64,000 nt of DNA from Bifidobacterium lemurum (lineage in GTDB: Bacteria > Actinomycetota > Actinomycetes > Actinomycetales > Bifidobacteriaceae), in NCBI RefSeq assembly GCF_014898175.1, contig NZ_CP062948.1, positions 1,488,001 to 1,552,000 of the forward strand, given 5' to 3'. The position numbers and the translations under genes are program-made. Positions 1 through 64,000 of the stretch are shown in pieces. The notes beneath the pieces were generated by a model. That model was not told where the DNA came from. It was given only the letters and a program-made list of their open reading frames with translations, and did no database searches. The stretch's first letter is position 1. Every line of letters begins with the position of its first letter.

Positions 1-249
1 ATGTCACGCAAGAGGCCGCAACCGCCGGTCAAGCCGTTCAAGAAGAAGCCGAACCCGCTGAAGGCGGCGAAGGTCACCGAGATCGATTACAAGGACGTCG
101 CGCTGCTGCGCAAGTTCATCTCCGATCGCGGCAAGATCCGTTCCCGTCGTATCACCGGTGTGTCCGTGCAGGAGCAGCGTAAGATCTCGAAGGCGATCAA
201 GAACGCCCGCGAGATGGCCCTGCTGCCGTACGCCACCTCGGGCCGCTGA
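1..249 (+). CDS. rpsR: 30S ribosomal protein S18
   Basis: S18 binds the 30S platform next to S6. The 82-residue product has a basic Lys/Pro-rich N-terminus followed by the conserved S18 core ([17 protein letters not shown], then SRRITGV and [10 protein letters not shown]). The ATG is the first base of the window, so the start and its ribosome site cannot be checked, but 82 residues is a normal full length. It is 18 bases upstream of rplI, the usual rpsF-ssb-rpsR-rplI order; the first two genes would lie outside the window. Confidence 0.96.
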
Positions 250-267
250 GTTCAGGAGGATTAGAAC

Positions 268-714
268 ATGGCTGATACCAAGGTTATTCTCACCAAGACC
301 GTCTCCAACCTCGGTCATCCCGGCGACGTCGTCGAGGTCAAGCTCGGCTACGCCCGCAACTACCTGATTCCGCAGGGCCTCGCCTTCGCGTGGACCAAGG
401 GTGCCGAGGCTCAGATCGCCGCCATGAAGCGCGCCCGTCTGGCCAAGGCCGTCGCCACCCGCGAGGATGCCGTCGCCGCCAAGGACGCCATCGAGGGCAC
501 CACCGTGACGATCGCCGCCAAGGTCTCCGAGTCCGGCAAGCTGTTCGGTGGCGTGTCCGCCGACGCGATCGCCAAGGCTCTGGCCTCCAAGGCCTCCGTC
601 GATCCGAAGGCCATCGAGGTCGAGACCATCAAGACCACCGGCGACTTCGCCGCCAAGGTGGCCCTGCACCCGGAGATCACCGCGTCCTTCACCGTGAAGG
701 TCGTGGCCGAGTGA
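268..714 (+). CDS. rplI: 50S ribosomal protein L9
   Basis: L9 is an elongated protein at the base of the L1 stalk of the 50S subunit. The 148-residue product has the N-terminal RNA-binding signature ([35 protein letters not shown] split over residues 5-39), the connecting helix and the C-terminal domain. The start is set by an AGGAGG site about 9 bases before the ATG. It is co-transcribed with rpsR and is followed by a terminator at 771-804. Confidence 0.97.
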
Positions 715-770
715 CGTTGGGCCTTACGGCCTGACCCCATCAGACTGCACAAAGTCTGAGCTTAAGCATC

Positions 771-804
771 GAAAGCCTCCCCGGGCTCGCTTGGGGAGGC
801 TTTC
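771..804 (+). terminator. Terminator hairpin after rplI
   Basis: Twelve-base perfect arms GAAAGCCTCCCC and GGGGAGGCTTTC enclose a 10-base loop. There is no long T run, which is common for terminators in this window. It closes the rpsR-rplI operon. Confidence 0.8.
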
Positions 805-839
805 GCATATCCCCATCATGGTCCCTGTGGTGGGTGTCC

Positions 840-1013
840 CATCGTGCGGCCCATCGTGCGGCCCATGGTGCGGTCCATGGTGCGGTGTGCCCATGGTGCC
901 GTACTTTCCATGGTGCGGTGCCTTGAAAACGTTGAAATTCCAACCCACCGCACCATGTAGGCACCGCACCATGGGCACCACCGCACCATGTACCGCACGA
1001 TGGGCGCACCATG
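840..1013. repeat. Mirror-symmetric oligonucleotide array (CATGGTGCGG / CCGCACCATG)
   Basis: Left arm: CATSGTGCGG-type copies begin at 840, 852, 864, 876, 892 (partial) and 909, the first four with an exact 12-base period. Right arm: the reverse complement CCGCACCATG begins at 948, 964, 981, 993 and 1004 with small changes. The AT-rich core between them (921-947) contains AACGTTGAAATTCCAAC. No coding potential is evident. It fills most of the 415-base gap between rplI and the tRNA gene. The function is unknown. The core recurs in the array at 51624-51940. Confidence 0.85.
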
Positions 1014-1129
1014 GGCGCGCGTATGGGGCGCGTACCGTGCGGGTGTTGATGGGATGATGTCGCGACACGCCGACTTGCATATCTATCGAGCCTGAGTAAA
1101 CTGTTCACTCGGCTCAAGAAATGACCAAC

Positions 1130-1203
1130 GCCCCTTTAGCTCAGTTGGTTAGAGCAGCTGACTCTTAATCAGCGTGTCCAGGGTTCGAGTCCCTGAGGGG
1201 GCA
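1130..1203 (+). tRNA. tRNA-Lys (anticodon CUU)
   Basis: A 74-base cloverleaf. The acceptor arms are GCCCCTT and AGGGGGC with discriminator A1203. The D arm contains AGCTCAGTTGGTTAGAGC, the anticodon stem-loop is GCTGA-CTCTTAA-TCAGC with anticodon CTT at 1164-1166, and the T arm is CAGGG-TTCGAGT-CCCTG. CCA is not encoded. A terminator follows 12 bases later. Confidence 0.97.
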
Positions 1204-1215
1204 CAAACAAGAACA

Positions 1216-1238
1216 CCCGCCGGTCTGGCGGGTTTTTT
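1216..1238 (+). terminator. Terminator after tRNA-Lys
   Basis: Stem CCCGCC / GGCGGG with a 5-base loop, followed directly by six T residues: a classical intrinsic terminator. Confidence 0.9.
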
Positions 1239-1301
1239 GTTAGGTATCGCTTCAATCGATAGAGAAGCAATCAGATAGAGAAGAAGTCAAAGGATCTCCG
1301 T

Positions 1302-2033
1302 ATGGAATACTCCCTGTTCACCATTTTGGCCGCGGAATTCGTGGGTACGGCCGTGCTGATGATCTTCGGCAACGGCGCGGTGGCCAACGTCGAGCTGAAA
1401 GGCACCAAGGGCCATGCCTCCGGCTGGCTGACCATCGCCATGGGCTACGGCTTCGGCGTGATGTTCCCCGTGCTGATGTTCGGCGCCATCTCCGGCGCGC
1501 ACATCAACCCGGCCATGACCATCGCCCAGGCCGTCAACGGCATGTTCGACTGGTCGCTGGTGCTCCCCTATGTCATCGCCCAGCTGCTGGGCGCGGCCGT
1601 GGGCCAGCTCATCGTGTACGTGACCTACTACCCGCATTACCAGGCCACCGAGAACGAGGGCGCGATCCTCGGAACCTTCTGCACCACCGACGCCTCCGGC
1701 TCCAAGGTGAACTACTTCCTCAACGAGTTCTTCGGTACCCTCATGCTGGTGCTGGGCGCGCTGTGCTGCCTGACCTCGCCGTGGGGCGAGGAGACCCCGG
1801 CCGCGGCCGCGATCGTCGTCGGCTTCATCGTGTGGGGTCTGGTGACCTCCATGGGCGGCCCGACCGGCCCCGGCCTCAATCCCGCCCGCGATCTGATGCC
1901 GCGCCTGATGCACGCCATCCTGCCGATCGCCCACAAGGGCTCCTCGCGCTGGGCCGAGGCGTGGATTCCGGTGGTCGCGCCGATTCTGGGCGCCATCGTG
2001 GGTGCCTTCCTCTACCAGACGCTGTTCGCATAA
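1302..2033 (+). CDS. Aquaporin / glycerol uptake facilitator (MIP family)
   Basis: A 243-residue membrane channel for water, glycerol or small solutes. Both pore signatures are present: NPA at residues 69-71 (SGAHINPAMT) and NPA at 193-195 (GLNPARD). The Asp after the second NPAR is typical of glycerol-conducting members. The hydrophobic segments fit six membrane spans and two half-helices. The start is supported by AAAGGA 7 bases before the ATG. It stands alone between a tRNA terminator and a DUF3152 gene, so the substrate cannot be read from context. Confidence 0.9.
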   Translation: MEYSLFTILAAEFVGTAVLMIFGNGAVANVELKGTKGHASGWLTIAMGYGFGVMFPVLMFGAISGAHINPAMTIAQAVNGMFDWSLVLPYVIAQLLGAAVGQLIVYVTYYPHYQATENEGAILGTFCTTDASGSKVNYFLNEFFGTLMLVLGALCCLTSPWGEETPAAAAIVVGFIVWGLVTSMGGPTGPGLNPARDLMPRLMHAILPIAHKGSSRWAEAWIPVVAPILGAIVGAFLYQTLFA

Positions 2034-2083
2034 CGGAGCGATAACGGTTACGTCACACCCACGGGTCTAGAATCGGCGTTGTT

Positions 2084-3070
2084 ATGAGTAGCAACAATCC
2101 ATTCCTCAGATTCGTGGGTGTTGTCGTATCTGCGTTAAAACCGCAGGCGACAAGCCGGGGCGATGACGTCGCGACGACTGCGGGGGATGGGCGTTCGCCG
2201 TCGCGGGCGGACGCCAGGCGGCGGGAGCGGGAGCTGCGCCGAATCTACAGGATCCGCCGCATCGTGGTGTTCGGGGTGCTGGATGTGCTGCTGATCGCGG
2301 CGCTGGTCGTGATGTTCGTGATATGGCATTCAGGCAAGGCGACGGATACCGCTGGGGACGGCGCCGCCTCGCAATCCTCGCAAACATCGTCGTCTTCGCC
2401 CGCGCAGAACGAAGACGATTCGGACGGCGAGTCCGACGGATCCGACGATGCCGACGGCACCGAGAGCGCGGACGGAAGCGCGCAGTCATCGGATGATGAG
2501 ACGGCCGAAACCAGCCCGTTAAGCGCCGAGCAGCGTGCCGAACTGCTGGCCCAAGCCGAACAGACGGCGAACGCGAGCGGTCTGGCCACGATCCGATACC
2601 GGTATTGCGTGGCCACCAATGGCGAGGTCGGCGATGCGACCGCTTTCTCCGACACGGTCTTCTCCACGCTGAACAGCTCCGAAGGGTGGCCGCGCGCGGG
2701 CGTGACCTTCGAGGAAAGCACGGACGGGCAATGCGATATGACGCTGATCCTCTCCGAAGCGCAGTATATGAGCTCGTATTCCGAGGGCTGCTCCGAATCC
2801 TACAGCTGCCGGGTCGGCGACCAGGTGATCATCAATGTCGATCGATGGAATTCCGCGACCGAGGATTGGCTCGCCAACGGCGGCACATTGGCGCGATACC
2901 GCAGGATGGTGATCAACCATGAGGTTGGGCATCGCCTGGGTCATGTCGACAATGAGACGACCTGCGCTGGAGCCGGGCAACCCGCGCCGCTGATGCAGCA
3001 GCAATCCATGGATCTGCTCGGATGCTCTCCCAACGAGTGGCCGCTCGACTCGGAACTGTGGGTCGGTTGA
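2084..3070 (+). CDS. DUF3152-type membrane-anchored zincin-like protein
   Basis: 328 residues. A basic cytoplasmic N-terminus precedes one membrane span (about 60-82) and an acidic Ser/Asp/Glu-rich spacer (about 90-145). The extracellular domain ends with a metalloprotease-like motif HEVGHRLGH (H279, E280, H283, H287). This matches the actinobacterial DUF3152 family, for which no substrate is established to my knowledge. There is no clear ribosome site; a -10-like TAGAAT lies 10 bases before the ATG (2068-2073), so the mRNA may be leaderless. Proteolytic activity is inferred only from the motif. Confidence 0.8.
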   Translation: MSSNNPFLRFVGVVVSALKPQATSRGDDVATTAGDGRSPSRADARRRERELRRIYRIRRIVVFGVLDVLLIAALVVMFVIWHSGKATDTAGDGAASQSSQTSSSSPAQNEDDSDGESDGSDDADGTESADGSAQSSDDETAETSPLSAEQRAELLAQAEQTANASGLATIRYRYCVATNGEVGDATAFSDTVFSTLNSSEGWPRAGVTFEESTDGQCDMTLILSEAQYMSSYSEGCSESYSCRVGDQVIINVDRWNSATEDWLANGGTLARYRRMVINHEVGHRLGHVDNETTCAGAGQPAPLMQQQSMDLLGCSPNEWPLDSELWVG

Positions 3071-3240
3071 GCTGGGTCGGCTGGGCTCGGATTGGTTGGG
3101 CCGGATTGGCTGATCCGGATTGGCTGAGTTGGACTGGCTGAGTTGGGTCGGTTGAGCTGGATTGGTTAAGCCGGATCGACTGAGCCGGATTGGCTGAGCT
3201 GGGTCCGACTGAGCTGGGTCGGTTGAGCTGGGTCGGCTGA
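3067..3240. repeat. Degenerate 15-base direct repeats (TGAGCTGGGTCGGTT)
   Basis: About a dozen imperfect head-to-tail copies of TGAGCTGGGTCGGTT-like units occupy the start of the 681-base gap between the DUF3152 gene and the LacI gene. All copies face the same way and no mirror arm is seen. The array starts over the stop codon of the upstream gene. Nothing here looks coding. Confidence 0.75.
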
Positions 3241-3248
3241 TATTCCTT

Positions 3249-3330
3249 TTTTGCGATTCTCGCCGGGGTCTTGGACGGTGGCGACCCAGAAAGGTGCACT
3301 CGACCTGCCTTTTGCGATTCTCGCCGGGGT
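3249..3330. repeat. Two 21-base direct repeats
   Basis: TTTTGCGATTCTCGCCGGGG plus a following T occurs at 3249-3269 and, identically, at 3310-3330 (61 bases apart). Its role is unknown; it could be a regulatory site in the long upstream region of the LacI gene or a remnant of a duplication. Confidence 0.8.
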
Positions 3331-3455
3331 ATTGGGATTCCGCGCGGGTATCCGGCGCGCGGATTGCCGGCCGCGTTCAGGATGCCGCTCGCGTTTTTGA
3401 CAGGACACGCCGTGCATGCCGGCCAAGTTGCCGCCGGCGGAACTGTGTTTTATGA

Positions 3456-3520
3456 TTGCGGAAACGTTACCGCAAAGTAAGCTCAATCAATCTGATTGAT
3501 TTGCGCAAACGTTACTGCAT
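3456..3520. promoter_or_regulatory. Pair of LacI-type operators with an extra palindrome between them
   Basis: Operator 1 (3456-3475) is TTGCGGAAACGTTACCGCAA, a near-perfect palindrome around the AACGTT centre seen in many LacI-family sites. Operator 2 (3501-3520) is TTGCGCAAACGTTACTGCAT, 45 bases downstream. Between them lies a separate perfect palindrome AATCAATC-T-GATTGATT (3485-3501). The sites are about 230-300 bases upstream of the LacI gene and probably serve its autoregulation. Confidence 0.75.
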
Positions 3521-3751
3521 AATATTCGAATCGTCGTCATGTGTGGTTGGCGGTGAAGGCGGGAGAGCGCGCCGTTTTTCCGATGCGTCGCCGCCCGAAG
3601 GACGCTCCACACGGCGAAGAAGGCCCGCAAGCCCGTGAGCCGAACCATGGACGATTCGGGAAGCATGCGAACGCAAGGCGATGCGGTCTTGCGCGCAGGT
3701 ACGGAAGCGACGCGGCCCACCGCATGCCGGGCTGCACGGAAAGGAGCCGCG

Positions 3752-4768
3752 ATGGCGTACGTCACGATTCGCGATGTCGCGAAACATGCGGGGATCTCGG
3801 TCTCCACCGTCTCCCGTGCGTTGAACGGCAACGGAAGAATCTCGAAGGAGACGAAAGCCACCGTCGAACGTGCGGTCGCGGAGCTCAACTACATCCCCGA
3901 CTCGCGCGCCCAGGCGATGCGCTCGTCGAAAACGCGGACGGTGGGCCTGCTGGTCCCGGACATCCGCAACGGGTATTTCGCGGAACTCGCGTACTCGATC
4001 CAAGACGCCTTGTTCGACGCGGGATACTGCACGTTCATCGGCACCTCATCGGAAAGCGCGTCGCGGCAGGACGCCTTCATCATGAGCATCCTCGCGCAGC
4101 ATATCGACGGCGCGATCATCGTGCCCCAAGGCGAATCCTCCGACGCGCTCAAGCTGTTGGTGGAGCGCGAGCTGCCTGTGGTGTTCGTGGACCGACGGGT
4201 CGACGGTCTGGACGATGTCCCGCTTGTGGATTCGGATCCGCTCCCCGGAATGCGGGCCGCGCTGGAGGATCTTCGCGCGCATGGCTTCACCAAAATCGGC
4301 TACGTCTCCGGCCCCGTGCACACCTCGCCGACGTTGCGGGAACGCGAAAGCGTCTTCCGGGCGCTGGCCTGCGAGATGGTGGGCGAGGAGCATGTGTTCG
4401 TGGAATCCACAAGCTTCGATCAGGCCTCGTGCGGCTCTGTGCTGAAGCGGATGTCCGACGCGGGGGTCCGCGCGCTGATCTTCGGCTATTCGCAGGATAT
4501 GCTCCGCGCGATGTCGTTGATGGGCAGCATGGGGCTGCGTATGGGCGAGGATTTTTCGATGGTCTCGTTCGACGACCTGGAACTGTTCCGGCTCGCCAGT
4601 CCGCAGGTTTCGGTGATCTCGCAGCAGGTCCGCCAGATCGGATGCAGAGGGGCGCGTCTGTTCCTCGACATGGTCGGGGAGCCGGAGCGCGGGATGCGGG
4701 CGCAAAGCCGATCGCAGCGGGTGGAGACGATCTACGTCCCCCGCGGATCGGTCGGCGACGCGCGGTGA
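3752..4768 (+). CDS. LacI-family transcriptional regulator (ribokinase-linked)
   Basis: 338 residues. The N-terminal helix-turn-helix (VTIRDVAKHAGISVSTVSRAL) is followed by a periplasmic-binding-like effector domain. The chosen ATG has GGAAAGGAG 5-6 bases upstream; the open frame extends further 5' but has no comparable site. The gene lies directly ahead of a ribokinase gene, so it probably senses ribose or a related sugar. No sugar transporter is next to it. Two operator-like palindromes lie upstream. Confidence 0.88.
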   Translation: MAYVTIRDVAKHAGISVSTVSRALNGNGRISKETKATVERAVAELNYIPDSRAQAMRSSKTRTVGLLVPDIRNGYFAELAYSIQDALFDAGYCTFIGTSSESASRQDAFIMSILAQHIDGAIIVPQGESSDALKLLVERELPVVFVDRRVDGLDDVPLVDSDPLPGMRAALEDLRAHGFTKIGYVSGPVHTSPTLRERESVFRALACEMVGEEHVFVESTSFDQASCGSVLKRMSDAGVRALIFGYSQDMLRAMSLMGSMGLRMGEDFSMVSFDDLELFRLASPQVSVISQQVRQIGCRGARLFLDMVGEPERGMRAQSRSQRVETIYVPRGSVGDAR

Positions 4769-4823
4769 TGCGGCCGGCGTCGCGCGATATGCGGATTGAT
4801 ATGAAATCTAGAAAGGAACAACA

Positions 4824-5813
4824 GTGGAAACACGAATGTCCAAAGGCGGGCAGGCTCTCTCATTGCTCGGCGATATCCATGGTGTGGTCAGCGTGATTGG
4901 ATCGATGAACGCCGACTACACCGTCACCACCGAACGTCTTCCCGGACCGGGGGAGACCGTCAACGGCGGCCCGCTGCGGATTCTACCCGGCGGCAAATCC
5001 GGCAACCAGGCCTCGGCCGCCGCCCGCATCGGCGCCACCGTGCGCATGTTCGGCGCGGTCGGCTCCGACGCCAACGCGGACTTCCTGCTCGGCCAGCTCA
5101 CCGACGCGGGCGTCGATGTGGCGAACGTGCGTCGTGTGCCCGGCCCCAGCGGCACCACGGTGATCACCGTGGACGCGGCCGGCGAGAACACCATCGTGTA
5201 TTCGCCCGGCTCCAACGCGCAGGTCACGGTCGAATACGCCGAATCGATGCGCGAGACGCTGACCTCGTCCTCCGTGCTGGGATTGTGCTTGGAAAGCCCG
5301 ATCGACACCGTCGCCGCTGCCGCGCGCATGTGCCACGACGCCGGTGTGAAGGTGCTGCTGAACAACTCGCCGTTCACGCCGACGATTCCCGCCGAGCTCA
5401 TCGCGGCCGCCGACATCCTGCTCGTCAACGAGCATGAGATGGCGCAACTGCTGGGCGTGGCCGAGCCGGAGGATGACGACTGGGATGGTTTCGATTGGAA
5501 TTCCGCACTGGAACGCATGCGCGCGTACGGTTTCGGCCAGGCGATCATCACGCTTGGCGGCGACGGGTCGGTGGTGCTGGACGCCGCATCGGACGAGCCC
5601 GTGATCAGGATCGCGCCGGTGAAGGTCGACGCCGTCGACACCACCGGATGCGGCGATTCCTTTATGGGCACCGTGCTCGCCGGTCTCGCGTCGGGCTTCG
5701 CTCTGCGTGACGCCGCGCAGCTCGCCTCCTACGTGTCCGCGTACGCGGCCACCGGATACGGCGCGCAGGCCTCCTACGGCACCGCCGCGCAAATCCGCGA
5801 CGCCTTCGTCTAA
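4824..5813 (+). CDS. rbsK: Ribokinase (PfkB family)
   Basis: 329 residues. It is predicted to phosphorylate ribose to ribose 5-phosphate with ATP in the cytoplasm. The N-terminal PfkB signature GGKSGNQASAAARIGA and the C-terminal DTTGCGDSF (usually DTTGAGDTF; the catalytic Asp is present) support the family. The start is GTG with GAAAGGA 7 bases upstream; an internal ATG 12 bases later is less well spaced. It is 55 bases after the LacI gene, probably one operon, closed by a terminator. A related sugar or nucleoside kinase role cannot be excluded. Confidence 0.88.
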   Translation: METRMSKGGQALSLLGDIHGVVSVIGSMNADYTVTTERLPGPGETVNGGPLRILPGGKSGNQASAAARIGATVRMFGAVGSDANADFLLGQLTDAGVDVANVRRVPGPSGTTVITVDAAGENTIVYSPGSNAQVTVEYAESMRETLTSSSVLGLCLESPIDTVAAAARMCHDAGVKVLLNNSPFTPTIPAELIAAADILLVNEHEMAQLLGVAEPEDDDWDGFDWNSALERMRAYGFGQAIITLGGDGSVVLDAASDEPVIRIAPVKVDAVDTTGCGDSFMGTVLAGLASGFALRDAAQLASYVSAYAATGYGAQASYGTAAQIRDAFV

Positions 5814-5822
5814 AACGGAACG

Positions 5823-5857
5823 AGCGCCCCTCCACATCTTCCGATGGGAGGGGCGCT
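5823..5857 (+). terminator. Terminator after rbsK
   Basis: Eleven-base arms AGCGCCCCTCC / GGAGGGGCGCT with a 13-base loop, followed by TTCG. It lies between the convergent rbsK and copA genes. Confidence 0.8.
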
Positions 5858-5920
5858 TCGCGTGGGATGGCGGAGTGGGGCGTCGGGCCTCGCTCAGGGG
5901 GATGAGAAAGATGAAGGCGC

Positions 5921-6106
5921 TTACTCCAGGAACATGTCGGGGGCTTTGGCGAAGTTGACGGCGCAGCGTTCGCCGCAGAAATAGTAGGTCGCGCCGGCGT
6001 GCTCGCGGGTGATGGCCTCGGCGTTCACGGCGACGGTCATGCCGCAGACCGGGTCGGTGGCGGTTTCGGTGGCGGTCGGATCCGCCTCATGCATGTGCAT
6101 GTTCAT
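5921..6106 (-). CDS. Internal in-frame start: separate YHS-domain protein (61 residues)
   Basis: Within the 3' end of copA an ATG at 6106 has a near-ideal ribosome site (ATAAGGAGAACC, 6 bases of spacing) and begins MNMHMHEADP, followed by a complete YHS domain (DPVCGMTV ... YYFCGERCAVNF). It is in the same frame as copA, so the domain can be made both as the ATPase C-terminus and alone as a small metal-binding chaperone-like protein. The strong site suggests that it was, or still is, an independent gene that became fused when the upstream stop was lost. Confidence 0.65.
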   Translation of the reverse strand: MNMHMHEADPTATETATDPVCGMTVAVNAEAITREHAGATYYFCGERCAVNFAKAPDMFLE

Positions 6107-9004
6107 ATGGTTCTCCTTATCTGTTGCGGTGGTTGCAAGCGCGCTCCGCTCGTCGATGATGACCCGCGGAACGCTCTCGAAGGCCTCGTTTTGAGTTTGG
6201 TGTGTCGAAATCTCGGTTTTCGCCCGAGACCTGTTATTTTCACTGTGTGAAAACATTGATTTTCCGCCGATCTTCGCTTTGTGCAAGCGGTTTGCGTTAA
6301 GTACCAGACACACCGAACTCAACGCCATGGCCAATCCGGCGATCATCGGGCTGAGCAGCCAGCCGGTGATCGGGTACAGCACGCCTGCCGCAAGCGGAAT
6401 GCCGATGAGGTTGTAGCCGAACGCCCAGCCGAGATTCTCGCGGATATTGCGCATCGTGGCCTTGGACAGTTCGATGGTGGTGAGCACTCCGCGCAGATCG
6501 CCGCTCATCAGCGTCACGTCGGCGGACTGCATGGCCACATCCGTGCCGGTGCCGATGGCGATGCCCAGATCGGCCTGAGCCAATGCCGGCGCGTCGTTGA
6601 TGCCGTCGCCCACCATGGCGATAAGCCGAGGTCGGCGGGATTGCGCTCCGCTCGCGCGTGCGGAATGCTCTTTCGTCATGCCGGGCTGTGCGTCGTGCGT
6701 GCCGCGTGCGCGTGTGGCGAGCTCTTCCCTCATGCCGAGCGGAGTCGAGGCATCCCGCGCCCCTCCGTTGCCTGGATCGGACGCTTCGGCCGCGTCGGCC
6801 GGGCGAGCCACGCCGGCCGCGCCGACCGTCTCGAACGCGTTGGCCTTACCGTCGCGTTCGTTCTGCAATTGCCTGATCCAATAGGCTTTGCCGTCCGGCT
6901 TGACTTGGGCGATCACTGTGTCGATGCCGACCTCGCGGGCGATGCGCTCTGCCACTTCGGCCTTGTCTCCCGACAGCATCACCGTGCGGATGCCGGCCGC
7001 GCGCAAAGCGGCCACCGCCTCGCGAGAGCCGTCCTTGATCGGGTCGAACTCATAGCTCGGCCTATCCCAAGACGAGGTCTCGTCGGTGATACCGCGCGTG
7101 ATGGTGCCGGTTTTGTCGAACACCACCGTGCCGATATCCCGCGCCTGCTCCAGAGCCTTCGCGCTGGTGACCAGCACGCCATGCAGCGCACCCAATCCGG
7201 TCGCCGCCGTCACCGACAGCGGCGTGGCCAATCCCAGCGCGCAGGGGCAGGCGATGATCAGCACGCTCACCGCGGTGACCAGCGCGTGCGCCAACGCCGG
7301 GTCGGGGCCGAACGCGAACCAGATGGCGAAGGTCCACACGGCGATCACCATCACCGCGGGAACGAACACCCGCGCGATACGGTCGGCCATGCGCTGCACC
7401 GGCGCTTTCGTCGCCTGCGCGCGTGCCACCATCGCGATGATCTGCGAGAGCACGGTGTCGCCGCCCACGCGCGTGACGCGCATCAGCACGTTGCCCGACA
7501 GCAGCACGGTCGCGCCGGTCAGCGTCGGCGCATGGTCGGCGGACTTGGTCGCCGCCTCGGATTCGCCGGTGATCATCGACTCGTCCACGCGCGCCTCGCC
7601 CGCGACGATCACGCCGTCGGTCGGCACGCGCTCGCCGGCGCGCACCACGATCAGATCGCCGGCCCGCACCTCGTCGATGTCGACATCCGTGGCGTTGGCG
7701 GGGTTCATCCATGGGGCGTGGCCTGTGGGAGCGTTCGACGGGGAGGTTGCGGAACCGGAGGTGCCGACGTTTGCCGCGTCGGTCGTGGTGGCGGCGTTAG
7801 TTGTGTCGATGGCGGCGTTTGCGTCGGTCGTGGCGAACGTGTGGCTGGGGTCGGCTGTGGAGTCGGTCGCGTTGGCGGCGTTGGTGGCGTCGGTTGCGTC
7901 GATCATGCCGAACGCGCGACCGGAGTCGGCGGTGGCGTCAGCGCCGAACAGATCCGTGTCGAGCCGGTGCGCCACGCGAGGACGCAGCGTGATCAGACTT
8001 TGCACCGCCTTGCCGGTGCCTTCGCGCGCCTTGGTCTCCATCAGGCGGCCAAGCAGTACCAGGGTGATCACCACACCCACCGATTCGAAATACGGCTCGC
8101 GCGAGCCCTCGGGCAGCAGTCCGGGCGCCACGCAGACCACCAGACTGTACAGGTACGCGGCCGAGGTTCCCAGCGAAACCAGCGAATTCATATCGGGCGA
8201 GCGGTGCGCCAGCGCGGGGAAGCCCACACGGTGGATCGGCGCTCCGCAATAGAACATCACCGGAGTGATGAGCGCGGCCTGCCACCAGGGGTTCATCAGC
8301 CATTGCGGCACCCACATGTGGTTGACCATATGCAGCATCATCACCACGAACACAGGTGCGGTCAGTACCGCGCCCACCGTCACGAGTCGGGTCAGATGCG
8401 TGATTTCGTTGCGGCGTTCGTCGGCTTCGCGCCGTTCCGCTTCGACGTAGTCGGCGGAGGCCGGGGCGGAGGCGTGCGGTCCGTTCGCGCAGGATGGGCA
8501 TGTCTGTCCCGATTCGCCCGATGTTCCCGTTTCGCCTGTGGAACGGCGATTCGAAGGCGCGCGGAATGCGTCCGGCGATGCGGCGTTCGATGCCGAACCG
8601 CTTGCCGCCGCGTCCATTCCGGCCGGGGCGTCGCCTTCGACGCGCAGCAGTCCGTGCACCATGTTCATGCCGCATGCGAAGGGGTATTCGCCCGACGCCA
8701 GCGCGGGCAGCCGCACTTCGGTGACGGCGTTGCCGGGCAGCATCGCGTCCAGTCCCAAGTCGGCGAACACCACGTGGGACGTGCATTCGCCGGTCTCCTG
8801 CCGGTCGAAGCGCAGTGTGGCGGGCACGCCCGCCCGCATGGTCACCACGGCGGGGGAGTAGCCGCCCTTCACGGTGATCGTCGCGCTCTGGCTGCCGCCA
8901 TCGTCGGCGAGTTCGCCGGCCGTGCCCCGCTGCCTGGCGAAGAAGAACCACAGGATGCCCGCGGTGAAGACCGCCGCGACCAACAGAATGATCGCGGATG
9001 CCAT
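5921..9004 (-). CDS. copA: Copper P-type ATPase (CopA-like) with N-terminal cupredoxin-like and C-terminal YHS domains; N-domain apparently missing
   Basis: About 1027 residues. Order: membrane anchor (2-22), a cupredoxin-like domain ending in FACGMNMVHG, the ATPase membrane domain, TGES actuator motif, CPC metal site (about C586), DKTGT phosphorylation site (about D630), GDGIND (about 799), and a YHS metal-binding domain at the C-terminus. Between DKTGT and the SGDK hinge motif only about 45 residues remain, so the nucleotide-binding domain with its HP motif appears deleted. Two low-complexity inserts are present: a Thr/Asn/Ala/Asp stretch before the actuator domain, and a stretch before GDGIND whose DNA matches dispersed repeats. 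Start chosen at ATG 9004 (GGAAGG 7 bases upstream); ATG 9019 is an alternative. CsoR is divergent, which supports a copper role; export activity is doubtful. Confidence 0.85.
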   Translation of the reverse strand: MASAIILLVAAVFTAGILWFFFARQRGTAGELADDGGSQSATITVKGGYSPAVVTMRAGVPATLRFDRQETGECTSHVVFADLGLDAMLPGNAVTEVRLPALASGEYPFACGMNMVHGLLRVEGDAPAGMDAAASGSASNAASPDAFRAPSNRRSTGETGTSGESGQTCPSCANGPHASAPASADYVEAERREADERRNEITHLTRLVTVGAVLTAPVFVVMMLHMVNHMWVPQWLMNPWWQAALITPVMFYCGAPIHRVGFPALAHRSPDMNSLVSLGTSAAYLYSLVVCVAPGLLPEGSREPYFESVGVVITLVLLGRLMETKAREGTGKAVQSLITLRPRVAHRLDTDLFGADATADSGRAFGMIDATDATNAANATDSTADPSHTFATTDANAAIDTTNAATTTDAANVGTSGSATSPSNAPTGHAPWMNPANATDVDIDEVRAGDLIVVRAGERVPTDGVIVAGEARVDESMITGESEAATKSADHAPTLTGATVLLSGNVLMRVTRVGGDTVLSQIIAMVARAQATKAPVQRMADRIARVFVPAVMVIAVWTFAIWFAFGPDPALAHALVTAVSVLIIACPCALGLATPLSVTAATGLGALHGVLVTSAKALEQARDIGTVVFDKTGTITRGITDETSSWDRPSYEFDPIKDGSREAVAALRAAGIRTVMLSGDKAEVAERIAREVGIDTVIAQVKPDGKAYWIRQLQNERDGKANAFETVGAAGVARPADAAEASDPGNGGARDASTPLGMREELATRARGTHDAQPGMTKEHSARASGAQSRRPRLIAMVGDGINDAPALAQADLGIAIGTGTDVAMQSADVTLMSGDLRGVLTTIELSKATMRNIRENLGWAFGYNLIGIPLAAGVLYPITGWLLSPMIAGLAMALSSVCLVLNANRLHKAKIGGKSMFSHSENNRSRAKTEISTHQTQNEAFESVPRVIIDERSALATTATDKENHMNMHMHEADPTATETATDPVCGMTVAVNAEAITREHAGATYYFCGERCAVNFAKAPDMFLE
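6193..6320. repeat. Copy of the GAGTTTGGTGTGTCGAA intergenic element inside copA
   Basis: GAGTTTGGTGTGTCGAA (6193-6209) and an inverted, slightly altered copy CAGACACACCGAACTC (6305-6320) flank a segment with ATTGATTTTC (6255-6264). The same 17-mer and the same 10-mer occur in the intergenic array at 48894-48997. Here the element falls in the copA coding strand, just between the end of the ATPase domain (LNANRL) and the YHS domain. Confidence 0.7.
6672..6755 (-). repeat. REP-like dispersed repeat units inside copA
   Basis: On the coding strand, GGATGCCTCGACT-CCGCTCGGCATGA (about 6729-6753) and a second half unit CCCGGCATGACGAAAG (about 6674-6689) match the dispersed motif found in intergenic DNA at 26311-26339 and 31069-31095. 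They encode part of the low-complexity insert before GDGIND. Confidence 0.7.
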
Positions 9005-9102
9005 TGGATTGCCTTCCATAGGCGCGAACCTCGCTTCCTGACGGTGGTTGTCGTGGGCGGTTTCGACCACGGCGGACAAAGCCGCCGCCTATTACTATAC
9101 CC

Positions 9103-9121
9103 TATACCCCCACATGGTATA
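9103..9121. promoter_or_regulatory. Candidate CsoR operator between copA and csoR
   Basis: TATACCCCCACATGGTATA has perfect 6-base arms (TATACC/GGTATA) around a C-rich centre, like GC-centred CsoR sites. It lies in the divergent control region, 46 bases from the csoR ATG, and probably overlaps promoter elements (an AT-rich ACTATACCCTATAC stretch is adjacent). Confidence 0.65.
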
Positions 9122-9166
9122 CTGCAAACAATTATGCCAAGCGTCGATTGGATGGGAGGTGTTGCC

Positions 9167-9448
9167 ATGCATGGGTATGGCGAGGACAAGGCCAAAGTGC
9201 TGACCCGGTTGCATCGCATCGAGGGGCAGGTTCGGGCGTTGGCGGCCATGGTGGAGGAGGATCGGTATTGCATCGACGTGTTGACGCAGATCTCCGCCGC
9301 CGATTCGGCGCTCAAATCGGTGGCGTTGCTTTTGCTGGACGACCATCTGCACCATTGTGTGCGCCAGGCGGCCGAGGAGGGAGGGCCGGTGGCCGATGAG
9401 AAGCTGACGGAGGCTTCGGCGGCCATCGCCCGTCTCGTGAAGTCGTAG
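9167..9448 (+). CDS. csoR: Copper-sensing repressor CsoR family
   Basis: 93 residues, all helical. The metal-binding C-H-C pattern of CsoR is visible: Cys in RYCIDVL, then His and Cys in DDHLHHCV. Copper binding would release the repressor from DNA. The start is set by GGGAGG 7 bases before ATG 9167; the frame stays open for a long way upstream but has no other good site. It is divergent from the copper ATPase with a palindromic operator between them. Confidence 0.92.
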   Translation: MHGYGEDKAKVLTRLHRIEGQVRALAAMVEEDRYCIDVLTQISAADSALKSVALLLLDDHLHHCVRQAAEEGGPVADEKLTEASAAIARLVKS

Positions 9449-9524
9449 TCGAAGGGGCCGCACCGCCACGTCCTCGGGTCGGTAAAAAAGTACCGCTGTT
9501 CGCAAGGGCTGCTTTACTGGAAGC

Positions 9525-10916
9525 ATGGATACTGTTGCTGTGGTGATGATCGTTGTGGCGCTGCTGGTCGGTGCCGCGTTGGGGCTGCTCTCCGGATTTC
9601 TGTATGGCCGGGGCAAGGGACAGGAGCTCGCGCGCGCCTCACGCGCCGAGGAGATCGATGGGCTGAAGGCCTCGCTCGAGTCCGCCCGTGCGGAAGTCGC
9701 CGAACGTGAGACGCAGGTGGCGGCGTCGCGCGCTCAGCTGGAGGGGCTGAACCAGCAGCTCGCCTTCGTCAAATCGCAGTTGGCGCAGGCCCAGCAGGCC
9801 GAACAGATCCGCATCCAGCATGAACGCGAACGCGCCCAGGCCGAGGCCCAGGCCAAACGTGAGGAGGACGCTAAGGCGGCCGAGGAGCGTCGTCTCGCCC
9901 AGGCCAAGGCGATGGCCGAACAGAGCAAGGTGTTGGAGGCGCTCGCTCCCGTGGCCAAGAATCTCGACGCGTTGCAGAACAAGGTCACGCAGATCGAAGA
10001 GGGCCGCAAGCGCGAGATGGGCGCGTTGGGCGAGCAACTCAAAGGACTCGGCGAACAGCAGGCTCGTCTCGACAAGGAGACCAGCTCGCTGTCGGCGGCA
10101 TTGCGCGACAACAAGGTGCGCGGCGCGTGGGGCGAGGCCCAATTGCGCAATATCGTGGAATCCGCGGGACTGCTGGAACATGTCGACTTCGACACCCAGG
10201 TGGTGGTCACCGGCGCGGACGGCCGCACCCAGCGTCCGGATATGATCGTGCATCTGCCCGGCGGCAAAACCATTCCGATCGACGCCAAAGTGCCCTACTC
10301 CGACTATCAGCGCGCCTGTGAGATTCCCCAGACCGCCAGCGCCGAGGAACTCGCTCGACGCTCCGACCTGCTGCGCGCCCATGCGAAGGCGTTGCGCGAG
10401 CATGTGCGCACGCTGGGGGAGCGGGCCTATTGGAACGCGTTCCCCACGGTGCCGGATTTCGTGGTGGCGTTCATTCCCAACGAGGCGTTGCTGCAGGCCG
10501 CGTTGGAGGCCGACCCCACGCTGATGGACGACGCCTTCGCCAAGAAGGTGGCGCTGACCTCGCCGGTCACGCTGTGGGCCGTGCTCAAGTCCGTGGCCTA
10601 CGCCTGGCACCAGCAGAGTCTGACCGACGACGCCAAGGTGCTGTTCGACCTGTCGCGCGAACTCTACGACCGCTTCGCCGTGCTGGGCGAGCACGCCGTC
10701 AAGCTGGGCGGCCAGATCACTAAAACCGTCACCGCATACAACCAGTTCGTTTCCAGCCTGGAGGGGCGCGTGCTGCCCACGGCGCGCAAGCTGCAGAAAA
10801 TCGACTCGTCCAAAGTGATCGGCGAGGTGCCGCTGCTTGACCCGGAGAAAAGCAACATCCGCGAGCTGTCCGCGCCCGAGGTCACCGAATCCCCCGCGGA
10901 AGACGAATCCGACTGA
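9525..10916 (+). CDS. rmuC: DNA recombination protein RmuC homolog
   Basis: 463 residues. An N-terminal membrane helix (about 3-24) leads into a long coiled coil rich in Glu, Gln, Ala and Lys (about 25-195) and then the RmuC core with a nuclease-like fold (RGAWGEAQLRNIVESAGL, DAKVPYSDY). RmuC limits inversions at short inverted repeats in E. coli, which is notable because this chromosome is rich in such repeats. The start context is weak (GGAAGC before ATG). Confidence 0.9.
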   Translation: MDTVAVVMIVVALLVGAALGLLSGFLYGRGKGQELARASRAEEIDGLKASLESARAEVAERETQVAASRAQLEGLNQQLAFVKSQLAQAQQAEQIRIQHERERAQAEAQAKREEDAKAAEERRLAQAKAMAEQSKVLEALAPVAKNLDALQNKVTQIEEGRKREMGALGEQLKGLGEQQARLDKETSSLSAALRDNKVRGAWGEAQLRNIVESAGLLEHVDFDTQVVVTGADGRTQRPDMIVHLPGGKTIPIDAKVPYSDYQRACEIPQTASAEELARRSDLLRAHAKALREHVRTLGERAYWNAFPTVPDFVVAFIPNEALLQAALEADPTLMDDAFAKKVALTSPVTLWAVLKSVAYAWHQQSLTDDAKVLFDLSRELYDRFAVLGEHAVKLGGQITKTVTAYNQFVSSLEGRVLPTARKLQKIDSSKVIGEVPLLDPEKSNIRELSAPEVTESPAEDESD

Positions 10917-11030
10917 TGGTGCCGACTGATGGTGTCGGCCGATAGCGTCGGCTGATGGCGCCCGCCGACAACGTCGGTTGATGATGCTGGCTGATGACGC
11001 CTGTCGATAGTGCCGAGTTCCCAAGCCCGA
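10917..11030. repeat. Degenerate short direct repeats (CTGATGGTGTCGGC)
   Basis: Five to seven imperfect copies of a 14-15-base unit (CTGATGGTGTCGGC, CCGATAGCGTCGGC, CTGATGGCGCCCGC and so on) fill the gap between rmuC and the next gene. Similar low-complexity DNA lies at 3067-3240. No other feature is seen. Confidence 0.65.
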
Positions 11031-11056
11031 CCATATCTGACGCTAAGGTGGGCGCT

Positions 11057-11728
11057 ATGACCGAGAAGCAGACCACAGGATTCCGTCCCACCGGCACGCC
11101 CGACCAGCGCGTCGACGCCGTCGATTTCGCCATGCTTGACCCGCGCGAGCAACTGCGTGTGATGCTGCGCGACCATGTGGTGGGCAAGCCGTTCAGCGAA
11201 TTGAACGCCGTCACCTTCGACCATCGCGCCGCCGCCGTGATGGGCCACGTGATGCTGGACACATTGGAGGATGCCGGATATTCGGTGGACGACTTCGACG
11301 CCGTCGGCGCGCTCACCGCCGCCGCCGTGCCGCTGGTGTCCGCCATGATTCAGGCGGCCGCTTCCCGAGGCGAGGACCTCGACGGTTTCGTGATGGATTT
11401 CGTCTACCCCTCCATCAAAGGCCCCTCGATCGAAGGCCGTCGTGTGGTGTTGGTGGATGCCTGGCTGTCCGAGAAATCCTATGTGCAGACCAGTTCGCTG
11501 GTCACCCTGCGCAACGGCAACGAGCTCAGTCTCGACTTCGGCGTGGTCGAAGCCCAAGGCGCCCAAGTCGTGGCCATCACCTCGTTGGTCGGTGGCGTGG
11601 GCGAAACCGGAGAATCGGCGGGCTCGGCGAGCGGCAATGCCGTGATCGAAGTGATCAACCCCGCCACCGACGAACAGCGCTCCCTGCCGTTCGTGCCCGT
11701 GTTCGACGAATCCGAACTCAACGCATAG
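11057..11728 (+). CDS. Phosphoribosyltransferase-like protein (orotate PRTase fold, degenerate)
   Basis: 223 residues, with the general arrangement of a type I phosphoribosyltransferase: RRVVLVDAWLSEKSYVQTSSL occupies the place of the PRPP loop (normally VLVDDVxTTGxS). The second Asp and the TTG are absent, so PRPP binding and catalysis are doubtful; it may be a structural or regulatory relative of PyrE. The start at ATG 11057 has only a weak AAGGTGGG ahead. It sits between rmuC and a SpoU methyltransferase in the same direction. Confidence 0.6.
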   Translation: MTEKQTTGFRPTGTPDQRVDAVDFAMLDPREQLRVMLRDHVVGKPFSELNAVTFDHRAAAVMGHVMLDTLEDAGYSVDDFDAVGALTAAAVPLVSAMIQAAASRGEDLDGFVMDFVYPSIKGPSIEGRRVVLVDAWLSEKSYVQTSSLVTLRNGNELSLDFGVVEAQGAQVVAITSLVGGVGETGESAGSASGNAVIEVINPATDEQRSLPFVPVFDESELNA

Positions 11729-11922
11729 CCAACGCATGGATGCCAACGCATGACGGAGACGCATTATGACGCGGCGTAGTCTCGTCCCGTCGGCCACTTT
11801 GCCACTCGGCCATCTAACCACTCGGCTCCGGTCAACCGGTCGTTCGACCATTCCGACCATCGCGATGACCTATCGCCAACATTCGCTCGATACTCCGCAT
11901 CCGGGAAGAACACCACACGCCT

Positions 11923-12774
11923 ATGCACGCTCCTAACGCCATCTCCGCAGCAGCCAAAGCCTCCGGCGAACCGACCTTCCGCGAAATCGGGCTCGGTCCA
12001 TGGGCCGAAACCCACCCCGGCGAGCCGCGCCCCGACGATCCGGCATCTCCCGCGTTCGACGCGCGCTATGACACTGCCCTGCTTGACGAGGGCGATCGCC
12101 GCAACGTGCTCGACCGCTACCGATACTGGACGGTGACCGCCATCAAAGCCGATCTTGACGCGCGCGGCCGCCATGATTTCGAAGTCGCGGTGGAGAACTG
12201 GACGCACGACTTCAACATCGGCTCCATGGTGCGCACCGCCAACGCCTTCCAGGCGCGGCGCGTGCATATCGTCGGCCCGCATAAGTGGAACCGCAAAGGT
12301 GCGTTGATGACCGAGCTGTACCAGCATGTCGAACATCATCCCTCCATCGCCGAACTCGTGGAATGCTGGCGCAACCGCATCGCCGGCGAAATCGCCTTCG
12401 CGCGCTCGCAGGCCGCCGCCGCGGCGTTGCGCGCGCACGACATCGCCTCCGGTTCGTATGCGGATGATTCGGTCGCGCGGCTCGACGAGACCACCGCGCG
12501 TATCGCCGCCGCGGACGCGCGCATCCGCGAGTTGGAGGCGGCCCGCGTCATCGCCATGGACATCATCCCCGGCGCGGTGCCGTTGGAGACCTATCGCTTC
12601 CCCAAGCGCTGCCTGCTGCTCTTCGGCGCGGAAGGCCCTGGCCTGAGCGAAAAAGCCCTCGAGCTGGCCGACGATGTGGTGTACATCTCACAATTCGGTT
12701 CGGTGCGCTCCATCAACGCCGGTGCCGCCGCCGCCGTCGCCATGCACGGCTGGATCGCCCAGCACGCCGTGTGA
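11923..12774 (+). CDS. SpoU/TrmH-family RNA 2'-O-methyltransferase
   Basis: 283 residues, with the three SPOUT motifs: DFNIGSMVRTANAF (motif 1), LLFGAEGPGLS (motif 2) and ISQFGSVRSINAGAAAAVAMHGW (motif 3), forming the knotted S-adenosylmethionine site. It probably methylates a ribose in tRNA or rRNA. A family-unusual insert of about 65 residues, Ala/Arg-rich and helical (roughly 165-225), splits motifs 1 and 2. The upstream gap 11729-11922 holds imperfect CCAACGCATG repeats and no gene. Confidence 0.82.
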   Translation: MHAPNAISAAAKASGEPTFREIGLGPWAETHPGEPRPDDPASPAFDARYDTALLDEGDRRNVLDRYRYWTVTAIKADLDARGRHDFEVAVENWTHDFNIGSMVRTANAFQARRVHIVGPHKWNRKGALMTELYQHVEHHPSIAELVECWRNRIAGEIAFARSQAAAAALRAHDIASGSYADDSVARLDETTARIAAADARIRELEAARVIAMDIIPGAVPLETYRFPKRCLLLFGAEGPGLSEKALELADDVVYISQFGSVRSINAGAAAAVAMHGWIAQHAV

Positions 12775-12847
12775 CGGATTGCTCTCCTGCGCCCACGCCA
12801 CGCCTCCAGCGAGGTGGCCACGCTGTAGCCAGCATGTTATGTGAGAG

Positions 12848-14122
12848 TCATGCGCCTAGGGCGCAGATGGGGACTACCCAGACGCCGTCTTCCCGCGCGT
12901 AGGCGAAATCACCGGTCCCAGTGAGCACCATCAGGAACGAGGGGGCGCGCATTTTGGTCGTGTCGATTTTCCGGGCGAGGGCCTGCAACGTGGACGCGCC
13001 CTGAGCGATCAGGCTCTCTCCGCCCAGTTTGATTTCAATCAGCCCGTATCGGCCGTCGCGTAGATGCACGACGGCATCACATTCCAAGCCCAGTTTGTCG
13101 CGGTAGTGGAAAACCGTTCCGTCCAACGCGTCGGCGTATACGCGCAGGTCGCGGACGCACATGCTTTCGAACAGAAGCCCGAACGTCTCGAGATCATCCA
13201 CCAGTTCGTCGGGGCCGGTCTCCAGAGCGGCGGCGGCGATCGATGGGTCGCACAGATGCCGCGTCGGCGAAGTGCGGATGGCGACTTTCGAACGAAGATT
13301 TGGATTCCAAGCCGAAAGATCGTCGATGACGAAGAGCTTGCGCAGCGCCTCCACATATTCCAAAAACGTCGATTCGGACATTTCGATTCCCGTCGAACGC
13401 AAATCCATTTGCATGGCGGAGAGCGTCCCCTGCGACGAAATCATGCGCGCGTAGGAGCGCAGCAGCATTCGCGCATGGGCTGGGTTCCGCCGCACCTCAT
13501 CCACACGGGAGATGTCAATCTCGCATACCGCATCGAGATAATCCACTACCTGGCGCAGCGCCACTTTTTCTGACGTGCCAACCGCCCTCGGCCAACCACC
13601 TCGACATAGCAGAAAGGCCAAATCGCGTATATCCGTCTGTCGTCCCTGCGCTGTTGTTTGCCCGCCTTGAAACAGTGCGGATAACGACGCTTCACCGGTT
13701 GAATCCCCTGATTCGAGCAGCGACATCGTGCGCATCTTCATGCGGGCGATACGGCCCGTACCCGTGTGATGCAGCGCGTTGAGATCGGTGGGCACGCTGG
13801 ATCCAGTCAGAATGAATTGGCCGAAATCATCGCGATGATCGACTTCGAAACGCACCGCATCCCACAGATTGGGCGCATCCTGCCACTCGTCAATCAGCCG
13901 CGGGACATCTCCCCTCAGCAATCTAGCCGGATCCATCTCAGCCATGCGCAGATTCTGGACGCGCGAGCTGGGATTTTGCAGATATATGGCGCTGGATGCG
14001 ATTTGCTCCGCCGTGGACGTCTTGCCGCACCATTTCGGTCCCTCGACAAGCACCGCGCCTTTGGCTTCCAGACGATCTTTGAGCACTTGATCGTAAATGC
14101 GCTTCATATAACGTTTTGTCAT
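12848..14122 (-). CDS. AAA ATPase with DUF4143 domain
   Basis: 424 residues. An N-terminal AAA domain has Walker A EGPKWCGKTST and Walker B-like RLIDEWQDAP, with LTGSS as a sensor. The C-terminal DUF4143 part carries a nuclease-like D...EIK pattern (LECDAVVHL ... LIEIKLGG). Members are common accessory genes of unknown role. ATG 14122 follows AAGGAA by 9 bases; a GTG 6 bases upstream is an alternative. It stands alone, convergent with the SpoU gene and preceded by a palindrome and four 23-base repeats. Confidence 0.85.
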   Translation of the reverse strand: MTKRYMKRIYDQVLKDRLEAKGAVLVEGPKWCGKTSTAEQIASSAIYLQNPSSRVQNLRMAEMDPARLLRGDVPRLIDEWQDAPNLWDAVRFEVDHRDDFGQFILTGSSVPTDLNALHHTGTGRIARMKMRTMSLLESGDSTGEASLSALFQGGQTTAQGRQTDIRDLAFLLCRGGWPRAVGTSEKVALRQVVDYLDAVCEIDISRVDEVRRNPAHARMLLRSYARMISSQGTLSAMQMDLRSTGIEMSESTFLEYVEALRKLFVIDDLSAWNPNLRSKVAIRTSPTRHLCDPSIAAAALETGPDELVDDLETFGLLFESMCVRDLRVYADALDGTVFHYRDKLGLECDAVVHLRDGRYGLIEIKLGGESLIAQGASTLQALARKIDTTKMRAPSFLMVLTGTGDFAYAREDGVWVVPICALGA

Positions 14123-14134
14123 AACCACTCATTC

Positions 14135-14241
14135 CTTGAAATTTCAAGCTTTATCGAGGTTTACTACGGTAGTTGGCTATATTTTACTACGGTAGTTGGC
14201 TGTTTTTTACTACGGTAGCTGGCCATTTTTTATCAGTGCAG
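14135..14241. promoter_or_regulatory. Palindrome plus four 23-base iterons upstream of the DUF4143 gene
   Basis: CTTGAAATTTCAAG (14135-14148), a perfect 14-base palindrome, overlaps the leader of the DUF4143 gene. Next come direct repeats with an exact 23-base period: TACTACGGTAG-TTGGC units beginning at 14162, 14185 and 14208 and a degraded fourth, TATCAGTGCAG-TTGAC, at 14231. Each intact unit contains the small palindrome ACTAC-G-GTAGT. The spacing is about two helical turns, so proteins bound to each unit would sit on one DNA face. Confidence 0.75.
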
Positions 14242-14332
14242 TTGACTGTTTGTGCACGCGGTTGAATCGTTGTCAGCAGTGATACCGATGCGTCGTCGGC
14301 ATGCATTCGGCCTGTGCTCGGGCAAGGAAAAA

Positions 14333-14356
14333 CCCGGAGGCTGGAAGGCCTCCGGG
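14333..14356 (-). terminator. Orphan terminator hairpin facing left
   Basis: CCCGGAGG/CCTCCGGG with an 8-base loop is followed, on the minus strand, by TTTTTCC. No intact minus-strand gene ends here. The 14360-14600 stretch may hold a small RNA or the decayed 3' end of a lost gene. Confidence 0.6.
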
Positions 14357-14523
14357 CCGGAGAGAGAAGAAGAGGAGAAAGGGTTCAGTTATCAGAAACC
14401 TGTTGGGGTTTCCGGCTTATTGCAGCTGATATCAGTAAACAGCGCCATCCTTCCGGACATGATGGCGTTTCATGGTATCTTCCTGAGATTTTCGACCCAT
14501 CCTCCTGATAACGGCCGATTCGG

Positions 14524-14616
14524 TCTTGTTTCGGTGCGCATGTGATAACCGGCGAATTGGACGTGAATGTCAGCCAGGTGATCGTCTTGTGCCGGTACAC
14601 ATGTGATGACCGGGAA
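14524..14616. repeat. Two approximately 34-base direct repeats upstream of the ABC transporter
   Basis: GGTCTTGT-TTCGG-TGCGCATGTGATAACCGG (from 14524) and CGTCTTGT-GCCGG-TACACATGTGATGACCGG (from 14583) share the centre CRCATGTGATRACCGG at 14537-14552 and 14598-14613, 61 bases apart. They lie 46-140 bases before the exporter gene and look like paired regulator sites. The rest of the 539-base gap is covered by the two preceding entries. Confidence 0.65.
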
Positions 14617-14661
14617 CGTCGAAAGATATGCGGTTGGACGAAAGTCGGCTAGGTTGGAGCC

Positions 14662-15858
14662 ATGATTGAGATAACAGGGCTTTCCAAACGGTTCGGTTCC
14701 AAGCAGGCGTTGAACGATGTGAGCTTCATCGCCGAAGACGGCGTCGTCACAGGATTTCTCGGACCCAACGGCGCGGGCAAATCCACCGCCATGCGTGCTG
14801 CGCTGGGGCTGATCGCGCCGGATGCGGGACGCGCGCTCATCGACGGCCATCCGTTCGCCAAGTCGTCCGCGCCCCTGCGCGAGGTCGGCGCGGTGCTCGA
14901 CGCCAAATCCGCCCACCGTTCGCGCTCCGCCTATGACCATCTGCGCGCGCTCGCCGCGACCAACGGCATTCCCAAGCGCCGCGTCGACGAGGTGATCGAC
15001 ATGACCGGCATCACCGCCGTGAAAAAGCGTAAGGCCGGGCAGTTTTCGCTGGGCATGAGCCAGCGGCTGTCCATCGCGGCCGCGCTGCTCGGCGACCCGA
15101 AGAACCTCGTGCTTGACGAGCCGATCAACGGCCTCGACCCCGAAGGCGTCAAATGGGTGCGCGATCTATGCCGCTATTACGCCTCCGAAGGCCGTGCCGT
15201 GCTGCTCAGCTCGCATCTGATGAGCGAGGTGGCGCTTACGGCCGACAATCTGGTGATCATCGGTCAGGGACGCATTCTGGAAACCACCACGGTCGCGCGT
15301 TTCGTGGCCGAGCATTCGCGCCGTGCCATCCGCGTGTGCACACCCGATCCGGCCAGACTGCACGCCATCTTCGCGCAGGCTCCCGAAGTGCGGCTCGCGC
15401 CCGCCGTCCGCCTTTCCAGCGATCCCGAAGAGGGCGAGGTGTTCCGCATCGTCGGCGCCGACCTGAAAACCGCGGCCCGCACCTTCGCGCAGGCGCAGCT
15501 GGTGACCTACGAACTGGTCGAGGAGCGCGCGTCTCTTGAGGACGCCTATATGGCGCTGACCCACAGCCACGCGGAATACCTCACCGCGGATGTGCCCGGC
15601 GTCGCGGGCGCTCCAGTCGGCGTCGCCGGTCCGCAAAGTGGCCTGCAGAGTGGGTTGCAAAATGGACAGCAGAGTGGGCCACAGAGTGATTCGCAAAGCG
15701 CTTTGCAAAGTGGTCTTCAAAGTGGTCCGCAAAATGTTTCACAAGCTGTTTCACACGGTGTTTCACAGGATGTTTCACGGAATGCTCCGCAAGGATCCAC
15801 ACAGGGTGTCGACCCCGCAACCCCAATAACCGCAACGGATTCGGAGGCCGCGCGATGA
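14662..15858 (+). CDS. ABC transporter ATP-binding protein with Gln/Ser-rich tail
   Basis: 398 residues. The nucleotide-binding domain has Walker A GPNGAGKST, the signature FSLGMSQRLSIA, Walker B LVLDEPINGLDPEG and the H-loop SSHLMSE, typical of antibiotic- or peptide-export ATPases. From about residue 315 the protein carries an unusual low-complexity tail of GxQSGLQ/VSQ-like units encoded by 12-15-base repeats. It overlaps the permease start by four bases (ATGA), so the two are translationally coupled. Confidence 0.88.
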   Translation: MIEITGLSKRFGSKQALNDVSFIAEDGVVTGFLGPNGAGKSTAMRAALGLIAPDAGRALIDGHPFAKSSAPLREVGAVLDAKSAHRSRSAYDHLRALAATNGIPKRRVDEVIDMTGITAVKKRKAGQFSLGMSQRLSIAAALLGDPKNLVLDEPINGLDPEGVKWVRDLCRYYASEGRAVLLSSHLMSEVALTADNLVIIGQGRILETTTVARFVAEHSRRAIRVCTPDPARLHAIFAQAPEVRLAPAVRLSSDPEEGEVFRIVGADLKTAARTFAQAQLVTYELVEERASLEDAYMALTHSHAEYLTADVPGVAGAPVGVAGPQSGLQSGLQNGQQSGPQSDSQSALQSGLQSGPQNVSQAVSHGVSQDVSRNAPQGSTQGVDPATPITATDSEAAR

Positions 15859-16787
15859 ACACAATGAACACGACAAGCGCGATGAACCAGCGCAACACCT
15901 ATGCCGCCAGCCGCAGCGTGAACCGCCACGCCCGTCTCACCTTCGGCGGCAGCCTCAAAGCCGAACTGATCAAACTCTGGTCGTTGAACTCCACCAAATG
16001 GCTGCTCGGCATCACCATCGCGGTCACGGTGTCGATGGCCGCGCTGAGCGTGTGGGCCGTGACCCTGCTCGCCTCCATAGACCCCACCACCGCCGAAGTG
16101 GCGGCCGAGCCCCAGCCGCTCGCCGCCTCCGACATGTGGTCGATGCTCGCCGCGTCCGGCTCCGCGTCCGCACTGGTCGTCGCCATCTTCGGCGTGATGG
16201 CCATCACCAGCGAATACACCACCTCCAGCGTGCAGTCGTCGCTGGTGGCCAATCCGCGCCGCGGCATGTTCTACACCTCCAAATCGCTGGCCGTGGCGCT
16301 GTTCACCCTGCTCGCCTCCGTGGTGGGCATCCTGCTCGCCTGGGGTGTGATGACGGCGATGACCGGCGGATACGAGGTCACCGCGCTTGCCGGCGACGAA
16401 CGCCGCATCGTGCCGGTCGTGCTGGTCGGATTCCCCGTGGCGATGATGCTGGTCGCGTTGCTGGCCCAAGGTCTCGGCGGACTGACCCGCTCCACCGTGG
16501 GCGGCGTGTGCGCGGTGGTGGGATTGCTGATGATCCTCTCCTCCGTGGTCTCCATCGTCTCGCTGGCCTCCAGCCGCTTCTCCTGGCTCGGCTCGGTGGC
16601 CTACTGTCTGCCCGATTCAGCGCTGAACAACTTTCTGACCGCCGGCATCCGGGACTCCGTGAGCGCCGCCATCCCGCAGGACTATTGGGTCCCGCAATGG
16701 TGGCAGTCCGGTCTGATCCTGCTTGCCTGGACCGTGGTGGCTTGGGGCGCCGGGCTGCTCGTCACCAGGCGCGCGGACGTCAAATAA
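15855..16787 (+). CDS. ABC-2-type permease
   Basis: 310 residues with a basic N-terminus and about six membrane spans in the ABC-2 pattern. It is the membrane partner of the preceding ATPase; the start overlaps its stop (ATGA). Together they form a two-gene exporter with no visible substrate gene, regulator or sensor kinase nearby. ORF length and topology fit drug or lantibiotic exporters, but the substrate is unknown. Confidence 0.82.
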   Translation: MNTMNTTSAMNQRNTYAASRSVNRHARLTFGGSLKAELIKLWSLNSTKWLLGITIAVTVSMAALSVWAVTLLASIDPTTAEVAAEPQPLAASDMWSMLAASGSASALVVAIFGVMAITSEYTTSSVQSSLVANPRRGMFYTSKSLAVALFTLLASVVGILLAWGVMTAMTGGYEVTALAGDERRIVPVVLVGFPVAMMLVALLAQGLGGLTRSTVGGVCAVVGLLMILSSVVSIVSLASSRFSWLGSVAYCLPDSALNNFLTAGIRDSVSAAIPQDYWVPQWWQSGLILLAWTVVAWGAGLLVTRRADVK

Positions 16788-16841
16788 GCGGAAGCGGACG
16801 TTCTCTCGCGCGTGTCACAAACCGCACGTATAGTAGGGCGC

Positions 16842-17138
16842 ATGCCTACATTCACACGTGAAGAAATCGAGCACTTGGGCGATCTCGCCCGCATCGCGCT
16901 CACCGATGAGGAGATCACCCGTCTGCAAGGCGAGCTGAACGTCATCGCCGACTCCATCAACAAGGTGCAGGAGGTCGCGTCCGCGGACGTGGCCCCCACC
17001 GCGAACCCCGTGCCGCTCGAGGCCTATCTGCGCCCCGACGTGCCCGAGACCCCGCTCACGCAGGAGGAAGCCATCGCCGGTGGTCCGAAGACCGAGGCCG
17101 GCATGTTCGTCGCGCCGCGCATTCTGGGGGAGGAGTGA
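16842..17138 (+). CDS. gatC: Asp/Glu-tRNA amidotransferase subunit C
   Basis: 98 residues. GatC tethers GatA and GatB in the amidotransferase that converts mis-acylated Glu-tRNA(Gln) and Asp-tRNA(Asn). The family pattern is clear ([21 protein letters not shown], then LRPDVPE and APRIL at the end). A -10-like TATAGT lies 10 bases before the ATG and there is only a weak AGGG, so the mRNA may be leaderless. gatA begins 1 base after its stop. Confidence 0.95.
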
Positions 17139-17139
17139 G

Positions 17140-18672
17140 ATGACCGTGAACACCAACGACATCGTCAAACTGTCCGCCGTTGAGATGGCCGCCAAGGTCA
17201 AGTCCGGCGAAGTGTCCAGCCGCGAGCTGGTCGACGCCCATCTCGAGGTGATCGAGGCCGCCGAGCCGAGCGTCAACGCCTTCCTCAAGGTCTCCGCCGA
17301 CGTGGCCCGCGAGCAGGCCGACGCCTTCGACGCGAAATCCGCCGACGAGAAGGCTGCGCTGCCCGAGCTGGCCGGCGTGCCGATCGCGATCAAAGACATG
17401 ATCGTCACCAAGGGCATCGAAACCACCGCCGCCTCGAAGATCCTCGAAGGCTGGGTGCCGCCGTACGACGCCACCGTGATCGAGAAGCTCAAGGCCGCCG
17501 GCATGCCGATCCTGGGCAAAACCAACCTCGACGAGTTCGCGCAGGGCTCGTCCACCGAACATTCCGCCTATGGCCCCACCCACAATCCGTGGGATACCGA
17601 GCGCGTGCCCGGCGGCTCCGGCGGCGGCTCCGCCTCCGCGGTGGCCGCGTTCGAGGCGCCGCTGGCCCTCGGCACCGACACCGGCGGCTCGATCCGCCAG
17701 CCCGGCGCCCTGACCGGCACCGTCGGCGTCAAGCCCACCTACGGCGGCGTGAGCCGTTTCGGCGCAATCGCCATGGCCTCCTCGCTCGACCAGATCGGCC
17801 CCGTCACCCGCACGGTGCTGGATTCCGCGCTGCTGCAGGAGATCATCGGCGGCCATGACAAGCGCGATTCCACCTCCATCCCCGAAGGCCCGCGCCCGAT
17901 GGCCGCGGCCGCCCGCGAGGGCATGAAGCGCGACCTGAAGGGCCTCAAGGTCGGCCTGGTCAAGGAACTCGGCGGCGAAGGCTTCCAGCCCGGCGTCGAA
18001 GCCCGCTTCAACGAGGCCGTCGCCCTGCTCGAATCCATGGGCGCTCAGGTCACCGAGGTGAGCTGCCCGCACTTCCCGTACGCGCTGGGCGCCTACTACA
18101 TCATCATGCCTTCCGAGGTGAGTTCGAACCTCGCCCGCTACGATGGCATGCGCTACGGCCTGCGCGTGATGCCACCGGCCGGCGTGCCCTCCACCGCCGC
18201 CAACATGATGGCCTACACCCGTGAGGCCGGCTTCGGCGACGAGGTCAAGCGCCGCATCATCCTGGGCACCTACGCGCTCTCCGCCGGCTACTACGACGCC
18301 TGGTACGGCTCGGCCCAGAAGGTGCGCACGTTGATCATCGACGACTTCAACAAGGCCTTCGAACAGTGCGACGTGCTCGTCTCCCCGACGAGCCCCTCCA
18401 CCGCGTTCAAGTTCGGCGAGAAGATGGACGATCCGCTGGCCATGTATATGAACGACATCGCCACCATCCCCGCGAACCTCGCCGGCATGCCCGCCATGTC
18501 GATCCCCGCGGGCCTGTCCGACGACGGTCTGCCGGTCGGCTTCCAGCTCATCGCGCCCCAGCAGCGCGACGAGGTGATGTACAAGCCGGCCGCGGCGCTT
18601 GAGGCCGCGCTGGAAGAGCAGTGGGGCGGCCCGATCTGGCAGTCCCTCAACACCCCCTGGCTGGGCGAGTGA
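17140..18672 (+). CDS. gatA: Asp/Glu-tRNA amidotransferase subunit A
   Basis: 510 residues. The amidase-family glutaminase subunit releases ammonia from glutamine. The catalytic Ser-cisSer-Lys triad is visible: K85 (PIAIKDM), S160 (VPGGSGGGS) and S184 ([11 protein letters not shown]). Start ATG 17140 has GGGGAGGAG just upstream inside the end of gatC. It is part of the gatC-gatA-gatB operon. Confidence 0.97.
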
Positions 18673-18707
18673 GACGCGCGGAATCGGAAAGGAACTAAGG
18701 AAGCATC

Positions 18708-20204
18708 ATGGCTGACAAACTGATGAAGTACTCCGAGGCCGTCAAGCAGTTCGACCCGGTCCTCGGTCTGGAAACCCACGTGGAGCTCAGCACCACCACC
18801 AAGCTGTTCTGCCCGGCGGAGGTCGCCTTCGGCGGCGAGCCGAACAGCCAGCTCACCCCGGTCTCGCTCGGCCTGCCCGGTTCGCTGCCGGTGCTGAACG
18901 CCACCGCCGTGGACTACGCGATCAAGCTGGGCCTGGCCCTGCACTGCGAGATCGCCGAATGGAGCCAGTTCTCCCGCAAGAACTACTTCTACCCGGATAT
19001 GCCGCGCGACTACCAGATTTCGCAGTACGACAAGCCCACCAACGGCAACGGCTATCTGGACGTGGAGCTGGAGGACGGCACCGTCTTCCGCGTGCCGATC
19101 GAGCGCGCCCACATCGAGGACGACGCCGGCAAGAACACCCACGTGGGCGGTTCCGACGGCCGCATCGAAGGCGCCGACCACTCGCTGGTCGACTACAACC
19201 GCGCCGGCGTGCCGCTGATCGAGATCGTCACCAAGCCCATCGAGGGCGCGGGCGAACGCGCGCCGGAGATCGCGGCCGCGTACATGCGCGCCATCCGCGA
19301 CATCGTGCGCGCGCTGAACATCAGCCACGCCCGCATGGAGCAGGGCAATATGCGCGCCGATGTGAACGTGTCGCTGCGCCGTTCGGCCTCCGACCCCTTC
19401 GGCACCCGTTCCGAGACGAAGAACGTGAACTCGTTCCGTGCCATCGAGAAGACCGTGCAGTACGAGATCCGCCGTCAGGCGCAGATTCTCTCCGAGGGCG
19501 GTGAGATCCTGCAGGAGACCCGCCATTGGGATGAGTCCTCGCAGTCCACCGCCGGCGGCCGCGTCAAGTCCGACGCCGACGATTACCGCTACTTCCCCGA
19601 CCCCGATCTGGTGATGCTGCACATCACCAAGGAGCACATCGCCCGCATCGAGGCCGAGATGCCGGAGATGCCGCGCGAGCGCCGCAACCGGCTCAAGGCA
19701 GAATGGGGTCTGAGCGACCTGCAGATGCGCGACGTGCTCAACGCGGACGCGCTCGATCTGATCGAGGCCACCGTCGCCGCCGGTGCCACCGCGGCTGGCG
19801 CGCGCAAGTGGTGGCTTGGCGAGCTCAGCCGCGAGGCCAACGCCAAGGGCGTCTCGCTGGAGGAGCTGCCGATCACCGCGGCCGACGTGGCCGAGGTCGA
19901 GAAGCTCATCGCCGAGGGCAAGCTCAACGACAAGCTCGCCAAGCAGACCGTCGTCGGCGTGCTCGCCGGCGAGGGCACGCCCGCCGAGGTCGTCGAGAAG
20001 CACGGCTATAAGATCGTCTCCGACGACGGCCTGATCGACAAGGCCGTGGACGAGGCGCTCGCCGCCAACCCGGACGTCGCCGAGAAGCTCAAGAGCGGCA
20101 ACATGAAGCCGATGGGCGTGATCATCGGCGCGGTGATGAAGGCCACGCGCGGCCAGGCCGATGCGAAGGCCGTCACCAAGGTCGTGATGGGCAAGATCAA
20201 GTAG
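18708..20204 (+). CDS. gatB: Asp/Glu-tRNA amidotransferase subunit B
   Basis: 498 residues. GatB binds the mis-acylated tRNA and activates it with ATP before transamidation. Family signatures include [10 protein letters not shown] near the N-terminus, [17 protein letters not shown], and the C-terminal helical YqeY-like tail. AAAGGAAC with suitable spacing precedes the ATG. It is the last gene of the gat operon and is followed by a terminator. Confidence 0.97.
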
Positions 20205-20222
20205 CCTTTCTCCCGGCTATGA

Positions 20223-20253
20223 GGGCCTCTCCGTGCTATGCGCGGAGAGGCCC
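20223..20253 (+). terminator. Terminator after gatB
   Basis: Eleven-base perfect arms GGGCCTCTCCG / CGGAGAGGCCC around a 9-base loop, followed by TTCGTCTTG. Confidence 0.85.
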
Positions 20254-20283
20254 TTCGTCTTGTCGGGCGGGACACCTTGTTCC

Positions 20284-20385
20284 CTCGTCATTCTGAGCGG
20301 AGCGTAGCGGAGTCGAAGAATCCCCAACCGGTGTTTCCAAGAGATCCTTCGACTCCGGGCCACGCCCTCCGCTTAGGATGACGAG
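20284..20385. repeat. REP-like imperfect inverted repeat
   Basis: CTCGTCATTCTGAGCGGAGC...GTCGAAGAATCC (20284-20323) faces GATCCTTCGACTCCGGGCC...CTTAGGATGACGAG (20344-20385). It could form a long imperfect hairpin. Sequences of this wording are common dispersed repeats. It occupies much of the 353-base gatB-GNAT gap; nothing coding is seen. Confidence 0.75.
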
Positions 20386-20557
20386 TCGGAAAGAGAGCCG
20401 CCCCCCCTCGGGAGGCGACGAAACGGAGAATGGAACACGCCGTGCGGCTGGGGAGGTGTGGGGCATATCACGTCCGAGCTTCTTCCAGCGTTCATACAGC
20501 CGAGTAAGATATGTTCGGCATTGATTGTTGACCAATCATGAGGAAATGTTAGGAACC

Positions 20558-21622
20558 ATGATCGAGAACACCGCTCAGAAAACAGGGGAGTCGTCCCGCG
20601 AGCTGCCTGCACGCATCGTCATTCCGCCGATTCGTGGCGAGATGGTGCATCTGAGGCCCGCCACCGTGGAGGACCTGCTCAGGCTCGACGAGCTGGATGC
20701 CTTCTATGGCGCGTCCAAGATCACCGGCAAGGACGCGGCCGCCGAGCGCGCGCTGGTGCACGCGTGGGTTCGACGTTCCGTGGCTTGGATGAACGGGCAG
20801 CAGCCGGTCGAATCCGGCGTGGGCGATCCCGAATCCCGCCGCACCGTGGCCTGGGCCATCCTCACCGACGCCGACCATGACGACGACGGCGAAACCGATG
20901 CCCCCGCGACCGACAATGTGATCGGCATGATCTTTCTGATCGACGTGGACGCGTGGTCGCGTTCCGCGCGCATCCAGGTGATTCTTGGACGCGACTACCG
21001 CGGCCGTGGCTACTCGCGAGACGCGATGCCCCGTGTGATGACCTTCGGATTCGCGCCGCAGCCCGTCGGCCTGGGCATGCACCGCATCTGGGTGGGCGTG
21101 CCCGAAAAGAACTCCCGATCGAACTCCGTCTACCGTTCGTTGGGCTTCGTGCCTTCCGGCGTCTCGCGTGACGCCCTGTGGGATACGGAGAACAACAAGT
21201 ATCAGGATCTGATCGTGATGGACACGTTGGTCGACGAATACGATCCGATCCGCTCCCTCGATGCCTTCGGCATGCATGTGTTCGAGGACAATCCCGGCGT
21301 CAAGGAGGCCTTGAGCGCGCGCGAGCATTCCCTCGCCATTCAGCAGACGGTCGATTTGGGCGATGGCGAAACCGCCGTGGGCGAATCCGAACGATTCGGC
21401 GAAACGCCTGTGGGCGAGTCGCGACGCGAGGATCATATGAACGAGGCCGAACCGGTGGCCGGCGAATCCGACGTCATGCCGCACCGGACCAACGCCGGCG
21501 CACCGGGCGAGTCGGAATCGGAAAGCAACTGGCCTTACGGGCAGTCCGAACGCAAGACATCGAAGGACGCGTGGTGGCGCACGCTGGGGCGTGGCCGCAA
21601 ACGCGACACGGAAGGTAAGTGA
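20558..21622 (+). CDS. GNAT-family N-acetyltransferase (RimJ/RimL-like) with acidic tail
   Basis: About 354 residues. An acetyl-CoA-dependent transferase fold covers residues about 25-210, with the acetyl-CoA loop in LGRDYRGRGYSRDA and the C-terminal NSVYRSLGFVPSG motif. The last 120 residues are a disordered Glu/Ser/Gly-rich tail ending in a basic segment (GRGRKRDTEGK). The substrate is unknown. ATG 20558 was chosen (AGGAA close upstream); ATG 20546 is possible. The DUF2469 gene follows after 10 bases, suggesting co-transcription. Confidence 0.8.
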   Translation: MIENTAQKTGESSRELPARIVIPPIRGEMVHLRPATVEDLLRLDELDAFYGASKITGKDAAAERALVHAWVRRSVAWMNGQQPVESGVGDPESRRTVAWAILTDADHDDDGETDAPATDNVIGMIFLIDVDAWSRSARIQVILGRDYRGRGYSRDAMPRVMTFGFAPQPVGLGMHRIWVGVPEKNSRSNSVYRSLGFVPSGVSRDALWDTENNKYQDLIVMDTLVDEYDPIRSLDAFGMHVFEDNPGVKEALSAREHSLAIQQTVDLGDGETAVGESERFGETPVGESRREDHMNEAEPVAGESDVMPHRTNAGAPGESESESNWPYGQSERKTSKDAWWRTLGRGRKRDTEGK

Positions 21623-21632
21623 ACGAACAGCT

Positions 21633-21947
21633 ATGAGCGCTGAGGATCTCGACAATTACGAAACCGACGCCGAACTCGCCCTGTACCGGGAGTACCGCGA
21701 CGTCATCAAACTGTTCACCTACGTGGTGGAGACCGAACGTCGGTTCTATCTGGCGAACAAAGTGGATTTCAACGTGCGTTCCGCGGGTCAGGACGTCTAT
21801 TTCGACGTGCAGCTGACCGACGCGTGGGTGTGGGACGTCTACCGTTCCAGCCGTTTCGTCAAATCCGTGCGCATCGTGACCTTCAAGGATGTGAACGTCG
21901 AGGAAGTGCAGAAAACCGATATCGACATCCCCGACGACATCCACTGA
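21633..21947 (+). CDS. DUF2469 family protein
   Basis: 104 residues, beginning SAEDLDNYETDAELALYREYRDV, with the conserved VETERRFYLAN and VYFDVQLTDAWVWDVYR core. It is a small acidic cytoplasmic protein conserved in actinobacteria, without a known function. A weak site (AAGGTAAG) precedes the ATG. A hairpin follows at 21970. Confidence 0.85.
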   Translation: MSAEDLDNYETDAELALYREYRDVIKLFTYVVETERRFYLANKVDFNVRSAGQDVYFDVQLTDAWVWDVYRSSRFVKSVRIVTFKDVNVEEVQKTDIDIPDDIH

Positions 21948-21969
21948 TCAAGCGGCCTTCGCGCTGTCC

Positions 21970-21996
21970 GCCCCTCATCCACCTCGTTTGAGGGGC
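21970..21996 (+). terminator. Hairpin after the DUF2469 gene
   Basis: GCCCCTCA / TGAGGGGC with an 11-base loop; no long T run. Confidence 0.65.
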
Positions 21997-22136
21997 AGTG
22001 TGAACGATAACAGGCGAAATGACGGGCTTTTGCGGGCTATGCTGGGAATGATTCTGTGTGCATTCGCACATGAGGAGCGTGCGTTTGCCACGGGGTCGGG
22101 TAGACTGTCCCTGATTTTGATGAGCAAGGAGACATC

Positions 22137-23747
22137 GTGACCGAAAAGCAATCTGTGGTGATCATCGGCGGCGGCCCCGCCGGTCTGACCGCCGCCTGGG
22201 AACTGATCAAGGACGGCGGCGCCGAATCGTATGACGTGACCGTGCTTGAGGAGACCCGAGAGTTCGGCGGCATCTCGCGCACCGTGCGCCATAACGGCAA
22301 CCGCATGGACATCGGCGGACATCGCTTCTTCTCGAAGGACGAGCGCATCATGCAGTGGTGGAAGGACACGCTTCCCCTGCAGGGCGCGCCATCATACGAC
22401 GACCGCAAGCTCGGCCGCGAACACGATATGGAACCGGGCGGCCCCGATCCCGAGGTCGAAGACAAGGTGATGCTCAAGCGCCACCGCGTCTCCCGCATCT
22501 TCTGGAACCGCCGATTCTTCGACTATCCGATCTCGCTGAGCGCCAACACCTTCCGCGCGATGGGCTTCAAACTGACCATGCAGGCGGGCTTCTCCTATCT
22601 CGCCTCCATGGTGCACAAGCTGCCCGAGGACAATCTGGAGAACTTCTACATCAACCGCTTCGGCCGCAAGCTCTACTCCATGTTCTTCGAGGGCTACACC
22701 GAGAAGCTGTGGGGACGCCATCCCTCGCAGATCTCCGCCGACTGGGGCGCGCAGCGCGTCAAGGGACTGAGCATCATGGGCGTGCTGAAGAACGCCTTCG
22801 CCAAGCTGAGCCCCAAGAAGCGCGACAATTCCGAGGTCGAGACCTCGCTGATCGAAGAGTTCTGGTATCCCAAGTACGGCCCCGGCCAGCTGTGGGAGAC
22901 CGTCGAGGAGAACTGCGCCGCCGCCGGCGTCACGGTGCTCACCGACGCCAAGGTGGTGGAGCTCAAGCAGGTGGACGGCGCCATCGCCGCCGTGGTGTAC
23001 GAGGATTCCGAAGGCAACCGCACCGAGCTCGCCGCCGACCAGTTCATCTCCTCGATGCCGGTGAAGGATCTGGTCAACGCCATCGCCGCGCCCGCGGCCA
23101 ATGGCGAGGAGCACGCCAAGCCCGCGCCCGCCGACATGGTGGAGGTTGCCAACGGCCTGCCCTACCGCGACTTCGTCACCGTCGGTCTGCTCGTCAAGCA
23201 TCTGCGCCTGAAGAACACCACCGACACCCCCACCCTCGGCAATCCGCCGATCGTGCCCGACTGCTGGATCTACGTGCAGGATCCCGGCTACAAGCTGGGC
23301 CGCCTGCAGATCTTCAACAACTGGAGCCCGTATCTGGTGGCGGATGTGGACGACACCGTGTGGGTCGGCCTCGAATACTTCTGCGAGGAGGGCGACTCCT
23401 TCTGGTCCATGAGCGAGGAGGACGTCGTCAAGTTCGCCGTCTCCGAGCTCACCCGCATGCGCGTGATCAACGGCCCGCAGGACGTGCTCGACTCCCACCG
23501 CGAACGCGTCAAGAAGGCGTACCCCGCCTATTTCGACACCTACGACCGCATGTCCGAACTCGTCGAATACCTCGACGGCTTCGGCAACCTCTACTGCGTG
23601 GGCCGCAACGGCCAGCACCGCTACAACAACATGGACCATTCCATGGCCACCGCCATCGAGGCCGTCGGCAACATCAAATCCGGCAAAACCTCGAAGCGCA
23701 ACGTGTGGAGCGTGAACACCGACAAGTCCTACCACGAGCAGAAGTAG
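22137..23747 (+). CDS. FAD-dependent oxidoreductase (amine oxidase / UDP-galactopyranose mutase-like)
   Basis: 536 residues. The N-terminal dinucleotide-binding fold has VVIIGGGPAGLTAAWEL. Next comes EFGGISRTVRHNGNRMDIGGHRFFSK, typical of the COG1232-like flavoprotein group often found with cell-envelope polysaccharide genes. The C-terminus has YCVGRNGQHRYNNMDHSM. The start is GTG with AAGGAGA 4-5 bases upstream. No polysaccharide genes are adjacent, so the substrate is open; UDP-galactopyranose mutase activity is only one possibility. Confidence 0.78.
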   Translation: MTEKQSVVIIGGGPAGLTAAWELIKDGGAESYDVTVLEETREFGGISRTVRHNGNRMDIGGHRFFSKDERIMQWWKDTLPLQGAPSYDDRKLGREHDMEPGGPDPEVEDKVMLKRHRVSRIFWNRRFFDYPISLSANTFRAMGFKLTMQAGFSYLASMVHKLPEDNLENFYINRFGRKLYSMFFEGYTEKLWGRHPSQISADWGAQRVKGLSIMGVLKNAFAKLSPKKRDNSEVETSLIEEFWYPKYGPGQLWETVEENCAAAGVTVLTDAKVVELKQVDGAIAAVVYEDSEGNRTELAADQFISSMPVKDLVNAIAAPAANGEEHAKPAPADMVEVANGLPYRDFVTVGLLVKHLRLKNTTDTPTLGNPPIVPDCWIYVQDPGYKLGRLQIFNNWSPYLVADVDDTVWVGLEYFCEEGDSFWSMSEEDVVKFAVSELTRMRVINGPQDVLDSHRERVKKAYPAYFDTYDRMSELVEYLDGFGNLYCVGRNGQHRYNNMDHSMATAIEAVGNIKSGKTSKRNVWSVNTDKSYHEQK

Positions 23748-23807
23748 CGTTCCCGCCGCCGGGCCTGGCGCTCGGGCGGTGAGTGGGGCGCATCGCATCG
23801 CGTCATG

Positions 23808-23838
23808 AAGGCCGATCCTCTTGAGGAGGGTCGGCCTT
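23808..23838 (+). terminator. Hairpin between the FAD oxidoreductase gene and rho
   Basis: AAGGCCGA-tCCTC pairs with GAGGG-TCGGCCTT, followed by CGCGTT. The remaining part of this 312-base gap (23840-24059) has no gene and is probably the rho promoter and leader. Confidence 0.7.
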
Positions 23839-24059
23839 CGCGTTGGCTGACGGCAAGGTGGAATCCTTGCGCCTCGCTTGGGAAGGCGACGAATGGCGGG
23901 AGTCGCCGGGCGTTTTGCGTTGGTCTCGCGGGCGTTGTAAGGTTGGATGCAGTTCGCGAGCTACGGAATCGCCGCGGACGTTCGATAGCGGATTATCCGC
24001 AAATCATTCTTATGAGCCCTGCTCGGCCGTGCCGATTGGGCCAAGGAAAGGCACTACCA

Positions 24060-26087
24060 GTGGCAACAAGCCAGAATCTTGAAGATATGAAGCTCTCCGA
24101 GCTCAAGGAGCTCGCCAAGCAGATGGGTCTTCGTGGCACTTCCACCATGCGCAAGCCCGATCTGCTTGCCACCCTGCAGGCCGCCCGCTCCGGAGGCGAG
24201 GCGCCGGCCGGCGTGACCGTGCGCGCGCCCAAGACCGCTCCGCAGGCCGCCGCGTCGGCCGTTGAGACGGTCGCCGCACCGGTCTCTGAACCGGCCGCCC
24301 CACAGGCTTCGAAGTCCGCCGACCAAGAGACGAAGCCGGACACCGACGACCGGCCGAAGAAGCCGGCGCGGGACAACGGCGCCCGTCGTACCAGCCGTAC
24401 CAACCGCACCGCCAATCGCGCCAAGGAAACCCATCAGGACGTGCCGGCCGAAGCCGCCAACCTGTTTGACGAGCTGGGCATCGACGCGCCCATCGCCCAG
24501 GACGAGCCGCGTACCGCCCGCGACGCCAAGAAGCGCGACCGCGCCCCGCAGCTTGACGAGAACGGCGACGAGGTGATCGTGGCCAATGTGCGCCGTCGCC
24601 GTCGCCCCGAACCCGCCCTCGCTCCCGAACCCGAAGAGGGAGTGCGCGATCTCGACGACATCCTCGCCACCCTGCCCACGCAGAAGCATGAGGGCCGCGA
24701 CGAGGTCGAGCGTCCGCGCCGCGCCCGTCGCGACCGCAACGCCGACGACCATGCCGAACGCGGAGAGCGTGGCGATCGCGTCGAGCGTGGAGAGCGTGCC
24801 GATCGTAACGACCGCAACGCCGACCGTGGCAACGATCGTCGTGGACGCCGTCTGCGCGGCCGTGACCGCGACATGGAGGACCAGCGCGGTGAGGAGCGCG
24901 TGGCGCGCGAGGACCGTCGTCGCGAGGAACCGGCCGAGGACATGGTTCCCGTGGCCGGCATCGTCGACGTGCTCGACTCCTACGCCTTCGTGCGCACCTC
25001 CGGATACCTGCCCGGCCCCAACGACGTGTACGTCTCCATGGGTCAGGTCAAGAAGTACGGTTTGCGCAAGGGCGACGCCGTGCACGGCACGATCCGCGCC
25101 CCGCGTGAGGGCGACCGTCGCAACCAGCGCCAGAAGTTCGTGCCGCTGCAGGCCATCGACTCGATCAACGGCATGAGCGTCGAGGAGGCGGCGAACCGTC
25201 CGCAGTTCGCCAAGCTCACCCCGCTCTACCCGCAGGAGCGCCTCAAGCAGGAGACCACGGCCAACAAGCTCACCGGCCGCATCATGGACATCGTCTCGCC
25301 GATCGGCAAGGGCCAGCGCGGCCTGATCGTCTCCCCGCCGAAGGCCGGCAAGACGATCACCCTGCAGAACATCGCCAACGCGATCACCGCCAACAACCCC
25401 GAAGTGCATCTGATGGTGGTGCTGGTGGACGAACGCCCCGAAGAGGTCACCGACATGGAGCGCACCGTGGCAGGAGAGGTCATCTCCTCGACCTTCGACC
25501 GCCCCGCCTCCGACCACACCACGGTCGCCGAACTCGCCATCGAGCGCGCGAAGCGACTGGTGGAGCTTGGCCAGGACGTGGTGGTGCTGCTCGACTCGAT
25601 GACCCGTCTGGCCCGCGCCTACAACATCGCCGCGCCCGCCTCCGGACGCATCCTGTCCGGCGGTGTGGACGCGCAGGCGCTGTATCCGCCGAAGAAGTTC
25701 TTCGGCGCGGCCCGCAACATCGAAAACGGCGGCTCGCTGACCATCATCTCGTCCGCGCTGGTGGAGACCGGCTCGAAGATGGACGAGGTGATCTTCGAGG
25801 AGTTCAAGGGCACCGGCAATATGGAGCTGCGTCTGAGCCGCGAACTGGCCGACAAGCGCCTGTTCCCGGCCATCGATATCAACGCCTCCGGCACCCGCCG
25901 CGAGGAGCTCATCACCGCGCCGGACGAGCTGCCGGTCGTCTACCGTCTTCGTCGCCTGATGGGCGGCATGGAGCCGGAACAGGCCTACCAGACTCTGGTT
26001 CCGCGCCTGAAGAAGACCGCCAGCAACCGCGACTTCCTCGCCGCCATCGTGCAGCAGCAAGGCGGCGGCGCCGTCAACGGCAACTGA
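24060..26087 (+). CDS. rho: Transcription termination factor Rho
   Basis: 675 residues. Hexameric RNA-dependent ATPase/translocase. A Rho N-terminal helical domain (LSELKELAKQMGLRG) is followed by an approximately 230-residue disordered insert rich in Arg, Asp, Glu and Asn (repeated RVERGERADRNDR-like units), as in high-GC actinobacteria. Then come the RNA-binding fold (VAGIVDVLDSYAFVRT), Walker A PPKAGKTITLQ (about residue 427) and Walker B VVVLLDSMTRLARAYN. The start is GTG 24060 with AAGGAAAGG 8 bases upstream; an in-frame extension upstream lacks such a site. Confidence 0.96.
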   Translation: MATSQNLEDMKLSELKELAKQMGLRGTSTMRKPDLLATLQAARSGGEAPAGVTVRAPKTAPQAAASAVETVAAPVSEPAAPQASKSADQETKPDTDDRPKKPARDNGARRTSRTNRTANRAKETHQDVPAEAANLFDELGIDAPIAQDEPRTARDAKKRDRAPQLDENGDEVIVANVRRRRRPEPALAPEPEEGVRDLDDILATLPTQKHEGRDEVERPRRARRDRNADDHAERGERGDRVERGERADRNDRNADRGNDRRGRRLRGRDRDMEDQRGEERVAREDRRREEPAEDMVPVAGIVDVLDSYAFVRTSGYLPGPNDVYVSMGQVKKYGLRKGDAVHGTIRAPREGDRRNQRQKFVPLQAIDSINGMSVEEAANRPQFAKLTPLYPQERLKQETTANKLTGRIMDIVSPIGKGQRGLIVSPPKAGKTITLQNIANAITANNPEVHLMVVLVDERPEEVTDMERTVAGEVISSTFDRPASDHTTVAELAIERAKRLVELGQDVVVLLDSMTRLARAYNIAAPASGRILSGGVDAQALYPPKKFFGAARNIENGGSLTIISSALVETGSKMDEVIFEEFKGTGNMELRLSRELADKRLFPAIDINASGTRREELITAPDELPVVYRLRRLMGGMEPEQAYQTLVPRLKKTASNRDFLAAIVQQQGGGAVNGN

Positions 26088-26157
26088 TTGACAAACGGTG
26101 CTCTCGGACTATTGGTCAGGGTGTGAACGAGCCCTGATTAGCCCGGTGGGGCACCGA

Positions 26158-26305
26158 GTTGGCACCTGAGGCCTCCAGTTGGCACTGTCTGAAGGAGACC
26201 GCTATTACGGCCGGTTGGGAAAACCTTGGAAACACGGGGTTTTCTCAACCGGCCGTTTCCGTATGCGTTCAGGTCGGATGCCAACTGGAAGCGTCAAGTG
26301 CCAAC
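26158..26305. repeat. Mirror repeat around the rho terminator (GTTGGCAC / GTGCCAAC)
   Basis: GTTGGCAC-10-CAGTTGGCA (26158-26184) is repeated as its reverse complement TGCCAACTG-10-GTGCCAAC (26279-26305), with the rho terminator hairpin at the centre. It has the same plan as the arrays at 840 and 51624: iterated oligomer, core, inverted iterated oligomer. Confidence 0.75.
26207..26256 (+). terminator. Strong hairpin after rho
   Basis: ACGGCCGGTTG-g-GAAAACC pairs with GGTTTTC-t-CAACCGGCCGT across a 12-base loop (one mismatch), followed by TTCC. It is a likely terminator for rho, about 120 bases after its stop. Confidence 0.75.
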
Positions 26306-26310
26306 TGCTT

Positions 26311-26340
26311 GTATGGGAGATGCCTCGAATACGCTCGGCA
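26311..26340. repeat. REP-like dispersed repeat
   Basis: GATGCCTCGAATACGCTCGG followed by CATGACGAGG. Related copies are at 31069 and inside copA near 6729. Confidence 0.7.
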
Positions 26341-26463
26341 TGACGAGGGTATGGTATGCGCTCGGCGCGATGAGGATGCATGGGTGTGGCCGGCGCGGTG
26401 AGGATGCGGCATATGGTCATGTGTGTTGCGTTGTCGGAGGGCATTCCGGCAGCGCAACACACA

Positions 26464-26772
26464 TCACGCCAATTCTAGGGTTTCGCCGCTGGGAAGTTTG
26501 GCGGTGATGCTCAGTGAACCGCCGATGCCGTTGAGATACTTCTTCAGTGTGCTGACCATAACGTGATCCACATCACCGGATTCGATGATGCTGACGCGCT
26601 TCTGGCTCACGCCCATCTGCTTTGCGAGCTGCTTCTGCGTCAGCGCCTGCGCTTTGCGAGCCTCCTTGAGTTCGTATATGCGCATCTCTTCGAGCATCCG
26701 TGCTTTTGCGGCCTCTACTTTAGTGGGGTCGGTGTTGTGGTCTCGAGCAAAATCCTCGATGGTGTAGGTCAT
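26464..26772 (-). CDS. HTH antitoxin of a HigBA-like system
   Basis: 102 residues. A Cro/C1-type helix-turn-helix covers about 45-100 (ALTQKQLAKQMGVSQKRVSIIESGDVDHVMVSTLKKYLNGIGG). ATG 26772 has AAGGAG 7 bases upstream. It follows the toxin remnant by 1 base, the toxin-first order of HigBA systems. It would neutralise the toxin and repress the operon; with the toxin truncated it may be an orphan. Confidence 0.8.
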   Translation of the reverse strand: MTYTIEDFARDHNTDPTKVEAAKARMLEEMRIYELKEARKAQALTQKQLAKQMGVSQKRVSIIESGDVDHVMVSTLKKYLNGIGGSLSITAKLPSGETLELA

Positions 26773-26773
26773 G

Positions 26774-26971
26774 TCAATTCTCCTTGCTGTATTGTTCTTC
26801 AAGCCATGCCAGATAACGTGCCTCAGCCTGCTCGATGGCTGTTTTGTACCATTTGTTCCATCTGCGTTGTTTGTCGCCGCCGACCAGCATGATTGCCTGT
26901 CGTTTGGGGTCGAAGACGAATAGAATGCGTATCTCGCTCCGACCTACAGAGCCGGGACGTAATTCTTTCAT
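26774..26971 (-). pseudogene. HigB/RelE-like toxin, 5'-truncated
   Basis: The 65-residue open frame MKELRPGSVGRSEIRILFVF ... GGDKQRRWNKWYKTAIEQAEARY matches only the C-terminal part of phage-derived HigB-like mRNA interferases (usually about 110 residues). In the same frame upstream there is weakly related sequence with no ATG until a stop at 27107-27109, within the operator of the GH32 gene. The N-terminal half therefore seems lost or highly diverged. Adjacent to an intact antitoxin. A short alternative toxin starting at 26971 cannot be excluded. Confidence 0.6.
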
Positions 26972-27088
26972 GAGGTGTCCGTTTCGTATATACCGCCTCG
27001 GAGCCGATGAGGCTGGAGTGTCTCTTCTCGTGGGATTCCTCGGCGTGTCGCTGTGTTGACAGCCATTCGAATCCTCCCTATACTCAGT

Positions 27089-27120
27089 GCTTAAACGCTT
27101 AAATGTTTAAGCGTTTAAGC
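27089..27120. promoter_or_regulatory. Near-perfect 32-bp palindromic operator of the GH32 operon
   Basis: Two 15-base arms (GCTTAAACGCTTAAA and TTTAAGCGTTTAAGC) around a TG centre are perfect complements. Each arm contains a TTAAACGCTTAA-like LacI half-site pair, so the element may hold two overlapping dimers. It ends 37 bases before the GH32 start codon and is the probable target of the LacI regulator at 30004. Confidence 0.85.
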
Positions 27121-27156
27121 AAAACGGGCAGAACGTCTGCCATGCAAGGAGGCATA

Positions 27157-28578
27157 ATGAACACCCCTGTTTTCTACCGTCCCAAGAACGCTTACGTCGG
27201 CGACGCCATCCCCTTTGTGGAGAACGGTACCGCATACCTGTTCTTCCTACTTGACGAGCGCACCGAGCCGAAGCCCGGCATGCCGTGGGCGTTGGTGACC
27301 ACCAAGGATTACGCCCACTATGAGGATCATGGCGTGGCTCTCGCTTCGGGCGGCGAGGATGCCAAGGACTTCAACTGCTACACCGGCAGCGTGCTCAAGG
27401 ACGCCGACGGCCGCCACCACCTCTTCTACACAGGCAACAATCCCAAAACCACCGATGAATCCGGCCGCTCCATCCAGCTGGTCATGCACGCCACCAGCGA
27501 CGACGGCATGCGCACCTGGGATCGCCACGACGAACTGTCGTTCGGTCCCTGCGAAGGCTATGAGGCTTACGATTGGCGTGACCCCTTCGTGTTCCGCGAT
27601 GAGGAGAAGGGCATCTGGCGCATGCTCTTCGCCGCGCGGGCGGACCATGGCGCCGACCGTCGCCGCGGTGTGACCATGCAGTACGTCTCCGAGGACCTGT
27701 ACCACTGGACTCCCACCGATCCGTTCTGGGCCCCGAATCGTTTCGTGGCGATGGAATGCCCCGAGGTGTTCCAGTGGGGCGATTGGTGGTACTTCGTCTA
27801 CTCCGAGTTCACCGACGCGTTCACCACCAAATATCGCATGGCCAAGAGCTTGGAAGGCCCCTGGATCGCTCCCGACAAGGACACCATCGACGGTCGCGCC
27901 TTCTATGCCGCCAAAAGCGCCTTCCTCAATGGCAAGCGCTATTTCACCGGTTGGATCTCCACCAAGAAGGGCGAGGTCGACGACGGCGAATGGCAATGGG
28001 CCGGCACCATGTCCACGCTCGAAGCCGTGCAGAACGAGGACGGCACCCTCGGCTTCCGCTTCCCCGAAGCGTTGGTGGGCGACTTCGTCAATCCCGTGGA
28101 GCTGGACATCCCCGAAGCGTCGTTGAGCGCTCCCGACAGCTATGTGTGCAGCGTCTCCAACCAGGATGCCCCGCATGAGTCCACCTACATCAAGGCCACG
28201 CTCGACATCGCGCCGGGCACGCATGAGTGCGGACTGTTGCTGCGATCCTCCGAGGACGGCGATTCGTCGTATGCGATCCGTCTGGAACCGCACCGCTCCC
28301 GCATGGTGTTCGACCGCTGGCCGCGCAAGACCACTGGCGGCGAGCAGTGGCAAATTTCCGGCGACGTGCCGTTCTATGTGGAATTGGAGCGTCCCTGTGA
28401 CCTGCCAGCCGGCGAACACACGTTGGAAATCATCATGGAGGACTCCATTGCCGTGGTCGTCCTTGATGGTCAGGTCTCCCTCAGCACACGTATGTACGAC
28501 AAACTCGACGGACGTGTGGGATATTTCGTGAGCGATGGAGCTGCCGCCATCGTCTCGCTGGAAGCGCGCACTCGATAA
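27157..28578 (+). CDS. Glycoside hydrolase family 32 beta-fructosidase-like
   Basis: 473 residues, no signal peptide, so it acts on imported sugar. The GH32 catalytic residues can be placed: D16 in NAYVGDAIPF (nucleophile position), R141-D142-P143 in WRDPFVF, and E200-C201 in MECPEVF (acid/base). The usual WMNDPNG block is replaced, which marks a divergent subgroup rather than a standard sucrase. The C-terminus has the GH32 beta-sandwich. ATG 27157 has AAGGAGG 5 bases upstream. It is followed by a permease and a LacI regulator. The likely substrate is a fructose-containing oligosaccharide, not defined further. Confidence 0.82.
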   Translation: MNTPVFYRPKNAYVGDAIPFVENGTAYLFFLLDERTEPKPGMPWALVTTKDYAHYEDHGVALASGGEDAKDFNCYTGSVLKDADGRHHLFYTGNNPKTTDESGRSIQLVMHATSDDGMRTWDRHDELSFGPCEGYEAYDWRDPFVFRDEEKGIWRMLFAARADHGADRRRGVTMQYVSEDLYHWTPTDPFWAPNRFVAMECPEVFQWGDWWYFVYSEFTDAFTTKYRMAKSLEGPWIAPDKDTIDGRAFYAAKSAFLNGKRYFTGWISTKKGEVDDGEWQWAGTMSTLEAVQNEDGTLGFRFPEALVGDFVNPVELDIPEASLSAPDSYVCSVSNQDAPHESTYIKATLDIAPGTHECGLLLRSSEDGDSSYAIRLEPHRSRMVFDRWPRKTTGGEQWQISGDVPFYVELERPCDLPAGEHTLEIIMEDSIAVVVLDGQVSLSTRMYDKLDGRVGYFVSDGAAAIVSLEARTR

Positions 28579-28664
28579 GCCATGATGGTGCGCAAGTCGT
28601 CGCGGCGCGTGGCCTAGGTGACGGGCCCGCGCCGTGGGCGACGATATGATCGTAAGGAATGCAT

Positions 28665-29930
28665 ATGTCAACGACAGACAATCAACCAACAGGTAAGACC
28701 AAGCTCGGCGTCAGCGGTTATCGTTTCCTCTCTGGATTCGGGATCTACGCGATCCTGCAGAACATGGGTTTCTATATGATCGCCGCGGTGCTCATGCCGC
28801 AGCGACTCAAGGATATCGGCATCGACAATCCCGATGCGCTGCTCGGCGTGATCAACGGTGCGGGCGCCATGATCTCCCTATTCGTCAACGTGTTCGTGGG
28901 CGCCATGTCGGACCGCACGCGCAGCCGTCTGGGCCGCCGCACCCCTTGGTATCTCGCCGGCGCCGTCATCGCGGCGGTCTCGTTCTATGCCATCGGCGTG
29001 CCCACCACGGGCACCGGAGTGCTGTTGGCCTACTGCTTCGCCAACGTCGGCCAGAATATGATGACCGCACCCATCGTGGCCACGCTCTCCGACCGCGTCC
29101 CTGAGAAGAACCGCGGCACGATCTCCGCCGCGTATGGCGGAGGCATCACCGTGGGCCAGGCCATGGGCACCTTCCTCGCCTCGCTGTTCATCTCGCAGAC
29201 CCACATCGGCTTCGTGTGCGCCGGTGCCATGTACATCTTCGCCGGAGCCATGGCTTTCCTGCTGATGCCGCGCGAACCCCGCAACGACCTCGACCCCAAG
29301 CCGCAACAGCAGGAGAGTCTGTGGAAGATTATCGTCCGCGCGTTCACCCCGCCGATCAAGGGCGCGGGCGATTTCTGGAAGGCCTTCGTCTGCCGCACCT
29401 GCCTGATTGTGGCCTATCAGATGATAGCCTCCTATCAGCTGTACATCCTGCAGAACCATCTGGGCCAAAGCAAAACGCAGGCCGCCGGTGTGATCTCCAC
29501 GATGTCCATCATCACGATGGTGGTGGCGTTCGTCGCCTCGGTCACCTCAGGTCCGATCTCGGACCTTATCGGCCGCCGCAAGCCTCCGGTGATTTTCGCC
29601 TGCGGACTCTATGCTATCGGCATCGCAATGCCTTGGCTGATCCCCAACACGTTGGGCATGTATCTGTTCGCCGGCATTGCGGGATTCGGCTATGGCATGT
29701 ACATGGCGGTGGACCAGGCGCTGAATGTGGATGTGCTCCCGGATAAGAAGAACGCCGGCAAGGATCTCGGTTTCCTGAACGTGGCCAGCTGTGCGGGTCA
29801 AGCCATCGGCTCGGGTATCACCTCCACGTTGGTGACGGTGACCGGCTCGTACAACCCCGTGTTCCCGGTCGCCATAGCCATCGCTGTGGTCGCTGCCCTT
29901 TCCGTGATCGGTATCAAGCGGGTCAAGTAG
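28665..29930 (+). CDS. MFS sugar transporter (SLC45/GPH-like)
   Basis: 421 residues with about 12 membrane spans. The motif GAMSDRTRSRLGRRTPWYLAGA after TM2 and GPISDLIGRRKPP in the second half match proton-coupled disaccharide carriers of the SLC45-like branch. ATG 28665 has AAGGA 6 bases upstream; another ATG lies 6 bases before it. It sits between the GH32 gene and the LacI gene, so it probably imports the GH32 substrate. Confidence 0.88.
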   Translation: MSTTDNQPTGKTKLGVSGYRFLSGFGIYAILQNMGFYMIAAVLMPQRLKDIGIDNPDALLGVINGAGAMISLFVNVFVGAMSDRTRSRLGRRTPWYLAGAVIAAVSFYAIGVPTTGTGVLLAYCFANVGQNMMTAPIVATLSDRVPEKNRGTISAAYGGGITVGQAMGTFLASLFISQTHIGFVCAGAMYIFAGAMAFLLMPREPRNDLDPKPQQQESLWKIIVRAFTPPIKGAGDFWKAFVCRTCLIVAYQMIASYQLYILQNHLGQSKTQAAGVISTMSIITMVVAFVASVTSGPISDLIGRRKPPVIFACGLYAIGIAMPWLIPNTLGMYLFAGIAGFGYGMYMAVDQALNVDVLPDKKNAGKDLGFLNVASCAGQAIGSGITSTLVTVTGSYNPVFPVAIAIAVVAALSVIGIKRVK

Positions 29931-29943
29931 CGGGGGTGTTATT

Positions 29944-29978
29944 CGTGGTCCTCGGGCGAACTTCGCTCGGGGACCACG
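29944..29978 (+). terminator. Hairpin after the sugar transporter gene
   Basis: CGTGGTCC/GGACCACG with inner pairing of CTCGGGCGAA-CTTCGCTCGG; no T run. Probable end of the GH32-MFS transcript. Confidence 0.65.
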
Positions 29979-30003
29979 GTGTGGGGGGAGTATTGTTGGG
30001 ATA

Positions 30004-31020
30004 ATGGGTAAGGTGACTTTGAGTGACGTCGCACAGGCGGCGGGCGTGTCCATCGCCACGGCGTCGTGGGCGATCAATGACAATAAGAAGGTCCGTATTC
30101 CCGAAGCGACTCGCGTCAAAGTGCGTAAGGTGGCCGATCGCCTGGGGTATCGTCCTAACGCGCTGGCCAAGGGGTTGGCGCAGGGTGCCTCATCCTTGAT
30201 TGGTTTCGTCGCGGATGGTGTGGCGACCACCCCGTTCGCCGGTCAGATGATCGCAGGCGCGCAGGAGGAGGCGTGGGCGCATGGCAAGCTGCTATTGGTG
30301 GTCAACACCAATGGGGAGACCGCGCTGGAGGAGTCCGCGCTGGCGTTGCTGCGTGAACATCAGGTGCAGGGGGTGATTTATTCGACGTGGTACCATCGCT
30401 CGGTCGCGTTCCCCAAAGGACTGGAGGGGATACCCACGGTGCTGGTCAATTGTTTCGACGATGACAACAGCCATGCGGTTGTGGTTCCCGATGAAGAGCA
30501 GGGAGGCTACGCGGCCACCTCCGAGTTGCTGAAAGCAGGGCACCGCCGTGTGATGTTCCTGAACACCGTTTCGCCCTCTCCGGCTCGGACTGACCGTTTG
30601 AAGGGGTATCGCCGGGCTCTGGACGAATGGGGCGTCGCGTTCGATGAGGCGTTGGTGGTACCGGTGCGTCCTGACCAGGACGGCGGATATGCAGCCGCGC
30701 GGACGGTGGTGAAAAGCGGTGTCGAAGCGGTGTTCTGCCATAACGACCGTGTGGCGATGGGATTGTACGACGGTTTGAAGGAGCGCGGCGTATCGATTCC
30801 CGATGACGTGTCGGTGGTCGGGTTCGATAACCAAGAGGTGATTTCCGCCCATCTGCATCCCGCGTTGACCACGGTTGGATTGCCGCATTACGAACTGGGC
30901 GTGCTGGGCGTGCGTCGGTTGCTCGCCATGGATGAGATTCCATCCGAAGAAGGAGCCGACCAGTTGAGGACCTTGGTGGAATGTCCCACGGTGCGTAGGG
31001 ACTCGGTCCGAACGCTGTGA
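30004..31020 (+). CDS. LacI-family regulator of the GH32 sugar locus
   Basis: 338 residues. The helix-turn-helix VTLSDVAQAAGVSIATASWAIN is followed by the hinge region YRPNALAKGL and a sugar-binding effector domain. The start ATG has no strong ribosome site. By position it regulates the GH32 and MFS genes through the palindrome at 27089-27120. The effector sugar is unknown. Confidence 0.9.
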   Translation: MGKVTLSDVAQAAGVSIATASWAINDNKKVRIPEATRVKVRKVADRLGYRPNALAKGLAQGASSLIGFVADGVATTPFAGQMIAGAQEEAWAHGKLLLVVNTNGETALEESALALLREHQVQGVIYSTWYHRSVAFPKGLEGIPTVLVNCFDDDNSHAVVVPDEEQGGYAATSELLKAGHRRVMFLNTVSPSPARTDRLKGYRRALDEWGVAFDEALVVPVRPDQDGGYAAARTVVKSGVEAVFCHNDRVAMGLYDGLKERGVSIPDDVSVVGFDNQEVISAHLHPALTTVGLPHYELGVLGVRRLLAMDEIPSEEGADQLRTLVECPTVRRDSVRTL

Positions 31021-31068
31021 TGTTCCGCATGTCGCGTGTTGCAGTGTGCGGTGCGATGGCGTGTGGGG

Positions 31069-31097
31069 GATGCCTCGACTGCGCTCGGCATGACGGG
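31069..31097. repeat. REP-like dispersed repeat
   Basis: GATGCCTCGACTGCGCTCGG plus CATGACGGGG, the best-preserved intergenic copy of the motif also found at 26311 and inside copA. Confidence 0.75.
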
Positions 31098-31138
31098 GAT
31101 GCGTTATCGCGGGACGGGCTGGTAGTAGGCTGGTGGGC

Positions 31139-31528
31139 ATGAGCGAAACGAGCAGCGACTGGCAGAACTCCACCATCGACGAGACGCAGGCGGTGGAGCA
31201 TCCCGAAACCGCGACGGCCGTGGCGGCGATCACCGCGTTGCGACAGACCATCGATAATGTGGATTCCGCGATCATCTCGCTGCTGGCGGAGCGTTTCAAG
31301 GCCACGTCGCGTGTGGGTGTGCTCAAGGCGCAGGCCGGGTTCGCCCCCGAGGATATGAAGCGCGAGGATTATCAGATCGAACGTCTGCACCGCATCGCCG
31401 TCGATGCGGGATTGGATCCGGATATCGCGGAGATGTACCGCGAATTCGTGGTCACCGAAGCCAAGAAGCGTCATGCGCGCATCGCCGCCGCCGGTGGCGA
31501 CCCCGGCGTGCTCGACGTCTTCGCCTGA
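31139..31528 (+). CDS. Chorismate mutase (AroQ class)
   Basis: 129 residues. It converts chorismate to prephenate for Phe/Tyr synthesis. The all-helical AroQ fold is visible: ITALRQTIDNVDSAIISLLAERFKATSRVGVLKAQ, then DYQIERLHRIA and REFVVTEAKKRH, with the expected basic and Glu active-site residues. The ATG is preceded by TAGTAG and a weak GGTGGG. It is a single gene in this setting. Confidence 0.88.
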   Translation: MSETSSDWQNSTIDETQAVEHPETATAVAAITALRQTIDNVDSAIISLLAERFKATSRVGVLKAQAGFAPEDMKREDYQIERLHRIAVDAGLDPDIAEMYREFVVTEAKKRHARIAAAGGDPGVLDVFA

Positions 31529-31808
31529 TCGCATCGCAGCGCCGTCTGTCGGCCGCGATGGGGCGATTCTGTGGATTGAGGGTATCTGACGAGTCGGTGG
31601 GTATGGTCGGAGTACGGGGTTGAACCCCTTCTGAGAAAAACACCCGACAGGCGGGGGCGCGTGTAATCGGGGAAAACTCAGGTTTTATTATGGTTGAAAT
31701 GGTAATTCGGGGGTTTTATACATTATTTAGGGTGATACAAGTGGGCTGCCAACGGGTAGAGTAGGGGGTATTCGTATCTAAAGGCAAGCAAGTGGTGGGA
31801 GGATCGTG
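31529..31808 (+). promoter_or_regulatory. Control region of pilus locus 1
   Basis: This gap contains a small GGGGTTGAACCCC hairpin (about 31617-31629) and then an AT-rich stretch with candidate promoter boxes (TTTTATACATTATTT, about 31713-31727). It ends with GGTGGGAGGA ahead of the pilin start. The AT content is much higher than in the surrounding genes. No gene is seen. Confidence 0.5.
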
Positions 31809-34800
31809 ATGAAGCACGGTCAACGACGGAGTCAGTCACGGGGGGGGGGCTTCCGTAATCGAGCCTTGACGGCACTGGCAGCCGCCGTAGTCGCCATGTC
31901 GCTTTGTTCAAGCGTTGCGGTGGCCTTGGATAATCCCGACGGAGATGGTGGTGACGCGCAGACGCAGACCATCATCGGGTCGCCGGAACAGACTGACGAC
32001 ACCGATCAGTCCGGCACCTCCACGACTGACGGTGACAGCACCGAGAACGATTCCTCCGATGCCGGCACCAGTGACGACGCCACTGCCGTTTCTGGTGATG
32101 ATGGCACGGATGAATCTGATGAGTCCGACTCCATCGACGGGCAGGCTGATACGAATTCGGAGGGCACGGTCGACTTCTCCGAGCATACCGTCGCAGGTGT
32201 GACCCCGAGCAATACCACAATCAATCTGTTCGATTACTGGGTGAATTCGACCAATCCGCTCAATGAGGGCAACAGCTATGAGACCTTGATCAACAAGGGT
32301 CATGCACTGAAGTTCCTGTCCCACTCGAATCCCGCCGACTATGCGAAATGTGCCGATGCTGCGAGCTGCAACATTCAGGACCGTGGTGAGGCGAACTTCT
32401 GGACGGGCGCTCGAAGCAGTTCCGGAGGTGAGAAGGATCTTCGTCGTACCGGCATCGTGCAGAACACGTTGGACGAGAGCGGTTATCCGAAGCTTGCAGG
32501 CAATACCGACGAGCATCCCAACATGTTCAAACAGAAGTACGATGGTTCCACCCATGACGATTTCACCGAGTCGTTGCAGTATCTATTCGATCCGACAGTG
32601 AGCCATGACGGCAAGGAGTCGTATGCCGCGGTGGGCAATCTGCTGCAGATTGACGACAACGGTTATTACTACTACGACAGTAGCAAGAACTTCGCCTCCT
32701 ACGACAGTATGAACAGAAAATTCACGTTGTATGACAGCGGTGCGGTCAATGGCGGCGGCACCACGTCGTCGACGAACAGCGGCACGCAGTTCTTCCCGTT
32801 CAACACCGCGGAGGAGGTGTTCGACGCCAACGAGCTGGATAAAGACAGCACGCTGAAACCGAACGGCATTCAAGCGGGCCAGCAGCTCACGCTGAACCAT
32901 TATTTTGGCCTGACGATGTCCACGCGCTTCACCACGCAGAACAACGGCAAGGTGACCGGCTACGACGGCCAAGAGCACGATATGGAATACAACTTCGCCG
33001 GTGACGACGACGTGTGGATCTACATCGACGACGTGCTGGTGGCCGATCTGGGCGGCATCCACGACCCGGTCGGCACGAAGATTAACTTCGCGACCGGCAA
33101 GATCACGTTCGGTAGCATGAACGAGGACGGCTCTCTGGCCGAAATCGCATACAGCACCACCATCTATGAGGCGTTTAAGGCGGCCGGCAAGGAGGGGACC
33201 GTCGACTGGATAAAGTCGGCCGACGGCACCACCAATATCTTCGCGAATGATGGCAACCACACCATCAAGATGTTCTATCTGGAACGCGGCAACCAGGCGT
33301 CCAACCTGCGACTGAGCTTCAACCTGGTGAACATCCCGGAGAGCTCGATCGTCAAGGTCGACCAGTCCGGCAATCCTGTCGCCGGCGTGGTTTTCCAGCT
33401 GTACGGTGCGGATAAAGATTACAGTTACGGGGACAAGTCTCTGGTCGCCGAAGGCACCACCGATAGCGCGGGCCAGCTGGTGCTCACCAATCCCCAAAGT
33501 GGTGAACCCATCTCCTTCGATGAGATATACGCCCGCGGTCCGGGCCAGAACGGCGGTTACGAGCATTATGTGTTGCATGAGGTCAAAGCTCCCGAAGGAT
33601 ACCGAATATCCGGAGACGTGAAACTGGACTATCATCAGCCTACGAACGGCGACACACAACAGTTCAGCGGCTATGTTACCTCGAATACGGAGAGCATGTG
33701 GGAGACGGGCGCGTACGCAAGCGCGGGCGTGCTGATTCAAGCACCAAATGAAATCCATGCGCTGAAGAACCCCGAGAATCCTAATGAAGCGGGAGCGTCA
33801 ATCGACCCGTACTCCGGTAGCCTGTTCGCCGTGGTGCTGATGTATCAGGGTGATGAACCGACCGAGCCGTCGGATCTGTCCGAGCAGGGCAATTGGAAGG
33901 TCGTGGTGGGCGATTCTCTGAACGGCTACACGTACTATGATGCGGATACCATTAAGCAGATTGCCGAAGTGGCAGCCCAGCATCCCGAATCCGCACATCG
34001 CTTCGTCATGCAGGTGAAGGGCGGACTTCAAGCCACTATCGATGAACTTCCGGGCGACATCAGCACGTACTTCAACCTGATCGAATCCAAGTACGGCGCT
34101 CCTTCGACGAACAATATGGACGCCTATAAGAACCTCAAATACACGGTGGCGTACTATCATACGAAGGCGAGTTCTCTGAAGAATGCGACCGGCGACAACA
34201 CCACCCGTCTGTACATCGCGGGCAAAGACGCGAACACGACGTGGCAGCGTCAGTTTTCCGTGAACCTGAAAGTGCCGAACATCAAGAACCGGCTGTTGGT
34301 GCAGAAGACGGATGAGAAGTGGAATCCGTTGACCGACATCGACGAGAAACTGACGGTAAAGTTCACGCTGTACTCCGCGGATCAGTTCGATGTCGAGAAG
34401 AATAAGCCGATTGAACCTGACGACTATTACGATCAGGCGATTACCGAGCCGGAGTTGCTCACCAGCGACGCGGGCATCGACACCGGCAAGATGCTAATGC
34501 ATAGCGCCGCGATGTTCCCCACGGGCGACAAGGTGCTCAAGGAGGGCGTGTATTACCTTGTAGAGACGGGTGCGGCAAGTGCGTCCGAACTATACGGTTA
34601 CAAGGTGACCAGTCAAGTCACCAAGGTGGTGGTGACATCGGACGGTGTCTACGCTGACGCCGGCAAGAGCGATGATGACGTGCGCGTATGGAAGGGCGTG
34701 GGCTCGTTGGTGCGCACTCTGGCGGAGTTCGCGTCCGATGACAAGTTCGACAACACGTTGCGGGACATCACAGCCACATTGCAGACGGGCCCGGAGCCCA

Positions 34801-35816
34801 CGTACGACCAGTCTCTGGGTTGGCGGTACACTTGGAGTGATTCCGATCCCGTTCAGTCGCATAATCTGACCTATGGTTCGGGCGGTGCGGTGCTGCAGTA
34901 TGGATTAACCGGCGTTGAGGCGGGTAGACCGGGGGCCTCGTTCGAGGATGTGTCGCTGATGGTCGACGTTGGCTGGTCGAACCTGAGGATCACGCAGAAC
35001 TATAGCGACAACGTTTCGAGTGACCTCAAGCAGGATCTCGTCGATCTTGATCTGGACAATCTATTCTCCGGTACTACTGCCATTCAGATAAGGAACTGGC
35101 CGAACAATCAGAACGTATCGGTGCCGCTTGAGGCGGTGAAGACCGTTGCCGGTGACGACTGGCCGGAAGGCGCGACGTTCACGTTCAAACTGGAGGCGGG
35201 GGAGAGTCCTCACTCGAAAGTCGAGGTGCCCCTGCCTGTGGGTGATGGTGTGGTGTGCGACTCGCAGGCCGGGAGCTGCACGGTGACAGTGTCGAAACCG
35301 GAATCGGGCAACACGAACACCGTGTCGCTCGGCGATCTCACCTACACATTGCGGATGTTCTCCCCGTCCGGTGTGGCATGGAGCACCGATTCGTTGACCT
35401 TCACCTACACAATCAGCGAGATCACGCCATCGGCCGATAATGCGATCGAGGGGATGACCTATTCGAAGGCCATCTACACGCTCTCCGTGACGGTGTCACG
35501 ACTCGTAACAAGCGGCAACGCTTTGAAAGCCGATGTGACGATGACGCGCGACACCGCGGATAACGGTTCCGCAAGCGGCTTGACCGTGAACACCTCCACA
35601 TGGGGGTACGGCAGCGAAGATGCCGACCATGTGACGCCCAGCGCCACGTTCACGAACTCCTTCGGGCATTCGGGTTTGTCTCTGCCTCTCACGGGTGGGA
35701 CAACCGCCCGTCAGTGGTTGGCTTTGGGTTTGAGTCTAATCGGCATTTCGGTGCTGGCGTGGCTGGCTTATCGCGAGTGGCGTCGTCGCAACGGTTTGTC
35801 CAACACGATTGTGTGA
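31809..35816 (+). CDS. Large sortase-anchored pilus tip/adhesin protein
   Basis: About 1335 residues. A signal peptide (basic start, hydrophobic ALAAAVVAMSLCSSVAVA, cleavage near 38) is followed by an acidic Thr/Ser/Asp linker. A fibro-slime/PA14-like domain lies near 395-500 (GDDDVWIYIDDVLVADLGGI). A CNA-B-like domain follows at about 505 (VKVDQSGNPVAGVVFQLYG), then a second, isopeptide-pilin-like domain near 1100-1280 and the sorting signal LPLTG (about 1292) with membrane helix and RR tail. ATG 31809 fits GGGAGGA (5 bases); GTG 31806 is too close. Codons 11-14 contain a run of ten G. It is the first gene of pilus locus 1. Confidence 0.88.
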   Translation: MKHGQRRSQSRGGGFRNRALTALAAAVVAMSLCSSVAVALDNPDGDGGDAQTQTIIGSPEQTDDTDQSGTSTTDGDSTENDSSDAGTSDDATAVSGDDGTDESDESDSIDGQADTNSEGTVDFSEHTVAGVTPSNTTINLFDYWVNSTNPLNEGNSYETLINKGHALKFLSHSNPADYAKCADAASCNIQDRGEANFWTGARSSSGGEKDLRRTGIVQNTLDESGYPKLAGNTDEHPNMFKQKYDGSTHDDFTESLQYLFDPTVSHDGKESYAAVGNLLQIDDNGYYYYDSSKNFASYDSMNRKFTLYDSGAVNGGGTTSSTNSGTQFFPFNTAEEVFDANELDKDSTLKPNGIQAGQQLTLNHYFGLTMSTRFTTQNNGKVTGYDGQEHDMEYNFAGDDDVWIYIDDVLVADLGGIHDPVGTKINFATGKITFGSMNEDGSLAEIAYSTTIYEAFKAAGKEGTVDWIKSADGTTNIFANDGNHTIKMFYLERGNQASNLRLSFNLVNIPESSIVKVDQSGNPVAGVVFQLYGADKDYSYGDKSLVAEGTTDSAGQLVLTNPQSGEPISFDEIYARGPGQNGGYEHYVLHEVKAPEGYRISGDVKLDYHQPTNGDTQQFSGYVTSNTESMWETGAYASAGVLIQAPNEIHALKNPENPNEAGASIDPYSGSLFAVVLMYQGDEPTEPSDLSEQGNWKVVVGDSLNGYTYYDADTIKQIAEVAAQHPESAHRFVMQVKGGLQATIDELPGDISTYFNLIESKYGAPSTNNMDAYKNLKYTVAYYHTKASSLKNATGDNTTRLYIAGKDANTTWQRQFSVNLKVPNIKNRLLVQKTDEKWNPLTDIDEKLTVKFTLYSADQFDVEKNKPIEPDDYYDQAITEPELLTSDAGIDTGKMLMHSAAMFPTGDKVLKEGVYYLVETGAASASELYGYKVTSQVTKVVVTSDGVYADAGKSDDDVRVWKGVGSLVRTLAEFASDDKFDNTLRDITATLQTGPEPTYDQSLGWRYTWSDSDPVQSHNLTYGSGGAVLQYGLTGVEAGRPGASFEDVSLMVDVGWSNLRITQNYSDNVSSDLKQDLVDLDLDNLFSGTTAIQIRNWPNNQNVSVPLEAVKTVAGDDWPEGATFTFKLEAGESPHSKVEVPLPVGDGVVCDSQAGSCTVTVSKPESGNTNTVSLGDLTYTLRMFSPSGVAWSTDSLTFTYTISEITPSADNAIEGMTYSKAIYTLSVTVSRLVTSGNALKADVTMTRDTADNGSASGLTVNTSTWGYGSEDADHVTPSATFTNSFGHSGLSLPLTGGTTARQWLALGLSLIGISVLAWLAYREWRRRNGLSNTIV
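31840..31849 (+). repeat. G10 homopolymer near the 5' end of the pilin gene
   Basis: Ten consecutive G residues inside codons 11-14 (Ser-Arg-Gly-Gly-Gly). Gain or loss of one base would shift the frame and switch the adhesin off. As read, the frame is on. Confidence 0.9.
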
Positions 35817-35968
35817 CGCCACACAATCCCCATAACAGAAGATTTCGGATATGCAGAGGCGCTCGGCGCTCGAACGATGTTTGTTCCGCACCGAGCCTGG
35901 CTCGAACTCGAGTGTGAAATCCTCCACGCTGTCCGTAAAGGAAAACAATAACAGGAAGAGAGATTCCC

Positions 35969-37792
35969 ATGAAGATGAGGAAACTATTCGCGAGCATCGC
36001 CGCCGCAGCAACGATGCTCGCCGGCCTCGCAGTCGGCGCGACCACCGCTAATGCTGTAATTGTTGGACCGGATGATGATCCTTCCAACACCGCGAATCGT
36101 ACGGTTACGTTGAACGCTGAAGATGCCCAGCAGTTTACGAGCCATACCTACAAAGCGGTGAAGATTGCGTCCTATGATGTGTATGGCACGTCACCGGATC
36201 AGTCTCTGACCTTAGTCACTGAGGCAGACCCGGTGAAGACTGCCGTGACCAAGGCGCTCAAGGCCGCTGGCTACGAGGTTCCTGCGACCGCGACTGATCC
36301 GCTGGCCGCTGCCCAGCAGTTGGATAGTGCCACGTTGGATCAGTCGGACACCTTCCCCTTCAATGGTGATGGTTCTACCCGTACGTTCGCTGATGCGCTG
36401 CGTGATGATTCCACGCTGACTAATAGTCTGCAAAATGTCACGCTGAATGATGTTGCGAACAGCGATGGCTTGAAGAAGACCATCACTTTCGACACTCCCG
36501 GTCTGTGGCTGATTCTTGACCAGAACGCCGTGGATGATTCCTCCTCAAAGTCGTTGCCGATTCTTGTGGGCACCCCGCTTACCCTCAACGCTGGAACTGG
36601 CACAGAGAAGGTCTATGCCATAGGTGAGATAGCGGTGAAGAATCAGATCCTTCCCGTGAAGAAGGTCGTGACGGATCAGACCGTGGCAGCTGGTGAGAAC
36701 GCCAACTACACGATCAACACCAACATCCCGAACTACATCGGCCATTACGTGAATGGCTACGAATTCACCGTGTCCGATAAGTTCGGTGACGATGCGCCGT
36801 TGGAATACGTGGCGGGCACTCTGAAGGTGTACGTTGCGAAGACCGCCGACGCGGATGAGGACAACCTGCCTGAAGACGACAATGACGATTGGGATGTGCT
36901 GTCGTCCGACTTGGACTACACCGTCACTGGCTTTGCTGCCAATTCGAAGAGCTTCACCATTGACATGAGCACCTATATCAGGACGCAAGCGTTCACAGGG
37001 CAGACTGTCGCAGATGATTCGAAGTTCGATAAAGATGCTCTTGCTGGTAAGCAGGTCATCGTCAAGTACTCCGCCAAGGTGACCGGCTCTACTGGTACAG
37101 CTGGCGCGGCCAACGCGCCTGGCATCAAGTATCCGAACGATCCGTCCGATAACACTAAGTCCGATACGATTCCGGGCGATCCGGAGAAGGTGTTCAACTT
37201 CGACTACAAGCTGGTCAAGCGCGACAAGACCACCCAGGCTCCGCTGTCAGGCGTGAAGTTCACTATCAAGAAGGTGAATGGTACCGAAGGTAAGGTGCTT
37301 GCCTACGAACCTAGCTCCGGTTGGAGTGAAGTCGATGCGCCGGCCGCCACTGCTACTGGTACGGAGAACGGCGTGTTCACCACTGATACTAATGGCGAGA
37401 TCACTTTCCTGGCGTTGGCTGACAATATTGGCGATACGACCTCACAGAAGTACACCATCACTGAGCTTGCCCCGGCATCGGGATACTTCAACCCCGGTGT
37501 AAGTTTCAACTTCACGCTCCAGGCTACAGTGACGAACCCCCATACCTCGTCGGCCACCGCCTCCGCTACCTATGCGATTGACGCTGACGGCGTCGGTTCC
37601 GATACTTGGGGATTGGTCTCCGGCGGCAACGCCGCGACTGTGACTGTGGACAACGTGAAGAACATCACCGAACTGCCGTTGACCGGTGGCGCGGGGATCG
37701 CTCTGTTCTCCGTGATCGGCCTGCTGCTGGTGGGCGCGGCATTCACGGTGTATGCCAAGATGCGTAGCACCAAGAAGGCTCTGCTCGTCTGA
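35969..37792 (+). CDS. Major pilin (SpaH/EbpB/FimA-type, isopeptide-forming)
   Basis: 607 residues. A signal peptide (cleavage near ANA, 27-29) is followed by pilin beta-domains. A KYPND stretch (about 390) may serve as the shaft-linking lysine region. E-box-like YTITELAPASGYF occurs near 495, then the sorting signal LPLTG (about 571), a membrane helix and a basic tail. AGGAAGAGAG precedes the ATG. The 152-base gap before it contains no terminator. It is expected to be the shaft subunit polymerised by the downstream class C sortase. Confidence 0.92.
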   Translation: MKMRKLFASIAAAATMLAGLAVGATTANAVIVGPDDDPSNTANRTVTLNAEDAQQFTSHTYKAVKIASYDVYGTSPDQSLTLVTEADPVKTAVTKALKAAGYEVPATATDPLAAAQQLDSATLDQSDTFPFNGDGSTRTFADALRDDSTLTNSLQNVTLNDVANSDGLKKTITFDTPGLWLILDQNAVDDSSSKSLPILVGTPLTLNAGTGTEKVYAIGEIAVKNQILPVKKVVTDQTVAAGENANYTINTNIPNYIGHYVNGYEFTVSDKFGDDAPLEYVAGTLKVYVAKTADADEDNLPEDDNDDWDVLSSDLDYTVTGFAANSKSFTIDMSTYIRTQAFTGQTVADDSKFDKDALAGKQVIVKYSAKVTGSTGTAGAANAPGIKYPNDPSDNTKSDTIPGDPEKVFNFDYKLVKRDKTTQAPLSGVKFTIKKVNGTEGKVLAYEPSSGWSEVDAPAATATGTENGVFTTDTNGEITFLALADNIGDTTSQKYTITELAPASGYFNPGVSFNFTLQATVTNPHTSSATASATYAIDADGVGSDTWGLVSGGNAATVTVDNVKNITELPLTGGAGIALFSVIGLLLVGAAFTVYAKMRSTKKALLV

Positions 37793-37810
37793 CGGACGAT
37801 CCGAACTCGA

Positions 37811-37849
37811 CATGTGCGGGATGAATGGTGCACGTTCATCCCGCACATG
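37811..37849 (+). promoter_or_regulatory. Intercistronic hairpin between the major pilin and the HTH gene
   Basis: Perfect 15-base arms CATGTGCGGGATGAA / TTCATCCCGCACATG around a 9-base loop, with no T tract. It lies 19 bases after the pilin stop. It may stabilise the 3' end of the pilin message or reduce read-through to the sortase gene, so that shaft subunits outnumber sortase. Confidence 0.75.
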
Positions 37850-37877
37850 CGTAGGCGGCAAACAGAAAGGATGTGTC

Positions 37878-38345
37878 GTGTCTCGCAACCGCCGCATGTT
37901 CACTTCAGAGGAGATGGCGTACCTCGGCATGCTGCCGGTGGTCCGCCATGTCACCCACTCCCGCATCAGCTACACCCACGATTTCAAAGTCGACTGTCTG
38001 CGCGCGTATCTATCCGGAGAATCACCGACGGCCATCTTCCGTAAGGTCGGCCTCGACCCGTCGCTGGTGGGTGCCAAACGCATCGAACGATGCTTCGCCC
38101 GCTGGAAGCAATCCCCGGACCTCGTCGAAGAGGCGCAGCTCAGAATCAGCAACGACACGGGACCGACCTACCCAGGCCTCGACGAGAGCGTGTCGCCGTA
38201 CGATATCTCCCGCGTCACCCTGCCGAATTCGAACGGCAAAAAAGTCGACCTGCGAGACCTGATCATCTACCAGCAGTCGCTGCACATCCATGAGTTGGAG
38301 CAGGAAATCTCCCGGCTGCGTTCCGTCCACGAGTCGATGGTATGA
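37878..38345 (+). CDS. Small helix-turn-helix protein in the pilus operon
   Basis: 155 residues. A transposase-like helix-turn-helix (TSEEMAYLGML ... DFKVDCLRAYLSGESPTAIFRKVGLD) is followed by a linker and a C-terminal helix rich in Glu/Leu. No catalytic transposase residues are seen. GTG 37878 has GAAAGGA 6 bases upstream. It overlaps the sortase gene by four bases (ATGA), so the two are coupled. A local regulator of pilus expression is a reasonable inference; nothing in the sequence proves it. Confidence 0.65.
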   Translation: MSRNRRMFTSEEMAYLGMLPVVRHVTHSRISYTHDFKVDCLRAYLSGESPTAIFRKVGLDPSLVGAKRIERCFARWKQSPDLVEEAQLRISNDTGPTYPGLDESVSPYDISRVTLPNSNGKKVDLRDLIIYQQSLHIHELEQEISRLRSVHESMV

Positions 38346-39307
38346 CCTTCGAAGAGGCTTTGGACGTCGCCGATATCGTGGCGCGACGGCGGCGACTGCG
38401 ACGGCAGGTGGCGGTGATGCGCGCCATCATCGCCACGCTGCTGGTCGCGGCCGTCGTCGTGACGGGATATCCGCTCGCATTGCAATGGTATTCGTCGCGT
38501 GAGCTGGCCGCCGCGTCGGCGCAGGCGTCCCAGCAGGTGGCGGGATGGCCGTATCCCCAAGCCGAGGAGACGCTGGCCGCCGCGCGCGACTACAACGCGC
38601 GTCTGGCCGAGCGCGGACAGTCGGTTCTGGGCGAGGCGGGCGATCCCTTCAGCTCGCTGGCGGGTGGCTCGCAGGCCTCCGATGAGGATGATTCCGTGGC
38701 CGCGCGCGACGAGGACTACCAGTCGCAGCTTGACGCCGGCGATGGGGTGATGGGGACGATCCGCGTGCCCAAAGTCTCCATAGAACTGCCGATCTATCAC
38801 GGCACCAGCGAAAGCGTGCTGGCGCGTGGCGCAGGGCATTTGTATGGCACGTCGCTGCCTGTGGGCGGCGAGTCGACGCATAGCGTGATCACCGGGCATC
38901 GCGGCCTGGTGGAGGCGCTGATGTTCACGCGCATCGACGAACTCGTCGAGGGGGATTTCATCTACGTCGAGGTGATGGGGGAGACGCTCGGATACGAGGT
39001 GGACCGCATCACGGTGATCGAGCCGGATGACGATTCACAGCTGACCATCGTGCCGGGCGAGGACCGGCTCACCCTGATGACGTGCACGCCGTACGGCGTG
39101 AACACGCATCGTCTGTTGGTCTCCGGCCATCGGGTGAGCATCCCGAATCCCGCACCCGACCCGACCGATCTGTATGACGCGCGCACCATCGCTTTGTGGG
39201 TGGGCATGGCCGTGCTCGCCGTCGGATGGGGTGCTCTGCGCATCGTGGGCTACATTCGCCGGTCCAAGCGCAACACCCTCGGCGCATGCCGGCATCTGGC
39301 CGATTGA
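38342..39307 (+). CDS. Class C sortase (pilin polymerase)
   Basis: 321 residues. An N-terminal membrane helix (about 28-50) is followed by a lid region with DPFSSL, the class C hallmark. The catalytic domain has H186 (VITGHRG), C248 (LMTCTPYG) and R257 (THRLLVSG), and there is a second C-terminal membrane helix. It cleaves LPxTG-type signals and joins pilins through a shaft lysine. It is the last gene of locus 1. Confidence 0.94.
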   Translation: MTFEEALDVADIVARRRRLRRQVAVMRAIIATLLVAAVVVTGYPLALQWYSSRELAAASAQASQQVAGWPYPQAEETLAAARDYNARLAERGQSVLGEAGDPFSSLAGGSQASDEDDSVAARDEDYQSQLDAGDGVMGTIRVPKVSIELPIYHGTSESVLARGAGHLYGTSLPVGGESTHSVITGHRGLVEALMFTRIDELVEGDFIYVEVMGETLGYEVDRITVIEPDDDSQLTIVPGEDRLTLMTCTPYGVNTHRLLVSGHRVSIPNPAPDPTDLYDARTIALWVGMAVLAVGWGALRIVGYIRRSKRNTLGACRHLAD

Positions 39308-39394
39308 CATAGCCGCGAACAGGCTTTCTGACTCGGATTCAACCAGCACCATAGGGTAACGCATTTGGAGTCCTCGCCAGCCCATAAGCAGAGT

Positions 39395-39482
39395 GAAATT
39401 CCGAAAAGTGTCAGAAACAAGGGGTTTGAAATTCTGAAAAGTGTCAAAAACAGGGTGTTTGAAATTCCGAAAAGTGTCAAAC
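39395..39482. repeat. Three 33-base tandem repeats (GAAATTCCGAAAAGTGTC)
   Basis: Units begin at 39395, 39428 and 39461 with an exact 33-base period and few changes: GAAATTCCGAAAAGTGTC followed by AGAAACAAGG-like spacer and GGTTT. Because 33 is divisible by three, a spurious open frame with an 11-residue repeat runs through it. Probably noncoding. Confidence 0.8.
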
Positions 39483-39522
39483 CTTCGGGTACCACCACCG
39501 TATTTCGTAGGTGCCTGTTGTC

Positions 39523-39579
39523 AACTGGCAAAATAAAACTGCCAATTTCTCCAAAACTGGCAAAGTAGCTTTGCCAGTT
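39523..39579. repeat. CTGGCAAA/TTTGCCAG cluster with a perfect hairpin
   Basis: AACTGGCAAA occurs at 39523 and 39555, with a related AACTGCCA at 39537. The second copy pairs perfectly with TTTGCCAGTT (39570-39579) across a 5-base loop. It may end the sortase transcript on the plus strand. With the tandem repeats upstream, it fills the 403-base gap between the sortase gene and valS. Confidence 0.7.
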
Positions 39580-39628
39580 AACGAATGTGGGTAGTGCTGT
39601 TGTCGGCCGTTCGCAAGACTCATATGAA

Positions 39629-39670
39629 AAGTGCCGTGAGGCATGGGTGATTCCATGACTCACGGCACTT
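39629..39670 (-). terminator. Terminator of valS
   Basis: AAGTGCCGTGAG/CTCACGGCACTT, 12-base perfect arms with an inner CATGG/CCATG stem. On the minus strand it is followed by TTCATATG. Confidence 0.8.
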
Positions 39671-39710
39671 GGCGATTGCAATCAGCCGCTATCGATTCGC
39701 GGGGTTGCGA

Positions 39711-42482
39711 TCAGGCCTTCGGCTTCTTGGCCGGCGGCTCGCCCAGCTCGCTGGATTCGATGGCGACCAGCGTTTCGGCGGCGGAACCGGCGGCATCCGC
39801 ATCGGCGGCCACGGCGGCCGAATCAGCGGCGGCGGCCTCCTCGGCGTGCTTCTCCACCAGATCGAACCTGCCGACCACACGGCCGGCCTGGGCGATGTCG
39901 CCCATCGAAGCCTTGATCGCATCCACACCCTCGCGGGCGGCGGACAGCGCCACGGAGAGGATCGGGGTCTTCATGGAGACCTTCGCCTCGGACTTGATCT
40001 TGCGCAGCTGCTCCACGGCCTTGCCGGCCCACGCGAGCACCTCGGGGGAGACACCCGTGGCGGCCTGCGCGTACGGTTCGGCGGTCGGCCAGGCGGCGCG
40101 GTGCACGGAGCCCTCGCCCTCGTGCATCCAGCTCCACACCTCTTCGGAGGCGTACGGCAGATACGGGGCGAGCAGACGCGCGAAGGCGTCCAGTCCCAGT
40201 CCCAGCGCGGTGCGCGCGGACTTCACGGCCGCCTCGGACGGCGCCTTGCCCTGCTCGTCGGCGGTGCCGTAGGCGCGGTTCTTCACCAGCTCGATGTAAT
40301 CGTCGCAGAACTGCCAGAAGAAGCTCTCAATCACCTCAAGCGCCTTGGAATGCTCGTAGGCGTTCAGCGCCTCGGTGGCCTGCGTGACCACAAGCGCCAG
40401 CTTGGCCATCGCGGCGCGGTCCAGCGGCTCGGTCACATCGGCCGGATTCCACGAGGCCACGGCCGACTCGCCCACATGATGATTCTCGTCCTCGCGGCCA
40501 ATCGCCAGCGCGAACTTGGTGGCGTTGAGCAGCTTGATCGCCAAACGGCGGCCGATCTTCATCTGGCCCTCGTCGTAGGTGGCGTCGAGGCCGAGGCGCG
40601 CGTTGGCGGACCAGTATCGCACGGCGTCCGCGCCGAACTTCTCGATCGGCTCGTTCGGCACCACGACGTTGCCCTTGGACTTCGACATCTTCTTATGGTC
40701 GGGGTCCAGAATCCAGCCCGACAGCGCGGCGTGCGCCCACGGCAGGCAGCCGTTCTCCAGATGCGCGCGGTCCACGGTCGAGAACAGCCAGGTGCGGATG
40801 ATGTCCTGTCCCTGCGGGCGCAGATCCATTGGGAAGGTGGCGTTGAACAGCGCCTGCGACTCCTCGTCAGGCTCGGCCCAGTGGGTCACGATCTGCGGGG
40901 TGAGCGAGGAGGTGGCCCACGTGTCCATGATGTCGTTCTCGGCGGTGAAGCCGCCGGGCACGTCGCGCTGCTCGGCGGTGTAGCCGGCCGGCACGTCGAT
41001 GGTCGGGTCGATGGGCAGCAGATCCTCGGACGGGACGATCGGGTTCGCGTAGTCCGGCTCGCCCGCCTCATCCAGCGGATACCACAGCGGGAACGGCACA
41101 CCGAAGAAGCGCTGGCGCGAGATCAGCCAGTCGCCGTTGAGGCCGTTCACCCAGTTCTCGTAGCGCACGCGCATGAAGTCGGGGTGGAACTCCAGCTCCT
41201 TGCCGCGCGCGATCAGCTCGGCGTTCAGCGTCTTGTCGGTGCCGCCGTTCTTCAGATACCACTGGCGCGAGGTGACGATCTCGAGCGGCTTGTCGCCCTT
41301 CTCGTAGAAGTTCGTCATACGCTTGGTGGGCGTCGGCTCGCCATCCAGGTCGCCGGACTCGCGCAGCTTGTCGACGATGATCTTACGGGCGGAGAACGTG
41401 GTCTTGCCGGCGGTTTCGGCGAACACGGCCCGTCCGGCCTCGCTCTCGATCCATTCCGGGATGTCCATCACGATGCGGCCGTTGCGCTGGATGATGGAGC
41501 GGGTGGGCAGCTTCAGCTCGCGCCACCACTGCACGTCGGTCACGTCGCCGAAGGTGCAGCACATGGCGATGCCTGCGCCCTTGTCCATCTCCGCGGCCGG
41601 ATGCGCGAGGATCGGCACCTTCACGCGGAACAGCGGGGAGTAGACCTCCTGTCCGAAGTACGGCTTGTAGCGCTCGTCGTCCGGGTGGGCGATCAGCGAG
41701 GTGCAGGCCGCGAGCAGTTCGGGGCGGGTGGTTTCGATGTAGATCGGAGTGCCATCCTCGAAACGGAAGGCCACCTTGTGATAGAAGCCGGGGTATTCGC
41801 GGCTTTCGAGCTCGGCCTGGGCCACGGCGGTCTGGAAGGTCACGTCCCACAGGCCCGGCGCGTCCTGCTGGTAGGCCTCGCCACGCGCGAGATTGCGCAG
41901 GAACGCCTTCTGGGCCACGCGGCGCGGATGCTCGCCGATGGTGTGGTAGGTCTGCGACCAGTCGACCGACAGGCCCAGACGGCGCCACAGCGCCTCGAAC
42001 AGCTTCTCATCCTGCGCGGTAAGCTTCTCGCACAGTTCGATGAAGTTCTGGCGGCTCACCGGCACCTGGTCCTTGGCGTCGATCTTCTTGCCGTCCGTGC
42101 CTTCGAACGGCGGCTCGAAATCGGGATCGTAGGGCATGGAGGTGTCCACGCGCACGCCGTAGTAGTTCTGCACGCGGCGTTCGGTGGGCAGGCCGTTGTC
42201 GTCCCAACCCATCGGGTAGAACACGTCGTAGCCCTGCATGCGCTTGAAACGGGCGATCACGTCCGTGTGCGTGTAGCTGAACACATGGCCCACATGCAGC
42301 GAACCGGAGACGGTGGGCGGCGGGGTGTCGATCGAATAGACGGCCTTGCGGTCGCGGGTGTTGCGGAACTGGTAGGTGCCGTCCTCGTCCCAGACGGCGC
42401 GCCATTTGTCCTCGAGCCCGTCCACGCCGACTTTGTCGGGCAGGGGGGTGAGGTGCGCGTTGATAGTAGTGCCTTCAGTCAT
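39711..42482 (-). CDS. valS: Valyl-tRNA synthetase
   Basis: 923 residues, a class I synthetase that charges tRNA(Val). The HIGH-type motif GSLHVGHVF and the KMSKS motif (DHKKMSKSKGN) are intact, together with the editing insert and the anticodon-binding domain. An Ala-rich C-terminal extension replaces a clear coiled coil. ATG 42482 starts the conserved sequence; the frame runs on upstream without support. Confidence 0.97.
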   Translation of the reverse strand: MTEGTTINAHLTPLPDKVGVDGLEDKWRAVWDEDGTYQFRNTRDRKAVYSIDTPPPTVSGSLHVGHVFSYTHTDVIARFKRMQGYDVFYPMGWDDNGLPTERRVQNYYGVRVDTSMPYDPDFEPPFEGTDGKKIDAKDQVPVSRQNFIELCEKLTAQDEKLFEALWRRLGLSVDWSQTYHTIGEHPRRVAQKAFLRNLARGEAYQQDAPGLWDVTFQTAVAQAELESREYPGFYHKVAFRFEDGTPIYIETTRPELLAACTSLIAHPDDERYKPYFGQEVYSPLFRVKVPILAHPAAEMDKGAGIAMCCTFGDVTDVQWWRELKLPTRSIIQRNGRIVMDIPEWIESEAGRAVFAETAGKTTFSARKIIVDKLRESGDLDGEPTPTKRMTNFYEKGDKPLEIVTSRQWYLKNGGTDKTLNAELIARGKELEFHPDFMRVRYENWVNGLNGDWLISRQRFFGVPFPLWYPLDEAGEPDYANPIVPSEDLLPIDPTIDVPAGYTAEQRDVPGGFTAENDIMDTWATSSLTPQIVTHWAEPDEESQALFNATFPMDLRPQGQDIIRTWLFSTVDRAHLENGCLPWAHAALSGWILDPDHKKMSKSKGNVVVPNEPIEKFGADAVRYWSANARLGLDATYDEGQMKIGRRLAIKLLNATKFALAIGREDENHHVGESAVASWNPADVTEPLDRAAMAKLALVVTQATEALNAYEHSKALEVIESFFWQFCDDYIELVKNRAYGTADEQGKAPSEAAVKSARTALGLGLDAFARLLAPYLPYASEEVWSWMHEGEGSVHRAAWPTAEPYAQAATGVSPEVLAWAGKAVEQLRKIKSEAKVSMKTPILSVALSAAREGVDAIKASMGDIAQAGRVVGRFDLVEKHAEEAAAADSAAVAADADAAGSAAETLVAIESSELGEPPAKKPKA

Positions 42483-42544
42483 AGGCCTGAGTTTATGCGC
42501 GTTGCATGACATAGCCGCGTGGCCGGTGCCGTGCCGCCGCCGCG

Positions 42545-44080
42545 CTATTGCGTCGTCACCGAGGCGAGTGGCAGACGCCGGTCGACCATGGCGGTCGGGT
42601 AGCCCGAAACCGTGGATTTCGCGACCACCGTGCACTGGCGCGCGTACAGCCATCCACTGGCCGCGTCCTCGCCGAGCACACGGGCGTAGGCGCGCATGCC
42701 CTCCTGGAAGTCGGTGTCGTTCGTGGCGGCCATCGCCTGCGCGTAGGCCTGCTGCGCGGCTTCGTCCTCATAGTGGTAGGGGGATTGCGAGCTGGAGAAC
42801 CCGCGGGCGTTGTCGCCTCCGGCGGTTTCGATGATGACCATGTCGTAGTCGTCGGCGGCGATGCGGTCGTTCACCTCGCCGTCGGCCAGCACCTCCAACC
42901 GCACGTCGAATCCGCCCGCCTGCAGCTGTTGGACGATGGTGTCCGCCAGCTCCTGATAGTCGTGCGACGCCACCAGATGGACCGTGCCCAGGTATCCGTA
43001 GGCGAAATACGAGAGCATGGATTGCGTTTGCGCCGGATCGTAGGGGTAGAGTCCGGTCAGATCCTCATAGCCGGGCTCCAGAGGGGTGAGCGGGCCTCCC
43101 AAGGCCTGCGCCGCGTCCGGTTGCGATTCGACGATGGCGTCGAGGTCGAGCGCGTGGCGGGCGGCTTTGCGCACCTGCTCGTCCGAGGTGATCGCATCGG
43201 TGCTGTTGTTGAACACCAGAACCACCGACGAGGTGCTCGCCCCCGTGGCGACGGTGATGGTGGGATCCGCGGCCACCGCGTCGGCGGCGGAGGCGGTGGA
43301 GGGGATGGCCAGTTCGATGGTGCCGTCCTGAAGCGCGTTGATCATCGACGTGTCGTCATCATAGTAGGTGAGCGTCACCGAAGCCGGCACGGAGGCGTCT
43401 GCCCAGTAGGATTCGTTGCGCTCGAGCGTGATGGATTCGCCTTCGCGGAAACGGCCGACGGTGAAGGGGCCGGATCCGACCGCCTCGTCCGCATAATCGA
43501 TGGAGGCCTGCTCGTCGAACACCACGCCCAATCGTCCGGACAGCGTGCGCGGCAGCGTGGGGTTGGGCGAGGATAGCGTGATGACGACGGTGGAGGCGTC
43601 GGGGGCTTCTACCGAGGAAAGCGCGCCCAGCTCGTCCACGTCGCTTGCCCCGCTGTTGACCGCGCGCTGCAGCGAGTAGACGACGTCCGCGGAGTCCAAC
43701 GTATGCCCGTTCGAGAATTCCACGCCGGAACGAATGGTGAAGGTGTAGGTCAGACCGTCGTCCGAGACGGTCCAATCGCTGGCCAGTCCGGCCTGCAGCG
43801 TGTTGCTCTGGTCGCATGTCACCAGGGTCTCGTACACATTGCCGATCAGCGCGCGTCCGGCCGCCTCGGCTGCGTCGGAGTCCTCGTCGAACAGGTCCAG
43901 CGAGGTGGCCGCGCCGCGCAGCCCGACCGCGACCGACGTGTCCGAACGGATGGAATCGCCCCTGCCTTCGTAATGACGTGTGACCAGCGACCATCCGATC
44001 CACAGCAGCGCGAACAGTCCGGCGGCGACGCCCACGAAAATTCCCCAACGTATCAACGCGTTGTCTCGTTGCTTATGCAT
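42545..44080 (-). CDS. Extracellular solute-binding protein, family 5 (peptide/nickel type)
   Basis: 511 residues. A short cytoplasmic N-terminus precedes a membrane helix (about 12-34); there is no lipobox cysteine, so it is an uncleaved-anchor form. The SBP family 5 signature is present (AAGRALIGNVYETLV, LASDWTVSDDGLTYTFTIRSGVEFSNG). No permease or ATPase genes are adjacent, so it is an orphan and may work with a transporter encoded elsewhere. Confidence 0.85.
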   Translation of the reverse strand: MHKQRDNALIRWGIFVGVAAGLFALLWIGWSLVTRHYEGRGDSIRSDTSVAVGLRGAATSLDLFDEDSDAAEAAGRALIGNVYETLVTCDQSNTLQAGLASDWTVSDDGLTYTFTIRSGVEFSNGHTLDSADVVYSLQRAVNSGASDVDELGALSSVEAPDASTVVITLSSPNPTLPRTLSGRLGVVFDEQASIDYADEAVGSGPFTVGRFREGESITLERNESYWADASVPASVTLTYYDDDTSMINALQDGTIELAIPSTASAADAVAADPTITVATGASTSSVVLVFNNSTDAITSDEQVRKAARHALDLDAIVESQPDAAQALGGPLTPLEPGYEDLTGLYPYDPAQTQSMLSYFAYGYLGTVHLVASHDYQELADTIVQQLQAGGFDVRLEVLADGEVNDRIAADDYDMVIIETAGGDNARGFSSSQSPYHYEDEAAQQAYAQAMAATNDTDFQEGMRAYARVLGEDAASGWLYARQCTVVAKSTVSGYPTAMVDRRLPLASVTTQ

Positions 44081-44154
44081 GGAACCCCAGTCTAGCCATG
44101 GCCATCGTCTGGGCTTCGTACGGACCGGTGCCCGCCGTGGCCTCCGCCCACGTC

Positions 44155-44856
44155 TCAGGGCGCGCTGGGACAGGTGTCGTTCAGCGGGCAGTCGGCGCAA
44201 TCGGGCCTGCGCGCGTGGCAGGTGGCGCGGCCGAACAGAATCAGTCTGTGGCTCAGATCCGTCCAATCGGACGGGTCGAAGCATGCGGTGATCTCCCGCT
44301 CGACCTTCACCGGGTCGGGCTGCGTCTGTCTCCAGTCGGCGCGCCAACGCAGACGTCCGGTCACCCTCAGCACATGCGTGTCCACGGGGAAGCCGGGCAC
44401 ACCGAACGCGTTGCCCAGCACGACGTTCGCGGTTTTGCGGCCCACGCCCGGCAGACTGGTCAGCTCCTCCATCGTGCGCGGCACCTCGCCGTCGAAGCGT
44501 TCGTCCAATGCGGCGGCCAATCCCAGCAGATGCTTGGTTTTCGCACGGTAGAAGCCCAGCGGGTGGATGATGTCCTCCACTTCCTGCGGATTCGCGGCGG
44601 CCAACGCGGCGGCGGTGGGGTAGGCGGCGAACAGGGCCGGGGTGACGGTGTTGACGCGTTTGTCGGTGGTCTGCGCGCTGAGCACCGTGGCGATGAGCAG
44701 CTGCAGCGGGGAGTTGAAATCCAACGCGCAGCGCGGCTCCGGGATCACCTCGCACAGCACGGCGTACTCCTCGTGCATGCGGGCCCGACGCGCGGCGGCG
44801 CTTTCGCGGCCGGTGGGACGCGCGGATTCCCGCCGTTGGTTTTCTTCGGTATCCAT
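44155..44856 (-). CDS. nth: Endonuclease III
   Basis: 233 residues. A base-excision-repair DNA glycosylase/AP lyase for oxidised pyrimidines. The helix-hairpin-helix LPGVGRKTANVV contains the catalytic Lys; the catalytic Asp is in VDTHV; and the iron-sulphur cluster has C-x6-C-x2-C-x5-C at the C-terminus (CHARRPDCADCPLNDTC). The divergence in length is small. It is followed by the solute-binding protein gene. Confidence 0.95.
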   Translation of the reverse strand: MDTEENQRRESARPTGRESAAARRARMHEEYAVLCEVIPEPRCALDFNSPLQLLIATVLSAQTTDKRVNTVTPALFAAYPTAAALAAANPQEVEDIIHPLGFYRAKTKHLLGLAAALDERFDGEVPRTMEELTSLPGVGRKTANVVLGNAFGVPGFPVDTHVLRVTGRLRWRADWRQTQPDPVKVEREITACFDPSDWTDLSHRLILFGRATCHARRPDCADCPLNDTCPSAP

Positions 44857-44919
44857 GGCGCACCTCGCCGTCGTTCATGATGGTTGCGGTATGGCCGCAT
44901 CGGCGCGCGACCGCCGCCA

Positions 44920-45672
44920 CTACTTGTTGTGCGCGGCCGCGGCCTTCGCGGCGTCGTCCTCCTGCTCGTCGTCGGGAGGGTCGAAACGGTACCCCACATT
45001 GCGCACGGTGCCGATGAGATGCTCGTATTCGCCGCCGAGCTTGGCTCGCAGACGGCGGATATGCACGTCGACCGTGCGGGTGCCGCCGTAATAGTCGTAG
45101 CCCCACACCTCCTGCAGCAGCTGCGCGCGCGTGAACACGCGGCCGGGATGCTGCACCAGGTATTTGAGCAGTTCGAATTCCTTATAGGCCAGATCGATGG
45201 GCCGGCCGTGCAGGGAGGCGGTGTATCCGTTGGTATCCACGATCAGATCGCCGGAACGCAGTTGGCCGTCCTCGACGGCCGTGTTCGTCTCGCCGACCCC
45301 GCCCGTCATCGCGCCGGCGGGAGCGTTGCCGCGTTCCGACACCAGGCGCAAGCGTCCCTCGACCTCGGCCGGGGAGGCGGTGGACACCACCACGTCGGCG
45401 ATGCCCCACTGGGAGTTGACCACGGTGAATCCACCCTCGGTCAGTACCAGCACGATCGGCGTGGACAGGCCGGAGGCGTGGATCAGTCGGCAAAGCGTTT
45501 TGGCGGTGGCCAGATCGTCGCGCGCGTCGAGAAACAGAATCGTGTTCTCCGGCATTTTGATCAGGCTGTCCGCGTCCATGGGCAGCACGCGCACGCGGTG
45601 GGAGAGCAGGGCCAACGACGGCAGCACAGTGGCGGGATCGCTGGCGAACGTCATCAGCGTCAGATCCGTCAC
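44920..45672 (-). CDS. GlnR-like orphan winged-helix response regulator
   Basis: 250 residues. A degenerate receiver domain (only one acidic residue, in TILFLDAR, of the usual set) is followed by an OmpR-type winged helix (YKEFELLKYLVQHPGRVFTRAQLL ... TVDVHIRRLRAKL ... VRNVGYRF). This fits the GlnR/orphan regulator group in actinobacteria; no sensor kinase is adjacent. GTG 45672 has GGAGGGAG 5 bases upstream and is preferred to ATG 45705. Targets unknown. Confidence 0.78.
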   Translation of the reverse strand: MTDLTLMTFASDPATVLPSLALLSHRVRVLPMDADSLIKMPENTILFLDARDDLATAKTLCRLIHASGLSTPIVLVLTEGGFTVVNSQWGIADVVVSTASPAEVEGRLRLVSERGNAPAGAMTGGVGETNTAVEDGQLRSGDLIVDTNGYTASLHGRPIDLAYKEFELLKYLVQHPGRVFTRAQLLQEVWGYDYYGGTRTVDVHIRRLRAKLGGEYEHLIGTVRNVGYRFDPPDDEQEDDAAKAAAAHNK

Positions 45673-45854
45673 GATGACTCCCTCCACTTGTTGGGTTCGT
45701 TCCATGCCGTCGCGCCTGCGGGAATCTCGTGTGACATGGCCGCGGGCACGGGTTTAAGCCGTCTTACGCGGCTGTTCACATTGTACGCGCCCATCATGGA
45801 CACCATCGCGCATCGTCCGTTCACACGCCGTTAACGTGCGCGACATGATGGAAA

Positions 45855-45899
45855 GGCGTGGAAAACCGCCGTTTCTCCACGCCGTCGGTGCGGTTTTCC
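45855..45899 (+). promoter_or_regulatory. Two mutually exclusive hairpins upstream of a membrane protein gene
   Basis: GGCGTGG (45855-45861) can pair with CCACGCC (45877-45883), or GGAAAACCG (45860-45868) with CGGTTTTCC (45891-45899). The two stems overlap, so only one can form. The pair lies about 55 bases before the start at 45954, and a switch-like leader is possible. Confidence 0.5.
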
Positions 45900-45953
45900 C
45901 AAGGCGGGTCGTAGGATGGTGACGAGAATGTTTCGGTAGGCAGGAGGCAAGAG

Positions 45954-46670
45954 ATGACCCGCACCCCCGAGGAACGCACGCGAAGCAAGGTCGCGCCCAT
46001 GCTGCTGGCGCAGGCCACCGCATACCTGCTGTTGGCGCTGGCCGCCATGCTGTCGGTCGCCGCCGGTTGGACGGACGGCGGCGAGTCGGGCGTGTGGGCC
46101 CGGATTCCAAGCCTTGTCGCCATCGCCGCGGTGTTGCTGGTATTCGTGGCCTGTTGGCCGTTGCGCGCCACCTTCGCCGATCGTGTGGCCTCCGTGGTCT
46201 TCGGCGTGATGTCCGTGGTGTTCGCCGTCACCCCTCTGGTGTGGACGATGGGCTTGCTGGAGAGGTCCGCGAAATTCGCGCAATGCGACGCGTGGGCGTT
46301 GGGCGCGGGCGGACTGCTGGTGCTGCTGGTGGTGTTCGCCTTCGGGCGGCAGATGGCGCGTGAGGAGCGCTCGCATCTGATCCGCTCGCTTTCGCATTCC
46401 GTGACTTCCGGCACCGCGGCCATCTCCGTGGGTGGATGGGCCTTCCTGCCCACGCTGCTGGCCGCCGTTCCCGAGAGCACGGAGGCGGTCGTCGCGCTTG
46501 TGGTGATCGTGGTCTTCGCCCTCGCGCTCGCCTTCGCCTCCGTGTATTGGCTGCGTGAGGTCGATCCCGATCCCGCCGCCCGCCATCCGTGGGTCGGCGT
46601 CGGCATGCTGCCGGTGATGCTGATGGGCGTGACCGTCGCGCTCGCCACACTGGTGCTGACGCGCCTGTAG
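45954..46670 (+). CDS. Hypothetical membrane protein (about 6-7 spans)
   Basis: 238 residues, strongly hydrophobic with about seven spans; the first begins near residue 15 and the last ends near the C-terminus. A single short basic segment (RQMAREERSHLIRS) forms the main cytoplasmic loop. No family is recognised. A good AGGAGG site precedes the ATG. It is convergent with mntP. Confidence 0.65.
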   Translation: MTRTPEERTRSKVAPMLLAQATAYLLLALAAMLSVAAGWTDGGESGVWARIPSLVAIAAVLLVFVACWPLRATFADRVASVVFGVMSVVFAVTPLVWTMGLLERSAKFAQCDAWALGAGGLLVLLVVFAFGRQMAREERSHLIRSLSHSVTSGTAAISVGGWAFLPTLLAAVPESTEAVVALVVIVVFALALAFASVYWLREVDPDPAARHPWVGVGMLPVMLMGVTVALATLVLTRL

Positions 46671-46848
46671 TTCCACGGCGGTTCCCCGGGGTCGCCGGGC
46701 GGCGGTCGCCACGGTCGCAGGGTGGATGGTCTCCACGGTCGGTGGCGCGTCACGCCTGGGATCTGATCGGCAATCATCATCTGGGTGGCGGGCCGTCACG
46801 GGCGGCGGTGCGCCACGTCCGGGCTTTGGATGGCGCGCCACCCGATCG

Positions 46849-46886
46849 GCCCGCTTCCTAAGACGGTCCCGCCTCAGGAAGCGGGC
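46849..46886. terminator. Hairpin between convergent genes
   Basis: GCCCGCTTCCT/AGGAAGCGGGC, 11-base perfect arms with a 16-base loop, between the membrane protein gene and mntP. It could end both transcripts. The stretch 46675-46848 carries iterated GGTGGCGCGTCA/TGGCGCGCCACC-like words in both orientations. Confidence 0.65.
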
Positions 46887-46896
46887 GAGGGTGTGT

Positions 46897-47463
46897 TTAC
46901 AGGACGAGTATGCCCATATGCTCCAGCAGCACTTTGAAGCCGATCACAATCAGCACGACGCCGCCGGCGATCTGCGCGGGCTTCTGCCAGCGGGCGCCGA
47001 ACAAGCGGCCGATGCACAGTCCGCCGGCTGAGAACAGGCCTGTGGTCACGCCGATGAGGGCGACGGACAGCCAGATGTTCACCTCCATGAAGGCGAAGCT
47101 CACCCCCACGGCGAAGGCGTCAATCGAGGTGGCCACGGCCAACGGCAGCATATGACGCCAATCGAAATCGGGGGTCTCGGTCTCGTTGCCCTCATCTTCG
47201 CCGAAGGCTTCGCGCACCATATTGCCGCCGATCAGCAGCAGCAGCGCGAAGATGATCCAATGGTCGAAGGCCTCCACATACGAGCTGAACGTGGATGCGG
47301 CGAAAAAGCCCAGAATCGGAAACAGCGCTTGGAATCCGCCGAACCACAGCGCGGTTTTCAGCGCGTCTTGGGCGCGGAGCCTGCGCACGGTCAGACCTTT
47401 GCCGACTGCGACGGCGAAAGCGTCCATGGAAACGGAAATAGCGATGATCAGTGTCTGTAACAT
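46897..47463 (-). CDS. mntP: Manganese efflux pump MntP
   Basis: 188 residues with six membrane spans in two similar halves. Each half has the conserved acidic motif (SVSMDAFAVAVGKG and ATSIDAFAVGVSFA) that carries Mn(II). It exports excess manganese. The start ATG has no ribosome site and is preceded by a structured leader, which suggests RNA-level control. Confidence 0.93.
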   Translation of the reverse strand: MLQTLIIAISVSMDAFAVAVGKGLTVRRLRAQDALKTALWFGGFQALFPILGFFAASTFSSYVEAFDHWIIFALLLLIGGNMVREAFGEDEGNETETPDFDWRHMLPLAVATSIDAFAVGVSFAFMEVNIWLSVALIGVTTGLFSAGGLCIGRLFGARWQKPAQIAGGVVLIVIGFKVLLEHMGILVL

Positions 47464-47478
47464 GTCGGTTCAAGGGTT

Positions 47479-47552
47479 CATCCCGACGAGAAGCTCCCCT
47501 CGGGATGGGCCTCGACGGGTGCCCTTAACCACCCGCCTACGCCTCGGGGAGC
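47479..47552 (-). promoter_or_regulatory. Structured leader of mntP, possible metal-responsive RNA
   Basis: On the minus strand, GCUCCCC (47552-47546) can pair with GGGGAGC (47499-47493), enclosing CACC/GGTG-type stem 47535-47530 with 47521-47516. A second stem, CAUCCCGA (47507-47500) with UCGGGAUG (47486-47479), holds GGGGAGC in its loop, so the two long helices form a pseudoknot or exclude each other. It ends 16 bases before the mntP ATG. mntP genes are often under Mn riboswitches, but I do not see the GGGGAGUAG signature of yybP-ykoY. Confidence 0.5.
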
Positions 47553-47715
47553 GTCGACATTCAAACTGCCGGGTTGCACGGCTTTGAATCCAGTTGAATG
47601 CTGTTCGAGCAGCCAACGCGAATTACCAGACCGATTGTAACACGGCGCAGGGCTGGTGGTTCGGGCGCGGTGGGGCGTAGCTGGCACGGTGGGTCGACGA
47701 TTGGCGTGTCGCGGC

Positions 47716-47746
47716 TTGACTTGGAGCCAACTCCAAATCGTATGGT
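47716..47746 (+). promoter_or_regulatory. MerR-type promoter and operator
   Basis: TTGACT (-35) and TATGGT (-10) are separated by 19 bases, the long spacer of MerR-activated promoters, with the palindrome TTGGAG-CCAA-CTCCAA (47721-47736) in the spacer. It drives the merR gene starting at 47771. Confidence 0.85.
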
Positions 47747-47770
47747 GGATTCACCGCGAAAGGAGGACGT

Positions 47771-48229
47771 ATGGCGAGCATCAAAGAGGTGGCGGAACGG
47801 TACCACGTGAGTCAGGACACGTTGCGCTACTACGAACGCGTGGGCATGATTCCGCCGGTCACACGGACTTCCGGAGGTATCCGGGACTACGGGGACGAGG
47901 ACCTCAGATGGGTGGAGCTGGCCATCTGCACACGCAACGCCGGCATGCCCGTGGAGGCGATGATTGAATACGTGCGGCTGTTCCGCATGGGCGACGAGAC
48001 CATCCCCGCGAGATTGAGTCTGCTGAACGAGCAGATGGAGGTTCTGCGGGCGCAGTTGGCGAACATCGAAGACACGATGGAGCGGCTCGCCTACAAAATC
48101 GACCGTTACGAACAGGCCTTGCGGACCGGACGCTTGGTATGGGATGACGCAAGTCCGGAGAATGGCGGGCGGGAACGGCGAAGCCAAGACAATGACGGGC
48201 AAAGCGATCCCGACGAATCCAATGATTGA
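47771..48229 (+). CDS. MerR-family regulator (organic-stress type)
   Basis: 152 residues. An N-terminal winged helix (IKEVAERYHVSQDTLRYYERVGMIPPVTRTSGGIRDYGDEDLRW) and a long dimerisation helix; no metal-binding cysteine motif. It resembles the AdhR/NmlR branch, which responds to aldehyde or disulphide stress. The 19-base spacer promoter upstream suggests autoregulation. The acetyltransferase gene begins 19 bases downstream, probably in the same operon. Confidence 0.85.
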   Translation: MASIKEVAERYHVSQDTLRYYERVGMIPPVTRTSGGIRDYGDEDLRWVELAICTRNAGMPVEAMIEYVRLFRMGDETIPARLSLLNEQMEVLRAQLANIEDTMERLAYKIDRYEQALRTGRLVWDDASPENGGRERRSQDNDGQSDPDESND

Positions 48230-48248
48230 TGGAAAGGTGAATCACGCG

Positions 48249-48839
48249 ATGACAACGGAATGCAACAAAGGATACGTATATGAGCTGATGGACCAGGGAG
48301 GGCCCACGGATGTGCGCGAACCGTACTTCGCCGAGGCTGCGAAAGAGATGATGCGTGCCCGGACGCTGTGCGCCAAAGCGAATGCGATGCTGCCGGACGA
48401 CCCTTCATATATTCGCCATCTTGAGGAACTGTTCGGTCGAGAGCTTGATGACGTTCGCATCCTGACCCCGTTCATCTGTGATTTCGGCAACCGCGTGACG
48501 TTCGGTCGGAACGTGTTCATCAACCATTCCGCTATTCTGTCGGCGTCGGGCGGCATCGAATTCGGCGACGGCGTGATGGTCGCTCCGGGCGTACGCATCG
48601 CCACGATCAACCATGATATGAACGAGCGGCACACTATGTACACGTATGGCAAGGTCACCATTGGACGTAATGCGTGGATCGGCATGAACGTGACCATTTG
48701 CCCAAGCGTGACGATCGGCGAGTGCGCCGTCGTCGGTGCCGGTGCCGTCGTGACCAAGGATGTGCCCGATTATGCCGTCGTCGCCGGTGTTCCGGCTAAG
48801 GTCATCCGATATCTCGACCCCGCCGACCAGCGCGAATAA
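48249..48839 (+). CDS. Maltose/galactoside O-acetyltransferase-like hexapeptide protein
   Basis: 196 residues. A left-handed beta-helix acetyltransferase of the LacA/Maa group: an N-terminal Mac domain (YFAEAAKEMMRARTLCAKANAML), repeats GxxVFINHSAIL, the catalytic His in ATINHDMNERH and the C-terminal GVPAKVIRYL. It transfers acetyl groups to a sugar, probably as part of sugar overflow or detoxification. AAGGTG precedes ATG 48249. Confidence 0.88.
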   Translation: MTTECNKGYVYELMDQGGPTDVREPYFAEAAKEMMRARTLCAKANAMLPDDPSYIRHLEELFGRELDDVRILTPFICDFGNRVTFGRNVFINHSAILSASGGIEFGDGVMVAPGVRIATINHDMNERHTMYTYGKVTIGRNAWIGMNVTICPSVTIGECAVVGAGAVVTKDVPDYAVVAGVPAKVIRYLDPADQRE

Positions 48840-48893
48840 CGGACGGCTGCCGACCGCTTTTCGTTCTCCCGAGAGATCCTCAACCGGGCATGT

Positions 48894-48997
48894 GGGTTTG
48901 GTGTGTCGGGGCTTTGGGATTTACTCACGTCAAACGATTGATTTTCGGGTTTGGTGTGTGAATCGGCCCCATACGGCAAATTCGACACACCAAACTC
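48894..48997. repeat. Mirror element with GGGTTTGGTGTGTCG words
   Basis: GGGTTTGGTGTGTCG (48894-48908) and GGGTTTGGTGTGTG (48947-48960) are followed by the inverted word TTCGACACACCAAACTC (48981-48997), with ATTGATTTTC at 48937-48946. A related copy lies inside copA (6193-6320). It is located between the acetyltransferase and ppa genes; no gene is seen. Confidence 0.75.
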
Positions 48998-49017
48998 GTT
49001 ATTACCTCATAAACAAA

Positions 49018-49057
49018 AGTGGCCCGCCCCCGATATGAATGTCGAGGGCGGGCCACT
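49018..49057 (-). terminator. Terminator of ppa
   Basis: AGTGGCCCGCCC/GGGCGGGCCACT with an inner CGA/TCG step; on the minus strand TTTTGTTTATG follows. Confidence 0.88.
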
Positions 49058-49076
49058 TGCGTTCTTGGGGATTTCG

Positions 49077-49571
49077 TCACTTGCCTTCGTTGGCGAGACG
49101 CTCCTTGGCGGCGACGATTTCTTCCTCGGCCTTGGCAGCGTTGGTCCAATAATCGCCGGGCATGACTTCCTTGCCGGGCTCCAGAGCCTTGTACTGCTCG
49201 AAGAAGTGCTTGATCTCGGCCTTGTGGAACTCAGAGACGTCGTCGATGTCCTTGATGTCGTCGAAACGCACGTCGGCGGGCACGCACAGAACCTTGTCGT
49301 CTCCGCCGGCCTCGTCGACCATGTGGTACAGGCCCACGGCGCGGCATTCCACGATGCAGCCCGGGAACACGGAGTTCGGCAGCATGATCAAGGCGTCCAG
49401 CGGATCGCCGTCCTCGCCCAGGGTGCCGTCGATGTAGCCGTAGTCGTCCGGATATCCCATCGAGGTGAACAGCGTGCGGTCCAGGAACACGCGGCCGGTC
49501 TCGTGGTCCACTTCGTACTTGTTCTTGGAACCGCGCGGAATCTCCACCACGACGTTGAAGGTCTCTGCCAT
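49077..49571 (-). CDS. ppa: Inorganic pyrophosphatase
   Basis: 164 residues, family I. It hydrolyses pyrophosphate and drives biosynthetic reactions. The active-site signature [21 protein letters not shown] (three Asp, two Mg sites) and an N-terminal [12 protein letters not shown] are intact. ATG 49571 has AAGGAGATAA upstream. Single gene with its own terminator. Repeat R1 of the next module ends shortly before its promoter. Confidence 0.97.
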
Positions 49572-49678
49572 GTTATCTCCTTGAAGGTCGACAGTTGCGT
49601 TGTCGAACACCACAATACCGCGTTTGCGAGGGGGCGGTGCCACGGCGCGGCATCGTTCCTCGTCTCGCGGCGGTTTTC

Positions 49679-49829
49679 TCTTTTGATTTTAAAAGCAAAA
49701 GAGAAGCAAATGGCAGGCAAAAGAACTTTTCGTTGGAATCAAGCCGTTTTGAAGGGATTGTGCTGGACGAAAACGCTTGCGAGGCAAAAGAAAACACCCC
49801 GTGAGGCAAATGGCGGGCAAAAGAAAACA
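49679..49829. repeat. 151-bp direct repeat, copy 1 (R1)
   Basis: Near-identical to 51333-51483 (same length, only about four mismatches). It begins with the hairpin TCTTTTG-ATTTTAAAAG-CAAAAGA and contains five GCAAAAGA-like words. It lies between ppa and the AlbA/Schlafen gene, on the 3' side of the latter. Confidence 0.9.
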
Positions 49830-49851
49830 TGGGTCATGGCGGAGGGCGATG

Positions 49852-51300
49852 TTAGGCCCAACTGGGCAGGTATCGTACATATCGCTTGCCCGCTTCGGGA
49901 TCGGCCACTTTGAGGATGTTGCCATCGAGGCAGACTTTCAGCAGTCGCGAGATCTGCGAGGCCGCGCTGCTTGGCAGATCGAACCGTTCGCGCAGACTGG
50001 CGTTGGTCATCGGTTGACGCTGCGCGTACTGCATGCAGGCATGCCAGTAGGCGGAATCAATGCGCTGCTGCATGGTCAGATCGCGGAACGGCGTCGCCTG
50101 CAGTAGCGTCACCCGCAGGTTGTCGCCTGGCTCTTCGATGCTGGGTGCCGGCATATGGTTCGATTCGCAATCCAGGACGATTTTGTCCCAGCCCGACCCT
50201 GCCTCTTCGCACAGGTTCATGCGTCGGCAGAGCGCCGCCATCTTCTCGTTGCGCGAATGAGGCGGGTCGTTCAGCAATCGTGCGACGTCCACAAGGGAAC
50301 GCCCAGGGTTGGTGAATTCGATGCGTCCATCGAAAATGCAGACCATCGGGCCGGCTCCGGTGATGGACAGATCCTGGTGGATGAGCATGTTGGCGGTGAG
50401 TTCGCGTAGTGCCGTGTGCGGGAACGCGCGTATCGTCGTGCGGCGCGCTCCAGTGATGACCTCCCGCTCGGGCAGCAGCGTCTCAATGTAGTCGAGCATG
50501 TCGTCGAGCCGGGAATATCCGGACGAGAAGGTGCGACTGCGCGACGGGGCGATCGATGAGGTCCCCTCGTAGCGGATGACGCGAAGCGCCTTACGTGAAA
50601 CCGTGGGGAAAGTCTCAAGATTGCGTGCGAACATCAACGCGCCGAGATTGGTGATGGCGTGGCGGCCCGAATCCTGCGTGACGATGAGTTGTTCGCTGGC
50701 AAGCATATGCAGGAGTTGTTGAGGCGAAGTGGTTGGCGGAATGCCGAACTCCTGTCGATACCAGTCGACGTCGATGAGGTTGAACACCTCGTCCGTGGTG
50801 AGTTCTGTGGCCGCGAGTTGCAGCTCGAAGATCTCGGAGCGTGTGCGGATCCACAGTTCCTCCTCGCGCCGCGAGCCATGTTTGAGCTCCTGAGTCGAAG
50901 AGCCGGAGCGAATGTATGCGAGTCCGTTCCATAGGGCTGGGCGGTATTGCGCTGGCCAGATGCGAAGCAGCACAAGATGTTTGCCGTTCATTTCGACGGT
51001 TTCGAATTGGAACTCGACGTTATCGGAGAGATGCTGACGCAGCCAGATCTCCAAGCCCTGACGTCCGATGGTTGTGGTTCCGGGGTCGAAGTCGGTGCCG
51101 GCGACTTCATGGGAATCGTCGTCGATACCCCAGATTTTATAGGCGTAGGTGTGGCCAAGCAGCGCCGCCGAATTGGACATGGCGCAGATATCACGGCCGA
51201 TGCGTTCCGGATCTGCGTTGCCTCGTTTGAACTCCAGGCACTCGCTTTCGCTGGAGCGGCCGGCCAATGCGGTGATGAGGGCGATAAGATCCTCTGGCAT
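49852..51300 (-). CDS. ATP-binding protein with AlbA_2/Schlafen-like domain
   Basis: 482 residues. An N-terminal AlbA_2 (Schlafen AAA_4) domain (SECLEFKRG ... CAMSNSAALLGHTYAYKIWGI) is followed by an HATPase_c_4-like region (ALRELTANMLIHQDLS ... CIFDGRIEFTNPGRS) and a C-terminal winged helix (DLPSSAASQISRLLKV). Members occur as accessory regulators, sometimes in defence islands. GAGGAGGAATC precedes the ATG. The gene is framed by two 151-bp direct repeats, suggesting a mobile or recombinable unit. Confidence 0.82.
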   Translation of the reverse strand: MPEDLIALITALAGRSSESECLEFKRGNADPERIGRDICAMSNSAALLGHTYAYKIWGIDDDSHEVAGTDFDPGTTTIGRQGLEIWLRQHLSDNVEFQFETVEMNGKHLVLLRIWPAQYRPALWNGLAYIRSGSSTQELKHGSRREEELWIRTRSEIFELQLAATELTTDEVFNLIDVDWYRQEFGIPPTTSPQQLLHMLASEQLIVTQDSGRHAITNLGALMFARNLETFPTVSRKALRVIRYEGTSSIAPSRSRTFSSGYSRLDDMLDYIETLLPEREVITGARRTTIRAFPHTALRELTANMLIHQDLSITGAGPMVCIFDGRIEFTNPGRSLVDVARLLNDPPHSRNEKMAALCRRMNLCEEAGSGWDKIVLDCESNHMPAPSIEEPGDNLRVTLLQATPFRDLTMQQRIDSAYWHACMQYAQRQPMTNASLRERFDLPSSAASQISRLLKVCLDGNILKVADPEAGKRYVRYLPSWA

Positions 51301-51315
51301 GATTCCTCCTCGACG

Positions 51316-51328
51316 ATGATGTCATCAT
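51316..51328. promoter_or_regulatory. Perfect palindrome upstream of the AlbA gene
   Basis: ATGATG-T-CATCAT, 13 bases, 16 bases before the start codon and just outside repeat R2. A plausible operator or leader element; the product of the gene carries a winged helix and may bind it. Confidence 0.6.
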
Positions 51329-51332
51329 AGGT

Positions 51333-51483
51333 TCTTTTGATTTTAAAAGCAAAAGAGAGGCAAATGGCAGGCAAAAGAACTTTTCGTTGGAATCAAGCCG
51401 TTTTGAAGGGATTGTGCTGGACGAAAACGCTTGCGAGGCAAAAGAAAACACGCCATGAGGCAAATGGCGGGCAAAAGAAAACA
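51333..51483. repeat. 151-bp direct repeat, copy 2 (R2)
   Basis: Same length and orientation as R1 (49679-49829); differences are confined to about four positions (for example GAGAAGC/GAGAGGC and CACCCCGTG/CACGCCATG). It lies on the promoter side of the AlbA gene. Distance between copies: 1654 bases. Confidence 0.9.
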
Positions 51484-51623
51484 AGGCGCTGGGGTGGATG
51501 ATATGGGTGCCACGGATGACTGTATGCACAGGGGAGGCTCGATACATGGAGTCCGTGGAACCTGAGAATCGGTGGATGGCTGTGCGCACAGGGAGATGTT
51601 GGCTGATTGGGGCCGTCGTGATC

Positions 51624-51940
51624 TTCGGGCGGTTACCTGCTCCCCGGGTGGTTCTGATCCTTCGGGTGGTTGCCGGATCGCTTGGGCGGTTTTCTGGCCC
51701 CTTCGGGCGGTTCCCAAACTGTTCGGGCGGTCGCGTCATCGTCATTCCACAGTTCACCCATCCTAAGAACGTTGGAATTTCAATGTTCTTGTATTACGCC
51801 ACCGATATAGGCAACCGCCCAAGCGGTCGAAAAACCGCCCGAAGGATCAGGGAACCGCCCGAACACCAGAAACCGCCCGAACACCTCAGAAACCGCCCGA
51901 GGGGCCAGGAACCGCCCGAGAACCGGATGAACCGCCCGAA
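51624..51940. repeat. Mirror-symmetric array (TTCGGGCGGTT / AACCGCCCGAA)
   Basis: Six TTCGGGCGGTT-like words lie at about 51624, 51644, 51661, 51682, 51702 and 51722; seven inverted AACCGCCCGAA-like words lie at about 51812, 51833, 51852, 51870, 51890, 51909 and 51929, with about 20-base spacing. The core carries a near-perfect 26-base palindrome (51765-51790) AAGAAC...GTTCTT with TTGGAATTTCAA at its centre. It lies in the 852-base gap between the AlbA gene and glgE; no gene is seen. Confidence 0.85.
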
Positions 51941-52061
51941 GGCCAGCCCATACTGTCGAGATCCGACCGGGTCACCCGGATGGTTGGAGAATAAGGCCAT
52001 AGAGGCTGATGCGGTCGTTCAGGTCGATGCCGTTGGTGGTGGCACCCGAGCCTCCAAACGC

Positions 52062-52100
52062 CAGTGGGGCGTGCGGATACGTAATCCGCACGCCCCACTG
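52062..52100 (-). terminator. Terminator of glgE
   Basis: A 17-base perfect stem CAGTGGGGCGTGCGGAT / ATCCGCACGCCCCACTG with a 5-base loop. On the minus strand it is followed by GCGTTTGG. Confidence 0.85.
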
Positions 52101-52153
52101 CATGGACGTTGCCTGATGAGGGTGCTCTCGAGCGCGCCGAGAGCGCCGACCGG

Positions 52154-54397
52154 TCAGTTATGCACGACGTGGAAGATGTGCGCCACGTCGGCCCACGGAG
52201 CCAGCGAGACGAAGTTGTCCCAGCTCCACGCGAAGTCGCGTCCGGTCAGCTCGTCGCGCATATGCGCGCCCCACTGCGGATCGACTTCGAACTCGGGCAT
52301 CTCGAAATGCACCATGGCCTGATGCGCGTTGTGTCCGTCGAGGTTGACCACCACGACCAGCGTCTCCGGCTTGCCGGTCGAGGTGAGCGCGGCGGGCGTG
52401 TGGCGGGCGAAGGCGAGGATGTTCGGGTCGCTCGTCTCCAGCAGACGCACGTTGTGGTAGCCGAACGCCTCCGCATGCTCGCGGCGGATGCGGTTGAGCG
52501 AGCCGAGCAGCGCGCCGATGCCGAAGTCGTCGGCACGGCTCCAATCGCGGATCTTGACCTCGTACTTCTCGTTGTCGATCTGCTCCTCGAAGCCGGGGCG
52601 CTGGCGGTTCTCGATCAGCTCGTAGCCGTTGTAGATGCCCCAGCTGGGCGAGCCCATCGCGGCGAGCACCGCGCGCACGGCGTGGCCGGCGATGCCGTTG
52701 TCTCGCACGTAGGCGGTGAGGATGTCCGGCGTGGTGGGCCAGAAGGTGTTGTGCTGGTAGTAGCCGGCGTCGCCGTTGGTGGTGAGCAGGTACTCCTCCA
52801 GCTCCTCCTTGGTGTTGCGCCACGGGAAGTAGCAGTGCGACTGGGTGAAGCCCACATAGCTCAGCGCGCGCATCATGCCCGGGCGGGTGAACGCCTCGGC
52901 CAGGAACAGCACTTCGGGATGTTTCTTGGTGACGGAGGCGATCACGTCCTGCCAGAAGCGCACGGGCTTGGTGTGCGGGTTGTCGATGCGGAAGATCGTC
53001 ACGCCCGCTTCGATCCACAGGTTGAGGATGCGCTCGACCTCCTTCTCGATGCCGGGCATGTCGGCGTTGAAATCGATCGGGTAGATGTCCTGATACTTCT
53101 TCGGCGGGTTCTCCGCGAAGGCGATGGTGCCGTCCGCCTTGTGCTTGAACCATTCCGGATGCTGCTTGACCCACGGATGGTCGGGGGAGCACTGCAGCGC
53201 GAAGTCGAGCGCGATCTCCAGTCCCAGCTCGTGGGCGCGGGCGGTGAGCGCCTTGAAATCGTCCATATCGCCCAGCAGCGGATCGACCGTGTCGTGGCCG
53301 CCCAGCTCGGAGCCGATGCCGAAGGGCGAACCCGGATCGTCGGGGCCGGCGACCAGCGCGTTGTTGCGGCCCTTGCGGTTGGTCACGCCGATGGGGAAGA
53401 TCGGCGGCAGGTAGACGATGTCGAATCCCTGCGCGGCCGCACGCTCCAGACCTGTGAGCGAGGTCTTCAGCGTGCCCTGCACGATCTTGCCGGTTTCGGC
53501 GTCCCAATAGGCGCCTTCCGAACGCGGGAAGAACTGGTACCATGCGGCGAAGCTCGACTTCGGACGCTCCACCTTGAACCGCTGCGGGCGTGAGGGGGAG
53601 ACGCCGTCGCGCAACGGGTTCGTGGCGTGCAGCTCGGCGATGTCGGCGTTGTCGGCGGCGGCCAGACGCTGCTCGGGCGCGAGCGAGACGTCGGCGATGA
53701 CCGCGGCGGCCTGGGTGAGCGTCTTGCGATCACGGGCGGCCAGCTTGGCGTCGGCGCTTGCGGCCCAACGTTCCAGCAGCGCGGCGCCGGCGGCGAGCGC
53801 GTTCTCCACGTCGTCGCCCACCTGCACCTTGATGCGCGCGTCATGCAGCCAGGAGACGTAGGCGTCCTCCCAGCCTTCGATCACGACGGTCCACTCGCCC
53901 AGCTGGCGCTTGACGGCGGCGTATTCCTTCTCCCACGGCTTGGCGTCGCTGTGCTCGCCGCACATGAGGGTCGCGACCCAACGGTCCAGACCGGCGTTGA
54001 CGCAGGTCATGGGCACGCGCAGGGTCTCCTTGCCGCGCGGGTTGCGCACCACCGCGGTGGCGCCCACTTTGGTGCGGCCTTCGATGAACACCTGGGCGGT
54101 GACTTCGAAGGGTTCGCCGAGCTCCACGCGGGCGGGGTAGACGCCCTGCTCCGCGTTGGGGGTGATGTCCATCACGTTGACGCGGCCGAACTCGTACGGC
54201 TCGTTGATCGCGATGGACGGGGCCGGGGCATCGCCTGCGATGCTCCTGGCGGGGGCGGCGGCGCGGGATGCCGCGGCACGCTTCGCCGTGGTCGTGGTCT
54301 TGCGGGCGGCCGGCTTCTTTGCCGTCTTGCCCGCTTTCGACGCGGTGGACTTCTTTACTTCGTTGTTGCGCGGTGCCGCGCTCTCTTCTACTGCCAT
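52154..54397 (-). CDS. glgE: Alpha-1,4-glucan:maltose-1-phosphate maltosyltransferase
   Basis: 747 residues. GlgE extends linear alpha-glucans from maltose 1-phosphate, a route for glycogen-like polymer synthesis. An N-terminal Lys/Ala-rich disordered extension (2-60) precedes the GlgE domains. The active site shows FRIDNPHTKP (nucleophile Asp) and FLAEAFTRPG (acid Glu). TreS and Pep2 partners are not adjacent. The extension may aid membrane or polymer binding; this is inference. Confidence 0.95.
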   Translation of the reverse strand: MAVEESAAPRNNEVKKSTASKAGKTAKKPAARKTTTTAKRAAASRAAAPARSIAGDAPAPSIAINEPYEFGRVNVMDITPNAEQGVYPARVELGEPFEVTAQVFIEGRTKVGATAVVRNPRGKETLRVPMTCVNAGLDRWVATLMCGEHSDAKPWEKEYAAVKRQLGEWTVVIEGWEDAYVSWLHDARIKVQVGDDVENALAAGAALLERWAASADAKLAARDRKTLTQAAAVIADVSLAPEQRLAAADNADIAELHATNPLRDGVSPSRPQRFKVERPKSSFAAWYQFFPRSEGAYWDAETGKIVQGTLKTSLTGLERAAAQGFDIVYLPPIFPIGVTNRKGRNNALVAGPDDPGSPFGIGSELGGHDTVDPLLGDMDDFKALTARAHELGLEIALDFALQCSPDHPWVKQHPEWFKHKADGTIAFAENPPKKYQDIYPIDFNADMPGIEKEVERILNLWIEAGVTIFRIDNPHTKPVRFWQDVIASVTKKHPEVLFLAEAFTRPGMMRALSYVGFTQSHCYFPWRNTKEELEEYLLTTNGDAGYYQHNTFWPTTPDILTAYVRDNGIAGHAVRAVLAAMGSPSWGIYNGYELIENRQRPGFEEQIDNEKYEVKIRDWSRADDFGIGALLGSLNRIRREHAEAFGYHNVRLLETSDPNILAFARHTPAALTSTGKPETLVVVVNLDGHNAHQAMVHFEMPEFEVDPQWGAHMRDELTGRDFAWSWDNFVSLAPWADVAHIFHVVHN

Positions 54398-54456
54398 AAG
54401 GCCCTATTGTACGAGGGCATCGTGGCGCAACGCCGATGCGGCCCACTAGGCGGGAT

Positions 54457-54527
54457 GGTGGATAACTTGACGCGCGACCTGCCGAAAACCCCGGAATGTG
54501 GATAACTTCGCCGCGCAGTTATCCACA
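54457..54527. promoter_or_regulatory. Cluster of three DnaA boxes
   Basis: Two perfect TTATCCACA boxes lie face to face (TGTGGATAA at 54497-54505 and TTATCCACA at 54519-54527), and a one-mismatch box GGTGGATAA lies at 54457-54465, all within 71 bases. They lie in the gap between glgE and a surface protein gene, far from dnaA/dnaN genes, so this is not oriC by context. It could be a DnaA-titration site or DnaA-regulated promoter. Nothing else is seen in the gap. Confidence 0.7.
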
Positions 54528-54665
54528 ACTCGCCGACGGGTATGGGGCTGGAACCACATAGGTCGAAAACTCCGCGCTCGCCGGCGCGATTATGCGATGC
54601 TCATGCCAATCGCGTGGATGTCGCGCGAACCGTTGGCTTATTCGGACCTACCTAAGGAGGCAGTC

Positions 54666-56585
54666 ATGATGGCAACCGCATGGCAACGAATGGCGGCACG
54701 GGCGCTGTCGGCGCTTGTGGGACTGGCGATGATCGTCGGCGCGGCGCCGGCGGCGTGGGCGGCGCAACTGCTCGATCCCGCGCCGGAGGACACCTACTAT
54801 CTCATCGATGTCGCCGAGGGGCAGCGCGCGGTGGGCGTCGCCGCGCGTGACGCCGCGGGCAACAACTATTACTGCATTCAGGCGGGGATGCTCGCCGACT
54901 ACCAGATCGGTCCCACATCGCAGGTTTCCGACGACGACAACGCGAGGCGTCTGGCATGGCTGTACGACACCTACCGCAATGCCGACACGCAGACGCATGC
55001 GGCGCTCGGCATATTGACGCAGAACCTGTTCGGCACCCAGCCGCAGGACTGGCAACGTCATTTGGAGGCCGTGAAAGCCAAGTATCCCGGCGCGGTGACC
55101 CGGGCGGAAGCGTTGTGGAGGGAATCGTCCGAGCATGCGCCCGCCTCGCTGAAGGTGGAGCGTACGGACGCGGTGGCGCTGCGCGGCGGCAACGTGCGCG
55201 TCCGCGTGGCCAACTCCTCGGGGAAGTCGATCGCGGGAGTGCCCTACACCGTGACGTTGGAGGGGCCCGCGCGCTTCGCCAACGGCAAGTCCAGCGTCTC
55301 CGGCGTCTCCGGAACGCGGGAGACCTCGCATGCGTGGCGGGCCACGGGAGCGGGTCCGGTGTCGGTGCGCACCACATACCAGCGCCACACGCTCACCCGC
55401 ATGGACAGCAAGCAGGACTTCCTTACCTACGGCCTCTCCGACAACGTCGGAGGCGAAGCGGTGACGTTCACGGTGCGCAAGGATTTCACTCCCGCGCTGT
55501 CCACGGTCACATCCCGCAAGGTGGTGGACGCCGGCGAGAAGGTGGTCGACCGGGTGACCTCCGCGGTGAGCGGCGAGGACAGCGTTTGGGTTCCGGGATT
55601 GGAACTGCGGGCGCGGGGCTATTATTTCGCGGGACTGTCGAGCGCGCGTCTCGACATGCGGTTCGAGCCCAAGGCGGGCGAAGGCACGGCGGCGTTCCTG
55701 TCGCGACTGGCCGCGAACGGCCTGAAACCCGTGGCGTACGGCACCGCCGCGTTCACCGATTCAGGTCAGAGCGTCGACGCGCAGGCCGTCACCGAACCGG
55801 GAGGAAAAGAGCCGTATCTGACCGATGAATCGGGCGGTTTCGGCACATGGGTATGGGCGTTCGAACGCGACGACCAAAGTCTCGAGGCCCAGGAATATGT
55901 GCTCAAGGATTGGACCAGCGCGTTCGGCGACGCTTCGGAGACGAACAGCAACCGCGCAAAAGTCGCCGTCGACTCCACCGTGACCGAACATTCGGCGGAT
56001 GTGGGCGCCTCGTTAAGCGACACCATCACCGTCAGCGGTTTTCCCGACGATCACGGCACGTTCGCCGGCGACGAGGAGCTCGGAATCGGCGCGGACCGTC
56101 AATACGCGCGGGTGAGCGTGTGGTGGTCGGGCGATATGGACGATCCCTCGAAGGACGACGACCACCGCCCATCCTCGAAGGAGCCTCCCGTCGAGGACGA
56201 GCATCATCGACTGATCGGCACATGGGAGTACCGGGCGGTCAACGGCACGTTCAAAGTCGGCGCGGGCGCGCCGGACGCCCATGGCGAGGCGGTGCATATC
56301 ACCGCGGAAAACCATGGTTGGTACGTGTTCGTCTGGAGTTTCGACGGCGACGACCGGGTGATGCCCCACACCAGCCGCTACGACGACGCTTGGGAGACGG
56401 TGCGGGTCGGCGAGCCATGGGTGCCTGAGGAGCCTGAAAAGCCGCAGGAGCCGCCGCAGACGCCCGAAGAGCGACTGCCCATCACCGGCGTGGGTGAGAT
56501 GGTCGCCGTCGCCATCGGAGTCATGGCCGCCGCGGCCGTGGTCGGCGTGACGATGTTCGCCATCATCAAACGGCGCAGTCTGTAG
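54666..56585 (+). CDS. Sortase-anchored surface protein with thioester (TQXA-like) domain
   Basis: 639 residues. Signal peptide (cleavage near AWA, 30-32). A thioester-type domain has C70 in YYCIQAG and Q118 in LTQNLFG as the likely internal Cys-Gln crosslink, as in covalent host-binding adhesins. VaFE-like beta-domains follow, then an acidic Pro-rich spacer (EEPEKPQEPPQTPEE) and the sorting signal LPITG with membrane helix and KRRSL tail. AAGGAGG lies 5 bases before ATG 54666 (ATG 54669 is equally possible). First gene of pilus locus 2. Confidence 0.85.
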   Translation: MMATAWQRMAARALSALVGLAMIVGAAPAAWAAQLLDPAPEDTYYLIDVAEGQRAVGVAARDAAGNNYYCIQAGMLADYQIGPTSQVSDDDNARRLAWLYDTYRNADTQTHAALGILTQNLFGTQPQDWQRHLEAVKAKYPGAVTRAEALWRESSEHAPASLKVERTDAVALRGGNVRVRVANSSGKSIAGVPYTVTLEGPARFANGKSSVSGVSGTRETSHAWRATGAGPVSVRTTYQRHTLTRMDSKQDFLTYGLSDNVGGEAVTFTVRKDFTPALSTVTSRKVVDAGEKVVDRVTSAVSGEDSVWVPGLELRARGYYFAGLSSARLDMRFEPKAGEGTAAFLSRLAANGLKPVAYGTAAFTDSGQSVDAQAVTEPGGKEPYLTDESGGFGTWVWAFERDDQSLEAQEYVLKDWTSAFGDASETNSNRAKVAVDSTVTEHSADVGASLSDTITVSGFPDDHGTFAGDEELGIGADRQYARVSVWWSGDMDDPSKDDDHRPSSKEPPVEDEHHRLIGTWEYRAVNGTFKVGAGAPDAHGEAVHITAENHGWYVFVWSFDGDDRVMPHTSRYDDAWETVRVGEPWVPEEPEKPQEPPQTPEERLPITGVGEMVAVAIGVMAAAAVVGVTMFAIIKRRSL

Positions 56586-56739
56586 CGCGACCCGTATGGG
56601 TCGAGCATCGGGAACGGCGTGCTCGCCCACCCGCGCCCGCGACCGGCGATTCGTCATAGGGCACGAGGGTGCGGTCGGAGGCGAAGCGTCATAACGGCAT
56701 GACGATAACAGGCATGGCAAGGAACGAAGGAGTACGACG

Positions 56740-59700
56740 ATGGTACGGAACATAATCGGCGATGGTGCCAGAGCGCTGGTCGCGATCGCGCTGGCCGCCA
56801 TGACCGTGCTGACCGTGTTGGCCGCCATGGCGTGCGTGATGCCGGTCATGGCTCAGGAACCGGCCGCGGCGGAACCCTATGCGAGCGTCTCCATCGAAAA
56901 GCTGGCGGACGGCACGGGCCACGGCACGGCCGCGCAGACCTTCATCAACTCGTCCAACGGATTCCTCCCGGGCGACGAGTCCGCCGACGACGGCGTGGTC
57001 GCCTCCGCGGACACCGTCGCCTATCTGCTGCGGCTGCGGTTCACCGCGGCGGGGCAGCGGGACGTCCGCGTGGAGTGGGATCTGCCGGAACAACTGTCCG
57101 CCCTGGACATCGGCTGCTATGCGGGCCGCATCGTCACGGCGACGGCAGACGGCGAATCGGCGTGCCTGTACCATGTGCCGGCCGGCGCCGTCGAATCCCT
57201 GGAACGAGTCGTCACCTTGACCGCGCGGGACACCGGTGGCGTGGCGGTCGACGGTGTGCGGCCGACCGTCTCCTTCTCCCGGCAGGGAGGGCGCGGCTAT
57301 ACCGTTCGGCCGGAAGCGTTGACCATCGTCAGCGCGCCCCGCGCCGACCTGGTGGTCGACAACGGCGGTCTCGGCGACGCGGGCGACAAAACGGAACGTG
57401 TCAGCGCATGGACGCAATCCGGCCAGGTGAGCGGATGGTTCGACCTGCGCATCCGCCATCTGACCTACCCGGGGCATACGACCACCCATGGCGCCAGCGG
57501 CGCGGGCGAATGGAGCGCCACCGTCGACGTCTCCGCGTTCCCCGCCTCCACCACATGGACGGTGGGCGGAACGCCGGTCGCGGCCTCGAACGGCCGGCTG
57601 CGTATCGAACGCGCGAAAGGCGAACAGCGCCTCGAATGGTCGATTCCCGCCGTCGATCCGACGATCCGAGGCATGGCCGAAGGCGGCGTCATCGACCTGG
57701 ACATCCACGTCGCGCCCGACAAGGGCGGTTTCCAAGCGCGGGGAGAGACGGCCCTGGCCAACAACGGCGACGGCGGACAGCCGGGCGACGGCATGGCGCG
57801 CGACGAATCCACCCGAGACGAGCGCACCGGGGCGATCGCCGGCTATCCGTACGCCAACAACGACTACAGCCGCGCGATCATCGAACGGCCCGCCAGATGG
57901 CAAAGCGAAGGCGACCATATGTTCGGCCGATACGATCCGCTGGCACCGGCGATTCCCTCCGGATCGACGCGATTCGACCGCGAAGGGCGCGAATTCGCCG
58001 CATCCGGTGCCACGCGCGCCGTCGGCGATCAAGGCGTGGCGCGCGACACGCAAGTGCTGCATCGTCTGGTGCTCTGGCCCGGCAATATGCCGGATTGCGA
58101 GCGAAACTGCGATGCGCGGCTCTCCTACCAGTGGGACCGCGCGCAGGAACGCTACAACGGCGACCTGCGGGTGCTGCTCGACGGGCAGCCGTTGGACAGT
58201 CGCCTGTGGTGGGTGGAATGGAGCGCGGACATACTTCCCGACGCGTCCGGCGATGACGGCGTATGGCATACGGGAACCCCGGACGCCACGGCCCGGGCCA
58301 TACGGCTGCGCCTGCGCGACGACATCGGATACGGCGGCGCGTCGGACGGCGGCACGCTGGAGATGCGTTTCGTCAGCCGCGCCATCGCCGATCCGGCCCG
58401 CGGCAACGTGCGGGTGGAAGGCGAGACGCGGATGCGCATGGGCGACCGGCTCACCAGCAAACCCCTCGCCTCCGGCTATTGGGTGGTGGCGCCGGGGAAT
58501 CCGGAAGCGACGTTGAAGGCGGACGCGCAAGCCACGTCCAGCGACGGATTGAAGGCCGACCCGCTCGATCTGCGCCCATCGGATGTCGTCACCTACACCA
58601 TCACGCCGCATATCGCCAATATCGCCGACTCGTCCACCCCGCTCACCGCCACCGTGACGGCCGGCCTGCCCGAAGGGCTGACCACTGTGGAGAATCTCAC
58701 GCCCCAATGGACGATGCGCCGCGACGGACGCACGTTGACCTTCACCCTCGCCGGGCATACGCCACCGTATGACGCGGACGGCGACGCCTCCCTGCCCGCC
58801 ATCCGATGGAGCGCCACCGTCTCCAACCTCGCGCAGGGCACGCTCGCCTCGGCCTGCGGCATGCGGGCGCTCGCCGCAGGCGCCGCCGCCGTCTCGAACA
58901 CCGCCAGCACGCAGGTGGCCGTCAGCCGGGCGGATATGCACGCCGCGCGCGTGACGGCGCTCGACGAACGCGTGGAGGCGGGGGACAAGCTGCGTTGGCG
59001 TTTCAACATCGTCGACCGCGGCGTCGCACGCGAGGGAACGGTCACCACGGTGCTGCGCCTGCCCTCCAATCAGGACTCCGCCATGACCGGCGCGAACAAC
59101 ACCGGCCTCGACGGCACATGGAAGGAATACACTCTCGGATCGTCGGCCTTCCACGGCCGTCCCGCCCTCGCCGGACCCGTGGAATTGGATGGGGAGAACA
59201 CCAGCGAAGGCACCTCCGTGGCCTATGCGACCGACGGGAGATACTCCGACGATCCCCGCTACTACCAGTGGCGCGCGTGGGACGACCTCTCCCAAAGCGA
59301 ACGGGCTCGCATCACCGCCATCCGCATCATCTCACCGTTCACCCGCACCTCCACGCGCATGGCCTGCGCGCAGGGAGTGGTCACCCTGACCGCGGACGGC
59401 AGCCAGACCGACGACCTCTACCATCTATGGATCGGCCGCAGCCGTTTCAGCGCCGGCGCCATAACCGCCACCATGCCCTGGCCCGACCGCATCCGCGTAT
59501 CCGACGCCTCCATCGCAGGGCGTCTGTGGTGGGACGAGAACGGCGACGGGCGTGTGGACGCCGCGGAATCCGGCATCGCCTCCGTCACCGTCAGCCTATG
59601 GCGGGCGGACGGGCAAGGAGCGGCCGTCGGCACCGCGCTCGCCACCACACGCACCGCGGCGGATGGCGGCTACCGTTTCGATCGGCTACGGCACGGCGAC

Positions 59701-62700
59701 TACCTCGTCACCGTCGCCCGCGACGGCGAATACGGCGTGCCCCGCCAGCGCGACGACTACTACGGGCGGGCGCACACGGTGCGCAACACCGCCACATGGA
59801 ACGCGCGCTTCGGCACCCAGGCAACGGACGTCAGCGACCGCATCGCGCTGGGCGTCGGCGAGACGCTCGCGCATGTGAACTTCGGATACGACGCGCCGGA
59901 TCCCAAAATCACCGTCGACAAAACCCAGACCAGACTCGAATGCCCCGACGACGCGGCCGAGGCGTGCACGGTCGCCTGGGATGTGATCGTCGACAATGTG
60001 GGAGACCAGAGCGTCGACGCCGACGGCATGCTGACGGACCGCACCAGCGACGACGTCACCGCGCTCGCCGCCACGGCCGGCACCATCGCCCACACGCCCG
60101 ACAGCGAGGTCGTGTTCTCCTCCGTGCATTCCGGCGGCACCTTCGCCTACGCCATCGACACGCAAGGCCACCTGTGGAGCTGGGGCCGCAACGACTACGG
60201 GCAGTTGGCGCTTGGCGACACCACGGACCGGCACGCGCCCACCATGGTGCCTACCGACCGCACGTTCGCGACGGTCGAAACGACCACCAACGGCATGCTC
60301 GCCCTTGACACGCAAGGGCGTCTGTGGGCGGCCGGGCAGAACCAGCGCAATGTGCTGGGCGACGCCGACAGCGCCGCCAACTACGCCTGGAACGACAAAA
60401 CCGGCTTCTCCACCCTGCATGCGGTGATGCCGGAGCGCGCATGGGCGAGCGTGAGCGTGTCCGACGGACTGACCCTCGCCATCGACTCCCAAGGGCGTCT
60501 GTGGAGCTGGGGCGCGCTCAGCGACGGCCTCGGCGTGGGACGCGCCGCCACCTCATCCGTGGCGTCCTCATGGATCGAAGCCACCCGCCTGTCCCTCGAC
60601 CAGACCTTCTCCACGGCGCAGGCCGGCAGCAGCGCGGCGTTCGCCATCGACACGCAAGGGCGTCTGTGGAGCTGGGGAGACGACTGCCGGTTCGGATCGC
60701 AAGGCAGCTGCGGCGCGTTGGGCGACGGCACCACCGGCGGGCGCACCTCCCCGGCCAAAGTGATGTCCAACCGCACGTGGCGCGACGTGGTCGTCTCCGG
60801 CAGCGTCACCAATTGCACCGTGCTCGCCTTGGACACCTCCGGCAAGCTTTGGGTCTGGGGGCAAAACGCGGCGCAACGGACATTATGGAACCTCGGCATC
60901 GACGCGCGGTCCGCGGCCACCCCCACCGCCATCATGACGGGGCGGACATGGACCGCCATCGCCGGAGGCGACGTGAAAGCCGCCATCGACGCGCAAGGAC
61001 ACATCTGGATGTGGGGATCGAACGCCCACGGCGTCTACGGCGACGGAACCACCAGCGCCAGCGTCACGCCCCGACTGGTGCGAGACGACCGCGCGCATAT
61101 CGCGATATCGAACGGCATGGCCACCCTTGCTCTGGACGTGGATGGCCGCATCAGAAGCACCGGCGTGGGCAAACGCGGCGCTTTAGGCCTCGGTCCAAAC
61201 GTCACCGCCGTGACCGTCCCCACGTTGGTCGATATGCGCGAAGCCGGCGAACTGTCGGATTCCACCGCCGTTCCGGTCACGCCCGTCAGCGTGGGGCAGA
61301 CGGGCGACCTCGTTGAACGCGTCTATCGTCTGCCGGCCGCCATCGCGCCCGGCGAACGGATGGTGTTCCATTTCAGCGGCTCGGTGACGCGCTCCGAACA
61401 ACGTCGGCCCATCGTCAACCAAGCGTGGTTCGACTCCCCGGACACGCCATACGCGGGCGTTCCCCATGCGCGTTCGGCGGGCGTGGACGAACCGGAACCT
61501 CCCGACGCCGTACGGCTGAACGCCGCCACCCACGACGTCGTGGGCAATGCCACATGCCGCAGCGGCGGCGACTACGCGTCGGCCGGACTTGAACATTCCT
61601 TCGCCGCGGGCAACGAAGACTCCTGCGACCAAGTGGGCGCGATGGTCCCCGCCGGCTCCACCGCGCCCGTGCCCGGGTCGATCGGCGGCCTCGCCTGGCT
61701 GGACGGCAACGCGAACGGATTGCGCGACGCCGGCGAACGCATGCTCGGCGGGGCGGTGACCGTCTCCTTGTGGTCGTTGGACGCTTCCGGCGGCGAAACC
61801 AAAATCGACGAAACCGTCACCGATGAGAACGGACGGTACGTCTTCGACCGGCTCGCCATGGGCGATTACCGTATTTGGTTCGCTTTGGGAGACGCGCGAT
61901 ACGGCTTCACCGCACCAGGCCAAGGCAATGGCGTCAATGATTCCGATGCCAGCGACCGCGCCGTCGACTATGGCGGCACCGGCGTGCTGACGTTACGCGC
62001 CGCCTCCTCATCCCACGACCACGTCGACGCCGGCGCGGTCGTCACCAGCCCGACCATCGGCCTGCTGCCCTTCGCGGGCGGCAGCGCCATGGCCGCGCCC
62101 CTCCTGTTCCTCACGCTGATCGGCGGCCTTGCCGTCGTAGGCGCGAGGCGCAACCCCATCACCACTATCGGAAAGGACACCATCATGACCCGCACCTCCA
62201 CCATCGCCTCCCTCGCCGCCGCGGCGGCCATCGCGATACTCGCCGTCGCAGGCGTCGCCCCCGGCGCTTTCGCCGCCGATTCCGCCGTGGATCTCGCCAG
62301 CAAGGAGAGCATCACCATCAGCTCCACCGGAGCTCTCGCCGGACACAGCTTCACCGCCGCGAACCTGGCCGAATACATTGCCGCCCAAACCGACGGCACC
62401 GTGCTCACCGGCGTGGATATGAGCACCAACGGCAAACTCACATCGGCCGTCGCCTCCGCGCTGGATCAGATCGACACCGACTCCGCCAAAGCCGGTGTGC
62501 AGAAACCCGCCTATGATGCGAAGAATCCCATGAAATGGGTGTCGACGAATCTGCGCGAGAACGCGACGCCGCAATGGTCCGGCCAGCTGCGCGAATTGGC
62601 CGGTCTGCTCGCGCGGGACGCCACGGTCACGGCCGCCGCGACGAGCAAGGCGACGGTAAACGGCGCCACGGCCACATTCTCGGGTCTCACTCCCGGCGTG

Positions 62701-63852
62701 TATCTGATCCTCGACTCCACCGCCGCGGGCACGCCTGCGTCCCTGCCGATGATCGTAAGCACCAAGGCCGGCGGGAAAAGCTTCGCGACGATGACGTTGG
62801 GCACGGCGCGGATCAAGCTCTCCGCCGTCGCGCCGCCGGTGAAGAAGATTCTGGAATCCGACGGAAACTCCACCAAAACCGTGGACGCGACGCATGCCGC
62901 CATCGGCGAATCCATCACCTACCGCATCACCCAGCAGGTGCCGAATTGGACCGGCTATGACGGCTATCGGCTGCATGTGGTGGACAGCTTGGGCGAGGGG
63001 CTGACCTATGGAGAACTGGTCGGCATCAAGGTGAACGGCAAGGCGCTGCAGTCCGACCAGTTCCTGGAGAAGCTTTCGGGACGGACCGCCACATGGACGA
63101 TGGGCGGTGCGGGCGACGATATCCTCGCCACGCAGGCGCTGCGCACGGTGTTCGCGCCGGGAGCGAGCATCCAGATCGACTACCGCGCGAGCATCAATGC
63201 GCAAGGCGTGATCGCGGGCGCGGGCAATCCGAACAGCGTCAAACTCAGCCATACCGCCGACCAACGCGACAAGGGCGTGATGCGCGAGGTGCCGGGCAAC
63301 ACCGTCACCGCATACACCGGGGCGTTCAGTCTGAACAAAATCGATGGGCAGGGCGCCGCCATCGACGCTTCGTTGGGTGCCCGATTCCACATATATAAGG
63401 TGGAGAACGGCACGCGTTCCGGAAACGCGCTTAAGTTCTCGAACACCGGTTCGGGCGCATACACGTTGGCGGCCGACCAGCAGGGCTCCGGTCTGGTCAG
63501 CGACATTCCGGCCGGCAAGGCCACGCTGAACGGTATGGATGGGGAATACGAGGTCGTCGAGGCGAGCGCGCCGCAAGGCTATCTCTCCGCGTTCAAGCCG
63601 ACGTTCCGGGTGTCGGTGACCACCGGCGCGAAAGGCGTCACCCTGACCATGACCAAGCGCGACGGCGACGGCCTCGCCTCCATCGATTCCGTGAACACCA
63701 GGCAGGTCAATGTCGTGAATCTCACATCGATGACCCAGCTGCCGATGACGGGCAGCACCATGCTGACCATCATGTCGGTCGTCGCGGTTCTGCTGATCAC
63801 GGGCGGCGGCGCGTTGACCCTCTGCATGTCGCGCAAGGTCGGCGGTCGATGA
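56740..63852 (+). CDS. Giant surface protein with RCC1-type propeller, read in frame into a pilin
   Basis: 2370 codons without a stop. Residues 1-1815: signal peptide (AQEP near 38), beta-sandwich/isopeptide-type domains, an SdrD_B domain (about 925-1040), seven RCC1-like repeats (about 1126-1490; each with AIDTQGRLWSWG-type phrase), a second SdrD_B (about 1648-1740), then a sorting-like LPFAGG signal (about 1776), hydrophobic helix and ARR. Instead of a stop, the frame runs on 16 residues into a second signal peptide and complete pilin (see 62185). AAGGAG 7-8 bases before the ATG supports the start. Probably a pilus tip or accessory adhesin. Confidence 0.8.
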   Translation: MVRNIIGDGARALVAIALAAMTVLTVLAAMACVMPVMAQEPAAAEPYASVSIEKLADGTGHGTAAQTFINSSNGFLPGDESADDGVVASADTVAYLLRLRFTAAGQRDVRVEWDLPEQLSALDIGCYAGRIVTATADGESACLYHVPAGAVESLERVVTLTARDTGGVAVDGVRPTVSFSRQGGRGYTVRPEALTIVSAPRADLVVDNGGLGDAGDKTERVSAWTQSGQVSGWFDLRIRHLTYPGHTTTHGASGAGEWSATVDVSAFPASTTWTVGGTPVAASNGRLRIERAKGEQRLEWSIPAVDPTIRGMAEGGVIDLDIHVAPDKGGFQARGETALANNGDGGQPGDGMARDESTRDERTGAIAGYPYANNDYSRAIIERPARWQSEGDHMFGRYDPLAPAIPSGSTRFDREGREFAASGATRAVGDQGVARDTQVLHRLVLWPGNMPDCERNCDARLSYQWDRAQERYNGDLRVLLDGQPLDSRLWWVEWSADILPDASGDDGVWHTGTPDATARAIRLRLRDDIGYGGASDGGTLEMRFVSRAIADPARGNVRVEGETRMRMGDRLTSKPLASGYWVVAPGNPEATLKADAQATSSDGLKADPLDLRPSDVVTYTITPHIANIADSSTPLTATVTAGLPEGLTTVENLTPQWTMRRDGRTLTFTLAGHTPPYDADGDASLPAIRWSATVSNLAQGTLASACGMRALAAGAAAVSNTASTQVAVSRADMHAARVTALDERVEAGDKLRWRFNIVDRGVAREGTVTTVLRLPSNQDSAMTGANNTGLDGTWKEYTLGSSAFHGRPALAGPVELDGENTSEGTSVAYATDGRYSDDPRYYQWRAWDDLSQSERARITAIRIISPFTRTSTRMACAQGVVTLTADGSQTDDLYHLWIGRSRFSAGAITATMPWPDRIRVSDASIAGRLWWDENGDGRVDAAESGIASVTVSLWRADGQGAAVGTALATTRTAADGGYRFDRLRHGDYLVTVARDGEYGVPRQRDDYYGRAHTVRNTATWNARFGTQATDVSDRIALGVGETLAHVNFGYDAPDPKITVDKTQTRLECPDDAAEACTVAWDVIVDNVGDQSVDADGMLTDRTSDDVTALAATAGTIAHTPDSEVVFSSVHSGGTFAYAIDTQGHLWSWGRNDYGQLALGDTTDRHAPTMVPTDRTFATVETTTNGMLALDTQGRLWAAGQNQRNVLGDADSAANYAWNDKTGFSTLHAVMPERAWASVSVSDGLTLAIDSQGRLWSWGALSDGLGVGRAATSSVASSWIEATRLSLDQTFSTAQAGSSAAFAIDTQGRLWSWGDDCRFGSQGSCGALGDGTTGGRTSPAKVMSNRTWRDVVVSGSVTNCTVLALDTSGKLWVWGQNAAQRTLWNLGIDARSAATPTAIMTGRTWTAIAGGDVKAAIDAQGHIWMWGSNAHGVYGDGTTSASVTPRLVRDDRAHIAISNGMATLALDVDGRIRSTGVGKRGALGLGPNVTAVTVPTLVDMREAGELSDSTAVPVTPVSVGQTGDLVERVYRLPAAIAPGERMVFHFSGSVTRSEQRRPIVNQAWFDSPDTPYAGVPHARSAGVDEPEPPDAVRLNAATHDVVGNATCRSGGDYASAGLEHSFAAGNEDSCDQVGAMVPAGSTAPVPGSIGGLAWLDGNANGLRDAGERMLGGAVTVSLWSLDASGGETKIDETVTDENGRYVFDRLAMGDYRIWFALGDARYGFTAPGQGNGVNDSDASDRAVDYGGTGVLTLRAASSSHDHVDAGAVVTSPTIGLLPFAGGSAMAAPLLFLTLIGGLAVVGARRNPITTIGKDTIMTRTSTIASLAAAAAIAILAVAGVAPGAFAADSAVDLASKESITISSTGALAGHSFTAANLAEYIAAQTDGTVLTGVDMSTNGKLTSAVASALDQIDTDSAKAGVQKPAYDAKNPMKWVSTNLRENATPQWSGQLRELAGLLARDATVTAAATSKATVNGATATFSGLTPGVYLILDSTAAGTPASLPMIVSTKAGGKSFATMTLGTARIKLSAVAPPVKKILESDGNSTKTVDATHAAIGESITYRITQQVPNWTGYDGYRLHVVDSLGEGLTYGELVGIKVNGKALQSDQFLEKLSGRTATWTMGGAGDDILATQALRTVFAPGASIQIDYRASINAQGVIAGAGNPNSVKLSHTADQRDKGVMREVPGNTVTAYTGAFSLNKIDGQGAAIDASLGARFHIYKVENGTRSGNALKFSNTGSGAYTLAADQQGSGLVSDIPAGKATLNGMDGEYEVVEASAPQGYLSAFKPTFRVSVTTGAKGVTLTMTKRDGDGLASIDSVNTRQVNVVNLTSMTQLPMTGSTMLTIMSVVAVLLITGGGALTLCMSRKVGGR
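62185..63852 (+). CDS. Pilin of locus 2 (isopeptide-forming, LPMTG), internal in-frame start
   Basis: 555 residues from ATG 62185, which has GGAAAGGA 7 bases upstream. Own signal peptide (ASLAAAAAIAILAVAGVAPGAFAA), pilin domains (KKILESDGNSTKTV ... YRITQQVPNWTGYDGY), E-box YEVVEASAPQGYL and the sorting signal LPMTG (about 520) with membrane helix. It is in frame with the upstream giant gene. As an independent translation product it would be the shaft subunit of locus 2. Confidence 0.85.
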   Translation: MTRTSTIASLAAAAAIAILAVAGVAPGAFAADSAVDLASKESITISSTGALAGHSFTAANLAEYIAAQTDGTVLTGVDMSTNGKLTSAVASALDQIDTDSAKAGVQKPAYDAKNPMKWVSTNLRENATPQWSGQLRELAGLLARDATVTAAATSKATVNGATATFSGLTPGVYLILDSTAAGTPASLPMIVSTKAGGKSFATMTLGTARIKLSAVAPPVKKILESDGNSTKTVDATHAAIGESITYRITQQVPNWTGYDGYRLHVVDSLGEGLTYGELVGIKVNGKALQSDQFLEKLSGRTATWTMGGAGDDILATQALRTVFAPGASIQIDYRASINAQGVIAGAGNPNSVKLSHTADQRDKGVMREVPGNTVTAYTGAFSLNKIDGQGAAIDASLGARFHIYKVENGTRSGNALKFSNTGSGAYTLAADQQGSGLVSDIPAGKATLNGMDGEYEVVEASAPQGYLSAFKPTFRVSVTTGAKGVTLTMTKRDGDGLASIDSVNTRQVNVVNLTSMTQLPMTGSTMLTIMSVVAVLLITGGGALTLCMSRKVGGR

Positions 63853-64000
63853 TGAGAGGGCGGGCCGCATGGGATGGATTCCTCGCGGACGATCCGGGAT
63901 CCGTGGATGGCGGCGCGGCCGTCGACGGCCATGCGGCCGGCCTTGAGTCCCGCAGACGTCTGCGCGCGCGCATGTCGCGCGCGTGGACGGCGCGGTTCCT
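63849..64000 (+). CDS. Start of a gene overlapping the pilin, probably the locus 2 sortase (partial)
   Basis: ATG 63849 overlaps the pilin stop (ATGA). The visible N-terminus (50 codons) is Gly/Ala-rich and then strongly basic (SRRRLRARMSRAWTARF), as in the cytoplasmic N-terminus of a class C sortase before its first membrane helix. Locus 1 has the same ATGA-coupled sortase last. The gene continues beyond the window, so the call rests on context. Confidence 0.55.
   Translation, partial: MMRGRAAWDGFLADDPGSVDGGAAVDGHAAGLESRRRLRARMSRAWTARF

Follow-up and report, generated by a model that had tools for sequence, protein, structure and literature searches.

The locus at 51624-51940 of the window, meaning the whole 64-kb stretch of Bifidobacterium lemurum DNA that was analysed, raises the question of what kind of element sets short, oriented words in mirror image around a palindrome. 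Such arrays are real and unusual. They look like a little-described kind of putative protein-binding repeat element, and the main reading, to which we give a probability of somewhat more than one third, is a BIME-1-like extragenic element whose oriented words assemble a symmetric protein complex while another factor binds the centre.

Layout of the mirrored arrays

The array at 51624-51940 consists of six TTCGGGCGGTT-type words on the forward strand, a near-perfect 26-bp palindrome and seven words on the reverse strand (Table 1), which is the arrangement that the original prediction had described. The word positions bear it out, as do matches to YTCGGGCGGTT with at most one mismatch: 12 of the 18 matches in the 64-kb window fall inside the array, and shuffling the whole window yields 3.92 ± 1.80. 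The word at 51643 departs from this pattern by more than one mismatch. Within the core, 11 of 13 pairs are Watson-Crick and two are G-T. The centre has a GC content of 0.44, taken over an 84-bp span that includes a few word bases, compared with 0.635 for the window. Because their words are inverted, this array and the one at 840 both fold strongly as single strands (z = -9.1 and z = -11.9, respectively).

Table 1. Coordinates of the arrays and their parts in the window, and fate of the compared arrays in the sister species G052
Feature	Position or loci	Strand	Description
Left arm, family B	51624..51732	+	six 11-bp TTCGGGCGGTT-type words, steps 18-21 bp, core-facing
Left-arm word starts	51624, 51643, 51661, 51681, 51702, 51722	+	read off the sequence
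AT-rich centre	51733..51812	.	between innermost words
Palindromic core AAGAACGTTGGAATTTCAATGTTCTT	51765..51790	.	26 bp
Right arm, family B	51813..51940	-	seven words (AACCGCCCGAA on +), steps 18-20 bp, core-facing
Right-arm word starts	51813, 51833, 51853, 51871, 51891, 51910, 51930	-	read off the sequence
Segment missing in G052	51492..52008	.	517 bp, whole array included
Family A mirrored array	838..1005	.	CATSGTGCGGT words, six (+) and four (-), at most 1 mismatch, core 926-944
Family A array core AAAACGTTGAAATTCCAAC	926..944	.	
Third mirrored array, family D	26157..26306	.	two AGTTGGCA words per arm, exact 20-bp steps
Arrays present in G052	L021 (core changed), L023, L002, L003, L086		
Arrays missing in G052	L013, L015, L017, L026, L028, L025 (= 51624-51940), L009, L010, L074		
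Array ambiguous in G052	L030		

The family A array had been predicted to combine unrelated arm words with the same core, and it does so. Its words are of the CATSGTGCGGT type, unlike TTCGGGCGGTT, and exact RTTGRAATTYCAAY occurs in the window at two places, the cores of these two arrays; with up to two mismatches there are four matches, against 1.04 in shuffles. The array lies upstream of tRNA-Lys and has fewer words in the sister species G052. The sharing of one core stops short of the family D array, whose centre is a different palindrome (26207-26256) and not the GTTGRAATTYCAAC core. Words of the AGTTGGCA type were also seen flanking a core-like centre at genome position 799156 (L074).

Across the B. 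lemurum genome, family A occupies 8 loci and family B occupies 7. The arms had been called strain-specific, which is right in that words differ between families and wrong in that both families coexist in this one genome. The mirroring itself is general, with words pointing to the core in 150 of 157 instances from 14 arrays (two to three mismatches allowed, weak matches included). Arms hold from 2 to 14 words, and word numbers vary between loci and between sister species, in line with the predicted evolution of the arms. Steps of 18-21 bp make up 59 of 71 intervals in family B, and those of family D are exactly 20 bp in four arms. Family A has steps of 12, 16 and 17 bp, with no helical phasing; these steps are mirrored too, the short one tending to lie outermost on both arms. 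The centres of six of the seven B arrays measure 84, 116, 116, 116, 128 and 116 bp, with GC contents of 0.43-0.50, and A arrays have a short centre only.

Mirrored words also accompany the core in other members of the genus. At 80 Bifidobacterium core sites (12 from B. lemurum and 68 from other Bifidobacterium, taken from motif match lists and not drawn at random), mirrored 8-letter words beat all 12 of a site's own shuffles in 23 cases, where about 6 are expected by chance. The predicted family of core plus arms thus holds for the core, a real shared motif, but 57 of the 80 sites have no mirrored word beyond shuffles: the core also exists apart from arrays and is not merely a part of them. 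The lower-ranked of the 23 have two to three words per arm and irregular steps. The strongest arrays outside B. lemurum are L226 (5+5 words, all steps 21 bp) and L420 in genome G518 (5+5 words, steps of 19 bp with one of 38); both genomes are Bifidobacterium, their words are unrelated to families A and B, and their layout is alike. Of 72 core sites, 19 had mirrored flanks and 10 had flanks repeated in direct order that scored above the 95% control level. Mirrored flank scores exceeded locus-internal controls (5% level) at 10 of the 25 viral sites and at 12 of the 32 from the genome collection; the median mirrored and direct scores were 10.0 and 10.0 for viral sites, and 10.25 and 9.25 for genome-collection sites. 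A terminus bias of the arrays was considered and dropped: the distances of 19 array positions from coordinate 1 gave a KS P of 0.10, and a DnaA motif was found in neither the first nor the last 4 kb.

The palindromic core in the genus and beyond

A genome-wide search with the core finds it far above chance. The 13-letter pattern GTTGRAATTYCAA has 12 exact sites in the genome and 39 strand-hits with up to one mismatch, and its backward control has 0 in either case, so the core is not, as the original prediction had allowed for, a word that occurs without arrays at chance frequency. In the order, CGTTGRAATTYCAA is present in 48 of 73 Bifidobacterium genomes (B. lemurum included) and in 0 of 46 genomes from other genera, its control giving 5 hits across the same 119 genomes. 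A class-wide draw of 393 genomes contained CGTTGRAATTYCAACG in 2, one of them B. lemurum itself (control 1). Further afield, AACGTTGRAATTYCAACG occurs in at least 120 stretches of named genomes, and the matches listed include Bifidobacterium, many Clostridia and other records; some of them must be chance, with an estimate of about 30 over the collection. A 16-letter form has 1 to 8 copies per genome in 24 genomes chosen as holding one (control 0), and a 20-letter form appears in 28 stretches of viral contigs. B arrays carry core variants with one half reading TGGCGGAATT.

The surroundings of the core are varied. Several copies adjoin tRNA genes. In four viral loci (L376, L382, L383 and L392), the core and mirrored words lie 110-149 bp upstream of a gene of phrog_4210, a DNA polymerase family with primase-like matches, and in three others (L378, L380 and L381) an integrase gene lies 85-102 bp away from the core. 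AT-rich hosts show no enrichment of core sites between convergent genes (7/40 vs 30/204, P 0.63); 1/40 vs 28/204 lie between divergent genes (P 0.06), and 4 further sites are inside ORFs. A role of the core as terminator in these hosts was accordingly set aside, as gene orientation gives it no support. As separate observations, most core copies of one clostridial genome (L410-L414 and L416) lie at contig breaks just before the start of a repeated gene, which we take to resemble an insertion-sequence transposase, and GCGACACGCCG or its tail is found up to about 120 bp from the core in L251, L255, L256, L267 and L274 and at 1062-1072 of the window, preceding tRNA genes in L267 and in the window.

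Just outside the core, position 9 is paired in 35 of 72 sites, with four pair types and 19.8 expected, and a smaller excess extends up to position 15, so that in many cases the stem continues beyond the core. The core fits both a hairpin and a symmetric protein site, and it may be recognised by something, as had been proposed.

Conservation, turnover and neighbours of the arrays

Across 70 B words, word columns hold 1.0-2.0 bits, while the 18 spacer columns range from 0.03 to 0.68 bits and 13 of them lie below 0.25; the word values are inflated and the spacer values are not, because instances were picked by word match. Compared with the sister species G052, three orthologous B arrays differ at 64/407 word and 90/329 spacer positions (Fisher P 1.3e-4), although the alignment of repeats may inflate the spacer differences and part of the low spacer conservation possibly stems from it. 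B words thus vary less than B spacers. The same arrays differ at 42/321 centre positions and at 99/608 positions outside; leaving out the badly aligned L002, the counts are 27/266 for words and 33/483 outside. For two A arrays they are 35/191 in words, 11/74 in spacers, 6/53 in centres and 61/825 outside. A words thus differ no less than A spacers. In these three B and two A arrays, words change no more slowly than flanking DNA, and this weighs most heavily against the protein-site reading.

The two arms of an array are related differently in the two families. In family B, the two arms of a locus have spacer sequence in common (33 of 39 words are closer to their own opposite arm), as expected from inverted copying or from pairing in a hairpin; A arms have no such sharing (13 of 35). 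Position-wise co-variation of opposite words is not significant in family A, where 244 of 2000 shuffles reach the observed value, and weak in family B, where 37 of 2000 do.

Whole arrays come and go between the sister species. G052 is 92-96% identical beside the 51624-51940 locus and lacks a segment containing the entire array; GCTG stands at 51488-51491 and at 52005-52008 in B. lemurum and once in G052, as a direct join. Across 15 arrays compared (8 A, 6 B and 1 D), 5 are present, 9 missing and 1 unclear in G052; the comparison took six of the seven B arrays, leaving out L368, and L094 had 63 flank bases only. At L013, L015 and L010, other sequence takes the place of the array, and these are therefore not clean joins. 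One outer word of L028 remains in G052, and a direct repeat of about 65 bp that flanks L009 in B. lemurum has a single copy there; deletion between direct repeats in G052 is thus the probable origin of some absences. The repeats at missing segments are dissimilar (4-bp GCTG at L025, about 65 bp at L009, none clear at L017), and the arrays compared with G052 show no fixed target duplication or terminal repeat; the terminal inverted repeats and fixed-length target duplication of a MITE or transposon are thus not seen in them.

The arrays are extragenic and their repeats opposed, as in REP/BIME elements, and 0 of 15 lie between divergent ORFs (ORFs picked by codon composition in both cases). Named neighbours are unrelated ordinary genes: glgE, an SLFN-AlbA protein, rplI, clpB-like, alr, kdpD-like, an FGGY kinase and an ABC transporter (reading frames chosen by codon-position GC; 19 proteins scanned with Pfam). 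No initiator gene is among these named neighbours, 2 of 10 proteins in one scan being without a family. The Y1/RAYT transposase family PF01797 has no match in B. lemurum and is found in 1 of 11 genomes searched (G051), and the D5_N primase has none in B. lemurum and matches in 7 of 59 genomes searched. In the window and in nine array or core loci, only tRNA reaches the Rfam gathering score. A BLAST search of 72,556 plasmid and 50,697 phage records (E 0.01, low-complexity filter on) gave no match for the A and B arrays, and doubled B words gave two hits in viral contigs, both AT-rich and with words in one direction only. The core at 51765-51790 has no terminator-like site; the 1 kb around the array has three where shuffles give 1.1, and two of the three fall inside the arms. 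By eye, a GC-rich stem followed by a T run is seen beside some tRNA genes and in L420, where TTTTT after the core stem looks terminator-like.

Possible nature of the arrays

In the BIME-1-like reading, the array would be one copy of a dispersed, non-coding, extragenic Bifidobacterium element. Each 11-13 bp word would be the site of a sequence-specific protein whose specificity varies with the array family. Words have one orientation per arm and lie about two helical turns apart in several families, so that two rows of protein would converge; the palindromic centre, AT-rich in family B, may bind a second, widely conserved factor or open into a hairpin or cruciform; joined over this centre, the rows might form a symmetric complex. 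By analogy with BIME-1 and RIB, the effect would likely be local: the arrays might shape DNA, or they might insulate or terminate transcription in the intervals between genes. Comparison with G052 shows that units are gained and lost and that whole arrays come and go, some absences presumably being deletions between direct repeats. A bolder extension, which we regard as doubtful, makes this a fast-changing word-and-reader system in cells and phages: a DNA-binding reader peculiar to each Bifidobacterium lineage would form phased rows in mirror image that run to a universal palindromic core occupied by a second factor, and initiator-like proteins would find in the arrays exchangeable places to land or decoys.

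Two serious rivals compete with the BIME-1-like reading. The arrays could be orphan replication-origin-like sites, with opposed iterons and an AT-rich centre as in phage-inducible islands, left as chromosomal relics or kept as decoys that titrate a phage or satellite initiator; we consider this rather improbable. The position of the core and mirrored words upstream of phrog_4210 genes speaks for it, as do the words of L118, L276 and L426, which resemble DnaA boxes. But the four viral loci share one gene family and seem related, viral flanks score as high for direct repeats as for mirrored ones, and fifteen origins per chromosome would be odd; moreover, an initiator gene among the identified neighbours, a D5_N match in B. 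lemurum and counterparts of the A and B arrays in the plasmid and phage records are all missing. The rival serious in the same degree, and also rather improbable in our estimate, is a functionless product: a palindrome would provoke template switching, in the course of which neighbouring words are copied in inverted order. Such copying would account for B arms that are alike within a locus, arrays that come and go between sisters, words that change no more slowly than flanking DNA, and the direct repeats around the variable segment at L009 and at the 51624-51940 locus. It accounts poorly for unrelated words that take the same layout in different genomes, for B words that vary less than their spacers and for a core that recurs far outside the genus, and A copies are alike at 8 loci, which indicates that they were dispersed and not made in place.

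A hairpin element acting as RNA or single-stranded DNA, whether a terminator, a processed RNA or the substrate of a hairpin-recognising recombinase, is in our view unlikely. The strong folding of both window arrays, the co-varying stem just outside the core, the T run in L420 and core copies that follow tRNA genes are consistent with it; set against these are opposite words without clear positional co-variation, a core at 51765-51790 without a terminator-like site, Rfam matches confined to tRNA, and AT-rich hosts in which the core does not favour convergent genes. The short oriented repeats could also recall the polar loading sites of a DNA translocase, such as KOPS for FtsK or the 8-bp TRS repeats of Streptomyces TraB, but nothing observed in this analysis ties such a motor to the array words, and this idea is very improbable. 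For Streptomyces, chromosomal clt-like sequences are reported in PMC4170104.

Among known systems, the closest in layout are BIME-1 and the PICI origins. According to PMC2817692, BIME-1 has two opposed REPs around an IHF-interacting stretch, BIME-2 binds gyrase, RIBs lie at 3' ends of transcription units and REPs usually number more than 100 per genome; PMC3733652 gives the REP unit as a palindrome of 20-40 bp. Like BIME-1 and RIB of E. coli, the arrays are dispersed, extragenic and built of opposed repeats around a central stretch. They differ in arms of 2 to 14 short words set at nearly constant steps, where BIME-1 has one palindromic REP on each side; in words of 11-13 bp that are non-palindromic, only the core being a palindrome; in a centre that is a conserved palindrome common to unrelated word families; in about 15 copies in B. 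lemurum; and in the lack of a Y1-type transposase found there. For PICI origins, PMC6092414 describes an AT-rich region between two sets of iterons. Family B has both of these features, and the centre of family A is short; unlike PICI/SaPI origins, the arrays do not lie directly 3' of an initiator gene, none being recognised beside them, they occur in many copies per chromosome, and a conserved palindrome marks their centre. The arrays therefore resemble both classes in layout and belong to neither by their membership tests. The Rep origins of small circular replicons, which combine a conserved stem-loop with specific iterons, are similar in their constant hairpin and variable iterons, but the arrays have words on both sides and come with no recognised nick site or HUH gene. 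Foldback elements and MITEs share inverted arms of sub-repeats and presence or absence between relatives; the arrays differ in having no terminal inverted repeat or consistent target duplication, and some of their absences look like deletions.

In title and abstract, no paper was found that describes these arrays in Bifidobacterium, within a coverage that most subscription journals fall outside, and the stem 'bifidobacter' is absent from the main text of a 2025 REP survey (PMC12306157). The element unites a centre also found far beyond the genus with arms whose kind of word changes but whose geometry stays the same. If proteins read the arrays, the words would give direct access to a family of proteins whose binding specificity changes fast, and chromosomal repeats would be tied to the replication regions of phages by their common layout.

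The window holds further repeats. At 3059-3240, a 14-bp unit (TGGATCGGCTGAGC) is repeated in tandem about 13 times, always in one direction, with no mirrored half seen. At 14135-14251, a core-like palindrome (CTTGAAATTTCAAG) precedes about four direct repeats of 23 bp (TTTACTACGGTAGTTGGC...), and the whole lies immediately upstream of the reverse-strand DUF4143/AAA gene at 12848-14128. A 33-bp tandem repeat including TGAAATTCCG spans 39394-39582 and adjoins a hairpin with CTGGCA words; a pilin-like surface protein and a sortase gene occupy 31806-39307, and the frame at 56740-63852, 2370 aa long, combines RCC1-like repeats and pilin-type domains.
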